64,000 nucleotides of DNA from Magnolia sinica (lineage: Eukaryota > Streptophyta > Magnoliopsida > Magnoliales > Magnoliaceae), in assembly GCF_029962835.1 (NCBI RefSeq), contig NC_080590.1, forward strand, positions 61,440,001-61,504,000, read 5' to 3'. Shown one piece after another: positions 1 through 64,000 of the stretch. How positions within the stretch are numbered: the stretch's first letter is position 1; each line of letters starts with the position of its first letter. The notes under the pieces are model-generated. The model was not told where the DNA came from and did no database searches. It saw nothing but the letters and a program-made list of their open reading frames with translations. Made by a program: the position numbers and the translations under genes.

Positions 1-1022
1 GCCATGGGTTGCAGAAGTTCCTGGAAAAAGGCGAGAAAGCTATGTTGATCGACACAAATCCATTCCCACCCAATCTTAACATTAATACGGTCACAACGAA
101 TTTAAGAAAGCCTAATCGACCACAATCGAATGTCGATCTTGGTCTGACCAACCAAGAACACATGCCACAACAACCAATGTGAGGGCGACATTGATCTCCT
201 CAATTGAGCGTTACTCGGCCGAATACCATTCGATAAGACAAGCAGCGTTCACAATTGTGTGACCGATGTTCCAAAAGGACTATTCTCCGATGGGGAGATC
301 CTCCCAAATCAAGGTTACACGGCCATTGCGCTACTCCTAATCAAGTCAGGAGGAATGGTCATTATCAGCCACAACGAACAACCCTTAATTGATACCAACA
401 AGTGGGGGTACCCAGCCGGAGGATGGTCAACCCTCCAACAACTAGAGGACTATAGAAGTGAGTTATGCATCCAAATTTTTGACAGCACCAGAGGCATTGA
501 ATCGAACTCATAAACACCGAAGGCAGAGGTGTCAAACAGTTATAAGAAGAGAATCGAAAGAAGTCACAGACCTACCTCAGTCAAATGTAGTCCGGCCATG
601 ACTATTCTAGAGAATTCATGTATCTAAAGAACCAGTGGCTATAAGCATGGTTGGGGCAGGCCTATCTCCTGTTTTACATGACCAGGACTCCAATGTTTTC
701 AGCCGGTCCGATCGGTCGGCCAGTCCAAAGGAGGAAGATGTTTGCAGTAATCTATCAAATTGTCTTAATGACGAATGCTTCCCAGGGGATGAGTGGTTGG
801 TAAATGAATTAGCGATGACTGCTGAAGCAATACAAGCCGTCTCACCAGCAAGCCCCTCATCCTACCTTACGGCTGATAAAAGTGTTAAGCAGGATGAAGA
901 CTTTGATACACAAATGGATGTGAAAACACTAAGGGGGTAATGTCTAAAGGAAGGGATTGTGTTCAGGACATTGCCACCAGTCGTGTTTCAGAGTTCAAGC
1001 TATACCATCCTAGCCAAGTAGA
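1..1022 (+). pseudogene. gag-to-protease linker of element A
   Basis: This stretch lies immediately upstream of the protease remnant and should hold the end of gag and the gag-pro linker. The longest open pieces are 259-513 and 635-940. The latter ends in an acidic segment such as those that precede protease in Tat polyproteins. I cannot identify a CCHC zinc knuckle here. The assignment rests on position more than on motifs. Confidence 0.45.
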
Positions 1023-1568
1023 ATGGTAGGTGATATGGAAGAATTCAGTCCCCCAATGGTGATAAAACATGCCTCCTTTTCATTTTTAGAGACGATCGGA
1101 AATAAGCCAGAAATATACGAGACCTCACATATAAACACAATTACATTGGAGTCGTTGGCCACATCTGAAAGAGTGGTCATAGAAAGACACACTCATGGCA
1201 TAATGCAACATCTCAAGCCATTGTACATACCTGCATATATCGAAGGATGCCCAGTCACTAGAATCTTAGTCAATAATGGAGCCACCGTCAACCTATTACC
1301 ATTGAGAATGATGTTAAAACTAGGAAAGACAACGGCCAATTTGATCCCTTCGAAGGTTGTCATAAGTAATTTTGCTGGTCACATTACGAACACTCATGGG
1401 GTCCTGCCAGTTGACTTGACTATTAGGATGAAAACAATATTGCCTCCATTTTTGGTTGATACTTCGTCCAACTGCAATGCCACGTTGGGTAGAGACTGTA
1501 TTCATTCATTCATTCATGTCTATCCCGTCATCCCTATATCAGTTCACGATATTTTAGAATCGAGATAA
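1023..1568 (+). pseudogene. Aspartic protease domain of element A
   Basis: The reading frame 1023-1568 (181 residues) matches a retropepsin of Tat-type gypsy elements. A lead-in HLKPLYIPAYIEG is followed by the active-site strand, a hydrophobic flap region with GVLPVDLTI, and the closing GRDCIHS that corresponds to the usual LLGRDWIH. The catalytic triplet is broken: the strand reads ILVNNGATVN where D-G/S-G-A is expected, so the essential Asp is Asn. The frame then stops at TAA. Downstream to about 2.2 kb there is only fragmentary acidic linker (for example 1806-2099). The domain identity is clear and the enzyme must be inactive. Confidence 0.8.
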
Positions 1569-2269
1569 AGTTAAACTAGTCCTGGCCGATAATAAACCCT
1601 TCTTGTCCACTTCAAATGTGAATGAAGCCTATTGTTATGGGGAAGAAGTAGAATCAATTTGATTTACTGGAAGGAACAAATTTGGCCAACCAATTGGAAT
1701 ATCAGTAAAATAAAATCAAGATAGTGTTGTGCAAGCCATTATGAAAGTAATTCGATCAGGCGATACCTTGTCGAGGGACATTGTTCCTCATCGACTGGTT
1801 CCACGTTGTACTATCGAAGAAATTCTATGATCAATACATTAAAAGAGAAGCAACATCAGGATGATTTCACAGTCAAAATAAGAAGGCTTGAAGAAAGCTT
1901 GGAAGATACGGACGATGGTTGTCTAGGGAACTTGGCTGATATGGATACCTCGACTGGAGGAGAGGACATTGAGCTTATGGAAGCTCTTGATAAGTTGGAG
2001 GATTCTCAACTACAAATTCAAGATCCTTTAGTAGAGGTCAGTTTAGGAACTGTTCAAGACCCAAAGCCCACATTCATCAACGATTTGCTAAGACCTTAAA
2101 AGAAAGTACGGGTGATTAACTTACTTGAAGAGTTCATCAATTGCTTTGCATGAGATTACCATGAGACGTTAGGACTCGATCGAGGCTTAGTTGAGCATAG
2201 GTTACCTATAAAAGATGGGAATCGGCCGCATAAGTAACCACCCAAGCGAAAGACAGCGGAAGTAACCCA

Positions 2270-3260
2270 TAAAATAAAATAAAAGATTGAATCGATTTTG
2301 AAGGCTGGTTTCATTAGGCCTATTAAATACACTGAACGGAATTTGAATGTTATCCCAGTTATAAAAAATAATAATAAATTACTAGATTGCATTGATTTTC
2401 AAAATTTGAATCTAGCCACGCCAAAAAATGAATACCCAATGCTGGTTGTTGATTAGTAGATTGATAAGGGTGTCGGACATAGGGTTGTAATTTTCATGAA
2501 TGGCCATTCTGGGTATAACTAGATTTATATTACAATGAACGATGTGCCAAAAATGACATTTAGATGTTCAGGTCCGTTATTAACTTAGTATTAGGTGGTG
2601 ATGCCTTTTGAACTTAAAAATGAGGGAGCTACATATCAGAGAGCAATGAACACCATATTCCAAGACATGATCGACCAATTTATGGAGGTCTATGTGGACA
2701 ATGTAGTGGTCAAGTCGGCCGATGTAGAAAACCATGTCGTTCAATTGTGCAAATCATTTGAGTGAATGAGGCTCCATAAGTTAAAAATGAACCCCCTGAA
2801 GTGTGCTTTTGGAATTTCACCTGGAAATTTTCTGAGATTCCTAATGCATCAGTGAGGAATAAATGTCAACCAGAATGAGGCTTGAGCAATCATTAACACT
2901 CACCTACGGAAGAATGAAGCCGAGCTGTAGCGATTCCTAGGCCAAGTTAATTTCATGTAGAGATTCATATCTAATTGTGCAGGTAAAACCAACATATTTT
3001 TGCCATATGAGCGAATGAGGCTCCATAAGTTAAAAATGAATCCCTTGAAGTGAGCTTTTGGGGTTTTGCCCAAAAATTTCCTAGGATTCATAGTGCATCA
3101 GTGAGGAATAGAAGTCCACTAGAACAAGGCTCAAGCAATCATTAACACTCAACTGTCGAAGAATGAAGTTGAGCTGTAGCGATTCCTATGCCAAGTTAAT
3201 TTCATGCAGAGATTCATATCTAATTGTGCAAGGAAAAGCAACATCTTTTCACCATTGATA
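2270..3260 (+). pseudogene. Reverse transcriptase of element A
   Basis: Conceptual translation across stops gives recognisable RT blocks: a palm start like the family motif V.DFR.LN (here CIDFQNLNLATPKNEYP), the substrate-binding region HSGYN, the MPFELKNEGATYQRAMN block, and the metal-binding box at about 2690. That box reads YVDN instead of YVDD, a second lesion in a catalytic carboxylate. The thumb block (KCAFG...GFxxH...GI) is present twice because of a tandem duplication of about 249 bp. At least eight in-frame stops and several shifts are visible. The RT family is certain and the copy is inactive. Confidence 0.85.
2762..3259 (+). repeat. Tandem duplication (about 249 bp, two copies) inside the RT thumb region
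   Basis: The copies begin at 2762 and 3011 with the same GAATGAGGCTCCATAAG phrase and stay alignable to about 3253. Both encode the LHKLKMNPLK...AFG thumb block and the FLGQVNFM-like stretch. They differ at many single bases, so the duplication is old. Confidence 0.85.
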
Positions 3261-3725
3261 AAATTGAAGCAAGGGTTCGAGTTCAAATGGTAGGCAGATC
3301 ATCAACTAGCTTTTAATAAAATCGAGTACCTAATGAAGCCGCCAGTATTAATGGCACCAGTCGATGGTTAACCACTTGAGCTTTACGTCGGAGCTTTTTT
3401 AGCCCAGGACAACGAGACCAGGAAAGAGCTTACAGTTTATTATTTAAGTCGAACATTGCTTGACACGGAGAAATGTTACTCAGCTATAAAAAAGTTATGC
3501 TTATCATTATACCTCGCAGCCACTAAAGACATTATTTGTTGGCTGAAAGAATAAATGTAATAGCAGTAATGACCTAGTGAAATATATGTTAAATCGGCGG
3601 GTTCTGAATGGATGACTTGGCAAATGGGTACTGGCTTTATTTGAATTTGATATTTGTTATAATCCCCAAAAGGTGGAAAAAGGCCAGTCCAAAGCAAATT
3701 TTTTGGTCGACCACCCATCAGATTT
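3261..3725 (+). pseudogene. First RNase H domain of element A
   Basis: Downstream of the thumb repeats the translation reads KQGFEFKW, then PPVLMAPVDG and LYVGAFLAQDN, YYLSRTLLDTEKCYSAIKK. These are the standard RNase H blocks that follow gypsy RT (usual form G.VL.Q.....E....YYLSR.L...E..Y...EK). The terminal part to about 3725 corresponds to the WQ..L.EFDI region and is shifted in frame. Confidence 0.75.
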
Positions 3726-3729
3726 AGAG

Positions 3730-4260
3730 GAATAGATTTCTCTATAAATTAGAGATCTGTATTACATACAATTGACACAATGGAAGATGATTTTTTATGG
3801 ATCAAAGACACATAAGGCATCAGGAGCTGGCATAATTTTAATCCCACCAAATAAAAACAGACAGGAGTTTGAGTTCCAGTTGGAATTTGACTACACCAAT
3901 AATCAGGCTGAGTATGAAGTTATAATAATCAAATTCGAATTATTGATGGAGTTGGGTGCAAAAACTGTGATAGTGATAGGAGATTCATAGTTGGTGATCA
4001 ATCAGATAGCAAGGCTCTTCAAGTGTACGAGTATAGCCTTATTGCCATATTATGCCTTAGCAACTCAGATGCTGGATTGTTTTTAAGAAGTGAAGCTAAT
4101 GCACATCACAAGGGATCACAACATGGATGCCAATGAAATGGCGCAGTTAGTTGCAAGGCTAGATATGCTGGGAGGATCGGCCGAGAGGATGATTGTTATG
4201 AAGAAAAGATCCCTACCATCTATTTTCAAAAGAGCAAGTGCTATGTAAATAGACTAAGTA
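3730..4260 (+). pseudogene. Second (archaeal-type) RNase H domain of element A
   Basis: From 3772 the frame reads WKMIFYGSKTHKASGAGIIL...FDYTNNQAEYEVII, then TVIVIGDS. This is the pattern of the extra RNase H of Tat elements (W.L.FDGS....GAG..L, NN.AEYEAL, GDS.LV). The first catalytic Asp of FDGS is Tyr here. The linker to about 4260 (NEMAQLVARLDMLGGSAERM region) fits the usual spacer before integrase. Confidence 0.8.
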
Positions 4261-4379
4261 GAGTTAAGGGAAGAAGATTGGAGGACTCCTCTCATGGGTT
4301 ATCTTTAAAGCCTGCGCACTAAGGTCGACATGAATGTGAGGAGGTCAGTCATAAATTACGTCATGATTGACAGTGAACT

Positions 4380-5527
4380 CTATCGAAAAGTGGTTAATGG
4401 AGTCTTACTCTGATGCCTATCTTAAAAAATAGGCTTTGTTGGTAATGGGTGAAGTCCATGAAGGGATATGTGGGGCTCACCAGGCAGGGAGGAAAATGAG
4501 GCTTACGCTTAAGTGTTACGATATTTTTTGCTAACAATGATGACCGATTACAAATGGTATGCCAGAGGTTGTGAGGCTTGCCAAAAGAATAGGCTAATTC
4601 ATCATGTACCCACCACAAAGATATATTTAATCATAAAGCCTTGGCCTTTCTAGGGTTAGGCGATCGATTTGATAGGCCAGATTCATCCACCTTCATCGCA
4701 AATGGATTCATTCATCATTGTGACGACTAATTATTTCACTAAATAGGTAGAAGCAAAGCCTATAAAAGGGGTTAATCATCGGAAAATCATAGAATTCATT
4801 AAAAGTGGTATCATCCATCGATTAGGAATTTCAGAATCCATAACAATGGATCGAGGTACAACATTTTTTGGCAAAAGAGGTGCGAGCAATGGTGGAAAAA
4901 CATGGTGTAAAAATATTACATTCAATTCCATATTATGCACATGCTAATGGCCAGGCTGAAGCCGGTTACAAGGTAATAAAAAATATCTTACAAAAGATTA
5001 TCGAGTAAAACTCTCGAGAATGACATACGAAATTATCAAAAGCATTGTGGGCTTATAGAAACTCACCATGGACAAGTACCAGGATGAGTCCATTCCAGTT
5101 AACTTATGGACATGACGCAGTGGTGCCCTTAGAGGTCACTGTGCCCTCCCTAAGGACCGCTTATCAGACCAAGTTGATCCCTCCTAAGTTTATAAAGACC
5201 ATGCTGGTCGAGTTCAAAAGATTGGATGAGGTTTGAATGAAAGCCCTTGATTCAATCGTTGCCCATAAAGTGGTCGTTGCTCATGTATATAACAAAAGGG
5301 TAAAATGAAAATCCTTTGGAGAAGGGGATATGGTTTGGAAATTTGTACTGCCGATCAGTCATACAGATCGTGCTTTAACTAAAAAGTGGTCCCCCACATG
5401 GGATGAACCATACGTCGTCACCTAAGTCCACAAGGGTGGAGCATATATTCTGAAAGATATGGATGGAAAAATTGCAAAGACTCCAATTAACGGCCGATTC
5501 CTAAAGCCTTGTTACCCCTCGTTGTAG
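4380..5527 (+). pseudogene. Integrase of element A
   Basis: A zinc-binding HHCC head is readable near 4450-4590 (VHEGICGAH, later GCEACQKN). The catalytic core follows in broken frames (AIDLIGQIHPP, NYFTK, ITMDRGT). The open segment 5045-5236 is the characteristic LWAYR.SP..ST...PF.LTYGHDAVVPLEV block. The C-terminal part around 5330-5526 gives GDMVWKFVLPI, KWSPTWDEPY and INGRFLKPCYPS, which closes the polyprotein. Frames shift repeatedly and stops are common. Confidence 0.8.
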
Positions 5528-5699
5528 GAGGTGGTTCAGGAATAGGGCAAACAAGTTTGAAGGATTTATAATTATCAGCAAGAGAATAAAGGTAAATAGT
5601 TTATATTGTAAGAAAGGAGGCCTTAAAACAGTAGGTCGTTTGATTTTAAAATATATATATATATATACGCGTATATGCAAAAAGAGGGGAGACCCTCAG
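5528..5699. other. Short convergent spacer between pol and antisense gene of element A
   Basis: Non-coding stretch with an (AT)n run at about 5650-5667. It separates the 3' end of the plus-strand pol from the 3' end of the minus-strand antisense gene, so both would terminate here. Confidence 0.5.
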
Positions 5700-8600
5700 C
5701 CAATCGACCGAATTACATATAAGTTGCCTTGAGTTCTTCAAATTTCTTAACGGCTAATTCCTTTGCATCCCTAGCCTGTGTGTGCATACTCCTCCACGAC
5801 GGTCGTTGGCCTGTGGTCTGGTGAAGAAGGTCGATGACTACATCGAGGTGTCGGTCGATTGTTGTGAATTCTTAATCGGCCATCAGTTTATCAGACTTGC
5901 TAAAATCTTCATAAGTTTGATAAAGTCCTATCTAGGACTCAATGAAGTCGAGGTCTTAAGAGTCCAACCGATCCCTCTTTAAGAAGAGGCAGGCAGTCTT
6001 TGAGAGGTCAGCGAGGAGGTTGCTACGCTAAGCTTCCAATGATCACATCATCATTTTCTTGAAGCAATGTTGGCAAGTTCAGTGTCGTCGGTCTCCCCAT
6101 ACTGCATCATATCAGGCCAAGAGATTCACATACTCGGCATGGATGGTTGAACTATTCTCCTGGAGAGCGGCGCATTGATGAAGTTCTAGATCGACCTCGG
6201 AATAGATATCCCCAAGACATTGTAATTTGGAAAGAGTCTCTAGAATTTATTGTAGATACTCGTTAGTTTTTGTCACCTTGGTAGCATTTAAGAGGAAGGG
6301 ATGAAGGTCGCGAAAGAAAGAAGCATGGGAGAAATAGTCAATCCCCTCTTCAAAATCCCCTCTTCAAAGATCTCCTTTAAAATTGTCGAGGATTGCAAGA
6401 AGAAAATGGAGGAAGTCATGACTATAAGGCTCGCTATCGAAGTCTTAGTTGCAATGTGTTTCGAATCCGAGCAAGGGGTGCTTTTATAAGCATTGTAAGA
6501 GGTAATAAATGAATGCATTGGATAAAGGTTGATGGTTGGAATACCCGAGGTAGGCGGCTGAGCAGACGCTTCGATTCTTATAAGGTTGGAATACATAACA
6601 AAATGAATGACACCCCTCGGGAACCCATGCGCATTTGTTGCTGCTTAGTCAGCACGGGACTGTATACAAAACAAAGGAAAATTTGGCTAAGTGTTAAGTA
6701 GCTGAATTGTTGTAGATTAATTTAGCTAAGGATGACCATTTGGTAGGTCTCATGTCACAATAATCAATAGAACGGGATAATCAGTCGTCCCGAATAGCTT
6801 GGGCGATGGTCGATTGCGGAGAAAGAATCTAAGATCCCATAAGAAAATCTAATATCTTAATATACTATGAAAATCAACCTTGATGCATTTAGAATTTTGA
6901 TAACGAGCAATTTATTCAAAAATGTTGCTATTCATCGACAGCATTATAAAAGTAGAAAGGAAATAAAAGAAACAAAGCAGACCAATGACTTGGGCCATTT
7001 TGTTCTTCATCTATTCAAATTCTTTAAGAAGAGCCTGCTTCTCAACTTCATTTTGTTCGTGTTTAGGCTTCCAATTAGCTCCCTTTGAGATGAAGAAGTT
7101 GGTTGACACAGATGCTGTTAGAGGAAACTCCATTCTCGGCTTCTCTTTTCACACTGAGACTTATCTTCAACCACATCTGGTAAATAGTAATTTTCTCATC
7201 TAGGAAGGAGAGGTCTTCAGGAATGGGCAGATTCTTAGCAAAGAAGGAACACTCATTCCTTGAGTGATTCCAGTAGTCTGGTATGATATGCTTATAATAT
7301 ACGGAGCATGGTTCAATTGAACTGGTGAGTCTAGGCCCATCGTTGTCGCTCGTTCTAGGCTAGTTAATGAGCTTCACTTACCTCTAGAGAATCTTCCCTG
7401 GCTGAAGCCTGTTGATGAAGATATCCAGTGAGCTGCTCAAATTCGAAAGTTGAGTTCGAAGTAATGTGCCCGATAAAGTATAGACGCTTTAGCTTTTGAA
7501 AAAGTTCTTCTAACGTGACCTCTAATTCAGGGTTGTCGAAGGCTCCTTGAGAAAATAATTTACATCAAAGAGCAATGAAAATTGACAGAAGTATGTCAAA
7601 CCCCAGGAAAAAAAATTTCTACAAGTAGTTCTTGGCACCAGTGAGGAATGAAGAAGAGTTGGAAGCCATGGAAATAATGAGTTACACAATTTCAAGATGA
7701 AGCTGATATGAATCCAAATGGAATTTGAAACAGTTTAAATAAATGATTCAAGTACCCATGATGGCAGCAGTTACAATAGGAAATACGCTTCATGTTCCGG
7801 GAAACTAGGGATGTGTAGCCATCAAGGCTTTTAATTTGGGAAGTAACCCATGATGTCTCGAATTTTGGGAGGCCAGGTCAGTAGTTGAAAGATTACGAAG
7901 AAAAACAAGCTTAGACACTAGGCAGAGAAAATGAGACTTAATGACCGATTGCATTGATAAATGATATCTGATTTAAAATTACAATTCAATGGAAGAAAAG
8001 TATTGCATCGATGCAACTATCATCTCCAATAAGTCCTTTGCCATGCATAAAGTAGCTTCTATTTGACAACAACACGACAAAGTCAACTGATGGTAGCTGT
8101 CTAAGCCCTAACAGACAATTAGATTCTCGATCGTTTTCTTCTGGCAACTATGCTCAACATGTTTCTCCACATAACTCATTTTCAAAGTTATCAGTTCTAC
8201 TTCCAGTGTTGTGATTCTGACTTCCATTTCTTCCAACTCGGCCTCAAATGTTTTCAACCCAATAGTCTCGGTTGAAAGATTTTGGCGATATCTTTAGCAG
8301 AAGCCCTTTGAGATTATGTTGTTGAATGCCCTACCTCAATCCGATCGACAATCGCATGTATATGGTGTTGTTCTTCGAAAAATCCCAGGAATTCTTGGAG
8401 AATTGGTAACTTGTTTATAAGACTAGGACCCAACCAAGAGAAAACATGATATGATTCGACCAATCGTTCAAGCTTATCAGCCATCTCAGCCATCAAAGTT
8501 CCAGATCACCCCATTTACATGAGGATCTAGAGTTCTTCCTTATGGTTTTACAAACTACTTGAGAGGGGCATCGATCATTGGAGTCTCTTCTCTTGTTGGC

Positions 8601-11059
8601 TTAGGATTAGTTACCTCACAAGTTGAAGAATCCTCAACCGTTGGAGGAAGTTGTTCGCCTGATGAAGAGATTAGTCGAGGAGAGGATCTTTTGCCATGAC
8701 TCTGAGGGGTAGCACTTAGCAGCCATTCTTCTTCTTATTCTTGGTTGAAAGTGGCAAGTGGTGTTTGGGAAAGATCGACCATGTATTCTGAGTCGATGGT
8801 GAGGGTCATGGCTCTAGGAGAAGTATGAGAAGGAAAAGCTTCAGCACTGACTATTTCTTCAGAGTCGACAGTCTGAACATCGGTCACTTCAGAAGCATCA
8901 ATCGCTGGTGGGTGCTGTTACAGCGATTCCGCCACCATGATTCTCTTTTCCGCAACTGATATCTCTCAGGTAACTATAAAATGAGGTTACAGTTAATCAA
9001 TAAGAAAGCAAGAGACTCAGAATAATTACACAGGTAAGCAATCTCCACCTAAATCAGAATGAATGGTGTAGGTAACGAATCAATTGTTTATAGGCTGAGG
9101 GTTTTTAATAATCACTGTCATCACTTGTGTTGAAGTAGGGAATAGTGGTAGATTAGGATGATATAGAGTAAGATATTTTTCATCAAATGGAACATCGAGA
9201 TTATTTAACATCTCCTTATCCTACCACCATTTGTTCTAACATTTATTATAATGAGCTTCCTGGTGACATTTCAAACCTTCCTCGATTTCTTTGGAATAAT
9301 CTTTAGTCATGAGTCATGACTAGAATTTAGTTTTGAAGTATTTTTCGAATGAAGCTACGGCCTCGGCCGAGGAAGTGCCTGTTTGTCGTCATCCTTTCAA
9401 TGAAATTGACAACTTTCAATTGGCATCGATCGGTTGGGGAGGAGGATCGATGTGCTTAAAGAGTTAGAGTAGTTGGTTGAGGAAATGAACTAAGAGGAGC
9501 TCCCAAATCAAGAACTCTCTATGGACCTGATATTGGCTGGTGAGCTAATGGAGATACGGGAATAATAGGTACCTTCACTGCAGCTTTTTGGTGCTTTTTG
9601 CAAACAGTTGTTGTCTCGATCGGTGAAGTTTGTAAAGTGGACGCAGTGGCCGATCTGGTCTCCACCTTATTGGTTTTCTAAGTGGATGTAGCAGCCGATG
9701 GGGATGCAGCTCTTTTCTTCCTTTTAGGCTCCATAGTATAGGAGAGTTGGGCGATGATGTCTTAAGGGGATTTATTTATTAACTTTTGATAATAGTTATC
9801 CCACCAAGCAGCAAAGGTGTCCTTTACCTGAGGTTGATTCGAATAACTGGGAAGGATAAGAAGTGGGTTGGACTCTTGAAAAGAAATAAGGAGAGAATGA
9901 TAGAGCTCAACTTTATCAATAATCGACCGACTAAAAGGAGGCTTATTGCAAGTTATATGAGTAAATGGATAGGGAATACATTGGACTAGGCCAAATTAGC
10001 GGGCAAGCAACTTAGGGCAGTATTGTTCGACCCCAGCTTTAACATTTTTACCGAAATCAATGGTGTCGTTGTAAGGAAGATCCCTACAAATGAGATAACT
10101 TTCTCATGATCGTTGTAGCTGGGACACCTCTTCATCAGTAGCCTCTTACTTACTTTGGCCGGTAAACCAAGCAAGAGATGTATTCTCCACCATGGAATAG
10201 GATGAACGGCTAATTCTGCTTGCCTTGATCCAGAAGAAAGAATAAATTACTCATATATATAGAAAATGATGGACTTCTTGAGGGGAGTTGATGACGCATT
10301 TTTCATATGAAGTATAAGTGACGCCAGAGTGGATGGAATTGTGTACAAGGTTAGAATGAAAGTACTCATAAATGCACATCTATAGAAGCCACAACGGTCC
10401 TCCTCTATGATATAGAGCCTTGGTGGTGACTTCATGGATGCCTCTATACAGATGACCAAGCATAAAAGGTGTTAGAGCAAGTTTTCGACCTTGAGCAAGT
10501 GCCTCAACCAGTGGAATGTACTTGTTCGTAATTTGCAGAGCATTCACACAAAATAAATGTCAGCAAATCCAGAGTAGTAGAAAAGCCACGTGCTCTTCAT
10601 AATCAACCAATCCACTTTGTTTGCAATAGGCCTGCATGAAATGAGAATAGGCTTTACCAGCCTTATTTGCGAAGGTTCTAGGTGCATTTTGTGTGAAACC
10701 TAAAAAGATTGCTTCACTAAATGGAATGAGTTGAGTCAGGGTTGCAATATCCAGGATAGTCAGACTCAGGGCCATAACCAAAGTAGATTGTGTTGGTGAA
10801 AGACCTCCAAAACATCGAAGCAACAGTGAGATGGGAAGGATCTGATAGATAATCGAGGATGGCTAATTTAATACATTCGAGTGTCCAAATTCCTCCATAT
10901 CGTCTCATATCGAGAATAAACACGGACAAACCAAATATTCCATTCTGGTAGTGGTTTCAGCCATGATCGAGGATTCTTCAAAGCATTGGCAGAATCAAGG
11001 ATGAAGTCAAATTAAATTAAAAAAGTTTCACCGGGACAGATGAGGAATAAGGGATCCAT
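5700..11059 (-). pseudogene. Antisense plant-mobile-domain (PMD) gene of element A
   Basis: Reading the minus strand from ATG at 11059 gives MDPLFLICPGETFLI, then a region with NPRSWLKPLPEWNIWF, then FWRSFTNTIYFGYGP, SLTILDIATLTQL, VDYEEHVAFLLLWIC and IPLVEALAQGRKLALTPFMLGHLYRG, and later LARQFGLVQCIP. These are the blocks of the aminotransferase-like plant mobile domain as found in Tat-element antisense ORFs. Stops interrupt it (for example TGA right after LLLWIC) and at least one frameshift occurs near 10740. From about 8300 to 5700 the strand still gives long, Glu/Leu-rich, coiled-coil-like pieces, the expected C-terminal tail. A possible intron of about 58 nt lies at 8974-9031. The gene converges on pol. 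Its function is unknown; PMD proteins have been linked to silencing in host relatives. Confidence 0.75.
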
Positions 11060-11372
11060 CGCGCTAACCTCATCGATATATTGTTGAAGTAAATGCTAGA
11101 CCCAAGCAGTGATATTCTCCATTGGGTGTATGGAATATTGTTTTATTGTTACATTTCTCAGAAAAGGTGTCCACCACGGTAATAAGATTGTTTTAATAGA
11201 ATGAGATAGCCATTGATCGAGAATGGATTCAGAGTTCTGGTTTGAATATTCAGAAAAGAAGAAGAAAGTGTAAGAATGAAGGAGAGCTAGAATAATGCTT
11301 ATATCGATCGAAGCGGTAGAACATTTATTAGGGCATCACGATGATTTTATGGGAAACGATATGAAAACATGT
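11060..11372. other. Antisense-gene upstream region of element A
   Basis: Non-coding stretch between the PMD start and the inserted LTR unit. It is purine-rich near 11245-11290 but I see no classical polypurine tract directly at the junction. The 6-mer ACATGT at 11367-11372 is repeated at 16883-16888 across the insertion. Confidence 0.4.
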
Positions 11373-13069
11373 GTTGTCACGCCCCAAACTCGAAAATCGG
11401 ATTCACAGGAATCCCGATCACTGAATCCGGTGCCAACAGCCTCCATAGTACCCCATTATTGGCTCCCAGCGTTCATACGCCATATTTTCGATCCTGGGAT
11501 CCTACAAGGAGGATTTTCAACATTAATTTGTCTCATAAGAAGCATAACCACAAGTATACCCAAATCATAAGAACAACATCATCACCACATATCCACTAAT
11601 ATAATCATTTGAGTACAATACTGAAAAGTAAATACATGTGTCAAAATCAAAGCTCTAGAAATCAGCTACATGCTCCAAGCTCCACGCTGCTACAACCTAA
11701 CATCACCTGCACGCATCTATCATGCATAAGCTTATAGAAAACTTAGAGGGCGGTGTAAGTGTGTTCACAAGGTAAGTGCCAAGTATTCAATATAATGCCA
11801 TAATCCTACAATATCAGAAATACTAGTAAGATCATGAATCATACGATATCAGAGTAAGCAAAGATATTGACAAGTCCATGAGTCAAATAGTATCAGAGTA
11901 CGCAATACAGATCAGCTACGTAAATGGGGAGTCATAAAGAGCCAAATATCAGATGTCGAGGATGCAATGCAATATACAATTCCTGATGAGTTCACGAATA
12001 CCGTCAGTCGTATCTAGATCATATAAATGTAGAAACACGATAACCCAAAATGTCATATGCCGTAGATGTAATGCAATATGCGATGCGAATGGAATGACCA
12101 TGCTGGAGTGTGAAGTTGGGATGATAGTATGTAATATCGCAAGCTATGGGGTCCGCCACAAGGACTTCTATCCAAACTAGTCTCATACCTAAATTTGGAA
12201 AGTCAGAATCAATGTGATAAACTCCTGATCTCAGGTTAGTCGCACGCCCTAACCGAAATCCTGGCCATTGAGAAGGTATACGTAACAAATAGTTGCGCAC
12301 TACTAGCCCGATTAGATAGTGAATGATTGAATGAGTATGTAACTCCTGCTCTACAATCAGTACTGTACAACTCCGGGATCATCACCGGGGTCTAGTACAC
12401 TCTACATGTGAATTGCCACCCACTGACTCGCGACCATGCAAGTGGAAGAGACCTCACTATCCGCCTGACCAGTAGTCAGCCAATATCTACCTGGCACGTC
12501 GATAGCAGACCCATTCACGAGCTGGTCAAACTCAGCCTAGCTATGCCCCCTAGCTCGGGCGGGTAAGGCCACACCCCTTCCCAACCGACCACGACACAGT
12601 GGGAGACGTGGCCTCTTGGTATTCGGCACTCGGGCGCTCATGTATCCACTCGGTCTCGACATTGGGGCGTCTCCTAGCCTTGGAGGTTTAAGGACTTTCA
12701 CCCACAGACATCCAACGTGCCCAGATGCTCAAACCAAACATTTTTGGTGTCCCATCTAGCCATCCATAACATGCCTGTGGAGGCTACGACCTTGATATCG
12801 CTAGGGAGTATAGTAATCACAACACACAATGCAAGATGCATGAGTCATACAATCCAGTCATGCATCAATCCTGTGCATACCGTGCGCTCATGTGAGACAA
12901 TCTCTGCCTATCAGGGAGTCTCATAAACTATCTGTATTATGGCATATGCAATGGTCAATCATATCTCATAACAAACATGCAAATGATGCGTATCGGCATG
13001 TATCATGATGCTATGCTGTCACATACTCATAATCGGTATCAATAACCGTCATCGACAATCGACCTCAAT

Positions 13070-13435
13070 AATGTGGACATTTAACTAACATTGTCCCCAA
13101 GGAATGGCCCATAAAGAGCCTAACATATAATGGACCCATGGCCTCACACAAGGGCCAAATATACAATACCATGGGCCTCACTTAAGAGCTTAATATACAT
13201 CACGATGGGCCTTTAAAATGGGCCTAACATACATCACAATGGGCTCCATCTCTTGGCCCTCAAATGCACCACAATGGGCCTCATTACATAGGCCTCACAT
13301 ACATTACATAGGCCTCAAATGCTTCAAGGTGATGCTGAATGCTTATCGGAACAGCCTCAAATACGGGCCGAATATACATCACAATGGGCCTCGGCAATTG
13401 GCCTCGATATCCGGCCTCGACAATCTTCCTCGGCA
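13070..13435. repeat. GGGCC-rich array, left block
   Basis: Imperfect units of about 35-45 bp built on 'ATGGGCCTCA...ACATCACA' repeat from a start marked by AATGTGGACAT at 13070. The same units reappear at 14122-14770, with the AATCG array between them. Confidence 0.65.
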
Positions 13436-14090
13436 ATCGGAGTCGGCCTCGATAATCAGAATCGACCTCAATAATCGGAATCGGTAATCGACAATCGGAA
13501 TCGACCTTGACCTCGATAATCGAAATCCATAATTGGCAATTAAAATCAGCCTCGACCCTGATAATCGAAATCGGTAATCGACAATTAGAATAGGCCTCGA
13601 CCTCGATAATCGGAATCGGTAACCGGCAATCAGAATCGGCCTTGACCCTAATAATCGAAATCGGTAATTGACAATCAGAATCGGCCTCGACCCCGATAAT
13701 CAAAATCAGTAATCGGCAATTAGAATCGGCCTCAACCCTCGATAATCGATAATCGATAATCGGCAATCAGAATCGGCCTCGACCCTTGATAATCAAAACC
13801 GATAATCGACAATCAGAATCGGCCTTGACCTCGATAATCGAAATCGATAATCAACAATCGGAATCAGCCTCGACCCCAATAATCAAAATTAGTAATCGAC
13901 AATCAAAATTGGCCTCGACCTCGATAATTAAAATCGGTAATCGACAATCGAAATCGGCCTCGACCCTCGATAATCGAAATCGGTAATCAACAATCGGAAT
14001 CGCTCTCGACCTCGATAATTGAAATCGGTAATCGACAATCAATCGGCCTCGACCTCGATAATTGAAATCGGTAATCGACAATCGGTGGGA
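13436..14090. repeat. Minisatellite of about 46 bp, AATCGG/CCTCGA family, about 13 units
   Basis: Units carry GGCCTCGACC, then GATAATCGAAATCGGTAAT, then CGACAATCGG. GGCCTCGA-type starts recur at roughly 46-bp spacing (about 13540, 13589, 13638, 13681, 13729, 13774, 13818, 13864, 13910, 13958, 14004, 14044). Each unit contains several short copies of the word AATCG. Open frames across it encode only the repeat. Confidence 0.85.
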
Positions 14091-14121
14091 ATGGGTTTAA
14101 CAAGGCCTAAGGGAAGGTCAC

Positions 14122-14770
14122 AATGTGGACATCCAACCATCATTGCCCATCAATGTGGACATTCAACCAACATCGCTCCCAAGCAGTGACCCTCATAGAG
14201 CTAAACATAAAGTGAGCCCATGGCCCCATACAGAGGCCTAATATATATTACAATGAGCCTCATAGAAGGGCTACATACACATCACCATGGGCCGCATCAC
14301 ATGGATCTCGAATACATCACAATGGGCATCACTCATGGGTCTCATATACACAATAGGTGAGCCCTGTACATGGGCCTCAGATACATCACACGGGCCACAA
14401 CCCATGGGCCTAATGAACATCATAATGGGCCTCGTTAAATGGGCTACAAAAACATCATAATGGCCATGCCATATGGGCTGGAAATACATCTCAATGGGCC
14501 ATGAATACAATAAGTGGGCCACATTAATGGGTCGCACCAATGGGCCTCATATATATCAAGTGGACCGCATTAATGGGCCCCGTACACATTACAATGGGCC
14601 CCATATCTGGGCCTCAAATATATCATAATGGGCCGCATTACATGAGCTTCAAATACACCACAATGAGCCGCACATATGGGCTACACAAACTTTATATCGG
14701 GCCTCACTATATATATATATATATCACAATGGGCCTCATATCTGGTCCCTAATGCAAGGAAGATGGGCTC
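14122..14770. repeat. GGGCC-rich array, right block
   Basis: Repeats of CACAATGGGCC(T/G)CAT with variable spacers, beginning with AATGTGGACATCCAACC at about 14121 and a second copy 30 bp later. Its opening sequence duplicates that of the left block at 13070, so the two blocks are separated copies of one array. Confidence 0.65.
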
Positions 14771-15672
14771 CATCGAGGTAGTCTCACGTCCACGTGGCTA
14801 GACGGCATGGAATTACAACATATACATCATTATGGGTCGCATGTCCAATGAACAGGACGGCATGGCTAAAACACATACATCAAGTTGTGCCTAGACAGTT
14901 AGGTGGGCCCAGCTAATACAGCAGCTGTATAAATGGAGTGAGGTACACTAACTGGTCCTCTTCCGATCATCTAGAGATTGGACGGTGAGGATATATAATA
15001 CATCATTTAGGTGGGCTGCACAGATAGACGGTGTGGATCAAACCCACATGCTGCACGCATCACCTATATAGCTGGTGTGCGGTAGACCAGCCAGTCCGTT
15101 TTTACATCTGGTGGGTCCCACGTGGGGCCCACCATAATATAACATTATAATATATATTATATTATATTATAATATTATATAAATATAACATGAAATGTAT
15201 CCAGCGTCTAACCGTCCAGAGATGGACAGACGGCCTGGTTAAAATGCATATATGCCAAGTGGGTTCTCACATGGGGCCCACCATACCATATATGTATTGT
15301 GTATATATATATACATATAATATGCATATTATATTATTATATATTATATTATATTCTCTTTTTTTTGTTAAACGTCCAGCGTCCAGGGCCTTCCCAATCT
15401 GGACGGACGGTTAGGATTTAGGACATAATCAAGGTGGATCCCATCCCATATGTGCCACACGTGTGGGTGGGCCACATCCAATGTAAATGAACGGCTGAAG
15501 GAAACACATTCATCATGGTGTGTCCCACCAATGAAATACATACCTGATCAGATTCACAGACCCCTGCTAATGTTAGTACAGTAGCTAAAATAGCTGCTGT
15601 ACACCAATCCGTCCCCATACAGATAACAAAAGGTGGGTCCTACATGGTGTGGCCCACCCACTCCATACATAC

Positions 15673-15742
<70 letters not shown>

Positions 15743-16057
15743 TCACACACACACACATCATGTCCTGCTCTAGCGTCCAGGTGCACCAGGTGCACTAGAC
15801 AGACAGTTTGGATACTGGATTCAGACATACATCATGTGGGCCCCTGGATGCACGGTGTGCATTTAATACATATCACTGGTGGGTTCCCATGGACGGTGTG
15901 GACCCCACACACATATCAAGGTGGCCCCACTCCAAGTAATGAACGGGGGAGATGGAACATATACATCATGGTGGGGTCCATATGTCCTAAAAACGGACTG
16001 TATGGATATAATACATATGTCATAGGTGGGCCACTCATCATCATCACCAAGGAAAAA

Positions 16058-16108
<51 letters not shown>

Positions 16109-16330
16109 TAGCAGAGGGACCCCGCCATTATGGGTCCTTCTCTTGTACAATGCATACATCCAGTGGATCCCACAACAAGTGGGCCCTCTAATCATCAAAA
16201 TCATACAAAATTCACCCACCTGAAGATCTCTTCTTCCTTCTTCCGCTAATGCGATATAGAGCTCCAAGGAAACGATTCCAATGGTTTAGATGGACTTTGG
16301 ATGCTGGAGATGGGAAGTAGGAAGGTGGGC
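14771..16330. other. GTGGGCCCAC-rich non-coding part of the solo LTR
   Basis: No coding potential. Multiple blocks such as GTGGGGCCCACCAT (about 15123, 15274) alternate with AT-rich runs. Microsatellites are (AT)n at about 15677-15732, CA-rich DNA just after it, and (GA)n at about 16058-16103. A second GA run lies at about 16393-16414. Confidence 0.6.
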
Positions 16331-16883
16331 CACACTAGCTCTCTCATGGGAAGCTCTCATGGACATTGGGTTACTTGTAAAATGGAGAAAAATGAGAGAG
16401 AGAGAGAGAGAGAGAAAGGATGGGATGGATTGATAAGGTGTGGTTGTTGTAAGAGATGGGAAAGGGGAGGTATGGGTTAGTTTAAAAATGGTGTAAAAAG
16501 GTATGGGTGGGGAGAGAGAGGATTGACTTATGAGGGGTGAGGTGGCATAGAGCATGGGTGGTGTACTTGACTTGTGAAATGATGGAGTAATATGATGTGC
16601 CATCGAGATTCCCTCGGTATTTGCAATGCGCGGCGTTTTCTTCGAACTAACGCAGGCCCACATCTCCTGGCCCAGGTATCGCCTTAGCATGTAATTTGTG
16701 GCGTCGGAACCACAGCGACGATGTAGTCTCAAAGGTACAAGTCTCGGGTCGAGCCGACTCTAGCATACGAGACACAATTCAGGATCATATGTAAATGTCG
16801 ATAACAAATCGCGGGTTACCGGAATTCGACCGGGAGGACTGTGGAAGCCTTAGAACAGTACAGGCTAGGATACAGGTATTACA

Positions 16884-17800
16884 CATGTTAAAATGGGGTT
16901 GACGCTTGTTCCGATAAAAGGCAGTTCCTGCTGACGTGTTGTAATAAGTCAGCTAGAGATGGTTATCAGGGTGATAGCACGTGTAAATAATTAATGCTGC
17001 ATTAATAAGAGGTCACGTGTCACCTTCACCTTTTACCAAAGGTGAAGCGATGTAGGGGACAATGTTCATCCCCGTAATCGCCATTTCTCATGAGAACCAA
17101 TTGAAGTGGGTTACGTGTGATCTATATAGATTTACATGGTGTTTTTGAAGATTTTGTTGAGATGTATGGAGAAGATTTCTTAATAACATAGCTAGGATGC
17201 ATTAAGCAATGCCATGTCGTTGTGAAGATGGTCGATTACAGGGCAAATAACAAAAAGAGGAGCAAAAGTTCATGGTATTGGTATTGAACAGTTACAACAA
17301 CTGTCAGGATATGGGAAGCATCGAAATGGCCAGATTAAGATTATAAATAGCAAAGGAATGCAGCAGGAAGAATTTGTCTCATACCAACCCAATCAAACCC
17401 AAACATTATCTTTCAATTATCAAGTCTTTTTACATTCCATAGTGTAATTCGTTACTTCTTGCTAAGTAAATTACATTTCTTAGTGTAATCCTTTACTTTC
17501 AGCCCGCCATTTGCATTTCGTAGTGCAATATGTAGCATTAATCAAATAGTAGATAATCTTAGCTGTAATTTGAGTCTACGTTCACACGCTGAATTTAGTT
17601 CTAGTTCAGGAGGGGTGTTTTGCAGCTGTTCTTTACAACCGACTGTAAGAATCCATTTCTTATTTCTCTCTATCTGTATTGAAGAGTCATTTCGTATGAA
17701 AGGCAAATGTGTAACCCATCATCAGAGGATGAACCTCACCTTCTGAATATCGCCTAATCTTGTTTACACATCAAGCGAGTGGCTGAATAGGTGACTGATT
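16884..17800 (+). repeat. Probable 3' LTR of element A
   Basis: After the inserted unit the sequence begins TGTTAAAATGGGG and carries LTR-like promoter architecture, with a TATAAATAG box at 17342-17349 followed by a leader. A preceding antisense gene and pol in the expected order support a 3' LTR. I could not find the matching CA end with confidence (candidates end in TTTACA near 17625 or 17773), and the 5' LTR is outside the window. Confidence 0.5.
17342..17349 (+). promoter_or_regulatory. TATA box of element A LTR
   Basis: The 8-mer TATAAATA followed by G sits in the middle of the putative LTR and is the only strong TATA match there. Confidence 0.5.
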
Positions 17801-17929
17801 TCATCATATCTTGATCACATTTGCAACCCTACTTGGGCTTTTGGGAGCTCAGGCTTAAAATTCAAGCCCATTTTTTAATGATTTGGATCATGTTCAATGC
17901 TATTACACCCTAATTAGGATTAGGAAGAG

Positions 17930-17933
<4 letters not shown>

Positions 17934-17983
<50 letters not shown>
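17934..17983. repeat. (TA)n microsatellite
   Basis: About 50 bp of pure TA dinucleotides directly left of a MITE. AT runs are also found at the right MITE border (18514-18525). Confidence 0.95.
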
Positions 17984-17985
<2 letters not shown>

Positions 17986-18002
17986 ATGTGTGTGTGGGGG
18001 TG

Positions 18003-18513
18003 GGAAAAGGTTCCCTTGAGGTCGAGCTATGTGGGCCCCACCGTGATGCGTGTCGTCCATCAACATCAAGCATAGTCCCTTTTAAATTATGGAAAATCCC
18101 AAAAATCAGCTATATACGGAACTCGGGTGGGCGATACCATCTAAATCATGTGAAGACATGCCTAAAACATATAAAAGCACTTGGTGGGGCCCACCGAAAA
18201 TTTGGATGCGTTTGAAACTTAGTCTGACCCCTCATTCAAGTGGGACACAAATAATGGATGGGCTGTAAAATAGATTGACTATGTGGATAGACAATGATTA
18301 TGTATGTGTTAATGGGAGGGTAATCCCTCTCAACTTTTGTACGTGGTGTGGCCCACAAAAGTCATCTATTGACTTGATTTTAAAGCCCGAGACCCACCAT
18401 GGAATGGTGTATCTAACTAATGAGATAGATGTTCAACACACATCACGGTGGAGCCCACACAGCTTGACCTTATGGGAAGTTCCCATGAGCTCGACCGCAT
18501 AGAACCTTTTCAC
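18003..18513. mobile_element. MITE of about 0.51 kb with AAAAGGTTC termini
   Basis: Left end GGAAAAGGTTC and right end GAACCTTTTC are inverted. Subterminal words are also inverted between the ends: GTCGAGCT, and GTGGGCCCCACCGTGATG on the left against the reverse of CATCACGGTGGAGCCCAC on the right. Both flanks are TA runs, so a TA-rich target is likely but the exact duplication cannot be read. No coding capacity. The superfamily is not assigned. Confidence 0.7.
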
Positions 18514-18649
18514 TATATATATATAGTCCATCGCAGAAGACATACTTCAACCCGAACCTGAAATCTATCAAAGCTATAGATTCATTTCATGCCAACTCAG
18601 GCCTTACAGGGGACCTCAGGGCAGGCAGCTTAGACATTCTCAACGGATC

Positions 18650-19290
18650 CCTCTCACAAGGATTTTCTTTCGAAGAAAGCAAGTGCTGTAAAGGATGGAT
18701 GGGTCCCAGTGCATGAGAAAAGGAAGGCTGTATCGAGAAATTGCTATAAGGGCAATCCACTGGCAATCCTCCCGACCTTGTTCAGCCAGATCGTGCTGTC
18801 AGCTGGCCTTGTCATGGCTAGCAACGACGTATCTCAGCCGTTGGTCATGCATGTGAAGAAGCCCTCCGTGTGGAATGTTTAAAATATCTTACACATATGC
18901 AGGCTAACTTATGGTTTGACCTGTGCGTCGACGTTCAAACCCTGTAGAACCCCATTGATATATCCTGAGAGGCTCTTGTGTTTCCAAAGCGGACGTCTTT
19001 AGAGATGATCTCAGCGGAGGTTGATTCCTCTTATTTGTCTAGTAATGGGGAGTTAGAATCAGAGTGGGGTGCTGCTTCTTCCAAAGCTGATTGCCAATCG
19101 GCGGATTTGCAGGCAGTGGTTGAGCTATTTCAGGAGAAAGAATCTACACAAGGGGATCCTCAAAGGCTCGGGGAATGTAATAAAGAAGTGTTGGACATTG
19201 CTCCTCTCCAAAGTGGTAGTAGGTGCAGCGCGGGAGAAAGCATTACTTCTCAAAGACAAGACAGAGCCTATTTGAGCTAGTCTGGTAGAG
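18650..19290 (+). pseudogene. L1 ORF1-like (gag-like) remnant
   Basis: The strand reads KDGWVPVHEKRKAV near 18690 and ends in a Ser/Glu-rich tail (frame 18978-19280). It precedes the endonuclease as ORF1 does in plant L1 elements. No zinc knuckle is recognisable, so the call is mostly positional. Confidence 0.4.
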
Positions 19291-19619
19291 GTGGTTAGCG
19301 AGAAATGCTAGATTAACAAAGCATTGGGCCACTTCAGAAGGTTAATAGGAATGCCTTTTGAGATCGACCAGAAGACTATTGTGTTTTGTTTCAAGTCATA
19401 GAAGAGCGCGACAGGCCAAGAGATAATCCTAGGTCTCCCAAAGCCCCTATCAGGTCATCTAGTAGCTGCAAGGAACTGGTAAGGTTAGCCTCAAACCTAA
19501 ATTTTGTTCCTGATGGTTCGATTGGAGGAAGGAGGAAGGGGAGGAGGTGTAGATTCGTTCCTAAATGAGGATTCGTTCATGAAACATACGGGGTTTAGGA
19601 AGCAAATAGAAGAGAAGCC

Positions 19620-20290
19620 AAATCAATGACGTCTGCTAGAGATATAAGGCGCAACTTATAATGTTGCAGGAAACAAAGGTCCATGGCGTTAATCAAAAGC
19701 TCTTGAGAACTGTTTAGGGGATCAATTCTGTGGATTGGGTTTCCCTAGATGCTTCTGGGAGATCGGGAGGAGTTATGGTAGCCGAGGATTCCTCTCTTTG
19801 GTTGAAAGAGGACTAGTGGCATGGATCTTTCTCCATTTCAGTTCTATTAGAGGAGAAAGCTTCAGGGCTGGTATGGTTGTTCACTTCAGTTTATGGTTCT
19901 AACGGAGAGGATAGTATGGCTGAGTTCTGGGATGAAATCTCTGCAAATTAAGCAAGGTTTGCTGGTCCCTAGTGCATTGGAGGGAACTTCAACATCACCC
20001 GCTCTACGTCAGAGAAATCGAATAAGGGCGAGGTCACAACTAACATGGGTACTTTCTCTGATTGGATCAACTCGCATGAGCTGGCTGATTTGCCATTGGA
20101 TGGAAGCAAGTTGGCATGGTCTAATGGTAAGTCCAACCCAATTATGTCCAAAATTGATTGGTTCCTAGTGTCACCTAAGTGGTTGGAAAGCCCTCCTTGC
20201 ATTTTTCAAAGAGCCCTATCTCAGATCACTGCCCGTTGATGCTGGAAGTAGACGAAGAGAACTGGAGTCCAATGCCTTTCACTTTTGAGC
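19620..20290 (+). pseudogene. L1 endonuclease domain
   Basis: Fragments in order are LQETKV (metal-site Glu block), WVSLDASGRSGGVMV, then in a shifted frame IGGDFN and FSDWINSHELADLPLDGSKLAWSNG, followed by SKIDWFLVSPKW. These are the conserved blocks of the L1 exonuclease-endonuclease-phosphatase fold (GDFN, F.W....L.DL...G..FTWSN, S.LDRFLVS..W). Several stops and shifts are present. Confidence 0.85.
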
Positions 20291-20640
20291 TTAGCTAGTT
20301 GGAGATAAAAGGCTTCCATCAAAAGATTAAGGACTGGTGGCAGTCATTTAAGGTGGAAGGTTTTGTAGGATTTATTGTATCCCACAATTAGTATCTTTTG
20401 AAAAGTAAAATCAAATTCAAGAAGAAAGAGGAGCTAGGCAGAAGGGATGCAAATACATATGGTACTCCTTAAGCTTCAAGCACTAGACATGAAAGCAGAG
20501 GTTGAGGTGTTATCCCTAGAAGGATCCTCCATGAGGGTCAGTCGTATGTCAGTCCTCTCCTCCAATCCTTGGTAAACCGATACGCCGCTGCCATGCAAGA
20601 TCCCCCTTCACATGAGGTAGAAGAACCTTTTTTGGCCCAC

Positions 20641-20802
20641 ATTCTTCTATACTTGTAGGTTGACTCCCTTATACATTCTGACTAAGGTCTCACAAATGTG
20701 CATTTCCCTTATGCATTGGACATCTAATTACTTTGATTTGAATTATCCAGTGGCAAGCACAAAAAGAGCAGGAAGAGAATGGAACAGACTATGATATAAA
20801 TG
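20641..20802. other. Unclassified flank left of element B
   Basis: Unlike L1 on its left and interrupted by element B on its right. It continues after element B at 39416. It ends in the target duplication AAATG (20798-20802). Confidence 0.5.
20798..20802. repeat. Target-site duplication AAATG, left copy
   Basis: Identical to 39416-39420 immediately beyond the other LTR. Confidence 0.9.
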
Positions 20803-21633
20803 TGTAGACACTGAAAAAGCGGTGCCCATGCTGATTAGTGTTTTTAATATGGGTGATTATGGATGTTGGAGTCACCACTAGCCGAATAATCTCATAATCC
20901 CATAGTCGGCTAGAACTGCATAATACGTAAAGTCAGATAAATCTGAAGACTTCCCTCCTTTAGATTGACTCCTAGTCTGCTATCCAGGATTATGGGTAAG
21001 GGACCTCGGTTACAAAGGGGGAAGGTGTTAGGCACCCTCTCTGCCCATACAAATGTATGGTCTCTACTTTATGTAGTAAAACAATCTCAAGAGATGATGT
21101 ATGTTGTGGTCGAGATGGGACTAGGCACACACGTGGATTTCTGATGTAACAAGATCCGAGACTTCGGCAAGCCACAGAGCATATGTCCAATGGCATGTCT
21201 AGAAGGCAGATGTAATGATGCTTATGTAAAAAGGTAAAGAAGAATGGACTAGATCACTAGGAATTTCTGATGTGACAGGATCCGGTGTACGATAAGTCAC
21301 AGAACATACGTTCACTAGAGATCTAGAGGAGCAGGGGGGTTGAGAAGGAAATAATGTCATGGTGAATGCTTGTATGTAAAATGAATCGATCTTTGGCTTA
21401 ATCTTTGAGTGAGCTAAGGTATGGATTGAATCGTGATCAATCTAGGCTAGATTTATGGATTGGAAAGGTTGAGAGGAAGGCTAGGGGGTGGCTGGAAATT
21501 TCAGATCGCTGAAGGCTTGGGAGCTCCTTCCCTTTCCTTCACTCTCTTCCTCACTCTCTCCCTTTATTTCTCACTTAGCCTTGGAAATGTGAAGTAGCTT
21601 GTTGGGGATGGCTCAAATGAGAAGAGGAGAGGG

Positions 21634-21643
21634 CTATTTATAG
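21634..21643 (-). promoter_or_regulatory. TATA box, left LTR of B
   Basis: CTATAAATAG on the minus strand, conserved at 38826-38835 in the other LTR. Confidence 0.7.
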
Positions 21644-21836
21644 CCTTCTCCAATGGCATTGTTGTAAAATTAGGAAATGGAGGCTTGTAATTGGTTAGGG
21701 GGAGAGGAGTGTCACGTGGCGTGTTCCTATTGGCTTTGGGGGCAGGTAAAATGGTAAATAGTGAAGATGGGGAGGGTAAATACCAGAGAAAGTTGACTTT
21801 TAGATGCTGGGACAGCTGTCCACACGCGAGCCGCAT

Positions 21837-21885
21837 GTGGCGGCACTCTGAGTATCACCAGCGGTAGTCAGACTAACGCCCGGGC
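21837..21885 (+). promoter_or_regulatory. Shared palindromic motif, copy in left LTR
   Basis: GTGGCGGCACTC then CACCAGCGGTAGTCAGAC and CGCCCGGGC. The same module occurs in the right LTR and upstream of both antisense genes. Confidence 0.6.
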
Positions 21886-22205
21886 TCTGTTCGGGTCGGG
21901 TTCGTGCGTGCGGGCTTTGTCTAATGTGCTGGTTTGAATGGTGGCTTCCTTCTGGGGTTTTATGACTCGACCAAGTTGGCTGGGGCTTGGGTAACGGATT
22001 CTAGTCATGGTATAAGGTATAGGCAAGGGCTGTGTGTGGATTGAACGTTTGGATCAAGGTTTTGGGTCTCGGTTTAGAAGTTTTGAGGTTTTTGTGGTAG
22101 GGTTAAGTTTAGGCTAGGATTAGGGTTTAGTTTAAGGTGTGATCATGGTTCCTGGCCAGTCTTAGCCTTTTTCAAAATGTTATCCTTGGTGGGGTGTCTA
22201 CAGAT

Positions 22206-22215
22206 GCCCCTCTTT
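22206..22215 (-). promoter_or_regulatory. Polypurine tract of element B
   Basis: On the minus strand AAAGAGGGGC ends a few bases before the 3' LTR, the expected plus-strand primer position. Confidence 0.65.
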
Positions 22216-23464
22216 GACCGAGGTTGCGAGCAACCGAAGGCCAAAGCAAGTGGACACCCCACCCTTCTGGTCAGAAAGGATAGTGATTCGAATCTGTTGC
22301 CTGCCATTGTATCATTTTCAGTTGACTATTTGGAAAAAGATGACTTGCACATATCACGAGGGTTGAGGAAAATGTTGTGATTATCCCCTGCGCATGTGTC
22401 GTGGCTTTACGGGTCACCAATCACAACCCTTTCACTTTAGATTGTTAATAGCATTGAAGGGTAAGTCTGAAAGGTAGGGCCTCTGCGCGTTGGTGCGGCT
22501 TTACGAGGATTCCTGTACTGTTTGGTCTGTCATGTCCTTTGCTACGTAATCACCCTAGGAGTATTTAGTCAGTTTGATTGTCAAATTAGTTAGCTGCCCT
22601 ACGCATTGGTGAGGCCTTATGGGGAACTCACTACGCCGACTTGGACTCACTCAAAATTTCTGAACATCCCGGACTAGATATGTGCAGGTAATCCTTTGTC
22701 ATGCAGTTTGCTGATTCTGATACTTTGGTTACAATAGATTGTTGTCACTTTGAGTTTCGATTATTCTTCCCAAAGATAAATCCATTCACTTTTACTGGCA
22801 TTTGTACAACTGTCTAGATATAGGGATCGGGCTGGTCATACATGTATCATGTACAGATACGATCATCCTCTGGGGAAACCGAGAGAGATTGAATCTTATT
22901 TAGCTGTTTACACTGACTGCAACTGGAGAATATGGAAGATTCCTCAGTATACTGCGTGTCGCGTGCATTTTTAAAAAAAATTTGTTTAAAAGCTATTCCC
23001 TTTGGACCTAGATTCCTTGGGGATTTTGTTTGAAAATATATTTTTTGGAAAATATCTGTTCGACTTCGCGAGTGGGCATCATCGTCCAGTTTTTATTTGC
23101 TGAAGATTTAGACGGCCTTCACTAATAAATTAATGGGGCTGCTGGTTTTAAAAGGATCATCCTTTCTTTGAGGTTATACTCCCTGGGGATTTACTTTATT
23201 TCTATTTTTATTTATTTATTTATTTATTATTATTTTATTTTATTTTATTTTATTTTGAGATTTTCGATTTCTCGTGAGAATTCGAATTTATCATGAGATT
23301 TTGTGAAGAATCTCTTATTATATATATTTTGCTATGTATATATTTATTTTTTATTTTTTATTTTTTATTTTTTTCTTGGTTTTTATCCACTGGTCCAAAG
23401 GGAGGACCAGTTAATGCAAATGGGCATGGGGGAACGGTACGTTGTCCTAGGAGTCAGGCGGTCG
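22216..23464. other. Non-coding region between 3' LTR and antisense genes
   Basis: No ORF resembles a known protein. It contains repeats of a phrase built on CGCATTGGTG.GGCTTTACG (22480-22500, 22602-22620, with a related one at 22387) and an (ATTT)n stretch at about 23200-23260. I see no further structure. Confidence 0.5.
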
Positions 23465-23504
23465 GTGGCGGCAATCGGATAACCGCCAGCGGTAGTCCGG
23501 CTAT
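23465..23504 (+). promoter_or_regulatory. Shared palindromic motif upstream of antisense gene 1
   Basis: GTGGCGGCAATCGGATA is followed by ACCGCCAGCGGTAGTC. The last 16 bases are identical to those at 39068-39083 in the right LTR. CGGATAACCGC...GCGGTAGTCCG forms a near-perfect dyad. A TTATTTAAAT box follows about 75 bp downstream (about 23572). Confidence 0.6.
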
Positions 23505-24510
23505 AGCCGGTCCGTCAAACGGACCGCTGGTCCATGACGCGCGTCGGTTCATCCGGTGTATCTTCCTCCCTTATTTAAATTCGGCCTTTGGGTCGTCCAG
23601 AGACCCCATTGTGGTCCCTGGAAGATATCTTGAAGGAGTTTTTTGAGATTGTGTTTTCTTGCATTTTCCTTCCCATCTTCAGGTAATTTTGGTCAAGGGG
23701 TTTTTTATGGATCTTGCTGGACCATTCATTTGAAGAGCTCTTAGTGGGTTGGATTTCTCTATGAGCTTTGGGAAGGCTACGATCAGGACCTTTGATCTGC
23801 TTTGATTTGATCCTAACCATTGGATCTTGTTGGATTTCCTATTTTTGTTGGCTAAATTTTCTGTTGTATACATTTTTTTTTTATGGAGTGGGGTGTGATA
23901 AGAAAGGGGCCCCACCCTTTTATTTGAAGATTTTTTTGTTTTTTGTTTTATTATTATTTTTTGGATGATCTGGACCGTTGGATGGATGATCTGGGGCCTA
24001 TTTGAGTGTGTAGATGGTATAGATCTCGTTAGTTGACCACTTTATGGATGATGGATGGATGGGATTTTCCAAGTGGGTCCTACATCATGATCTTGATGTA
24101 TCCAGATGCATGGACTTGTTATGGTGGTGATTTTTGAAATAGACTTTGAAAAATGGGCCCCAATCATGGGCCTTGAAATGAATTTAGACATGGGCTTTGC
24201 AAGTGGTCCTTGAAAGTGGCCCTTTTGGAAGGGGCCTTTGGCCTGGGTCTTTTGATGGGCTTTTTGAAATGGGCCTTTGAAGTGGGCCTTTGAAGTGGGC
24301 TTGGAAGTGGGCCTTTTTTAAATGGGCTTTGACTTTTTTGAAAATGAGCCTTGGAATGGGTCTTTTTAGAAATGGATTTGGAAAATGGGCCTTTTAAAAT
24401 GGGCCTTGACGTTTTTGAAAATGAGCCTTGGAATGGGTCTTTTTGGAAATGGCCTTGGAAAACGGGCCTGGGCCTCAGAATGATCTTTTTGAAATGGGCC
24501 TTTTGACATT
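23505..24510 (+). other. Leader or intron region of antisense gene 1 with GGGCCTTT-type repeats
   Basis: T-rich, non-coding. From about 24130 to 24520 short units like ATGGGCCTTTGAAG recur, including two related blocks at about 24310-24380 and 24390-24465 that share GAAAATGAGCCTTGGAATGG. The run ends in TTTGTGCAG (about 24545-24553), a good 3' splice site just before the coding block, so an upstream non-coding exon is possible. Confidence 0.5.
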
Positions 24511-25310
24511 TTGGTGAGAAGGGCATTTACTTGTGAGCTTTGTTTGTGCAGCATACCTCGTCGTGGTAGGAATGAGACTGGTCCTTCTCGCCAGTCGACT
24601 GATCCGTTCTATCTACCACGAGAAGGTCGACATCTTTCTGATATAGCTCGGGAAGGTGGTGCGCCTACGATTCCTAGAGGGCATGGGGTTAGGACACACT
24701 GGCTTGATTGGTTCCATGATCCGCAGCCTCTGTTCTTTGAGGTGTTGGAGCGTACTCCATTCACGCACTTATTTCGAGTTCGTCTGAGTAAGACAAACAT
24801 GTCCCTTTTATCTGCCTTGACTGAGCAGTGGCACCCTGAGACTCACACCTTCCAGTTGCCTTTTGGGGAGTGGGGGATCACTCCTTATGATATATACATG
24901 CAGCTAGGTCTCCGATATGATGGGGGATCTGTTCCTTTTGAGGATGATCTCCCAGTACCTTCTGAAGATGACTGGATGGAATTATTAGGGATGATGCCAT
25001 ATGCCACAGATTTTCAGGTCATCGATTCAAGCTATTATGGTTGTTGTCGAATTTTGCCAGACGCATTCCTAAAACTAAAGCTGCAGCTGTGGCGAAGGCT
25101 CACGCCCTGATTCTGTATACTATGGGAGCAATGATTTTCTGCCACGGGAATAAGCTTGTGAGTTCTCATCTGTTGTCGCTTGTGGCAGATATCACTTTTT
25201 CCACGCCGTACAACCGGAATGCAGCCCTCCTAGCTCATTTGTACGAAGGGCTGGACAAGGCCAGCCATTGTATCAGCTGATCTTTGACTGACTTTTATCC
25301 AGTCATCGAG

Positions 25311-25391
25311 GTACTTTCTTGATGTCCCTTTTGTATTATTTTCTTTGGGAATGGTCTGGTGTGCCCTTTTCTAATCGCGGCTTTGGCGCAG
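25311..25391 (+). other. Intron 1 of antisense gene 1 (81 nt)
   Basis: GT at 25311, U-rich body, CTAAT branch-like word, GCGCAG at the end. Removing it joins ...FYPVIE to VCFFDHFP in frame. Confidence 0.75.
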
Positions 25392-25553
25392 GTCTGCTTT
25401 TTCGACCATTTTCCCCATTTAACACCTACTCTGATTGATCATTCGCCCCCTTTCCCTCGCATGATGCTATGGTACAAGGATAACCTCAGCCGCATGCGCC
25501 TATTTTTTGATCTTGCATGGAGGTCGAATATCGATGCCCTTGTCCCTAATGAT

Positions 25554-25631
25554 GTGAGTGTTTTGTCTTGCCCTGTATTGCCCATGTGTTGCTTTCTGGC
25601 TATCTGCTGATCCTTTTTCTCCCTTTTACAG
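25554..25631 (+). other. Intron 2 of antisense gene 1 (78 nt)
   Basis: Starts GTGAGTG, has CTGAT near the end, finishes CCCTTTTACAG. Phase 0 on both sides. Confidence 0.85.
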
Positions 25632-26051
25632 TTTCACACCAGGCCATATCTCCAGTCGAATGCAGCGCTTACTCCTGGAGCTTAGGAGGCCTTTCAGGCC
25701 TCATGACGTCGCCGTATTCTGAAGGACCCGCGTGTGACGAAATGGTATCTAGGAGAGACTTTTTTGGCAGCTGACCGACAACCCTTTGGTCCCACTTATC
25801 CGCCATCCGAACCATCTGATTGGAGATCCGTGCCTGATAAGGAGTTGACCACTGCTTTGGAGGGTTTTGAGGCCAGTGCCTTCATCAACCCGGACAAAGA
25901 GTATAGCTCCTGGTGTGAGCAGTACGGCATTTATCTGATCTTACAGCCTGGCTATGCTCCAGGTGGCAGTGCCTGTTTTGCTAGAGGAGGAATCTTGGGA
26001 CCTCATTTTCATCGCAAGGATAGAGATACTTATCTTCCCGATGACGATTAG

Positions 26052-26500
26052 TTCATTGTATCCTGTGACCAGCTGTGTAATCCTCTTGTTTATATGAAAT
26101 TTCAATTGTTCAATGTTGCCTTCTTTGGTATTCTTATGATCATTTTTTTTTTAATCCAACTGAGCACATGGAGGTGCATTACTTAGTCCCATCCCTTTGG
26201 AGTGGGCCCTGTCGGAATTTTGCTCGAAACTAGGCCCGGGCGATAGTCCGACTGCCGCCTGTTGACTTTCGCCCGTTTTGCTTATTCTGTTAGGTGCTGC
26301 AGTGATTCAGTGATGACAATTCCTGCAACGGTACTCCGAATGCCGCTAGCGGTAATCCGATTACCACCTCCGTTCATCTTTTCTTCTAGCAAGCCCTCTT
26401 CTTCTCTGTTCATTCCTTCCTATCCCTTTCTGTTTATTCCTTTTGCCTAGGCCATCCGATCCTTCTCTTTTGCCCCTTTCTCTTTTGTCCCTTCTTTCCC
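26052..26500 (+). promoter_or_regulatory. Spacer between the antisense genes with an inverted motif pair
   Basis: Non-coding. Holds an inverted copy of the element-B motif at 26232-26262 (GCCCGGGCGATAGTCCGACT) and a direct copy at 26326-26360 (ACTCCGAATGCCGC then TAGCGGTAATCCG). A pyrimidine-rich tract follows to about 26530, typical of a plant leader. It probably contains the promoter of antisense gene 2, but no clear TATA box is seen. Confidence 0.55.
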
Positions 26501-26545
26501 TTGTCCTTTTCTTCTTTTGTCTTTTCTTTCCTTTTGGTGGCTATT

Positions 26546-28867
26546 ATGGGTGATCATGATGAGGGGGTTGATGGATTTATTAATGGTGAAGAGATAGGTG
26601 GGCCCATAAATGGTGGAGAAGATTCATTTATGGATGGATTAATGGAGGTTGATGGTGGTGTAATGAGTTCTTTTGGAGAGATCAATGCCATTTATGCAAT
26701 GATCCCTACCACCATTAATGGAGGATATGAGGTTGGGTTGGATGGTTTGGATGGTTTTGATGGGTCCATATCAGATGTACCACCAGGATTTAGAGATGTT
26801 AACATGGTGGGGATGGATGGTGAGGATGGTGAGGATGGCTCGACGATGGCGACTGATGGTTTGATTGATGGAGGGATGGTTATGGGTGGTGTGAATAGTA
26901 GTACGGCGATGATGGATGGTGCGGATGTGGCGGATCAGGCCTGGATGGGTGGCTTGGATATGACAGGTGATGGACTTCTTGTGGATGGCCTGAGTCAGAT
27001 CTTTGGTGCGGATTTCGAGGTAGTAATGGGACAGTCGGCTTCTGTCGGGCTCCAGGGTACAGATCTTGTCAGCTACTGGGATGCACTAGGCGTTGCAGCT
27101 CCCGGGGCTTGTTCATTTCAGACTGCTCCTGAGGTAGCGATCATTGGTGGCTCGGGCCCGTCTGTTGCAGCTTTTTAGAGAACTTTATAGGATGCGATGG
27201 GCGAGGCTGGCTTCTTCCATCATCATGAGATTCGTTTATCTTTGACGATTCGCCTATGGACCCGGGGCTTCAGATTGTAGAGGGAGTGCCTGTTCAGACC
27301 TGCCGTTTACATCCACGCGACACCTGTTCTGAGAGGTTGCATATTTAGTCGAGAGCTTGACCCAGTCGGAGATTTTTGAGTTGAGCTCCTTAGGCTTTCG
27401 AGAGGTTCTTCACTTCCACCGGATTCGCCTAGATTAGCGATTATTGAGCGCAGCTTTGTACGATTGGGTTCCCTCTCTGAATCTGTTTTCCTTCAATGAT
27501 CTGGAGCTGGGCCCATCATTGGAGGAGTTCTCATGTTTGTCTGGGCTTCCCCTGACCCGGGAGCCCTATGTTCCCTCGTCCGAGCCGGTCCGTTCTACTG
27601 ATCTGATTTCCTTGTTCGGATTTCTTACTGCTCTCGCTGCTACGGAGGGTGGGGCCAGTGAGCTTATGCTCGAGGTCCTATACGATCGCTGTTCTACTGT
27701 CCGAGGGGTCCTGGGTTGGATCGCCAGCTCCAGTGCTTGAATGCACTAATATTTTGTGTCTTGGCTGAGTTGCTTTTCTCAGGGTGGAGATAGTCATCAC
27801 TGGTAGTTTTGTTGGATGTCTTCCGTCGTGTCTTGCATCGCAGGAGCATTACTTCTATGGTGTTAGCGGAGCTCTTCTTGGGGCTGACTGAGTGCTCTCT
27901 TGGATATACGCATATCCTCAGGGACAGCTGCTCATTTCTTCAGGTACTCTTTGCTCTGCTCCTTTCTTTTCCTTCATTTTCTGCTTCCAACTTGAGCTTG
28001 ATTTATTCTTCTCCCAAGTGTGGTTATGGGAACACATGTACATGACCCCTATGCTTGTGTGGCCTGATTCCCGCCGTGATGATGTGTTGTCTTTGTTGCT
28101 TGATGGCCTTCCCCTCGGCGTTGAGGCCACTGAGTCGTTGTACCACTGCATGCTCTCTCAGCTTCGAGGGTGGGAGATTAGCTGGGAGGCTACCTGGCTC
28201 TGTCACTCGCCATTGATTTGCAACGTAGCTCGCACTCCTTTGCTGCTGCTAGGTCTTCGGGGATACTGTTCTTACCATCCAGTGCGATTCCTTCGTCAGT
28301 TTGGTTTCTGGCAGGATATTCCGGAGTTCGCCTTCTCTAGATTTGGGCATGCCCCTCTTCCTTCTGATTTGATTGCCTTGTATAGACAAGTCTGGATTTC
28401 CTGGCAAGGCTCTTTGGATGCGACGGCTCTGGATCTCGAGTCTTGGGCCCCTCCTCTGGCAACAGTACCATATCAACGATGGGTGGTAGAGCAGTCACTT
28501 TATCGACAGGTCCCTGGCTGGCATTTGGCAGACGAGGTTGCTGATTAGGACATGGTGAGTGATACTGCTTTATCCTCTTCATGTGTCGTTGACTTGCTTG
28601 AGGCTTTTGAGGAGCGACCCTTCATTGATCCTTCCTTCTTGCTGGCCACACATGGCCACCTGATCAGCGAGATTGTTGTCCTCCGTCATGCATGTGAAGA
28701 CTTGGCCCGTTGGCTGGCAGTGGGGCGTATAGTATGATGAGAGTATGTTCGCGGCGCATCATCTGGACAGAGATGAGATCTTTTACCTGCACATGGAGAT
28801 AGAGAGGCTTAGGCAGAGATTATTGACGTATGAGGGATATGAGTTCTCCTGTGATCCTTGGTTGTGA
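26546..28867 (+). pseudogene. Antisense gene 2 of element B: DUF7745/PMD-like protein
   Basis: A first exon (ATG 26546, open to 27178) encodes a Gly/Asp/Met-rich acidic stretch with MGDHDEGVDGF at its start. After stops a conserved block follows at 27444-27740: ALYDWVPSLNLFSFNDLELG then PSLEEFSCLSGLPL, the N-terminal block of DUF7745/PMD-type plant proteins. Next come VFRRVLHRR...LAELFLG (27809-27943) and, after an intron-like gap 27944-28018 (GTACTC...CCCAAG), WLWEHMYMTPMLVWP, LLLGLRGYCSYHPVRFLRQFG and WISWQGSLDATAL. The C-terminus (28552-28867) is Glu/Leu-rich and coiled-coil-like, ending YEFSCDPWL. The splice phase at 28018 is off by one base as it stands. Stops at 27176, 28546 and 28735 are visible. 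Confidence 0.75.
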
Positions 28868-29906
28868 TTGACTGCTTATTTTGTATACATGCATAGTTTT
28901 GTTTTTGGAACCAAAAGGAAAGAAAAAGCAGTATAAACGTTTCTAAATGAAAGAAACATTTTGTTTTGTGTCAATTCACTGGTGTTTGGATTTGTGCTTT
29001 GGATGATTGGGATCAAAACTTTGGGCTTAGCCCACATTGTGCGCAGTAGTCTAGATCGTGTTCTTAGGGTCTTGGTTCCCTAAGAGGGTCTCCGGGATCG
29101 CATTCCATGAATTTGAACAGAGTTTGGTAGAGTACTAATCTGAGGTTGTTCTTCCCTTGTATCTTGTTGCGGCGCCTGCTACCTTGACTTTTTCTGTACC
29201 TGTACTTTTATTTTATATATATATATATATTTTTTTTTTATTTCCTGCCATTTTACTTGTAATGCCTTTTCAGGTTTTCACTACGTCTGGCTCTTCCCAT
29301 CATTTTTGCTCATAGCGTCCTTTCGGATTTTCACTATGTCCCGAGTTTTTTATCTTGCCTGCCCCTTGGCAACTGTGCTCTTTTTATCCTTGGCTCCCTT
29401 TCAGGTTTTCACCAAGTCCGCTACATGCCTGCTATTGTTACTCGAGCTGCCCTTTCAAATTTTTAACTCGCCCCTTTTGCTTAGACATGTCTTTCTTTCT
29501 TCTTTTTTTTTTTTGTTTTTTGCTTTTTTTTTTTTTGGAGTACCGGGAGTGATGGATGGACTTCCTTCATGGCCGACCAACTGGTTACCTTCCTACCTTT
29601 GTCTTTGAGTACAATTGTAAGCTGCTTTTTGGGTGGATGTGGAATGGACTTCCTCTCTTTCCTTCTTTTTGAGGTTTTCTTCTTTTTTGGAATTTTCTTC
29701 TTTTTGCTTTCTCCATTTTTTTTTATTTTGGTTTTCTCTTTCTTCTTTTTTTTCTCTTTTTTTTTTGGTTCTCTTCTTTTTGTGGGAGAAATGGCAGGTG
29801 TTTCCTGATGGGAGAGGTGGCGGATATATACATATTTTTTGGTTTTTAGTGGGAAATGTGATGGGTGCAGCTTTGCGATTGTAATCATTAACAGGGTCAG
29901 GTATGG
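28868..29906. other. Convergent spacer between antisense gene 2 and pol
   Basis: Non-coding. A pyrimidine-rich block (29470-29780) has long T and CTT runs, and (TA)n lies at about 29215-29230. Both the plus-strand gene and the minus-strand pol would end their transcripts here. Three copies of a phrase like CCTTT.AGGTTTTCAC(T/C)A occur at 29267-29410. Confidence 0.5.
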
Positions 29907-31162
29907 TTACCTATGATAGATTTTCATGTTGTCGGCATTGATGGGCTTAGAAAGATCTTCTCCTTTCAGACTGGTGAGTCGAAGAGCACCTCCCGGGAGT
30001 ACTTGTCGAATAATCAGCGGGCTGTCCCACGAGGGTTTGAATTTTCCTCTAGGATCTGGTAAGTGAGGTGGTCGGATGCGCTTCATGACCATGTCACCCA
30101 CTTTGAAGCTTCTCTTGCGGACCCTCTTGTTGTAAGGTCAGGCGATCCTCCTTTGATAACATTGGGAGTGGCTTAGTGCCCGCATGCGCTTTTCATCCAC
30201 CAGGTGCAGTTGATCATACCTTACTTATTGCCACTCGCCTTCCTCGACTTTACTTTCCAGCAGTATTCACAGTGATGGGATTTCAATTTCGACTAGTAGT
30301 ACCACCTCCATTCCTTAAGTAAGCTCATACAGAGTGGCGCCTGTAGCAGATCGTACAGATGTTCAATAGGCCCAAAGTGCGTAAGGAAGCATTTTCGACC
30401 AATCGCGATATGTTTTCACCATTTTCTCCAGTATGTGGATGATAGTTTTGTTTGCAGCCTCGACCCCACCATTCATTTGAGGACAGTAAGAGCTTGACCG
30501 ATGGCGTTGAATCTTGAACTTGTCGAGGAAATCGCCCATCCTTCTATTGATGAATGGAGTTCCATTGTCAGTGATGATGGCCTGAGGGACCCCTAACGGC
30601 TAATGATGTTGTTCTTTATAAACTTGACCACATGAGATGCTGCGATGGTAGTGTAGGATGCTGCCTCTATCCATTTGGTGAAGTAATCTACTGCCTCTAG
30701 GATATACTCGTGCCCATTTGAAGCTTTCGGGCTGATCTTGACGATGATATCCAGCCCCCATATAGAGAAGGGCCACGGTGCCATCAAGCTGTAGACTTCG
30801 GAAGCAGGTGCACGGATCTCGTTTGCATGCTCTTGACATTTGAAGCATTTCTTGACATGCTTGCAGCAATCTGTCTCCATTGTGAGCCAGTAGTAGCCGA
30901 GTCGTAGGATCTTCTTTGCCATCATATGTCCATTCATGTGTGGGCCGCATAGTCCTTCGTGGATTTCAGACATGATTTGCATTACTTCTGTCTCATCCAC
31001 ATAGCGGAGAAGGACTTGGTTGAAGGATCGCTTTAGAGGATGCCCCCAGTGATCACGAATTGTGCCGCTAACCATTAGATAATGCGACGATCGGTCAGTG
31101 TTGCTCCTTCCTGATACTTCTGATGTTCGAGATATTCTTTGATATCTGTGTACCATAGCCAA
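29907..31162 (-). pseudogene. Integrase of element B
   Basis: Minus strand from 31162: zinc head with IHEGLCGPHMNGHMMAKK and CKHVKKCFKCQEHANE, then the catalytic core WGLDIIVKISPKASNGHEYI...VDYFTKWIEA. A stop follows at about 30591 (NIISR then TAG). Core residues continue as AIITDNGTPF and later NGGVEAANK, so the D, D and E of the catalytic triad are readable. The GDMVMKRIRPPHLPDPRGKF tail and INADNMKIYHR close the polyprotein at 29907. One frameshift separates this frame from the RNase H frame near 31080 and another lies before 30101. Confidence 0.85.
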
Positions 31163-31845
31163 TCATTTAAGGGACATTCAGCTTCATTGATCTGTAGGCA
31201 GAATGCGGGTTCCTCCTGGAGTTCGATGGTGAGTTCCCATTCTGCAACTCCTTTTGGGATCTCCATCATTGAAGCAAGAGTAGCTAGAGCGTCTGCAAAT
31301 TGATTCTTGACTCGGGGCATGTAGGAGAATGTGATTTCGTCGAATTTCTCAATTAAAATTTTCAGGTAGACGTGATATGGGATCAGCTTTTCATCTTTAG
31401 TCTTCCAATCGTCATTTATCTGATTGATGATGAGTTGTGAATCTCCGATGACTTACAACTTTTTTATGTTAAGGATGATGGCTTCTCTTAGACCTGTGAT
31501 GCATGCTTCATATTCAACCATGTTGTTAGTGCATTGGAATGCCAGCCTCTTGGATATGGAAATTGGGACGTCATTGGGAGAGTAGAGTATGACGCCTACT
31601 CCACTTCCCTTCGAATTTGTAGCTCCATCAAAGAAGAGCGTCCACTCTCCGACCTTCCTTTCTTCTTCCTCGATCAGGAGGACGTCGGTCTTCAATGGTT
31701 GATAGTTGGGCAGAGAGTGTGCCGTTAAATGATCGGCCAATGCTTGCCCATTGATTGTCTTCTGGGTGACATAAGTGATGTCGAACTTAGAAAGTAGTAA
31801 CTGCCATTTTGCGATCCTCCCCGTTAATGCTGGCTTTTTGAACAA
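31075..31845 (-). pseudogene. Second RNase H domain of element B
   Basis: Minus frame gives WTLFFDGATNSKGSGVGVIL, CTNNMVEYEACITGL, a stop replacing one codon at about 31452, VIGDSQLIINQI and MPRVKNQFADALATLASM. Motifs FDGA, NNxxEYEA, GDS and the ADALA tail are those of the archaeal-type RNase H that defines Tat elements. The spacer to integrase follows. Confidence 0.85.
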
Positions 31846-32232
31846 TTACTTCAATGGGTCCATGCGAGCGAGTAGAAGGATTGGGTGAACGATCATATAA
31901 TGTCTTAGCCGTTGTGTCACCCATACTAGAGCGGGACACGTTTTCTCTAAGCTAGAGTATTTGGCTTCATAGTTTGTGAATCGTCTACTTAGATAGTAGA
32001 TTGCTTGCTCTTTTCTTCCTGTATCATCGTGTTGGCCAAGATCGCATCTGATTGCTTCTGCTATGACGGAGATATATAGTAGCAATGGCCTACCTGGAGT
32101 AGGTGGCATGAGCACTGGGGGATTCAGCAAGTACTTCTTGATTTTGTCGAAGGCCGCTTGACAGTCTTCATTCCATTCCTTTGGCGAGTTCTTTTGTAGG
32201 AGCTTGAATATGGGCTCGCAGACTGGGGTGAG
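31846..32232 (-). pseudogene. First RNase H domain of element B
   Basis: Minus frame: NPPVLMPPTPGRPLLLYISV, GQHDDTGRKEQAIYYLSRRF, YSSLEKTCPALVW. Same frame as RT; a stop at about 31843 separates it from the KPALTGRIAKWQ segment. Confidence 0.8.
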
Positions 32233-33356
32233 CTATGTGATGAATTGGTTGATATACTGGATCCGGCCGAGGAAGCCCTGAATTTCTTTTTTAGTTTTAG
32301 GCAGTGGCATTTCAATGATTGCCTTGGTCTTGGTTTCATCCAGCTGAATACCATCTTCGCTGACAATGAAGCCTAACAGTTTGCCTCCAGTTGCACCGAA
32401 AACGCATTTTTGTGGGTTGAGACGGAGCTTGAACTTTTCTAGCCTGTCGAAGAGCTTTTTGTGATCCTCAAAGCGTCCTTTGATCGTGCGAGATTTGATG
32501 ATCATGTCGTCCACATAGCCTTCCATTTCCTTATTTATCATGTCATGGAATAAGGCAATCATGGCTCACTGATATGTAGCTCCTGCATTCTTCAGCCCGA
32601 AGGGCATAACCCTGTAGCAGAAAGTTCCCCATGTTGTGATGAAGGAAGTCTTCTTGCAATCTTCGATAGCCATCCTGATCTGATTGTAACCAGAGAATCC
32701 ATCCATAAAGGAGAAGATCTTGTGTCCAGCAGTATTATCCACCAGTGTGTCGATACGGGGTAGAGGGAAATCGTCTTTAGGACTTGCTTTGTTGAGGTCC
32801 CTAAAATCGATGCACATTCTGACTTTCCCATCCTTCTTTGGAACTGGTATGATATTTGCAAGCAATTCCGGGTAGTTGGAGACTACCAAGAATCCCGCAT
32901 TGTATTGCTTGATGACTTCATCCTAAATTTTCAGGGCCCATTCCGGCTTCATTCTTCGCAGCTTCTGCTTGATGGGCCTCATGTCTGGCTTTGTTGGTAA
33001 ATGGTGCACCACTAAGTCTTCATCGAGCCCTGGCATGTCTTCATAAGAGAAAGCAAAGTTGGACAACTTTGGTTTTAGAAACTCCATCATCATCTGCTTG
33101 TGTTCCGGGGAAGTGATCTACCGATGCACACCTCTCTGGGGAGTTCCATTGACCTTAAGTTCACAATTTCGAAATCTTCTGCTACAACATTGGCCTTTGT
33201 TTCGAATTTTTTGAGAGAGTCCTCAAATTCGCGAGCGGTATCATCATTTCCCTCATCCAGGGCTTCATCCAAACCCATGAGCTCGAAGTCCAACTCTAGA
33301 TCAAAATCATATGAGTCGACCTCAAACTCTTGCGTTGTATCTGAGGTATTTGGCAC
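32233..33356 (-). pseudogene. Reverse transcriptase of element B
   Basis: An acidic linker (33356-33090) ends in LPREVCIGRSLP and shifts frame into FAFSYEDMPGLDEDLVVHHL. RT proper follows: IIPVPKKDGKVRMCIDFRDL, GFSGYNQI, CYRVMPFGLKNAGATYQ, a single stop at 32563, then EGYVDDMIIKS with an intact YVDD box, and the thumb LRLNPQKCVFGATGGKLLGF. All catalytic Asp residues are present. The frame is open apart from one or two stops. Confidence 0.9.
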
Positions 33357-33937
33357 AATGATTTTAGAAGGTTTTTCTATTGTTTTTGTATTTTAAAATT
33401 TTTCTAATGTTTTGTGGTTTTGAGGAAAATTTGATTTTTTTTTTTGTATTTTTGGGAATATGTGATGTTTTTGTGTTTTGAAGATTTTTTGATATTTTTG
33501 TGTCGCTAAAGGATCCCGAACAGGACGGTGTTGCGAACCATGATTGATCTTATCCTAGTTCAGGGTATCAACTACTATTTACATTGGTCCTTTTTTTTGA
33601 GACCGACATCCATGGATGGTTCGCAGGTTGATTCGATCATTAGGGGGATGGTTGACCATGGTGGTTCTTTCCCCCTTTTGAACTCATGGTTCTGCTCTGT
33701 CTGTTCCTGTGGGTCACCTGTCCCGATGACCATGATGTCTGCTAGGCTGGGCTTAGAGTCAGAATCTGATTCAACTTCTTCGCCCAGCAATTGAAGTTCT
33801 TCTGGCTCTTCAGGTTCATCTTGCGATGGGATTTTGATGTCCGTCCAGTCAAAGAAATGACACTTCCCTTTATCAATCCAATGGATGGGTTGCTTTTGCC
33901 CCTTATGTCGCTGAGCTAGTGGCGAGGATAGGTCCTC
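33357..33937 (-). other. Linker between protease and RT of element B
   Basis: Low-complexity T/G-rich DNA (33360-33520) and a short acidic frame (33790-33575, LGEEVESDSDSKPS). This is the normal place for the variable acidic linker of Tat polyproteins. No domain is recognised. Confidence 0.45.
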
Positions 33938-35068
33938 TTAATTGTGGGTGGAAACGGGTGTCTCCCTTTTCTTGCCTTTGTCCCTTCCAAGGGGTATTCC
34001 TGGATCTGGGTCCTTTGTGGGTAGATCCTTATCCATGCCCCTAGCCCCATGAGGTGAGTCTAGGGGTTTTGCCCCTGACATCATATATGCTTTTGATGTC
34101 TTGAGGATCTTATCCCACCTTATCGGTGGCCAGATGGACTCTTGATTGGCATGCTCTGAGAGTTTGAGTTGCCGGAGATGATCCTCAAGGGAAGTCATCG
34201 TGTTTCCACAAACTGCCCCAGCCTTAATGAATTTGATGGGTGTGCACCTAAACGTTTGACCCTTTCTTGGCCTTTCAGCTTGATCTTCTGATGTCAGTTG
34301 ATTTCCCAGTCCTCGCCTTTGCACATTACTGCGTGCTGGCTTTACTACCATACCTTTTTCATGGAACTCGGTGCGGCAGTTCAGGATTAATCGTTCAGGA
34401 GGGGGAATGACATATTCAGCAGTGAGAGGGTGTGGGTTGGCGATTGCATTCACATTTTTGAATTCAAAGCTGTGATACGGTATGTCACCCTCTGCATGCT
34501 GCATGTCAATCAATGGGATGTCAGTTTCTGGGATATTGACCGTCACCGGTAGGATGGTTTCTGGCTCGGCCAATACTGTAATGATTTGATTTCCCGAAGG
34601 AAATTTAACCCTTTGATGGAGGGTAGATGGGATGGCTTTAATAGCATGGAGCCATGGCTGCCCCAACAGGAGGTTAAATGAGGCAGGAATGTCAATGACT
34701 TAAAATGTGACAAGGGTCATGTCTGGTCTGATTTGTAGTTCTAGGTCAATTTCTGCCTCAACCTGTCCTCGAGAGTTATTAAAGGCTCTAACCCTCATAG
34801 TGTTGGACCTGAAAGAAGACAGTTCTATCCCTAATCGTTCGGCAGTCCTCAAAGGGCAAACATTTAGGCTTGATCCATTGTCTATGAGTACAAGTGAAAC
34901 TTTGAAATTCTCATAATGGACAACTATATTTAGTGAGCGCCCATGTTTACGACCTTCAGGTGGCAATTCCTCATCAGAGAAAGTTATGGCTCGTGGCGCG
35001 AGGAGTTGTCCGATCATACTTGCCACCATTTCGGGAAGTACATCAGGAGAGATATGGGCATCATTCAA
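33938..35068 (-). pseudogene. Aspartic protease and downstream linker of element B
   Basis: Minus frame from 35068 reads VSLVLIDNGSSLNVCPL, the retropepsin active site with its Asp in place, then LGIELSSF, NSRGQVEAEIDLELQI. A single TAA at 34700 interrupts just before VIDIPASFNLL, and the frame resumes GQPWLHAIKAIPSTLHQRVKF, the usual end of the domain. The long tail to 33938 (HSFEFKNVNAI, YVIPPPERLIL) is typical of Tat pro-RT linkers. Confidence 0.85.
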
Positions 35069-37856
35069 TGGTTTTGCAAAGATTTCTCGATGCGATCGTG
35101 ATGTGCATAGGAGTTCTCAGATGAAAATTTGTGTGGGAATGGATTTGAGTTGTGTTGCTATATCGTAGGCGAGATCGGTTTTCTGGGTGGTTCCCAGCAA
35201 AATTCCTCGGGTTTCCTTTGGGTTTTGATTCTCTCCTGAAATATCTTCCGTTGTTGCCCACTTCAATGCATTCTGGGCAGTGCCACTCTTCCTTCCAGGT
35301 ATATCGTTGGTTCTTGAGGTTAAGGGGTTGTGGCGGGAATCATTTGTGAGAGACTTGGTGATTTCTCTTGAGGTGCTGCCAAGTCTTGGTGACACTTAAC
35401 ATTAGGATTCTCTTCCTCCATTTGTCGTGTGGGAGAGGTCCTCTGGGCATGTGCCAGTTGGTGTGGCATCAGAAATTTTGGGGCTTGAACCGAGGGTGCC
35501 CCATGCAAGGTTAGCGGAGTTAGATCGGGGAGACCTATCGGGAGAACAACAGGTTCAGAATTCGACCTTGGATTTGCCGAATTTAGGGCGGGACATGCCC
35601 CTTGGGGAGTGTGATGTTGAGGATATGACCTGGTGGATGCTGGGGGTGCCCCTTGCAAGACGAGAGGTGGAGTTATTGATGCTGCTTCAAGGAAGACAAG
35701 AGGTTGTGTTGTTGGTGCTGCTTCAAGGAAGACAAGAGTTTGTGTGATTGGTGCTGCTTCAAGGAATACCTGTGGCCCAGGCGATAGCGCCTGTTGGTAT
35801 CCCCTTGTCTAATTTGTTGTATTAGGCATGATTACTTGTATGGAATGATGTGGAGAGGAGTGTATGGGTTGCCCTCCTTCAATATGGTTGACGGTAGAGG
35901 TGCTGGATGTGCTGGGTCCTGCTTAATGCGATGGCAAGGGATTTTGGAGAATGTTAGCCTGAGTTGTATTATTGGCTTGCGGGGTGATCGCAATCTTCTG
36001 GCTTTCGATTAAATCTTGGACCGCATGTTTCAAAGCAAAGCAGTGGTCCGTTAAGTGGCCAGGAGCCTGAAGGTATGCGCAGTATTGATTTTCGTTGTAA
36101 CCGGGCAACAAGGGATTAGGTGGAAGTTATGGTTGGGTGGTGTCAAGAGTTGCTTTTGCATTGGCATTATCAGAACCTAACTGTATGTTTGTGCTAAAGG
36201 GGTGAACTTCCTTCCCAACATTGCTTGCTTATATGGTCCTTGTGCATTTTCCCTGGGTGGTTGTAATTATTATTGAGATGGCTGTCTGATATCCCTGTTG
36301 GGTTTACTGTGGTTAGTACTGCCTATTTGACTGTGGCTGATACTGCCTATCTTGTTGTGGCTCCGGTTGTGGAGCATACTGATTGCCTTAAGTGTTAGCA
36401 ACGATATTATTAACCTCTGTCGTGCACTGTGCAGGCGTAGTGCCATTTCCATTTCCGTATCCAGCGGGTTTCCCCTCGACTTTGTTTCTTCTGATTGTAG
36501 GGGTCTGGTGTGGCCATGGGGAAATGGTTCTGGCTCTGATCCTGGCTTCCACTTGTTCTCTAGCTCGAATGAGCTGGTAGAAATTTACGTATGGATACAA
36601 GATTATATATCCTGAAATGCTGGGATTTGCTTAATATACGATCATGGATATCTACTCCTCGTCATCGATGGGGTTTTTCATTCGGGCCGTCATGGTTCGC
36701 CATCGTCCTACATATGCTAATAAGGATTCGTCACTTTTTTATCTCAAGGCAGCCAGGTCAAATCTTCTCGGAGCCATATTCAGGTTGTATGAGAACCTGT
36801 CAATGAATGCTTGGGAGAGTTTTTCCCAGGTTCTGATTTGATGGCCGTCCAGTGAGGTGTACCAATCTAAAGCGTCACCCTTAAGGGATTTCTGGAAGAG
36901 CCGTATCAAGGCTCCATCATTCCCTGCTATCTCATTGAGTTCCCCACAAAATACTTTTAAGTGTGCTGTAGGGCATTCACTACCATCATACCTTTTAAAT
37001 TTTGATACCTCGAAGTTTGAAGGTACTCGGGCATCTGGGAAGGGACAAAGGCCTTGAATTTGGTGGATGGGTGATCCACTCCTTGCTGTCTCTGAAGCTG
37101 ATTTTGCACCATTTGCAGTTGTTCTCATAATTCCTTCATTTTTGACTTGCCTTGCTGCGGATATCTTGCCCCCTGTTGTAGGGCTTGTGCTGCTTCCTTC
37201 TCATATGGATCGAGGACGAGGGGTTGTTGGAAGGATGGTGGACTTCCGGTGGCGGGAGGTAATTGGAATTGAACGCTGCTCCCTTTCGGAAGAGGGTGTG
37301 ATGTTCGGAAGTGGCTCCCGCCTGGGGTATCTGCCAATTTCGGAATGTTGCTCCCGTTAGGGGGAGTGACTTGGAATCAAAACTGGCCCCCTTCATAGGC
37401 ATCCGCCAGTTCTTGTCTATGGTTCCCATGAGGGAGAACTTGTGTTGTAACCTGATTGTTGTGATGTATTGGGTAGTGATGTGTGGGAGGGTTACTCCCG
37501 ATTGCTGGCTGCTGTTGATCTTGTGCTGACTCTTCTAGGAAAGAGAGTACGGGATTTGCTAGAGGAATGAGGGAGAAGGCAAAAGGGGTTTGAGGGAGTG
37601 AACTGTTTTGTACACTAGGCTGAGTTGCCTGTGTATTTGGTGTGGCATTTGACACTAAGCAAAGTAACAGTTCTTGCACTGCTCGGAGACTATGGGTCAT
37701 CTCTTGCATGGTGGTGTTGGTTTGTGGGTCTGTTGGAGCCACTGGTAGCGACGCGGATGTAGGTGCGGGTGCTGATGTTTCAAGAACTGGCTGAGCTGCC
37801 GGTTCTTCTTCATGGGTAGCTTGAGAGGTCATGGCTGTGCGGGATCGAGTGGTCAT
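35069..37856 (-). pseudogene. gag of element B
   Basis: ATG at 37856 opens a Thr/Ala/Pro/Gln-rich N-terminus (MTTRSRTAMTS). After frame breaks the capsid core is found at 37128-36739: FEVSKFKRYDGSECPTAHL, FQKSLKGDALDWYTSL, IRTWEKLSQAFIDRF, the retrotransposon gag signature. A zinc-knuckle-like motif CAYLQAPGHLTDHCFALKH (CX4-9HX4C type) is at about 36090-35990. Frames change several times, and repeats like CAACCTCTTGTCTTC occur on the minus strand at about 35690-35750. Confidence 0.8.
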
Positions 37857-37987
37857 GGTTCGAATCTATGCCCAAAAAAGTGCAAGCCAAAGATGTTTTT
37901 TTTGTATGAATGTAATGATGATATCCCTTGAGATTAAAATACCACACACTTTCGAGTCGGGTCTCAGCTAATGTGAGCTAGCAAATT

Positions 37988-38004
37988 CCCCAGTGGAGTC
38001 GCCA
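37988..38004 (-). promoter_or_regulatory. Primer binding site of element B
   Basis: Three bases inside the 5' LTR the minus strand reads TGGCGACTCCACTGGGG. TGGCGACTCC-type sites are the tRNA-Arg-complementary PBS reported for Ogre/Tat elements; the tRNA match was not computed here. Confidence 0.75.
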
Positions 38005-38825
38005 TTCTGTAGACACTGAAAAATCGGCACCCACACTGATTAGTATTTTTAATATGGGTGATTATGGATGTTGGAGTTGCCATTGGCCGAATAATCTCAG
38101 AATCCCACAGTCGGCTAGAACTGTAAAATACGTAAAGTCGGAGAAATATGAAGACTTTCCTCCTTTAGATTGACTCCTGGTCTGCTATCCGGGATTATGG
38201 GTAAGGGACCTCGGTTACAAAGAGGGAAGCTGTAATGCATCCTCTCTGCCCGTACAAATATATGGTCTCTACTTAGTTTAGTAAAATCCGAGACTGTGGT
38301 CAAGATGAGACTAGGCACACACGCGGATTTCTGATGTAGTAAGATCCGAGACTTCGGCAAGCCATAGAGCATACGTCCAACGGCGTGTCTAAAAGGCAGA
38401 TGTAATGGTGCTTATGTAAAAAGGTAAAGAAGAATGGACTAAATCACTAGGAATTTCTGATGTGACAGGATCAGGTGTACAACAAGTCACAAAGCATACG
38501 TTCACTAGAGATCTAGAGGAGCAGGGGGGTTGAGAAGGGAATAGAATGTCATGGTGAATGCTTGTATGTAAAATGAATGGATCTTTGGCTTGATCTTTGA
38601 GTGAGCTAAGGTATGGATTGAACCATGATCAATTTAGGCTAGATTTATGGATTGGAAAGGTTGAGAGGAAGGCTAGGGGGTGGCTGAAATTTTCGGATCG
38701 TTGAAGGCTTGGGAGCTCCTTCCCTTTCCTTCACTCTCTTCCTCACTCTCTCCCTTTCTTTCTCACTTAGCCTTGGAAATGTGAAGTGGCTTGTTAGGGA
38801 TGGCTCAAATGAGAAGAGGAGAGGA

Positions 38826-38835
38826 CTATTTATAG
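38826..38835 (-). promoter_or_regulatory. TATA box of element B 5' LTR
   Basis: CTATAAATAG on the minus strand. It would start the genomic RNA at roughly 38795. Confidence 0.75.
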
Positions 38836-39050
38836 CCTTCTTCAATGGCATTGTTGTAAATAGGGGGTAGGTAAGGGTTAAAATTAGGAAATGGAGGCTT
38901 GTGATTGGGTAGGGGGAGAGGAGTGCCACGTGTCGCGTTCCCATTGGCTTTGAGGGCCGGTAAAATGGTAAATAGTGAAGATAGGGAGGGTAAATACCAG
39001 AGAAAGTTGACTTTTAGATGCTAGGACAGGTGTCCACATGCGAGCCGCAG

Positions 39051-39098
39051 GTGGCGGCACTCCGATTACCGCCAGCGGTAGTCAGACATCGCCCGGGC
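39051..39098 (+). promoter_or_regulatory. Shared palindromic motif, copy in right LTR
   Basis: GTGGCGGCACTCCGATT, ACCGCCAGCGGTAGTC, AGACATCGCCCGGGC. Best-preserved copy of the module found in both LTRs and before both antisense genes. Confidence 0.65.
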
Positions 39099-39415
39099 TT
39101 TGTTTGGGTCGGGTTTGCACGTGCGGGCTTTGTCTAATGTGTTGGTTCGAATGGTGGCTTCCTTATGGGGTTTTATGACTCGGCCAGGTTGGCTGGGTCT
39201 TAGGTAACGGGTTCTAGTCATAGTATGAGGTATAGGTGGGGGCTCTGTGTGGATTGAACATTTAGATCAAGGTTTTGGGTCTCGGTTTGGAAGTTTTGAG
39301 GTTTTTGTGGTAGGGTTAAGTTTAGGCTAGGATTAGGGTTTGGTTCAAGGTGTGATCATGGTTCCTGGCCTGTCTTAGCCTTTTTCAAGATGTTATCCTG
39401 AGTGGGGTGTCTAAA

Positions 39416-39420
39416 AAATG
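39416..39420. repeat. Target-site duplication AAATG, right copy
   Basis: Matches 20798-20802. Confidence 0.9.
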
Positions 39421-40219
39421 CAATAAAGATAGGAATTACCTGCCTATATGATGGAACGAAAGATCAAGGAAAGGAAGAACAATGCACCAAAATGCGCCAG
39501 AGATTCTCGAATAGGTCAACCTTTCGAAGTGCTACTGAATCCATGGGCACCCTGAAGGTGGTAGATAGGATAAATGCAAACCTGCCCGCACCATTCAAAC
39601 TATTAAATAATGTGAATAAGAGCTAAGAGAGACACTAACGGAGACGAGTCCAGTGACAAACACAGTCGAACTCCTACTTTTAGTTGCCCAAGCAAGCCAA
39701 CCCGCCACAAATCCTGTTTTTAATGAAAGAACCAAGCATATAGATATGACTGCCACTGCATTCAGTCAAAAGAAGTGGTAGCAGTGGGAATTTTTCTTGA
39801 CGCTTAGCTTCTTCCCTTCATATTCATACCTTACATAATGAATCTCATTTGGATTCTTTTGTCCGAACAGGAGATAGGAAAGTAAGAACGTGAAAGAAAG
39901 AAGAAAATAGGAATGAAAGGCGTCCATTGTCTAATGGATAGGACAGAGGTCTTCTAAACCATTGGTATAGGTTCAAATCCTTACCTTAATAATAAGCTTT
40001 GAAGCCAGCAAGAAACAGCTTCAAAGTCGTTGCTTGCTGGCTGCTTCAAAGCCTTTGCATGGTAGCACGTCGCCCCCCGTAAGGGAAGGGTCATATTCTT
40101 TAGTCGTGACGGCTCCCGGCAGCAAGATTGTCGTTGGAAGGCTTTCCTTTACTACTTTCATTGAGGGGCCAAGCTCTCTAGTGGGTGGTTGTCTTGGTCC
40201 TGGGAAGGGGAATAACAGC
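39421..40219. other. Organelle-like or composite DNA inserted in the L1
   Basis: Not L1. Near 39700-39750 the strand gives a broken NPVFNERTKHIDM, a Copia RNase H end motif. At 39920-39981 lies a trnR-UCU-like fragment. A GC-richer stretch 40030-40230 includes an inverted repeat of GCCAGCAAGAAACAGCTTC-type words near 40002-40050. The mixture of Copia debris and tRNA is what plant mitochondrial or plastid insertions often look like, but I cannot prove the source. Confidence 0.4.
39920..39981 (+). pseudogene. Truncated trnR-UCU-like tRNA fragment (organellar type)
   Basis: Starts GCGTCCATTGTCTAATGG, has the D-arm, an anticodon loop CTTCTAA (anticodon UCU, Arg) and a T-arm GGTTCAAATCC. This follows the plastid trnR-UCU as I remember it. 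The 3' acceptor strand (expected to pair with GCGTCCA) is absent: the sequence becomes TTACCTTAATAA. It cannot form a full cloverleaf, so it is a fragment. Confidence 0.75.
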
Positions 40220-40239
40220 GTGCTAAACTGGCAGGGTAA

Positions 40240-42300
40240 AAGAAGATGAAATAAAATGGAAACAACGTTCTAGGAGTGTCCAGATTGAGGGAGATGAGAA
40301 CACAAAGTATTTTCATAGCATTGTGAGCACTCAAGCTAGGATTAACAAAATTAACAACATGGTTATCAACGGGTCACATGTTGAAGGCAAAGATAATATT
40401 GCAAAAAATTTCCTCAATTCTACAAAAGTTTATTGAATGGAGAGGAGTGGGAAAGGCCTAAATTGGACAATCTCGATTTCAAATGCTTCTCAGATTCCCA
40501 ATATACCTCTCTTGAGTCCCCATTTTTGGATGAAGAGGTAAAAGCAGCAATTGATTGGTTAGAAGGAGATAAAGCGCTGGGTCCAGATGGGTTCCCGCTG
40601 GCATTCTTTTAGATATTTTGGGAGTTGATCAAAGGCGATGTCATGAACTTCTTGTCTGAATTCTTTGAGAGGGGCCGCATATCGTTAGAGCTTGGTGTTT
40701 CCTTTATTACCATCATCTTAAAAATCTCAGGTGTGAATTCTTTAAAGGACTTCCGCCCTATCGGTCATATAGGTATCCCCAAAAAAAATTTGCAAAAGTT
40801 CTAGCCATGCGGCTTTGGAATATTATTAGAAGCATCATCTCAACGAATCAAAGTGCTTTTATCCCGGACTAGCAAACTTTGGATTGTGCCCTTCTTTATT
40901 TCACATGCGCTCACACACCCCACACGCCCACGCACTCACGCGACAATGGATTGCGCCCTAAGTGCCCATGAATGCCTTCACTCTAGGCATAAAGGAGGAG
41001 AGAAGGGGGTAGTGTGCAAGTTCGATATCGAGAAAGCCTATGATCACATTGATTGGAGATTCCTCGAATATACAATGCTTTGGTTGGGATGCAGTTTGAA
41101 ATGGAGGCACTAGATTCGGGAATGCGTAAGCTTGGTCTACTTTTCGATTCTCATCAATGGCTCTCCAAAAGGATTTTTTATAAGCTCTCGAGGACTTTAG
41201 CAAGGGGACCCTTTGTCTCCTTTTCTTTTCATGGGGGAGGAATTAGGTGGTATGCTTCGGAAAGGTCAAGAGATAGGTTTCACTCGAGGTTTCTTGGTTG
41301 AAGGTATGCCCTCTCCCATTTATCATCTTCAATATGTAGATGACACTCTTATTTTTTGCGACGCTTCATTCGTCATGGTGGAAAACCCGTGTACCATTTT
41401 AAAATGTTTCGAAGTAGTATTGGGCATCAAAGTCAATTTATCCAAAAGAAAGATGTATTGGGTTCAGATGGAGCCGATGGAAGTGGAGCAGTTGGCTGAG
41501 ATTTTCAGGTGTGTAGCTGGCATGCTTCCGGCTACTTTTGTGGGTCTTCCACTTTGTGTGGGTAAACCGACAAAGCATTTGTGGGATAAGGTGGTGGAAA
41601 GAGTAGAGTGGATGCTAACAAGATGGAGAAGTAGATATTTTTCACTTTGATCAAAGCGGTTTTGTCCAACTTTCTTGTTTATTCGCTCTTCAAATGCCTG
41701 GCGTCAGTGATATCTAGAATTGAGAAGCTTAGGCAAGACTTCTTGTGGCAAGGCGCAGAGGAAAAGAAGAAATTTCACCCTCTTAGTTGGGATGAGGTTT
41801 GCAAGCCTTACGATGGGGGAGGGGCCAAAATCAAGGACCTCTAGTCCATGAATATTGTGTTGCTTGGAAAGTGGTTTTGGAGGTTTGCAGAGGAGGATAG
41901 GGCCCTTTGGAAAGAGGTTCTTATTTGCAAATATAGCCTATCAGTGGGGGGACGGAGAGTAAGAGAATCGTCTCTATGGGGCTTCAGCTTTGCGGAGAGG
42001 AGTATCGTCAGTTAGGGAGGCCTTCTTGCAAGGAATATGGTACTCTTTGGGCGACAAAAAAAAAAAATCAGATTTTGGAATGACGAGTGGGGCGGGCTCT
42101 CACGCTGAAAAAAATGAGTTTCCCTTCATTTTTTTCTTGCTTTCTTTTTTTCAATTAATGGTAGGGATCCCAAGTTTCCCTTCATCTTTGGCTTGGCGCC
42201 GGATCCTTCTGTTTTTGTAACAAACTGTTTCTCTTGCACTGGAGGCACGGTAGTGTGGGACCCCACTTGCAGGCGCTTCCTTCACAATAAGAAAGTCGAT
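40240..42300 (+). pseudogene. L1 reverse transcriptase
   Basis: Blocks in order: EIKWKQRSR...GDENTKYFHS, DKALGPDGFPLAFF, LKDFRPI, NQSAFIP, KFDIEKAYDHIDWRFL, the metal box QYVDDTLIF at about 41330 (usual YADDT), and GLPLCVGKP, the standard L1 RT series. Frames break at almost every block boundary. A small deletion in DFRPI..C..K and a stop after IPD are visible. The segment 41650-42050 is the usual KILRDFLW-type region. Confidence 0.85.
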
Positions 42301-42489
42301 GACCACGCTGCCCTCTTGGAGTGTATTTATTTTTTCGCCCCTAATGAAGCCAAAGCGAACAAATGGGTGTGGAACGTGGACTGTTCGGGTCATCCCTCAA
42401 TGAAATCTTCTTCTTCTTCTTTTTCCTCTGGGCAGGTTAAGTCATCCTGTTGAGGGATATGCTAGATTTGTGAGGTCCTATTCCATTTC

Positions 42490-42730
42490 CCCCAAAAACT
42501 GCTGCTTTCAGATGGTTAGTGCGTAGGAATAAAGTCCTAACTATTGACAACTTCAGGAAAAGGACCATGATAATCCTGAACATTTGCTGCATGTGCATGC
42601 AAGATGGGGAGTCAATGGATCACCTATGCTTAGACTGCCCATTTTTTACTCTGATTTGGTCGGATATCTTAGGCTGCTTCCAAATCTGGTGGATCAATCC
42701 GAACTTGGTGAAACGATTCTTGTTTCCTTC
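42490..42730 (+). pseudogene. zf-RVT (RT-associated zinc-binding) remnant of the L1
   Basis: LTIDNFRKRTMIILNICCMC is followed by DGESMDHLCLDCPFFTLIW. This is the zf-RVT signature (L.T.DNL.RR.......C..C....E...HLF..CP....W) found C-terminal to plant L1 RT. Confidence 0.85.
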
Positions 42731-43060
42731 GCCCAGCATCCGTTTTCCAAACATAAAAAAGGATCCTTTGGGGAAAGGAATGCTCACTATTTGGTAGATA
42801 GTTTGGGAGGAAAGGAAGGCAAGGTGTTTCAATAACACCAAAAAGTTGGCAGAAAGTATTTCTCTTAGAAACAGATTGCTAGTTCGTGAATGGGCTGTTT
42901 CCACCCCCAAGCTCAAGGGTTGTAATTTGGATTTCTTTGAGGTTTGGCTGGGTCACTATCTCCGCGTCCTTGCTTCCATCTTTCTTTCTTGTTTGTTGTT
43001 TTTTGTGCCTCGTGGTTAACAAAATTTGTCATCTTTCTAAAAAGAAGAAGAAGAATATTT

Positions 43061-43883
43061 AAGAGGGTGTTCAAACCCAGACCACTGTTTGGATATAGGG
43101 CTCTCAACTAATGTACCAACACCTTTGAACCGTCAGAAAAGGCTTTTTTTTTATAACTGGTGATACATAAAATTTTCAAGATTTATTATTCAGAATAAGA
43201 CTAATTTAGTTTTCAAGTATTGAGTCAAATCAAACAAGGACTCAGTCGAATCTTAAAGCCACCCAAAGTGGGAGGACATCAACTCAAGAAAATGTTTTGA
43301 GCCATGATTTTAGTCATCAAGACATTTCTTACGATATTCTATTTTACTTTTTCACAGATAAATATAACCTACATTTCCAAGGAGAGATTCAACAGTAATG
43401 GTATGATTCCCAGACCATGGGCCACCCTCTTTAGAACTGAAAATCCCTGTATACTACACAGGCACACCAATTGCATCATACAATTCCCTCTGGAAATGAA
43501 GTCCGGACGTATAGGCAGGTTTGAAAACTCTTTACTCAACTGGAGCAGATTTCATCAAGATTCAAGGGAAAACTCGATTAGGTCACAACTCGATCAAGAT
43601 GAGAAAAATCTCAATTCGACTTAACAAAAGGAGGAAAAGGTTCAACTCAACAAAATGCTTCTTCACTTGCCAAGACTAGAAGAATTATACATTATGTAAT
43701 AACTATTGGATATTATAGAAAAACTTCCTCCAGACTTGCTTGATTTGACTCCACAAGCACACCTTTGAATTCGATCAAAGTCTGTGTTCTGAAAAATTTT
43801 ACCTGATGAGAATATCTGTACTTTCTTGCCAGTCTTACATATCATATTTCCACAGTTTTAGCTTGTTTTCTAGTCATCAAGAA
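43061..43883. other. Non-coding host-like DNA
   Basis: AT-rich, with no ORF resembling a protein and no repeat I recognise. Confidence 0.5.
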
Positions 43884-44625
43884 ACACATATCTATCTCTT
43901 AAGCCTTTTTTTTTTTTTTTTTTTTTAAAAAAAATCTCTTTTTTCATACTTTCCATTGGTAACCAGAATTTATATTGGAGTGAGTGAGAACCACATCAAA
44001 AGGGGCGACCTCTTGCAAAGAGGGTCATCTTTTTAGCAAGAGTTGCGGCAATTACATGAGCTTCACTAAAAGTCCAGAAAAACAAAAACACTTAACCTCC
44101 ATAATAATGGTATGTGCTGGAGTATGTCATGCTTTTATGAACTATAATAATTATATGATAATATTTCAATATTATCATTCAAGTGACATAGGATCCTACA
44201 TGGTTTTGTAACGAGTTGTGTCTCTGTCCCACACCCAAAGAAAGTATGCATGTGTAAGATACACATATCCATCTCTTAAGCCTTTTTTTTTTTTTTTTTA
44301 AATCTCTTTTTTCATACTTTCCATTGGTAACCAGAATTTATATTGGAGTGAGTGAGAACCACATCAAAAGGGGAGACCTCTTGCAAAGAGGGTCATCTTT
44401 TTAGCAAGAGTTGCAGCAAATACATGAGCTTCACTAAAAGTTCAGAAAACAAAAACACTTAACCTCCATAATAATGGTATGTGCTGGAGTATGTCGTGCT
44501 TTTATGAACTATAATAATTATATGATAATATTTCAATATTATCATTCAAGTGACATAGGATCCTACATGGTTTTGTAACGAGTTGTGTCTCTGTCCCACA
44601 CCCAAAGAAAGTATGCATGTGTAAG
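43884..44625. repeat. Tandem duplication, about 370 bp, two copies
   Basis: Copies at 43884-44260 and 44261-44625 begin ACACATAT(C/T)(T/C)ATCTCTTAAGCC and end GTATGCATGTGTAAG. They differ at few bases; the length difference comes mainly from a poly(T) tract (longer in copy 1). The high similarity suggests a fairly recent event. Confidence 0.95.
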
Positions 44626-44909
44626 CCACAAATTTGGGGAACAAATGCCTTGAGAGTGATGTAGAAAACAAAGCAAGCAAGAGGTAGTTAGCTCCATAAA
44701 GCTTGCCTGTTTATAATCACCACAAAGCAGACAGACTCTTGCTGCATAAGTCATAATAGAATTAAGCAAAAGAATAATTGTCAGGGATGCAGCTCTGCAA
44801 CAAAGTGCTATTGGTGATACATATAAAATTACGAGTGAGGTGTTGAAGACATGATGATGATTGATATTTGCAAAAAAAAAAAAAAAGCCATGGCTAACTA
44901 TCTAGGACG

Positions 44910-44941
44910 GAGGGAGGGAGGGAGGGAGGGAGGGAGGGAGA
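44910..44941. repeat. (GGGA)n microsatellite
   Basis: About eight uninterrupted GGGA units. Confidence 0.95.
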
Positions 44942-45047
44942 GATGTGAACATCCTCGAAATGAAGAAGTCAGGCAATGATTTGCCCGTGAAAACCACACA
45001 TGACGGGGGTGGCTATAGTACTCCCAAATGAAACCCATAAAGGCTTA

Positions 45048-45271
45048 GGCCCTGTTTGATAGATGCCAAAAAATGAGTTCATCACATTTTCGTTAACACT
45101 TTTCTTTTTCTTTTTTTGAAAGATTAGTTAACAGTAATTATGTATCAGGGATCTCTGATACATAATTACTGTTACATGAACTCATTACGCATTAGAGATC
45201 AAGTTCTCTAATCATAATTAGTGTTGACAAAATGATATGAACTCATTTTTTGGCGTCTAGAAAACAGGGCC
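45048..45271. mobile_element. MITE of 224 bp with long terminal inverted repeats
   Basis: Left end GGCCCTGTTTGATAGATGCC and right end, read inverted, GGCCCTGTTTTCTAGACGCC; both continue into AAAAAATGAGTTCAT, giving TIRs of about 35-40 bp. Flanks TTA (left) and TTG (right) hint at a 3-bp PIF/Harbinger (Tourist) duplication with one change. The GGCCCTGTTT start fits that group. No coding capacity. Confidence 0.75.
45129..45174. repeat. Perfect 20-bp palindrome inside the MITE
   Basis: Arms 45129-45148 and 45155-45174 are exact inverse complements (TAACAGTAATT...GTATCAG) with a 6-base loop GGATCT. Confidence 0.9.
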
Positions 45272-47036
45272 TTGGTGTCAGATTTCTGAGCTTTTCTAAG
45301 CCCACATGCTTCTCTGGACTCCACTTAGCATGTGTACGGTATGTCTGGGAAATGCATTAGGTGGACCACAACACGTATATAACCTAACCCAAAAACACAG
45401 CTGTTCAAACCATACATGTATGAAAACTCCGGACAATGTAGGACCAAAAAAGGATATTTAAAAAATAAAATAAAATAAAGGCACTGCCAATGATCTTTCA
45501 AAATACAGTTGGTCGGTCTGCTTGATGAGATCAGCTTCATTACCTGTCAGGTCATCTAAATGGTGGGGCCCAATTGGTTTGCATCTTGTATAACCCACAC
45601 ATTTGCCAGGTTGGCCATATGGCCATGGGTGAAGGTGTGAGTGGGAAGCAACAAAAATATAATAGGGAAACCTAACTTGAACATGGATCAGCTTAACAAC
45701 TGCTAGCAACAACCTTTCACAGGCACACTTCTGCTGAAACTCAAAAAGATGACATCTACTAGAAGACTATACAAATATGACAAGGATCAGGGAAGCAAAG
45801 CAGTGCATGGAGATAAAGGGATAAGTAAAGAGGTGTAATGAGAGAACGTTAGTAATCTAACTGGACAGAAAGGAGAGATCAGTTAGCAAAATGGTTCAAC
45901 ATATGCCAAGTAAAATGTAGAAGAATAATAACAAGCCCAAACTACTCTCCAGGTGAATATTACACAAAGGATAACTAAATAATGACTGACAGTGCAATTA
46001 CAGAAGTGGAAATAATGCGAGTGTGGACATATGAATCACTCAACCAAGGGATCGAAACTCGCTTTTGGAGTGTGACTCACCCAATACTGAAACCAGCATG
46101 ACATGTTTTTCATTCTCTGCTGAAACTGGATGCGTACAATTTTTTCATATCCATGAACCCAACTAAACAGAAAAGGAGAGGTCCTCAAAATGTATTGACT
46201 AGGGACCTTAACTGGTGCACATACCATATCAGTAGAATATCCTACAGAAGAACGGTATAAGATCAAATTACAATTTGAGAAAACACTGAAATGTTTTTTT
46301 CTCTCCCTCTTTGCTGGAGAAGTATCTGAGGTTTGCTAATGCAAACTTTGCTAAGCACGCACGCATGTACAAATCAGCAAATGCATATAACACCACATAG
46401 GCCAGAATGGTAGATAGGGGAAATATCCAAGCAATCCATTCGGTAGGAGTGCCATGATATCTGAAATAAGTTGATGGCTTAGAAGACTTTGACTAATTCT
46501 TGCACAACTGTATTGTTGTTCAGTTAATTGTAGCCCACCTGAGGAGTGGACCAACCTAACTCCTGGTATAGGGAATCTACATAGTAGTACCCTTCTGATG
46601 GATGGATATTGCACCTGTTTGCTATGATGCCATATGTTGTCACATGTGCATTAGCTGATTGGTACATGTGTGTGGGGTTAGAAAGCTCTACCAATGCATA
46701 TCTGAGTGCAAAAAAAGTTTGTGCATAGAGTTACCAAATTGAAAAGTTTGGTTGTGCTTCCAACATACTCAATAGACTGACTAGACGGCATGAGATGGAT
46801 CCCACTAAACCAACCGGAAACACATATGCTCATGTCATGCAACCAAAAAGTAAAGATGGAATTATTCTTTCTAATTCAAAATTCTAAAGTGGCCCTCAGA
46901 TAAAGGCTTGACTGAACACATACATGGATGACACTCAAACTTCCCTCAGCAGAGCTGGGAAAGAACAAACCCATGAAAATGAAAGAAATGATATGGTAGA
47001 ATCTGAACACGAGCAGAAACAAGTTTTACTTTGTAG

Positions 47037-47038
<2 letters not shown>
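45272..47038. other. Non-coding host-like DNA
   Basis: No protein-like ORF. A short GGTGGGGCCCAATTGG block at about 45560 belongs to the GGGCCC-rich sequence type seen elsewhere in the window. Nothing else stands out. Confidence 0.5.

Positions 47039-47076
<38 letters not shown>
47039..47076. repeat. (GA)n microsatellite
   Basis: About 19 GA units at the 3' end of the Copia fragment. Confidence 0.95.
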
Positions 47077-47077
<1 letters not shown>

Positions 47078-49003
47078 ATAGACGTCTTGCATAGATGTCT
47101 TGCATGTCCAGCTTAGAAATAAGTTTGTTGAACTCGGATTTACCAGGAGCCTTGGTAACTAAATCAATGATTTGATCATGAGATGAAATATAAGGTGTGT
47201 GGAACTATCCCTTAGATATCTAGTCTCGAATGAAATAGCAATCAACTTCTATATGCTTCATTCTCTCATGAAACACAGGGTTATTGACAATATATATCAC
47301 AACTTGATTGTGGCAGTGTAAAGACATTGGAACCGAACTTCAAATTTCAATTCTTCGAGAAAAGATTTCAACCATACAAGTTTGCAAGTCATATATGCCA
47401 TCAACCAATATTCATCTCCTAGAAATGTGCAAAACCCATAGACGACCTTCTATCATGTCTCGTGCATAAGCTATACATCCAAATAACCGGTTGCTAAAAA
47501 TGACCATGAGCTCTATATAGGATATACCCTTCCTAGGGGAACATTTCAAATACAATCCTCATAACTGCTGCTTGGTGTATTGTCCTTGAACTTTTCATGA
47601 CTTACCACACTATCTGAAAAGGCAACATCAGGCCTAGTGATGATCAAATAGAAGAGTTTGCCAACAACTCTACTACTGTACATATTGGGGTCTTCTAACA
47701 ATTCCCCTTCTTCAGCTTCTGGTTTGAAATAAGGGTCCATTGGCGTATCAACCGGTTTGACACCCAACATCCATGTCTCTTCTAACAAGTCACAAGTATA
47801 TTTTCTCTAATATAGATTTATTCCAACTTTCTCTAATATAGATTTATTCCAACTTTTAATCTTGCACTTCAATGCCCAAAAAACATCGAAGACCAAGATC
47901 TTTGATTTGAAATTGAGTTTGAAGATACGCCTTCAGCTTTTCAATACCCTCCAAGTCATCACCGGCCACTATAATATCATCGGCATACACAATCGGTAGT
48001 ATGAAGCCAGAGGTGGAGTACTTTGAGAAGACTTAGTGATCTACTTTATTCCTTTTTAATCCAAATGATACAATCACACTAATGAACTTCTCAAACCAAG
48101 CCCATGGTGATTGCTTCAATCCATATATAAACTTGTTGAACCTACATACCTTAGACGACTCCTCTTGAGCAACATACCCAAGAAGTGTTCCATGTAGACT
48201 TCTTCATGTAGGTCTTCATGCAGGAACATGTTCTTCACATCCAACTGAAAGAGACCAATCATGATTTGCAACTAGTGATATAACAACCCAAACCAAATGA
48301 AGCTTAGCCACTAGGGAAAATGTATCAAGAGAATCTACCCCATAAATTTGAGTAGATCTCTTAGCAACCAACTTGGCTTTGTAACGATCAATTGACCCAT
48401 CAGGCAAGATCTTAACAGTGTACACCCATCTGCAGTTGACTAGAGTCTCACCTGAAGGGAGATTAGTTAGCTTCCACATATCACCAGAGTACATGGCTTC
48501 CATCTCTTCATCCATAGCTCGTTTCGAATTTTCATTTGACAATGCATCCTGAATTGACTTAAGAATAGATACATCAAATAAGTTAAGGGCAAACTTATGA
48601 TAATTCCTAGACAGATAGTAAAGGTGACAAAGTAGGAAATAAGATGAGTAACGCAGGAACGTTTACCTTTCTAGACCACAATAGGAAGATCATCAGCAAC
48701 TTCAAGAGACTTAGAAGAACTAAGAACCTCAGTATAGTAGCTGACTGTGTGGACTAAAGAAGACTAGTCTATAATACATGGTCGTTTGTCCTTTTTCTCT
48801 AATAAATCTGTGAAATCCTTCTAAGGTGACAAAGGCATCTCAAGTTCTCAACATCAAATTCTAAAGGGAATGCCTTTGGCAAGGGAGCTTCCATTTCCAT
48901 AGATGTAGCTTAAACAGTACGCCCATCTTTAACTTATAATGGAATATTTCAAAGAAGGTTTACATCAACAGTCACAAAATGCTTCTTAAGAGTAAGGGAA
49001 TAA

Positions 49004-49015
49004 CACCGATAACCC
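49004..49015. repeat. SINE target-site duplication, left copy
   Basis: CACCGATAACCC, identical to 49134-49145. Confidence 0.9.
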
Positions 49016-49133
49016 CACACACCCGACACACACCCACACACGCCATAGTGGGATTTCACCACCTATGGGTCTCGAACCCAAGACTTCGTGTTGAAACTCC
49101 TCAGAGTCTACCACTGAGGTAGGGACTTGAACC
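49016..49133 (-). mobile_element. tRNA-derived SINE, 118 bp
   Basis: The minus strand reads CCCTACCTCAGTGGTAGAC (A-box-like) and, about 40 bp on, GGGTTCGAGACCC (B-box), then a tail ending in GTGTGTGTCGGGTGTGTGG. It interrupts the Copia integrase frame exactly after QKGYRW. The 12-mer CACCGATAACCC flanks it on both sides (49004-49015 and 49134-49145), a target duplication of the length produced by LINE machinery. Confidence 0.85.
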
Positions 49134-49145
49134 CACCGATAACCC
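49134..49145. repeat. SINE target-site duplication, right copy
   Basis: CACCGATAACCC, identical to 49004-49015. Confidence 0.9.
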
Positions 49146-49677
49146 TTTTGAGTATGAGAATATTCAAGAAAAGTACACTCAACAGAACGAGGCAAGAGTT
49201 TATCTCGATTTGACTGAAATATATAAGCAAACCAAGTATAACCAAACACTTTGAGATGAACAGGAAAAGTTGGTTGAGTGCCAAACCGGTTGTTGGGTGG
49301 CACTCAACCAAACACAAAGCAAGTATAAGTACTTGTGATTTATTAAAAGAGACATGGATGTTGGGTGCCAAACTGGTTGGCACTCCAATGAAGAATGTTG
49401 ATTTTAGAGGAAGATTCACACACAACTACACGTTCAAAATCACATAACACAGAGATTTCTAGCCCAAAATAACTCTAATTCATGTGAAAACCATTCCCAC
49501 ATCTCGCATGCATTTACGAGCCAAAATATTCAACAAAAAACTACATCTACACAATGCAACCAACATAAACAAACAACATTAAACATCACCTTGATAATCT
49601 AATAGTTTTGGGATATCATCAATGGGCCATGTGCCCAATAGATTAGTAGCCTGGGGAGACACAAGTTACACATGCAA

Positions 49678-49826
49678 CTCTTGGAACCTTGGATTTCAAA
49701 CCCCCTCTTTGAGGGGATTTGAAATCCCCTAAATTTGAAACCCCCAGTTACTTTATGGTGCCAAATATACCGGGGGATTTGAAATCCCCTCAAATCCTCC
49801 CAAATCCATGGTGCCAAACAACCCTT
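49678..49826. mobile_element. Small inverted-repeat element (MITE-like)
   Basis: Left side TTGGAACCTTGGATTTC...GAGGGGATTTGAAATCCCC; right side, read inverted, TTGGCACCATGGATTT...GAGGGGATTTCAAATCCCC. The ATTTGAAATCCCC word occurs twice. It ends near GGTGCCAAACAACCC, a common plant MITE border. Duplication and superfamily are not fixed. Confidence 0.5.
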
Positions 49827-49978
49827 TATATTTAAGTAATAAAAAAGAAAATATAACAAAAATGCCACTGATACAATAAACATTATCTCTAGGCCAGCAT
49901 ATCCCAAGACTACAAACAATAAGAAACAAGTGGATCATAGGCCCAAAACTAAATCCAAGTGGACCTTAGGGCCATACC

Positions 49979-50309
49979 CAGTGTTGTCATATGCGATCAC
50001 ATATGCCATTTTCGGACCATAGATCGCATATGCCATAGTGGCATATGTGGTTTTATGACCATTAGGCACTATGCCATGGCATATGTGATTGTGCGATGGC
50101 ATATGCGATTGTGCCAGCACTTATGCGATGAAAAATTATAATTTTTTTGGAGGGATGTGCGATGGCATATGCGATTGTGCCAGCACTTATGCGATGAAAA
50201 ATTATAATTTTTTTGGAGGGATGTGTGATGGCATATGCGATTATGTGATCGCATATGCGCACAGGCGCCTTGAGTCACATATAATTGCTTATGCTATTTG
50301 ACAACAATG
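49979..50309. mobile_element. hAT-type MITE, 331 bp
   Basis: Starts CAGTGTTGTC and ends in the inverse of CATTGTTGTC. The flanking 8-mers are GCCATACC (49971-49978) and CCCATACC (50310-50317), seven of eight identical, the 8-bp duplication of hAT elements. The body is rich in GCATATGCGAT words and their inverses. No coding capacity. Confidence 0.8.
50091..50222. repeat. 66-bp tandem repeat within the hAT MITE
   Basis: GTGCGATGGCATATGCGATT starts at 50091 and 50157 (identical 66-bp units), with a third partial start at 50223. Confidence 0.9.
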
Positions 50310-50317
50310 CCCATACC

Positions 50318-51309
50318 CATAACCAAAGAAAAAGAAAATTCTAACACAAGCTCAAAAGTTTCTCCATTTGCATCAACCACAAGATGAACGCAAGACAATA
50401 CCTCCATTCATCCAACTGAACATTTTTTTTTTCCTTATCAAGCACTTTTTCAACCTAACAAACAGTATATGGCTGACCTCTGGGCAATCCGAACCATTCA
50501 TGTGGTGGGCCGATTGTGAATGGGAGATACCACCACAATATGAACTTAACTGTTCAACAAACCCTCTCCATTAAATGTACACCATTGGATTTAGTTGTCC
50601 ACTAGCAACCCACCAAACAGATCGATAGCATCATCTGATAGAAGAGATATAGGGGCATGGCGCATCCCATGAAGGGTGCCAGCAGATAAACGTCTTACAT
50701 CACCGAAAGGTGGTTTGAATGAATTTTTCTTTCCATGGAGCATCATAAATAGCATGTAAGATCAAATCAAAAGTGTCCACCATCTCATAGAAGAGGAGTT
50801 GTTTAATACTCATGCCCAATTACTAGCAATTACATTCAGGCCACTGTTCCCTAGAGGTATGCCACCTGCACAGTGATCAGGCCATTGATTTAGTGAGCCC
50901 ACCCAGGATGGCCAATGCCACCACAGAAATGACCACATTGAACAATACTAGGCATCCAACAATCGTCATGGGCAGCAGTTAAACGGCCAATACCAACGGG
51001 AAAGGTCCACAAATTTGATAGCTGGGATTGTTTGACAAAAGGGATTCTTGATCCATCAGCCATCAGCAGTTCGACAGATGAGATGAATGATTTCGATCAC
51101 TAAAAGACAGGCCAGCACCAACGCTAGCACCAACGTAAGTGGAAACCCATATAATTTGGTGATGAAGATCAAGAACACCTCCTCATACAATTACAGCAAT
51201 AGACTTATCAAACCAACAAACATCTAATCATATTCTATTAAATAAGCATAAGCTTAGAAGAAGAAAACACTGTAACTTGCAGAGGAGCAGAAATGAAAGG
51301 AGGAGGAAA
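50318..51309. other. Non-coding DNA downstream of the HSP20-like gene
   Basis: No repeat or ORF of note. The last 100-200 bases before 51310 would be the 3' UTR of the minus-strand gene; no exact AATAAA was found, only AT-rich variants near 51230-51245. Confidence 0.5.
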
Positions 51310-51795
51310 TTACTGTACAAAGACAATACGACCGATGCCACCCCCAATAATCTCTTCCCCGCCATCAGAATCATCAGACACTGCACCCTTCGGGACAGTT
51401 ACGATGAGGTCCCCATCGACATGGGCGGCGCTGGCGAGCTCTGGCCGTGTCGTTGCAGGCAGCCTGTACCTCCACAAATCGAGCTCCAACCCAGCCAATG
51501 TCAGATCAAAGACGTTACTCCCCATGATCACGATCTTAGTAGCCCCAGGGCATATACTGATTATGTGGGCCCGGACATCGTCGGTGATATCATCAGACGT
51601 TACAACGAAGCGGAAAGATTCGGGGGTCTCTTGTACCAAGACGTCGGCGTCGGAGTGGAAAGGCAATTCAAGCACCCGGTTGAAGATGTGAGGGAGCCGA
51701 CGGAGCTTCTTCTGCCTTGAAGACGAGAGGCTCGGGTCCAGTTCATAACGGATGGTGGAGATGTTGCATTTCTTGGGAGCAGGATAGACCTTCAT
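51310..51795 (-). CDS. HSP20-like (alpha-crystallin domain) small protein, 161 aa
   Basis: An uninterrupted 162-codon frame on the minus strand, ATG at 51795 and TAA at 51310. Residues about 30-60 (KKLRRLPHIFNRVLELPFHS) lead into a beta-rich segment, then LELDLWRYRLPATTRPELAS followed by AAHVDGDLIVTVPKG. This corresponds to the C-terminal strands of an alpha-crystallin domain (FRLP......A...GDL.VTVPK). A Gly/Asp-rich tail with an IGRIVFVQ end follows. Unlike classic small HSPs it lacks an obvious I-x-I tail motif and I see no signal or transit peptide. It would act as an HSP20-like chaperone, by family. It is the only clean ORF of the window not belonging to a transposon; the in-frame ATG follows a typical leader. 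Heat regulation cannot be claimed. Confidence 0.8.
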   Translation of the reverse strand: MKVYPAPKKCNISTIRYELDPSLSSSRQKKLRRLPHIFNRVLELPFHSDADVLVQETPESFRFVVTSDDITDDVRAHIISICPGATKIVIMGSNVFDLTLAGLELDLWRYRLPATTRPELASAAHVDGDLIVTVPKGAVSDDSDGGEEIIGGGIGRIVFVQ

Positions 51796-51981
51796 GATTC
51801 CAGATGGTAGGCAGACGACTCAATTGAATTTCAGGAAGAATAAATGGGATTGTAAATGTAAATTCTAAATTGTCTTTCCGAATCGATTTCGGAAAGAATT
51901 GGGAAGAATATGGGCTGAAATGTCCTTGGCAAAAAATATTCCAAAAGCTCTGAGAAAGAAACCCTAACCCAGAAATCCCCA

Positions 51982-52012
<31 letters not shown>
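51796..52012 (-). promoter_or_regulatory. Leader/proximal promoter of the HSP20-like gene
   Basis: Upstream of the ATG the plus strand shows AAACCCTAA at 51959-51967, a telo-box, and a (CT)n run at about 51984-52012 (GA on the transcribed sense). Both are common near transcription starts of housekeeping plant genes. No strong TATA box is seen. Confidence 0.5.
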
Positions 52013-52017
<5 letters not shown>

Positions 52018-53399
52018 GTGAGGGATGGAATAGGTATCAGAGTTGCAAAGGTTAGCTCCTAACGGGTGGCTTGGAGTCTCTTATGGAGAATCACATCAAA
52101 AAATAAATAAAGAGAAGAGAATACTTTCGTACTCTGGCAGAGTGTGATGGATGATACGCATTCATCTATAAATTTAATACTTAGTACATAAGTAATTAAA
52201 TTAAACAGTCCAAATTATGTTACGCAGTGTGTATGTATCACAAACCAAAAATTAAGCTTATTTGATTTTCTGACTATCGGATCGGTGGACATTTATTGGA
52301 CGGTTAAAAATGAAAACTTCCAACCGCCCTATTTCCATAAACAAGTAAGCACGAATCAGAGGCTAAAACCGTTCGACCAAACTAATTTCGAGAATGTGAG
52401 CTTGAAACAATGCGATGAACAATCTCACCGGTTTTATTTTATTAATTATATGCCACCTTTCCCAAGTTATGAGTGAATGCTTATCAAGCGTTTTACGCAG
52501 CCCGAGTATCATATAACTCCTATAAGGAGATAGGATGGTTTATGTTGCCCTTGGTTTTCAATCCAAATATCGAAACTGCCTTTCAACCGGTGCGTCTTTG
52601 CATCCGCGGACACACAGGTAACAAACGCGTTTTCAGTGAACGTATTCTCTCTGCTGTCTGTTTCGACAAGTTTCTTGGCAAATACAATTTTTAATACGCA
52701 GTTTTCAGGAAATTTCCTCAAAATTACTCCGTTGTTCTTCATACGCGGAAAGCGTGGGGAAGGAAACAAGGGCGTTCCACTGATAAATTATGAACATTTA
52801 CTCGGAACGCGACATACACTTCCTTCATCTGGGCCAGCTTCCCATGTTTGCTCTACAGCTTAAAATGCAGCCCGGTGAAATTTCAGAACAGGTTACATGG
52901 AATATAGACAACATAGTTGTCCCATACACAGACATAAGTTTGGCCTCCTCTCACCATTCTTTCCTGTGCGCCCCACCTCCACAAATGTACGTTCCAAAAG
53001 CACTTTCGAAAAGGGGAATTATTTGATACTTTGGGCGCTGTGTATTATGCTTGATATGCTGGCACTTGAAAATATTACGTGTGACCTATATTAACTTAAA
53101 TCAGTCAATTAAATTGTGAAAAACCTTGCTTGAACAATCTAACTTCTTATTTGTGGACACTTGTTTTCTTGGAATAAGGCCATGGGTACTTTTCATTTTT
53201 AACCTTTTAATAATTGTCCAACTATCTAATATTCGGATAGTCAAATAAGCATAACTTTTCATGATATATATCTTAATTTGGATGGTTTAATTTGTATTAC
53301 TTGTATGTAAACGCATACAAGATATATTTTTCTTTGTGAATCATCCATCCGTTCTGATTTTTCCAAAACTCTCTCTAAGAAAATGTTGATCGAGTGCGT
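52013..53399. other. Non-coding DNA upstream of the HSP20-like gene
   Basis: Only short chance ORFs. I see no recognisable exon, repeat or element. Confidence 0.5.
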
Positions 53400-54083
53400 T
53401 TAATCCTAGTGCAGAGGAGACCCATGTACCGGTTTGACCGGTGTCACTTCAAGTTAGACTGAATTAGAGGGTGAATTCTTAGTTGCACGTTGTTCACTTT
53501 TGTATGCTTTTGGTTCAACCGATGTGTGTGAGTTGGTTCTTGTTGGTCCAACTAAAGGTCCCATCGGTCCGACCGACGAAACGCTTAAGTGCAAGTTTTA
53601 TTTCCTAATTTTGTATAGGAGTATAAATATCCACCTAATTGCGATTATGGTTAGTAAAACGCAGAGTGCAAAGAGGGTTTTGGAGCCTAGGACGAATACT
53701 CAAAGGGTTTTGAGGAGAAAACTAGGGTCTATATTGTAAGTTGTTCCATCTCTTATAACATTCATCTAATTATAGTGAATTAATCGTCACTTTGTGCCAT
53801 GGTTTTTTCCCGCAAGGGTTTTTTTTATTTTTTTTTTATTACGTAAAATCTCATGTGTTCTATGTGTTTTGCTTGGATTTTTCATTTTCTATTGCTTCTT
53901 TGATTTGATCTAAGGTTACTTTCGTGCCCAACAAGTGGTATTAGAGATATTGATCCCCAACAACTGGTATCAAACCGTAAGTTGAGATATTAGTTTGAAT
54001 CTGAAAACATGGGATCAAGGGGATCAAATATGAATTTGAGACAGCGAAGTTCACTGGTGAAACAACTCTGAACCATGGACGTT
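53400..54083 (+). mobile_element. Copia 5' end fragment E (LTR part, PBS, start of gag)
   Basis: Contains a TATAAATA box at 53622-53629, then at about 53929-53947 CCCAACAAGTGGTATTAGAG, close to the plant Copia PBS form (TGGTATCAGAGC, initiator-Met tRNA). A shifted frame then reads IKYEFETAKFTGETTLNHG, like the first residues of Copia gag. The sequence is cut at 54084 by a gypsy-type LTR start. The left LTR border is not found. Confidence 0.6.
53622..53629 (+). promoter_or_regulatory. TATA box of Copia fragment E
   Basis: TATAAATA, about 300 bp upstream of the PBS-like site. Confidence 0.5.
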
Positions 54084-55426
54084 TGTAACACCTAGTACTT
54101 TTTGTACTTGGGTGTTACTATGAAGAGATAATTTAGTTTAATGTGTGAGAGAAAATATATAATCTAAAACATACATCATTGCCTAATAATTCACGAAAGA
54201 TCATCTTTGTGACCCATGAGTAATTCTAGACAATTATATTAGTTTACAACTGTCATCGGATCAAGTCTAAGGCCATTCTAGGAGTCCATTGGCATTTAAG
54301 AAGAATCCTACTCATCAACCACTTTATAAAACCAAAAACAACCCATTAATCCCAGTATACATCATATGGTACACATCGACCTAGTAAGATCACAATCCAA
54401 TCATTAAATTGACAAATGCTTGACGTGTCAAGAAGTCATGTTGGCCATCAAATCATAAAATTAAGGCCCTCTGACCCTTATCTTTGAATCAAAATGAATC
54501 TAAACTATCCGACTAGTGGGTCATTAGACCTTAGATCATCTTAAAATCGGGACCCAAATCATCAAATCCACCATTCATTAGATTTACAACCCTCAACCTA
54601 ACAGTTCACCACTTGATCATCACCATCAGGTCATATGATCGCAAAATTTACTATCGATTTTCATTTTAAATGGAGCCTAGGACATTTGGATTGTTGATGT
54701 TCAAATTCGAGGTTGATTCGACCGTTGGATCGTTGAAGATTGTAAAACAAATTCAAAATTCATTGGGTGTCCCCACCTGAGTTTTTACTAACCTCATCAT
54801 TGAGTTGGGGCCCTCGTAGGATTGGTAGAAGCATATGATCGGCGTTGATCTTGCAAAACTTTGCTGCGGAAACCACAATAGAGTGGCTTGTCCATCAGCG
54901 TGTGCGCACTCGATAAGCACCAAATCAAACCCCCGATCAAATGGGGTTTAACTCGAAACCTTTCAACATAAGAGGATTTTTCCTCTTCTTCTTTTCCTGC
55001 CCAGTCGATATTCGAATGGACAACGTCCATTTGATCAATCTATGGCCCATCATCATCATCTAACCTGATGATCGGAACCATGCATCATGTAAGGGAGACA
55101 AGTCTGACCAAAACCCTAAGGATTCCACTTGTGGGTGCACATGTGCAAGCGCACAAACACCTACACAATCTGAGTTGCGCATGAGTGTTTCTTGAAAATG
55201 GAAATTTCATTTTTAGACCTATGAGTTGGTGAGCTATGATAGTTTTTCCTCTCAATCTCAACCATTCGTGAGGTTTATCATAACCGTCCAGATTAGCTTC
55301 ACTTGGATTAGGGTTTCCTTAACAAGAGAAACATGTGAGGAGGGAATCTCTCCATTATAGTCTGTTATAAGTTGTTCAATCGAACTTCATCTAGGCCGTC
55401 CATCCAAGAGCATCTCAACCATCTAG
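54084..55426. mobile_element. Gypsy-type LTR fragment (TGTAACACC start)
   Basis: Begins TGTAACACCTAGTACTTTTT right where the Copia gag is cut, a start typical of chromovirus LTRs. No coding domain. It is interrupted at 55427 by Copia element C. Assignment rests on the terminal sequence and the abrupt junctions. Confidence 0.45.
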
Positions 55427-55659
55427 TGTTGCAAAAATATTGATTTTTATAAAATATATTTTAATAATAAAAAATAATATATGATATATAAAAAGTTGTT
55501 TTGAAAAAACACCGTTTTGTGGGTTTTTAGGAATAGTCCCACATGGGAAAGGGAAGAGAAGAAAAAAATGGTTTAAATGAAAATAGTGGATTATTATAAT
55601 ATTTACTCACCTAGTCCAAGGACTATGGACCTTGCATGTTCCAGTGCGTAGCATTGGAA

Positions 55660-55755
55660 CACCCGCGCGCACGCTCGCACTCGTGCTTGCGCTCGGGCAC
55701 GGGCACAGGCACGGGCTCAGACTCGGACTCAGACTCGGGCACGGGCTCAGTGCAA
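55660..55755. repeat. GGGCTC/GGACTC hexamer array in the 5' LTR of C
   Basis: Hexamers of the type CTCGG(A/G)C repeat. The 3' LTR has a shorter, differently ordered array at about 61418-61475. Confidence 0.75.
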
Positions 55756-56034
55756 GGGAGTGGGCATGTGAGGCAGTGTGGCTATAGAGGCACTAGTGGC
55801 GTACTTGTCGCAGAGGGTCGCTCCTTCGAGACCTCGAGCGAACCGGAGCGAGACGTGTGCAAGTCGCGGTGCAACTAAGTGGCTAAGACGGGTGACTGGT
55901 TGGCGGAGAGACTAGAAGACTGGGAGAGATATCCCTCAATATATATAGAGGGACTGAAAAGAGCTATTGCAGCAGAAACTGTAACAGCTGTACCATTAGT
56001 GCAGAGACCAGCTGTAACTGCTGCATGGCTAGCC

Positions 56035-56121
56035 CAACAGCTAGAAAACGGCTAGCTGTTGTCTTACAACAGTCAGCATGCAGCAGATGAATGGTCATGC
56101 ACAACAGTAAAAAACGGCTAG
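56035..56121 (+). promoter_or_regulatory. Two AACGGCTA (MSA-core-like) elements in U3 of C, 5' LTR
   Basis: AAACGGCTAG at 56046-56055 and 56112-56121, 66 bp apart, upstream of the TATA box. The first sits in a perfect inverted repeat: CAACAGCTAG (56035-56044) and CTAGCTGTTG (56052-56061). Both words are kept in the 3' LTR (61794-61803, 61860-61869). Confidence 0.5.
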
Positions 56122-56191
56122 TTTTTGAACAGCCAGAAATGGCTTAATGGAATTTATGTCTCTGGACCATAACCCTCTAGCCACCATAGCT

Positions 56192-56198
56192 TATAAAA
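56192..56198 (+). promoter_or_regulatory. TATA box of Copia C 5' LTR
   Basis: TATAAAAGGAGGG, conserved at 61940-61946 in the 3' LTR. Confidence 0.8.
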
Positions 56199-56780
56199 GG
56201 AGGGTCTAGATGGGTTTCCAAACCATCTCTCAACCCACTCGAGCAGACCCATACGAATTGAGACACAGCTCACTACTTCTCTCCAATACTCCAGTGGTTC
56301 CAACAAGACAGCAAGGGTTGAACCTTTGCTAGAAGAACAGACCAACGGTGTGGTCTAGAACGGTTCATCTGAACCAGTGGCTGAAGAACTGACCAGTGCA
56401 GTGGTCTAAATCAAAAGAAATTTCTTTTCTTTCTTTCTTATTTGAGACTTTTTTTCTATATTGTAATTCTGCCAGATAGTGTATATAAGAGTTCCATTTG
56501 GTGGGCCTTCATGTTTGCTGAACGCAGACCCACACTAGGCTCGTCATATCCTAGAAGCGATTTGCCTGTAACCTATCAGCATACTCAATCCATTTGAGTA
56601 GGGGCAAATAACACTTTAAGGACAATGTTTTCAGACGTGCTTCATCCTGTCCTGATTTCAGATTATTTTGTAATTTTTTGATTTCCACATTATACAGAAA
56701 TATATTAACCTATATAATTCACAATAATCTTAAAGCGTTATTTTGTAATTGAAGCCAACAGTGTTTCATCCATCAAGTTG

Positions 56781-57770
56781 ATGAATCAGGACTTGATACG
56801 TCTTGATCGATTCGATGGAACCAATTTTACAAGAAGGCAAGACAAGCTGAAATTTCTCCTAACGGCGCTAAAGATCTATCACATATTAGATCTAAATCTG
56901 CAGGCGCTACCTGAAGCATCCGACAAAGACACACCTGAATAGGTGGCTGCCCACACCAAACGAGCCGAAGACGAACTCTTATGTCGAGGACACATTCTGA
57001 ACGCTCTCTCCGACCGCCTGTACGATCAGTACCAACAGACGTCATCAGCAAAGGAGATCTGGGCCGCTCTGGAATTCAAATACAAAGCTGAAGAAGAAGG
57101 TATCAATAAGTTTCTCATCGCCAGGTATTTTGACTTCAACATGGTAGATAATAAACCATTGCTGCCCCAAATCTAAGAACTGCAGCTAATAGTAAACAAA
57201 ATCAAAGCGATAAAAATCGATCTTCCTGAATCATTCCAAGTTGGGGCTATAATCGCCAAATTGCCACCGATGTGGAAAGACTATAGAAAGAAGTTGTTAT
57301 ATAAAACTGAGGACTACACACTGGAACAAATCCAGAAACACCTCAGAATTGATGAAGAATCTCGTAACCGTGACAGAAAGAATGATAACGGGAATGCCTC
57401 GTCTAAGGTACACGCAGTAAAGAATACTAATAACAAACATCTCGAGAAGGATGATTCTCTGAAACCCATTAAAGGAAAATTCAAGAAAAATACCTAAAAG
57501 AAGAATGGAAAGTTCAAAGGCCCATGCCATGTCTGTGAGAAAACAGGGCACTATGCTCGAGTATGCCGATATCGCAAATCTAAAAAAGAGGCAAGTGCAG
57601 TAGAAGAAGGCGATATCGTGGCTATGATCACTGAGGTGAATACCATCCATGACAAAGTTCCAGGTTGGTGGTATAATACTGTCACTACAGTACATGTGTG
57701 CTACGACAAATCAGCCTTCAAAACCTATGAGGAATTGACCGATGGTCAAGAAGTCCAAATGGGTAATGAA
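56781..57770 (+). pseudogene. gag of Copia C
   Basis: One reading frame from ATG 56781: MNQDLIRLDRFDGTNFTRRQ, then LDLNLQAL, a stop at 56940, KEIWAALEFKY, a stop at 57174, LPPMWKDYRKKL, a stop at 57495 and the zinc knuckle CHVCEKTGHYARVC (CX2CX4HX4C). These are the standard features of Copia gag. Apart from the single-base stops the frame is intact. Confidence 0.9.
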
Positions 57771-60658
57771 GTCTGATCAAAGGTCGTCGGCAAAGGAACT
57801 GTTGAATTGATATTCACCTCTAGAAAGAAAGTGATTCTGACTAATGTACTGCACGTCCCAGACATGAGGCGAAACTTAGTTTCTGGGGATCTTCTGGGAA
57901 AACCAGGCATACGGGTGTACGAGTCAGGTAAACTGATTTTGTCCAAGAATGTGAATTTTGTCGGAAAGGGATATGCTTGTAATGAGATGGTTAAGTTTTC
58001 TTTGAATGAAAGTAGAACTTCTGCGTATATGGTTGAATCTGCTGGACTGTGGCATGATAGGCTAGCCCATATAGGGTATAGTACCTTGAAGTTCATGGCT
58101 AAGAATGGTTTAATCTCGTACATAGATAATGAAACCGATAAATGTGAAGTGTGCATAAGATCCAAAATAACGAAGAAACCTTTTCCAAGTGTTGAAAGAT
58201 TGCCTCAAGTATTGGATCTTGTGCACAGTGATATATGTGAGTTAAACGACATTCTTACTCGTGGAGGTAAACGATACTTCATAACCTTTATAGATGATTG
58301 CTCTATATATGTGTATGTTTATCTGTTAAAGAGAAAAGATGAAGCATTAAACATGTTTAAAATATATAAAGCAGAAGTAGAGAATCAACTAAATAAGAAG
58401 ATAAAAATTCTCCGTAGCGATAGAGGAGGAGAATACTTCTCCAATGAATTCGATAACTTCTGTGAAGAACATACACACCTCAACAAAATGGAATAGCTGA
58501 AAGGAAGAATAAAACATTAGTAGAAATGGTCAACTCAATGCTGATAAGAGCAAAGTTGTCACTAAGTCTATGGGGTGAGGCACTGTTTGCAGCATGCCAT
58601 ATAATAAACAGAATTCTGTCTAAAAAATATAAAATATCTCCATATGAAACCTGGAGAGGTAGAAAACCTAACCTAAGATATCTAAAAGTGTGGGGGTGTC
58701 TTGCGTATTGCAAAATCCCTAGTCCAAAAAGAACTAAGTTAGGACCAATAGCTATTAAGTGCGCCTTCGTAGGGTATGCACAAAATAGTAAAGCTTATAG
58801 ACTTTTAGACATAGAGTCTAATACAATAATAGAATCAAGAGATATTGAGTTTTTTGAGAACTTACTATCCTTGGAGTCAAAGGATAATGAAATCCAAACT
58901 CCTAATAGAGAATCATATAGCACAGCTCCACAGATAGTGGAAGCTCCTGTTGAACCTCGTAGGAGTCAAAGGACAATAATAGAGAAGAGTCTAGGAGATG
59001 ACTACATGGACTCACAACGCATCATTTTCCATCTTGTAGAAGGAGATAAAGAAAATGTCATAAGAAAAATACCTATAGTGATGACTATAGAAGATGATCC
59101 TAAAACATATAAAGAGGCTGTATCCTCTAGAGACTCAGCTTTCTGGAAAGAAGCTATAAACGATGAAATGGAATCCATACTGTCAAATCAAACATGGGAA
59201 CTAGTAAACTTATCTTCAGGTTCTAGACCCATAGGTTGTAAGTAGGTATTTAGGAAGAAATATCACACTGATGAGACTATCCAAACCTTTAAAGCTCTAC
59301 TAGTAGCTAAAGATTTTAGACAAAAAAAAGGGATAGATTACTTTGACACATACTCTCCTGTAGCTAGGATAACATCCATTAGGATATTATTTGCACTAGC
59401 TTTCATACATCATCTTCACATCCACCAAATGGATGTTAAGACCGCATTCCTAAATGGTGACCTCAATAAGGAGGTATACATGGAACAACCTGAAGGTTTC
59501 ATTCTACCAGAAAATGAAAACAAAGTATGTAGATTAGTCAAATCTTTATATGGATTAAAATAAGTACCAAAATAATGGCATGAGAAGTTTGATTCCAAAA
59601 TACTTTCTCATGGTTTCATGCATAATGTAGCTGACAAATGCATATATTCAAAAGTAGATGATACTTCTATCGTTATTATTTGTCTGTATATTGATGACAT
59701 ATTAATAATAAGTAATAAAATGGAATGTGTGACTGAAACAAAAAGGTTTCTATCTTCCGTATTCAAAATGAAGGATCCTGGACAAGTTGAAACCATCCTA
59801 GGTATCAAAGTTAAAAAACATTGTGGGGGTTATGCTTTGTGTCAATCTCATTATATTGAGAAGATACTAAACAAGTTTAACCATCTAAGTATAAAAGAAG
59901 CAAAGACCCCATTTGATCCAAGTATCAAGCTAAAAGAAAATACTGGAAGAACAGTTGCACAATTAGAATATGCGAGTGCATTAGTGAGTCTTATGTATGC
60001 TATGCAATGCACTAGACCTGATATCGCATATGCTGTGAGTAAACTTAGTAATAACCCCAGTACTGAACACTGGAATGCAATCAGTAGAGTCCTTGGTTAC
60101 TTAAAAGCAACCAAAGATTTAGGACTATTTTATTCAGAGCTTCCTTCTGTATTGGAAGGATATACCGATGCGAGCTGGATATCGAGCGCGGGGGACAACA
60201 AGTCTACTACAGGGTGGATATTCACCTTAGGAGGTGCAGCTATATCTTGGGGATCCAAGAAACAGACTTGCATAATGCACTCAACTATGAAGTTTGAATT
60301 CATAACCTTGGCTGCAACAGGTAAAGAGACTGAGTGGTTAAGGAATCCTCTATTAGAAATCCCTTTCTTTGTAAAGCCTATATCAGATATGTCACTATAT
60401 TATGATAGTAAAGCCACATTAGTTAGAGCCTATAGCGGCACTTATAATGGTAAGTCTAGACATATCAGTCTTCGACATGATTATGTCAGACAATTGATTC
60501 GAGATGGAATCATTGTTATTTCCTATGTGAAATCAAGCAACAACCTGGCAGATCCTTTCACTAAACCTCTACCGAGAGAGGTAGTAAAGGCTACATCTAG
60601 AGGGATGGGGTTGAAATTCTTCAACCAAAGTTCCACTAGTAATGGTAACCCAACCTAA
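57771..60658 (+). pseudogene. pol (protease tail, integrase, RT, RNase H) of Copia C
   Basis: VILTNVLHVPDMRRNLVS closes the protease. GAG-pre-integrase LWHDRLAHIGY and CEVCIRSKITKKPF follow. The integrase core has DLVHSDICE, FIDDCSIYVYVYLLK and ILRSDRGGEYFSNEF. At about 58475 a short deletion shifts the frame into TPQQNGIAERKNKTLVEM. RT gives W(KEA)INDEMESI, a stop at 59243, FDTYSPVAR, QMDVKTAFLNGDLNKEVYME, stops near 59562 and 59574 (Q codons), then [10 protein letters not shown]. RNase H ends with [28 protein letters not shown] and LADPFTKPL. The lineage is not assigned. Confidence 0.9.
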
Positions 60659-61194
60659 AGTCAGAAAATCTCTAATTTTGGTTTTAATGGGTAAGAACAA
60701 GTCACTGATATGTGGAAAGTTTTTAGCACTAAATTATATAACCACATTTATAATACATAAGTGCTGAACATTACGAAAGAAGGTTGAGTCTTAGAACTCT
60801 TAATGAAATCCAGTTTATAAGGACAAGTGTCTTATAGTAACGGAGACACTGGAAGGATTTCACCTATATGAACGTAGAGATGGTGCCATCTCTCATGAGA
60901 GTTAGGAGTTTTCTCTTAGGATCGTTCACGAATTAGGATAAGTACATGACCATTAAATGTGCTGAGCAAGATTGTGAGAACTCTAACAAACACATAGCGA
61001 ATATGTGTATGATTTTTCTGACTCTGTTATTTAGGAATAACTGGTTCAACGCTACGACTACCAGTCATTTCGACAGAGTTTTGAGATACTTACACTAAGG
61101 AAAGATTAAAATCGAAAGATATCTTTCTTTATGCATAAAAACTAATTATTCTGGTAGAATTGTTTAACCGAGAAAATATATGTTATAAAAAATC
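60659..61194 (+). other. Post-pol spacer of Copia C
   Basis: Non-coding DNA between the stop of pol and the purine tract. No ORF or repeat recognised. Confidence 0.6.
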
Positions 61195-61205
61195 AGGTGG
61201 GAGAT
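61195..61205 (+). promoter_or_regulatory. Polypurine tract of Copia C
   Basis: AGGTGGGAGAT immediately before the 3' LTR, the usual Copia form. Confidence 0.85.
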
Positions 61206-62208
61206 TGTTGCAAAAATATTGATTTTTATAAAATATATTTTAATAATAAAATATAATATATGATATATAAAAAGTTATTTTGAAAAAACACCGTTTTGTG
61301 GGTTTTTAGGAATAGTCTCACATGGGAAAGGGAAGAGAAGAAAAAATGGTTTAAATGAAAGCAGTGGATGATTATAATATTTACTCACCTAGTTCAAGGA
61401 CTATGGGACACTTGCGCATGATCTCGGGCTCGGACTCGGACTCAGTCTCGGTCTCGGTCACGGGCACGGGCTCGATGCGAGGGCATGGGCATGTGAGGCA
61501 GTGTGGCTTTAGAGGCACTAGTGGCACACTTTGCATGTCCCATGTCCGCATCGTGTCGCAGAGGGTCACTCCTTTGCGACCTTGAGCGAACCGAAGTGAG
61601 ACGTGTGCGAGTCACGGTATGACTAAGTGGCTAAGGTGGGTGACTGGTTGACAGAGAGACTAGAGGACTAGGAGAGATATCCCTCAGTATATATAGAGGG
61701 ACTGAAAAGACCTGTTACAGCAGAAACTGTAACAGCTGTGCCATTAGTGCAGAGACCAGCTGTAACTGCTGCATGGCTAGCCCAACAGTTAGAAAACGGC
61801 TAGCTGCTGTCTCACAACAGTCAGCATGCAACAGATTAATGGCCATGCACAACAGTAAAAAACGGCTAGTTTTCCAACAACCAAAAATGGCTTAATGGAA
61901 TTTATGTTTTTGGACCATAACCGCTTAGCCACCATAGCCTATAAAAGGAGGGTCTGGATGAGTTTCCAAACCATCTCTCAACCCACTCCAGCAGACCCAT
62001 ACGAATTAAGACACAGCTCACTACTTCTCTTCAATACTCCAGTGGTTCCAGCAAGACAGCAAGGGTTGAACCTTTGCTAGAAGAACAGACCAACGGTGTG
62101 GTTTAGAACGGTTCATCTGAACCAGTGGCTGAAGAACTGATCAGTGTAATGGTCTAAATCAAAAGGAATTTCTTCTCTTTCTTTCTTATTTGGGATTTTT
62201 TCTATATT
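61206..62208 (+). repeat. Truncated 3' LTR of Copia C
   Basis: Aligns with 55427-56458 and then ends abruptly. The TATA box is at 61940-61946. Confidence 0.85.
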
Positions 62209-62292
62209 TATAAGTGCTATGGTCTCATGCTCCTTTGATTGTCAAATTTTGTTGTGCCAAAATCTCTATCTGCGTCTTGTGTTTGTATGTTG

Positions 62293-62323
<31 letters not shown>

Positions 62324-64000
62324 CAAGACACTGCATCACAATGGTTCAAGACATGTACGGTGCTGTGCTTCAAGAAATGTAAAGTCATGTACTTTAAGCA
62401 TCAATGTTCAGTGCTACATCGATAAGAAGAGTACATTTCAAGACTCAAGTACAACTCAAGATGAAGTTTAATTTCAAGCTTTAGAAGATCTCAAGATTAA
62501 GCTACATCAAGTAGAGATCTCAAGCTTCATAAGGTTCAAAGGTCAACCATTATCTGAAAGGAATAAAGTTCAATGTTCATAGTTAATGATCAAGGTATGA
62601 TAGACCTTAGATTGACCTTAGGGTAGGTCATTTTGTATACATAATTAAAAATGAATTTATTTATATGAATTGGTCTATTCTAAGACTAGTCCTGGACCTT
62701 GTTCGACTAGTCTAGCACTGGTTCGACCAGTCCAAGAAATTCCACGACCAGTCCTAAGTTTTTGAAGATTTTTAAAATTTTTTGGTTACTTTATGACCAG
62801 TCCTGGAGACTGTTCGACCGGTCGTAGGGAGGTCACGACTCGACCTTCGACCAGTCCTAGAACTAAGACTCAAACTCCAGTAACCAAGCCTAGTTGTCTA
62901 CGACCAGTCCTGGGTTTGCTACGACCAGTAGTAGGTGGTCTAAGACCAGTCGTAAAAATCCTAAGACTAGTTGTAGAACTGTTTTCAAAGATCGTGCTTA
63001 AAAATTCAAAATGCCGTTGAAGCTACGACCAGTCGATGGGTTCCTAAGACCAGTCATAGATGTGATCTTTTCATCTATAAATTGAACACGAATTTCAGAG
63101 TTTTTTCATTGATTAATTTCAAGAAAATTCAAGCCTCCACTCTGAGATAAGTTGTTCATTTTAAGCTATGTTGTGCATATTTAATATACTTTTTGTTAGC
63201 TTCTCTTATTTGATTTTATTCCTATATTCTAATCTTATTTGAAAAGAGGAATTGCTGTATTCCTTCTTCTTGGAATCAAAATCAAATAGAGCTAAGCCCA
63301 TTTGATTTAATTTAAAATCAATTAGAACTTAGAACCATTGTAAAGTGAGTATTGGACATTGAACGTTGATTCGAACATCTTCTCCGATTGGTTCTACTGG
63401 GCTACTACAAAAAGGAGAAATCCAGGTATTTTACTTTTATGTAATTTACATTCTTTTAGTTTCTTTTGAGATTGAGCCAAAAAAATCTCATTGTGTTGGT
63501 TATCTGAGGAGAGCCAAAAAACTTAGAAAGTGTGGGTTTTTGGATTATGTAAGACTAAGTTAAAAAGACACAATTGTGAAGGTTTTAGATGAACCTGTGA
63601 AACCTATTTTGTTAGTGAACGCTAATATCCCCTGTGTGAGGATATTAGGAGTGGATTAACATTCTGTATGGCTGTTGTTGAACAGTTGGTGTACACACAG
63701 GCGATCCACTATAATTCTTTGTCTTGTGGTTTGAATGCTTGCTTAATATCTTTTATCATTCAGTTTTGTGGAATGTATGTGTGGATGTGAATGTTGTAAA
63801 ATTTACATTTCAAGCACAGTGGGAATGTTATAATAATTTAGATTTAAATTTCTACAATTTATTTTAATTCCTTACTATTTATTTATTCCTCTCTGGTTTG
63901 ATTTTTTGATACAAAGGACATTCTAAAAATAAGGTTGTCCTACCATAAACCCTTGGTTTTTATGGTGTAAGGTTGTCCTTAGAACTGAATTTGTATCAAC
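62209..64000 (+). mobile_element. SIRE/Maximus-type Copia LTR region, running off the window
   Basis: No ORF. 62690-63060 is full of CGACCAGTCCTA/GACCGGTCG words; such 'gaccggtcg' runs are typical of SIRE LTRs. At 63680-63740 the order ACACAGGCGATCCACTATAA then TTTGTCTTGTGGTTTG matches the R/U5 part of SIRE LTRs as I remember it. An (AT)n run is at about 62292-62320. The left border at 62208 coincides with the truncation of Copia C. The PBS would lie beyond 64000. Confidence 0.55.

Follow-up and report, generated by a model that had tools for sequence, protein, structure and literature searches.

The locus studied here raises the question of how a gene with introns can be carried inside an LTR retrotransposon, an element copied by reverse transcription, and whether such a gene belongs to the element or was taken from the host. 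The window, a stretch of 64,000 nucleotides of the Magnolia sinica genome, had been described in a sequence-only reading as holding a captured plant mobile domain (PMD) gene with two phase-0 introns, antisense to pol.

The host element and its antisense gene

The features of the element and its flanks are as follows.

20798-20802 (flank, no strand): left target-site duplication AAATG, the same as 39416-39420
20803-39415 (minus, read right to left): old Tat/Ogre-type Ty3/gypsy element
20803-22202 (minus): 3' LTR, direct repeat with 38008-39415, starting with TGTAGACAC and ending with TGTCTACA
30366-31162 (minus): integrase H2C2 and core, in pieces, by profile matches
31078-31845 (minus): second RNase H (dual RNase H), RVT_3, E 2.3e-5 and 5e-10
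31849-32232 (minus): first RNase H, RT_RNaseH_2, E 3.8e-22
32236-32922 (minus): reverse transcriptase in two pieces, E 3.1e-15 and 2.3e-7
36742-37200 (minus): gag piece, Retrotrans_gag, E 1.1e-6
37988-38004 (minus): primer binding site complementary to tRNA-Arg(ACG), CCCCAGTGGAGTCGCCA on the plus strand
38008-39415 (minus): 5' LTR, its terminal CA reading AA
39416-39420 (flank, no strand): right target-site duplication AAATG

The minus-strand order reverse transcriptase, RNase H, RNase H and integrase, with the LTR pair and the target-site duplication, is that of Ty3/gypsy elements; AAATG stands on either side of the element if AA, in place of CA, is taken as the end of the right LTR. A dual RNase H is a feature of Tat elements and a tRNA-Arg primer binding site one of Ogre (PMC9289625), and both were found here, the former as RT_RNaseH_2 followed by RVT_3. 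The tRNA 3'-end pattern ending in CCCCAGTGGAGTCG occurs at four places in the genome, and both of the two that were fetched are tRNA-Arg(acg) genes. Because gag, reverse transcriptase, two RNases H and integrase lie on the minus strand next to a tRNA-Arg(ACG) primer site, the element is judged to be Ogre-like and of the Tat lineage, an assignment made from domains and primer site. The two LTRs are 91.6% identical over 1384 aligned sites, gaps excluded (K2P 0.090). With 1.2e-7 per 30-year generation (PMC10999834), by our own division 4e-9 per site per year, the insertion would be about 11 million years old; at 1.5e-9, a rate of our own choice, about 30 million years.

The PMD gene (gene 1) lies between pol and the 3' LTR at 24553-26051. 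With pol domains on the minus strand and gene 1 on the plus strand, the antisense position proposed for it was confirmed.

24553-25310 (plus): gene 1 exon 1 (PMD); the start reads ATA, with one stop and one frameshift in this copy
25311-25391 (plus): gene 1 intron 1, phase 0, 81 bases, GT...AG; NCBI models P0003, P0005, P0008 and P0009 join here
25392-25553 (plus): gene 1 exon 2, from the copy alignment and dN/dS
25554-25631 (plus): gene 1 intron 2, phase 0, 78 bases, GT...AG; NCBI models P0008 and P0009 join here
25632-26051 (plus): gene 1 exon 3 with TAG stop; two internal stops and two frameshifts in this copy

Exon 1 matches the Pfam PMD profile in two reading frames, at 24553-25107 (E 4.9e-11) and at 25041-25277 (E 1.1e-4, by itself below the cut-off), and a frameshift must therefore be present in the window copy. 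The exon 1 piece scores 42.8 bits against PF10536, with a curated cut-off of 34.9, and the relative P0008 reaches 119 bits. Together with the GT and AG ends, the Pfam match bears out the earlier placement of a plus-strand PMD gene with both introns. In all, the exons of this copy contain three in-frame stops and three frame-breaking indels, and the start codon at 24553, ATG in 27 of 30 copies, reads ATA; the window copy is dead. The sequence-only reading was silent on this state, on a leader intron and on a second gene (gene 2), and it had begun the gene at 24511, which was not upheld: the start codon is at 24553, while 24511-24551 resembles the 3' end of a leader intron.

Conservation of the introns in family copies

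A DNA search of the genome with gene 1 gave 355 candidates, of which 40 were scored. One match is partial. The other 39, among them the window copy, are 77-100% identical and cover 1505-1585 bases, and no match of about 1382 bases, the expected intronless length, was among the 40 scored of 355 candidates. Such lengths fit the earlier proposal that introns in reverse orientation survive the RNA stage. In the genomic, pol-sense RNA the introns would lie backwards and go unrecognised; they would persist because reverse transcription then copies them.

Thirty copies were aligned (L009 to L038, L009 being the window copy); L001 to L008 are other PMD families, in which no nucleotide match to gene 1 was found. 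Intron 1 starts with GT in 30/30 copies and ends with AG in 28/30, and for intron 2 the counts are 30/30 and 27/30, so that the introns are kept in the relatives (GT/AG in at least 27 of 30) and not missing from them. The three exons comprise 759, 162 and 420 alignment columns with a base in over half of the copies, all multiples of three, and both introns are therefore in phase 0, as had been read from the window alone. All 30 copies are broken, every one having one or more stops or gaps in its exons.

The supposed introns might instead be degenerate in-frame stretches or insertions of a continuous ORF that is never spliced. In the window both lengths (81 and 78) are multiples of three, splicing itself is deduced, and intron 2 is open in frame in 8/30 copies, with a low rate of PMD-frame stops (0.63% of codons). 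Across the 30 copies, however, the lengths vary from 70 to 81 bases for intron 1 and from 78 to 85 for intron 2, and are multiples of three in only 8/30 and 13/30 copies respectively. Intron 1 is open in 0/30. Indels per kb per copy amount to 0.61, 1.03 and 1.35 in the exons against 14.35 and 10.57 in the introns, which makes them about 8-24 times rarer in exons. As GT and AG are also kept, coding constraint is found on both sides and gene 2 has an intron at the homologous position, an unspliced ORF is scarcely credible.

Nine M. sinica NCBI proteins of the gene 1 family (P0001-P0009) were compared by eye at the protein level. Exons are joined at both junctions in P0008 and P0009 and at intron 1 in P0003 and P0005, the latter without splicing of intron 2 at the family site. 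P0007 passes straight from exon 1 to exon 3. In P0004 the end of exon 1 is followed by unrelated joining to other sequence, P0006 leaves exon 1 by a skip, and the models P0001 and P0002 terminate within this exon. These nine are the close ones among 87 proteins found from 7997 candidates scored; among the rest, those covering over half of the query do not exceed 36% identity. Among the names that NCBI gives is 'MAIN-LIKE 1-like'. Sequence searches of the PDB returned nothing useful.

Beside gene 1, and also antisense to pol, lies gene 2, with approximate limits of 27150-28870.

27150-27943 (plus): gene 2 upstream coding part (DUF7745/PMD superfamily), DUF7745 E 1.4e-3 (below the Pfam cut-off) and codon periodicity; start uncertain
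27944-28017 (plus): gene 2 intron, homologous to the gene 1 intron 1 position; the last two bases here are AA, not AG
28018-28870 (plus): gene 2 downstream coding part (PMD C-terminal part), PMD E 9.3e-5 (below the Pfam cut-off) and periodicity

Codon periodicity, pointing to constraint at the codon level, was followed over 12 sequences, the window and 11 copies, L045 being excluded as incomplete, and its phase changes at the intron. GT is present in 12/12 and AG in 10/12, the AG being lost in the window copy and in L048. Compared by eye in an alignment that includes PMD relatives, the intron (LQ^VW) is homologous to intron 1 of gene 1 (VIE^VC). A genome search with gene 2 gave 40 scored matches of 377 candidates, and a protein search with a gene 2 piece gave no match at E 0.001. 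Upstream, at 26546-27175, a plus-strand ORF rich in Gly, Asp and Met (MGDHDEGVDGF...) has weak periodicity and no Pfam match; it may either form the N-terminus of gene 2 or be independent of it.

Twelve copies were read over 10 kb. As expected for antisense ORFs of such elements, genes 1 and 2 lie on one strand in 12/12 (L045 holding gene 2 only in part), with an LTR in 10/12 and the end of pol on the opposite strand in 10/12. Three gene 1 copies (G000:C9:28146656, 28371951 and 28498539) lie within 0.4 Mb with gene 2 copies adjacent, possibly as later segmental duplications.

Selection on gene 1 and its origin

The dN/dS ratio was calculated by NG86, exon by exon and with gap and stop codons dropped, for the 435 pairs of the 30 copies. 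Medians were 0.094 for dN, 0.624 for dS, 0.250 for the intron distance and 0.153 for dN/dS (range 0.08-0.73), and the shifted, wrong frames gave 1.02 and 1.18. Transitions have, in our view, inflated dS; relative to the introns the median ratio is 0.38. For the seven closest pairs (dS <0.15) the median dN/dS was 0.635.

When changes were mapped on a tree, those per site at codon positions 1, 2, 3 and in introns were 0.302, 0.177, 1.333 and 0.925 on internal branches against 1.515, 1.369, 2.029 and 1.671 on terminal ones. For transversions only, the values were 0.031, 0.009, 0.204 and 0.087 on internal and 0.311, 0.213, 0.329 and 0.317 on terminal branches (Fisher 2.8e-17 for positions 1+2 versus 3, internal versus terminal, the changes on one tree being not fully independent). 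CpG-free columns gave the same picture, and the result for selection held when the branch mapping was redone in these ways. Position 2 is somewhat low on terminal branches too. A split into shared and singleton changes was dropped as proof of selection by itself, since most of the tree length is terminal (2.12 versus 0.59) and repeated changes at hypermutable cytosines may then pass for shared ones. The PMD protein was thus under purifying selection in the lineage that spread, and the decay of copies after insertion appears near-neutral. A neutral dN/dS, which would have spoken against the sequence-only reading, was not what the copies gave: the median is below 1, with the internal/terminal comparison as a control.

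In every one of the three exons, stop codons are scarcest in the PMD frame when the six frames are compared. Coding on the minus strand was considered as the source of the constraint; exon by exon, stops are rarer in the plus PMD frame than in any of the three minus frames. A role of the antisense RNA instead of the protein, by double-stranded RNA control of the element and with the coding appearance as a relic, has been proposed for antisense transcripts of LTR elements (PMC7264820). The codon-level selection on internal branches, the median dN/dS of 0.15 and the scarcity of stops in the PMD frame make it very unlikely here, and they point to the protein.

The origin of gene 1 was considered next to its host counterparts. 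Hosts do have PMD genes and the introns look host-like, as would be expected if a host PMD gene with introns had recently been captured by the element. The PMD-A1 and -A2 clades, in which the Gypsy PMDs are placed, are however encoded only by Gypsy elements across angiosperms (Ikeda 2017, PMC5418596), where domestication of PMD by hosts is the direction leaned to and the question is called open. Furthermore, copies of gene 1 differ by a median dS of 0.62, each of the 12 copies read over 10 kb has the gene, and its intron position is common to two antisense PMD-type genes. PMD matches ending near profile position 189 or so (57 of 120 end at 185-197 among the matches listed) were tried as a sign of a widespread shared intron, which was rejected: 12 such PMD loci sampled elsewhere in the genome read through the intron 1 site. 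The intron is therefore common to genes 1 and 2 and absent from those loci. Recent capture is accordingly most improbable, and the word 'captured' in the earlier description was not sustained. With high confidence, gene 1 is an element-encoded accessory gene, a spliced and selected protein gene and not a host gene caught in passing.

Leader region, fold and possible function

Upstream of the start codon, three features were located.

23566-23640 (plus, approximate): conserved promoter-like block, with a TATTTGAA-type element and the inverted repeat CCAGGGAC/GTCCCTGG; putative function
23683-24551 (plus): putative leader (5' untranslated) intron, CAG^GTAAT ... TGTGCAG^, ending 1 nt before the start codon
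24167-24502 (plus): tandem-repeat array within the leader intron, with ten TGGGC[C/T]TT sites that share one orientation; the element (20803-39415) has no others

The promoter-like block was found and aligned in 26/30 copies, and the inverted repeat CCAGGGAC..CATTGTG..GTCCCTGG is kept in most of these 26. The leader donor pattern was found in 27/30 copies and would give leader introns of about 0.75-1.2 kb; the donor CAGGTAAT, or near variants of it, keeps GT in 25/26 aligned copies. Just 5' of the start codon, the TTTGTGCAG-type acceptor has AG in 29/30. The leader is thus probably made up of a promoter and a short non-coding exon, with the leader intron after them.

On the other strand of 20803-39415, TGGGC[C/T]TT does not occur, and its ten plus-strand matches all lie at 24167-24495. 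Thirty leader regions of 860 bases contain 413 matches on the plus strand and 0 on the minus strand (7-30 per copy), against 13.1 +/- 3.6 expected from a first-order Markov model, the motif having been chosen after the fact among the most frequent 8-mers of the very sequences counted. Downstream of the start, the first 760 bases hold a single match for all 30 copies together. Over 10 kb in 12 copies, 142/148 plus-strand matches fall in the leader, and two matches are on the minus strand. The copy number of the array varies between copies. The DOWN motif of MAIN/MAIL1-dependent genes (CATGCAGTTT in the MORC1 promoter) was rejected as the identity of the array.

In predicted models, the gene 1 protein has the fold of the DNA-bound part of VANC21 (PDB 9lnj), with 8% identity in the structural alignment. 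The motif bound by VANC21 is short and densely arrayed in one orientation, often as tandem repeats, also within introns of the VANC21 gene itself, and methylation is lost from the family to which VANC21 belongs (PMC5735166, PMC10398659). A dense one-orientation array in non-coding DNA of the element was likewise found here as a candidate site, although the motif differs (YAGTATTAY for VANC21, TGGGCYTT for gene 1) and was picked after the fact. VANC21 belongs to the Arabidopsis VANDAL21 MULE, a DNA transposon, whereas gene 1 lies in an LTR element. VANC carries DUF1985 and DUF287. In P0008 no domain other than PMD was matched, and P0031, a distant PMD relative, gave a DUF1985 match too weak to pass the cut-off (E 0.041). 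Anti-silencing is proven for VANC21 and, for gene 1, a proposal by analogy.

The following course of events is proposed. Transcription of gene 1 would run opposite to pol, probably starting at an upstream promoter of its own, and the transcript would be spliced at the leader intron and the two coding introns to give an mRNA for the PMD protein. This protein, most likely nuclear and with a VANC21 fold, would bind DNA sequence-specifically at the TGGGCYTT array in its own leader intron, and so in every copy of the family, and thereby counter silencing or otherwise control the chromatin of the element. The predicted match to a plant transposon protein that switches off host silencing suggests a similar job for gene 1. 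Given this fold and an array in its own intron, self-recognition as in VANC is favoured over a transcriptional or repressive role; the anti-silencing step itself is put forward tentatively.

The selected protein may also be an element-encoded transcription regulator or a self-limiting repressor, with the array as a host TCP enhancer or a mere tandem repeat. TGGGCY is a TCP-type site, and the array lies downstream of the conserved promoter-like block. Such roles were proposed for Grande gene23, which is reported to be nuclear and to have its own promoter (PMC7264820), and for retroviral antisense accessory proteins, and MAIN and MAIL1 promote silencing, which is released in their mutants (PMC5418596, PMC9899485). 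On the other hand, the nearest solved protein in fold is an anti-silencing protein, and the array resembles VANC targets in being tandem, in one orientation, in an own intron and variable in copy number. By our reasoning, a protein that represses the element would also be hard to keep selected in it. We regard a regulator or repressor as quite possible, if somewhat short of an even chance.

MAIN and MAIL1 (PMD-C clade) have PF10536 in common with gene 1 and act in transposon silencing (PMC5418596, PMC7156037, PMC9899485), as the sequence-only reading had stated of PMD proteins in hosts; they are genic and promote silencing, whereas gene 1 is element-encoded. A wider view, which we hold to be conceivable and still doubtful, is that PMD LTR retrotransposons encode a VANC-type, sequence-specific anti-silencing system made up of a spliced antisense gene selected for its protein, a VANC fold and an own-intron array read by that protein. 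On this view, the PMD in general would be a DNA-binding fold that is linked to transposons and common to VANC; elements would use it to counter silencing, and hosts, through MAIN/MAIL1, to bring silencing about. The fold match and a concrete candidate binding site make a direct in vitro test possible.

That Ogre elements carry PMD and Tat elements antisense ORFs is already known (PMC6317226, PMC7264820, PMC11963269), with PMD extra ORFs in 57% of Ogre elements (PMC6317226). The aORF-3R of Grande (gene23), RIRE2 and Silene Retand likewise lies between pol and the 3' LTR, opposite to gag-pol, and is conserved across copies. Compared with these, gene 1 has two coding introns, a probable leader intron and selection on its exons, with a second intron-bearing PMD-type gene adjoining and a motif array in the leader. 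HBZ of HTLV-1 is spliced. It is also an antisense accessory gene of an LTR element (named in PMC11963269), but the protein is unrelated and the element an animal retrovirus. The word 'intron' is absent from the main texts of PMC7264820 and PMC11963269. Among the papers listed, judged by titles and beginnings of abstracts, none was found to treat an LTR element with a spliced PMD gene in antisense or a link between the PMD and VANC folds. For Penelope elements dispersing intron-containing genes, introns on an antisense template were argued to be unrecognised by splicing and so retained (PMC3846280); those elements are of another class and move host genes in trans, not a conserved element gene. 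Plant LTR elements are generally without introns, the exceptions being Ogre and EVADE (PMC12786077, a 2025 review), where by our reading the introns are in the sense transcript. Gene 1 offers a clean natural case of strand-specific introns, removable from the mRNA of the gene and permanent in the genomic RNA of the element.

Elsewhere in the window, a minus-strand ORF of 161 aa at 51310-51795, for which Pfam gave nothing at E 0.01, is a possible host gene, and a 45-bp tandem repeat array at 13284-14012 overlaps a 160-aa minus-strand ORF. A second LTR element occupies 55427-61853, with repeats near 55.4-56.1 and 61.2-61.9 kb and plus-strand ORFs that by eye resemble Ty1/copia pol. At 43915-44633 there is a tandem duplication of about 367 bp, of which the pieces are 94-98% identical.
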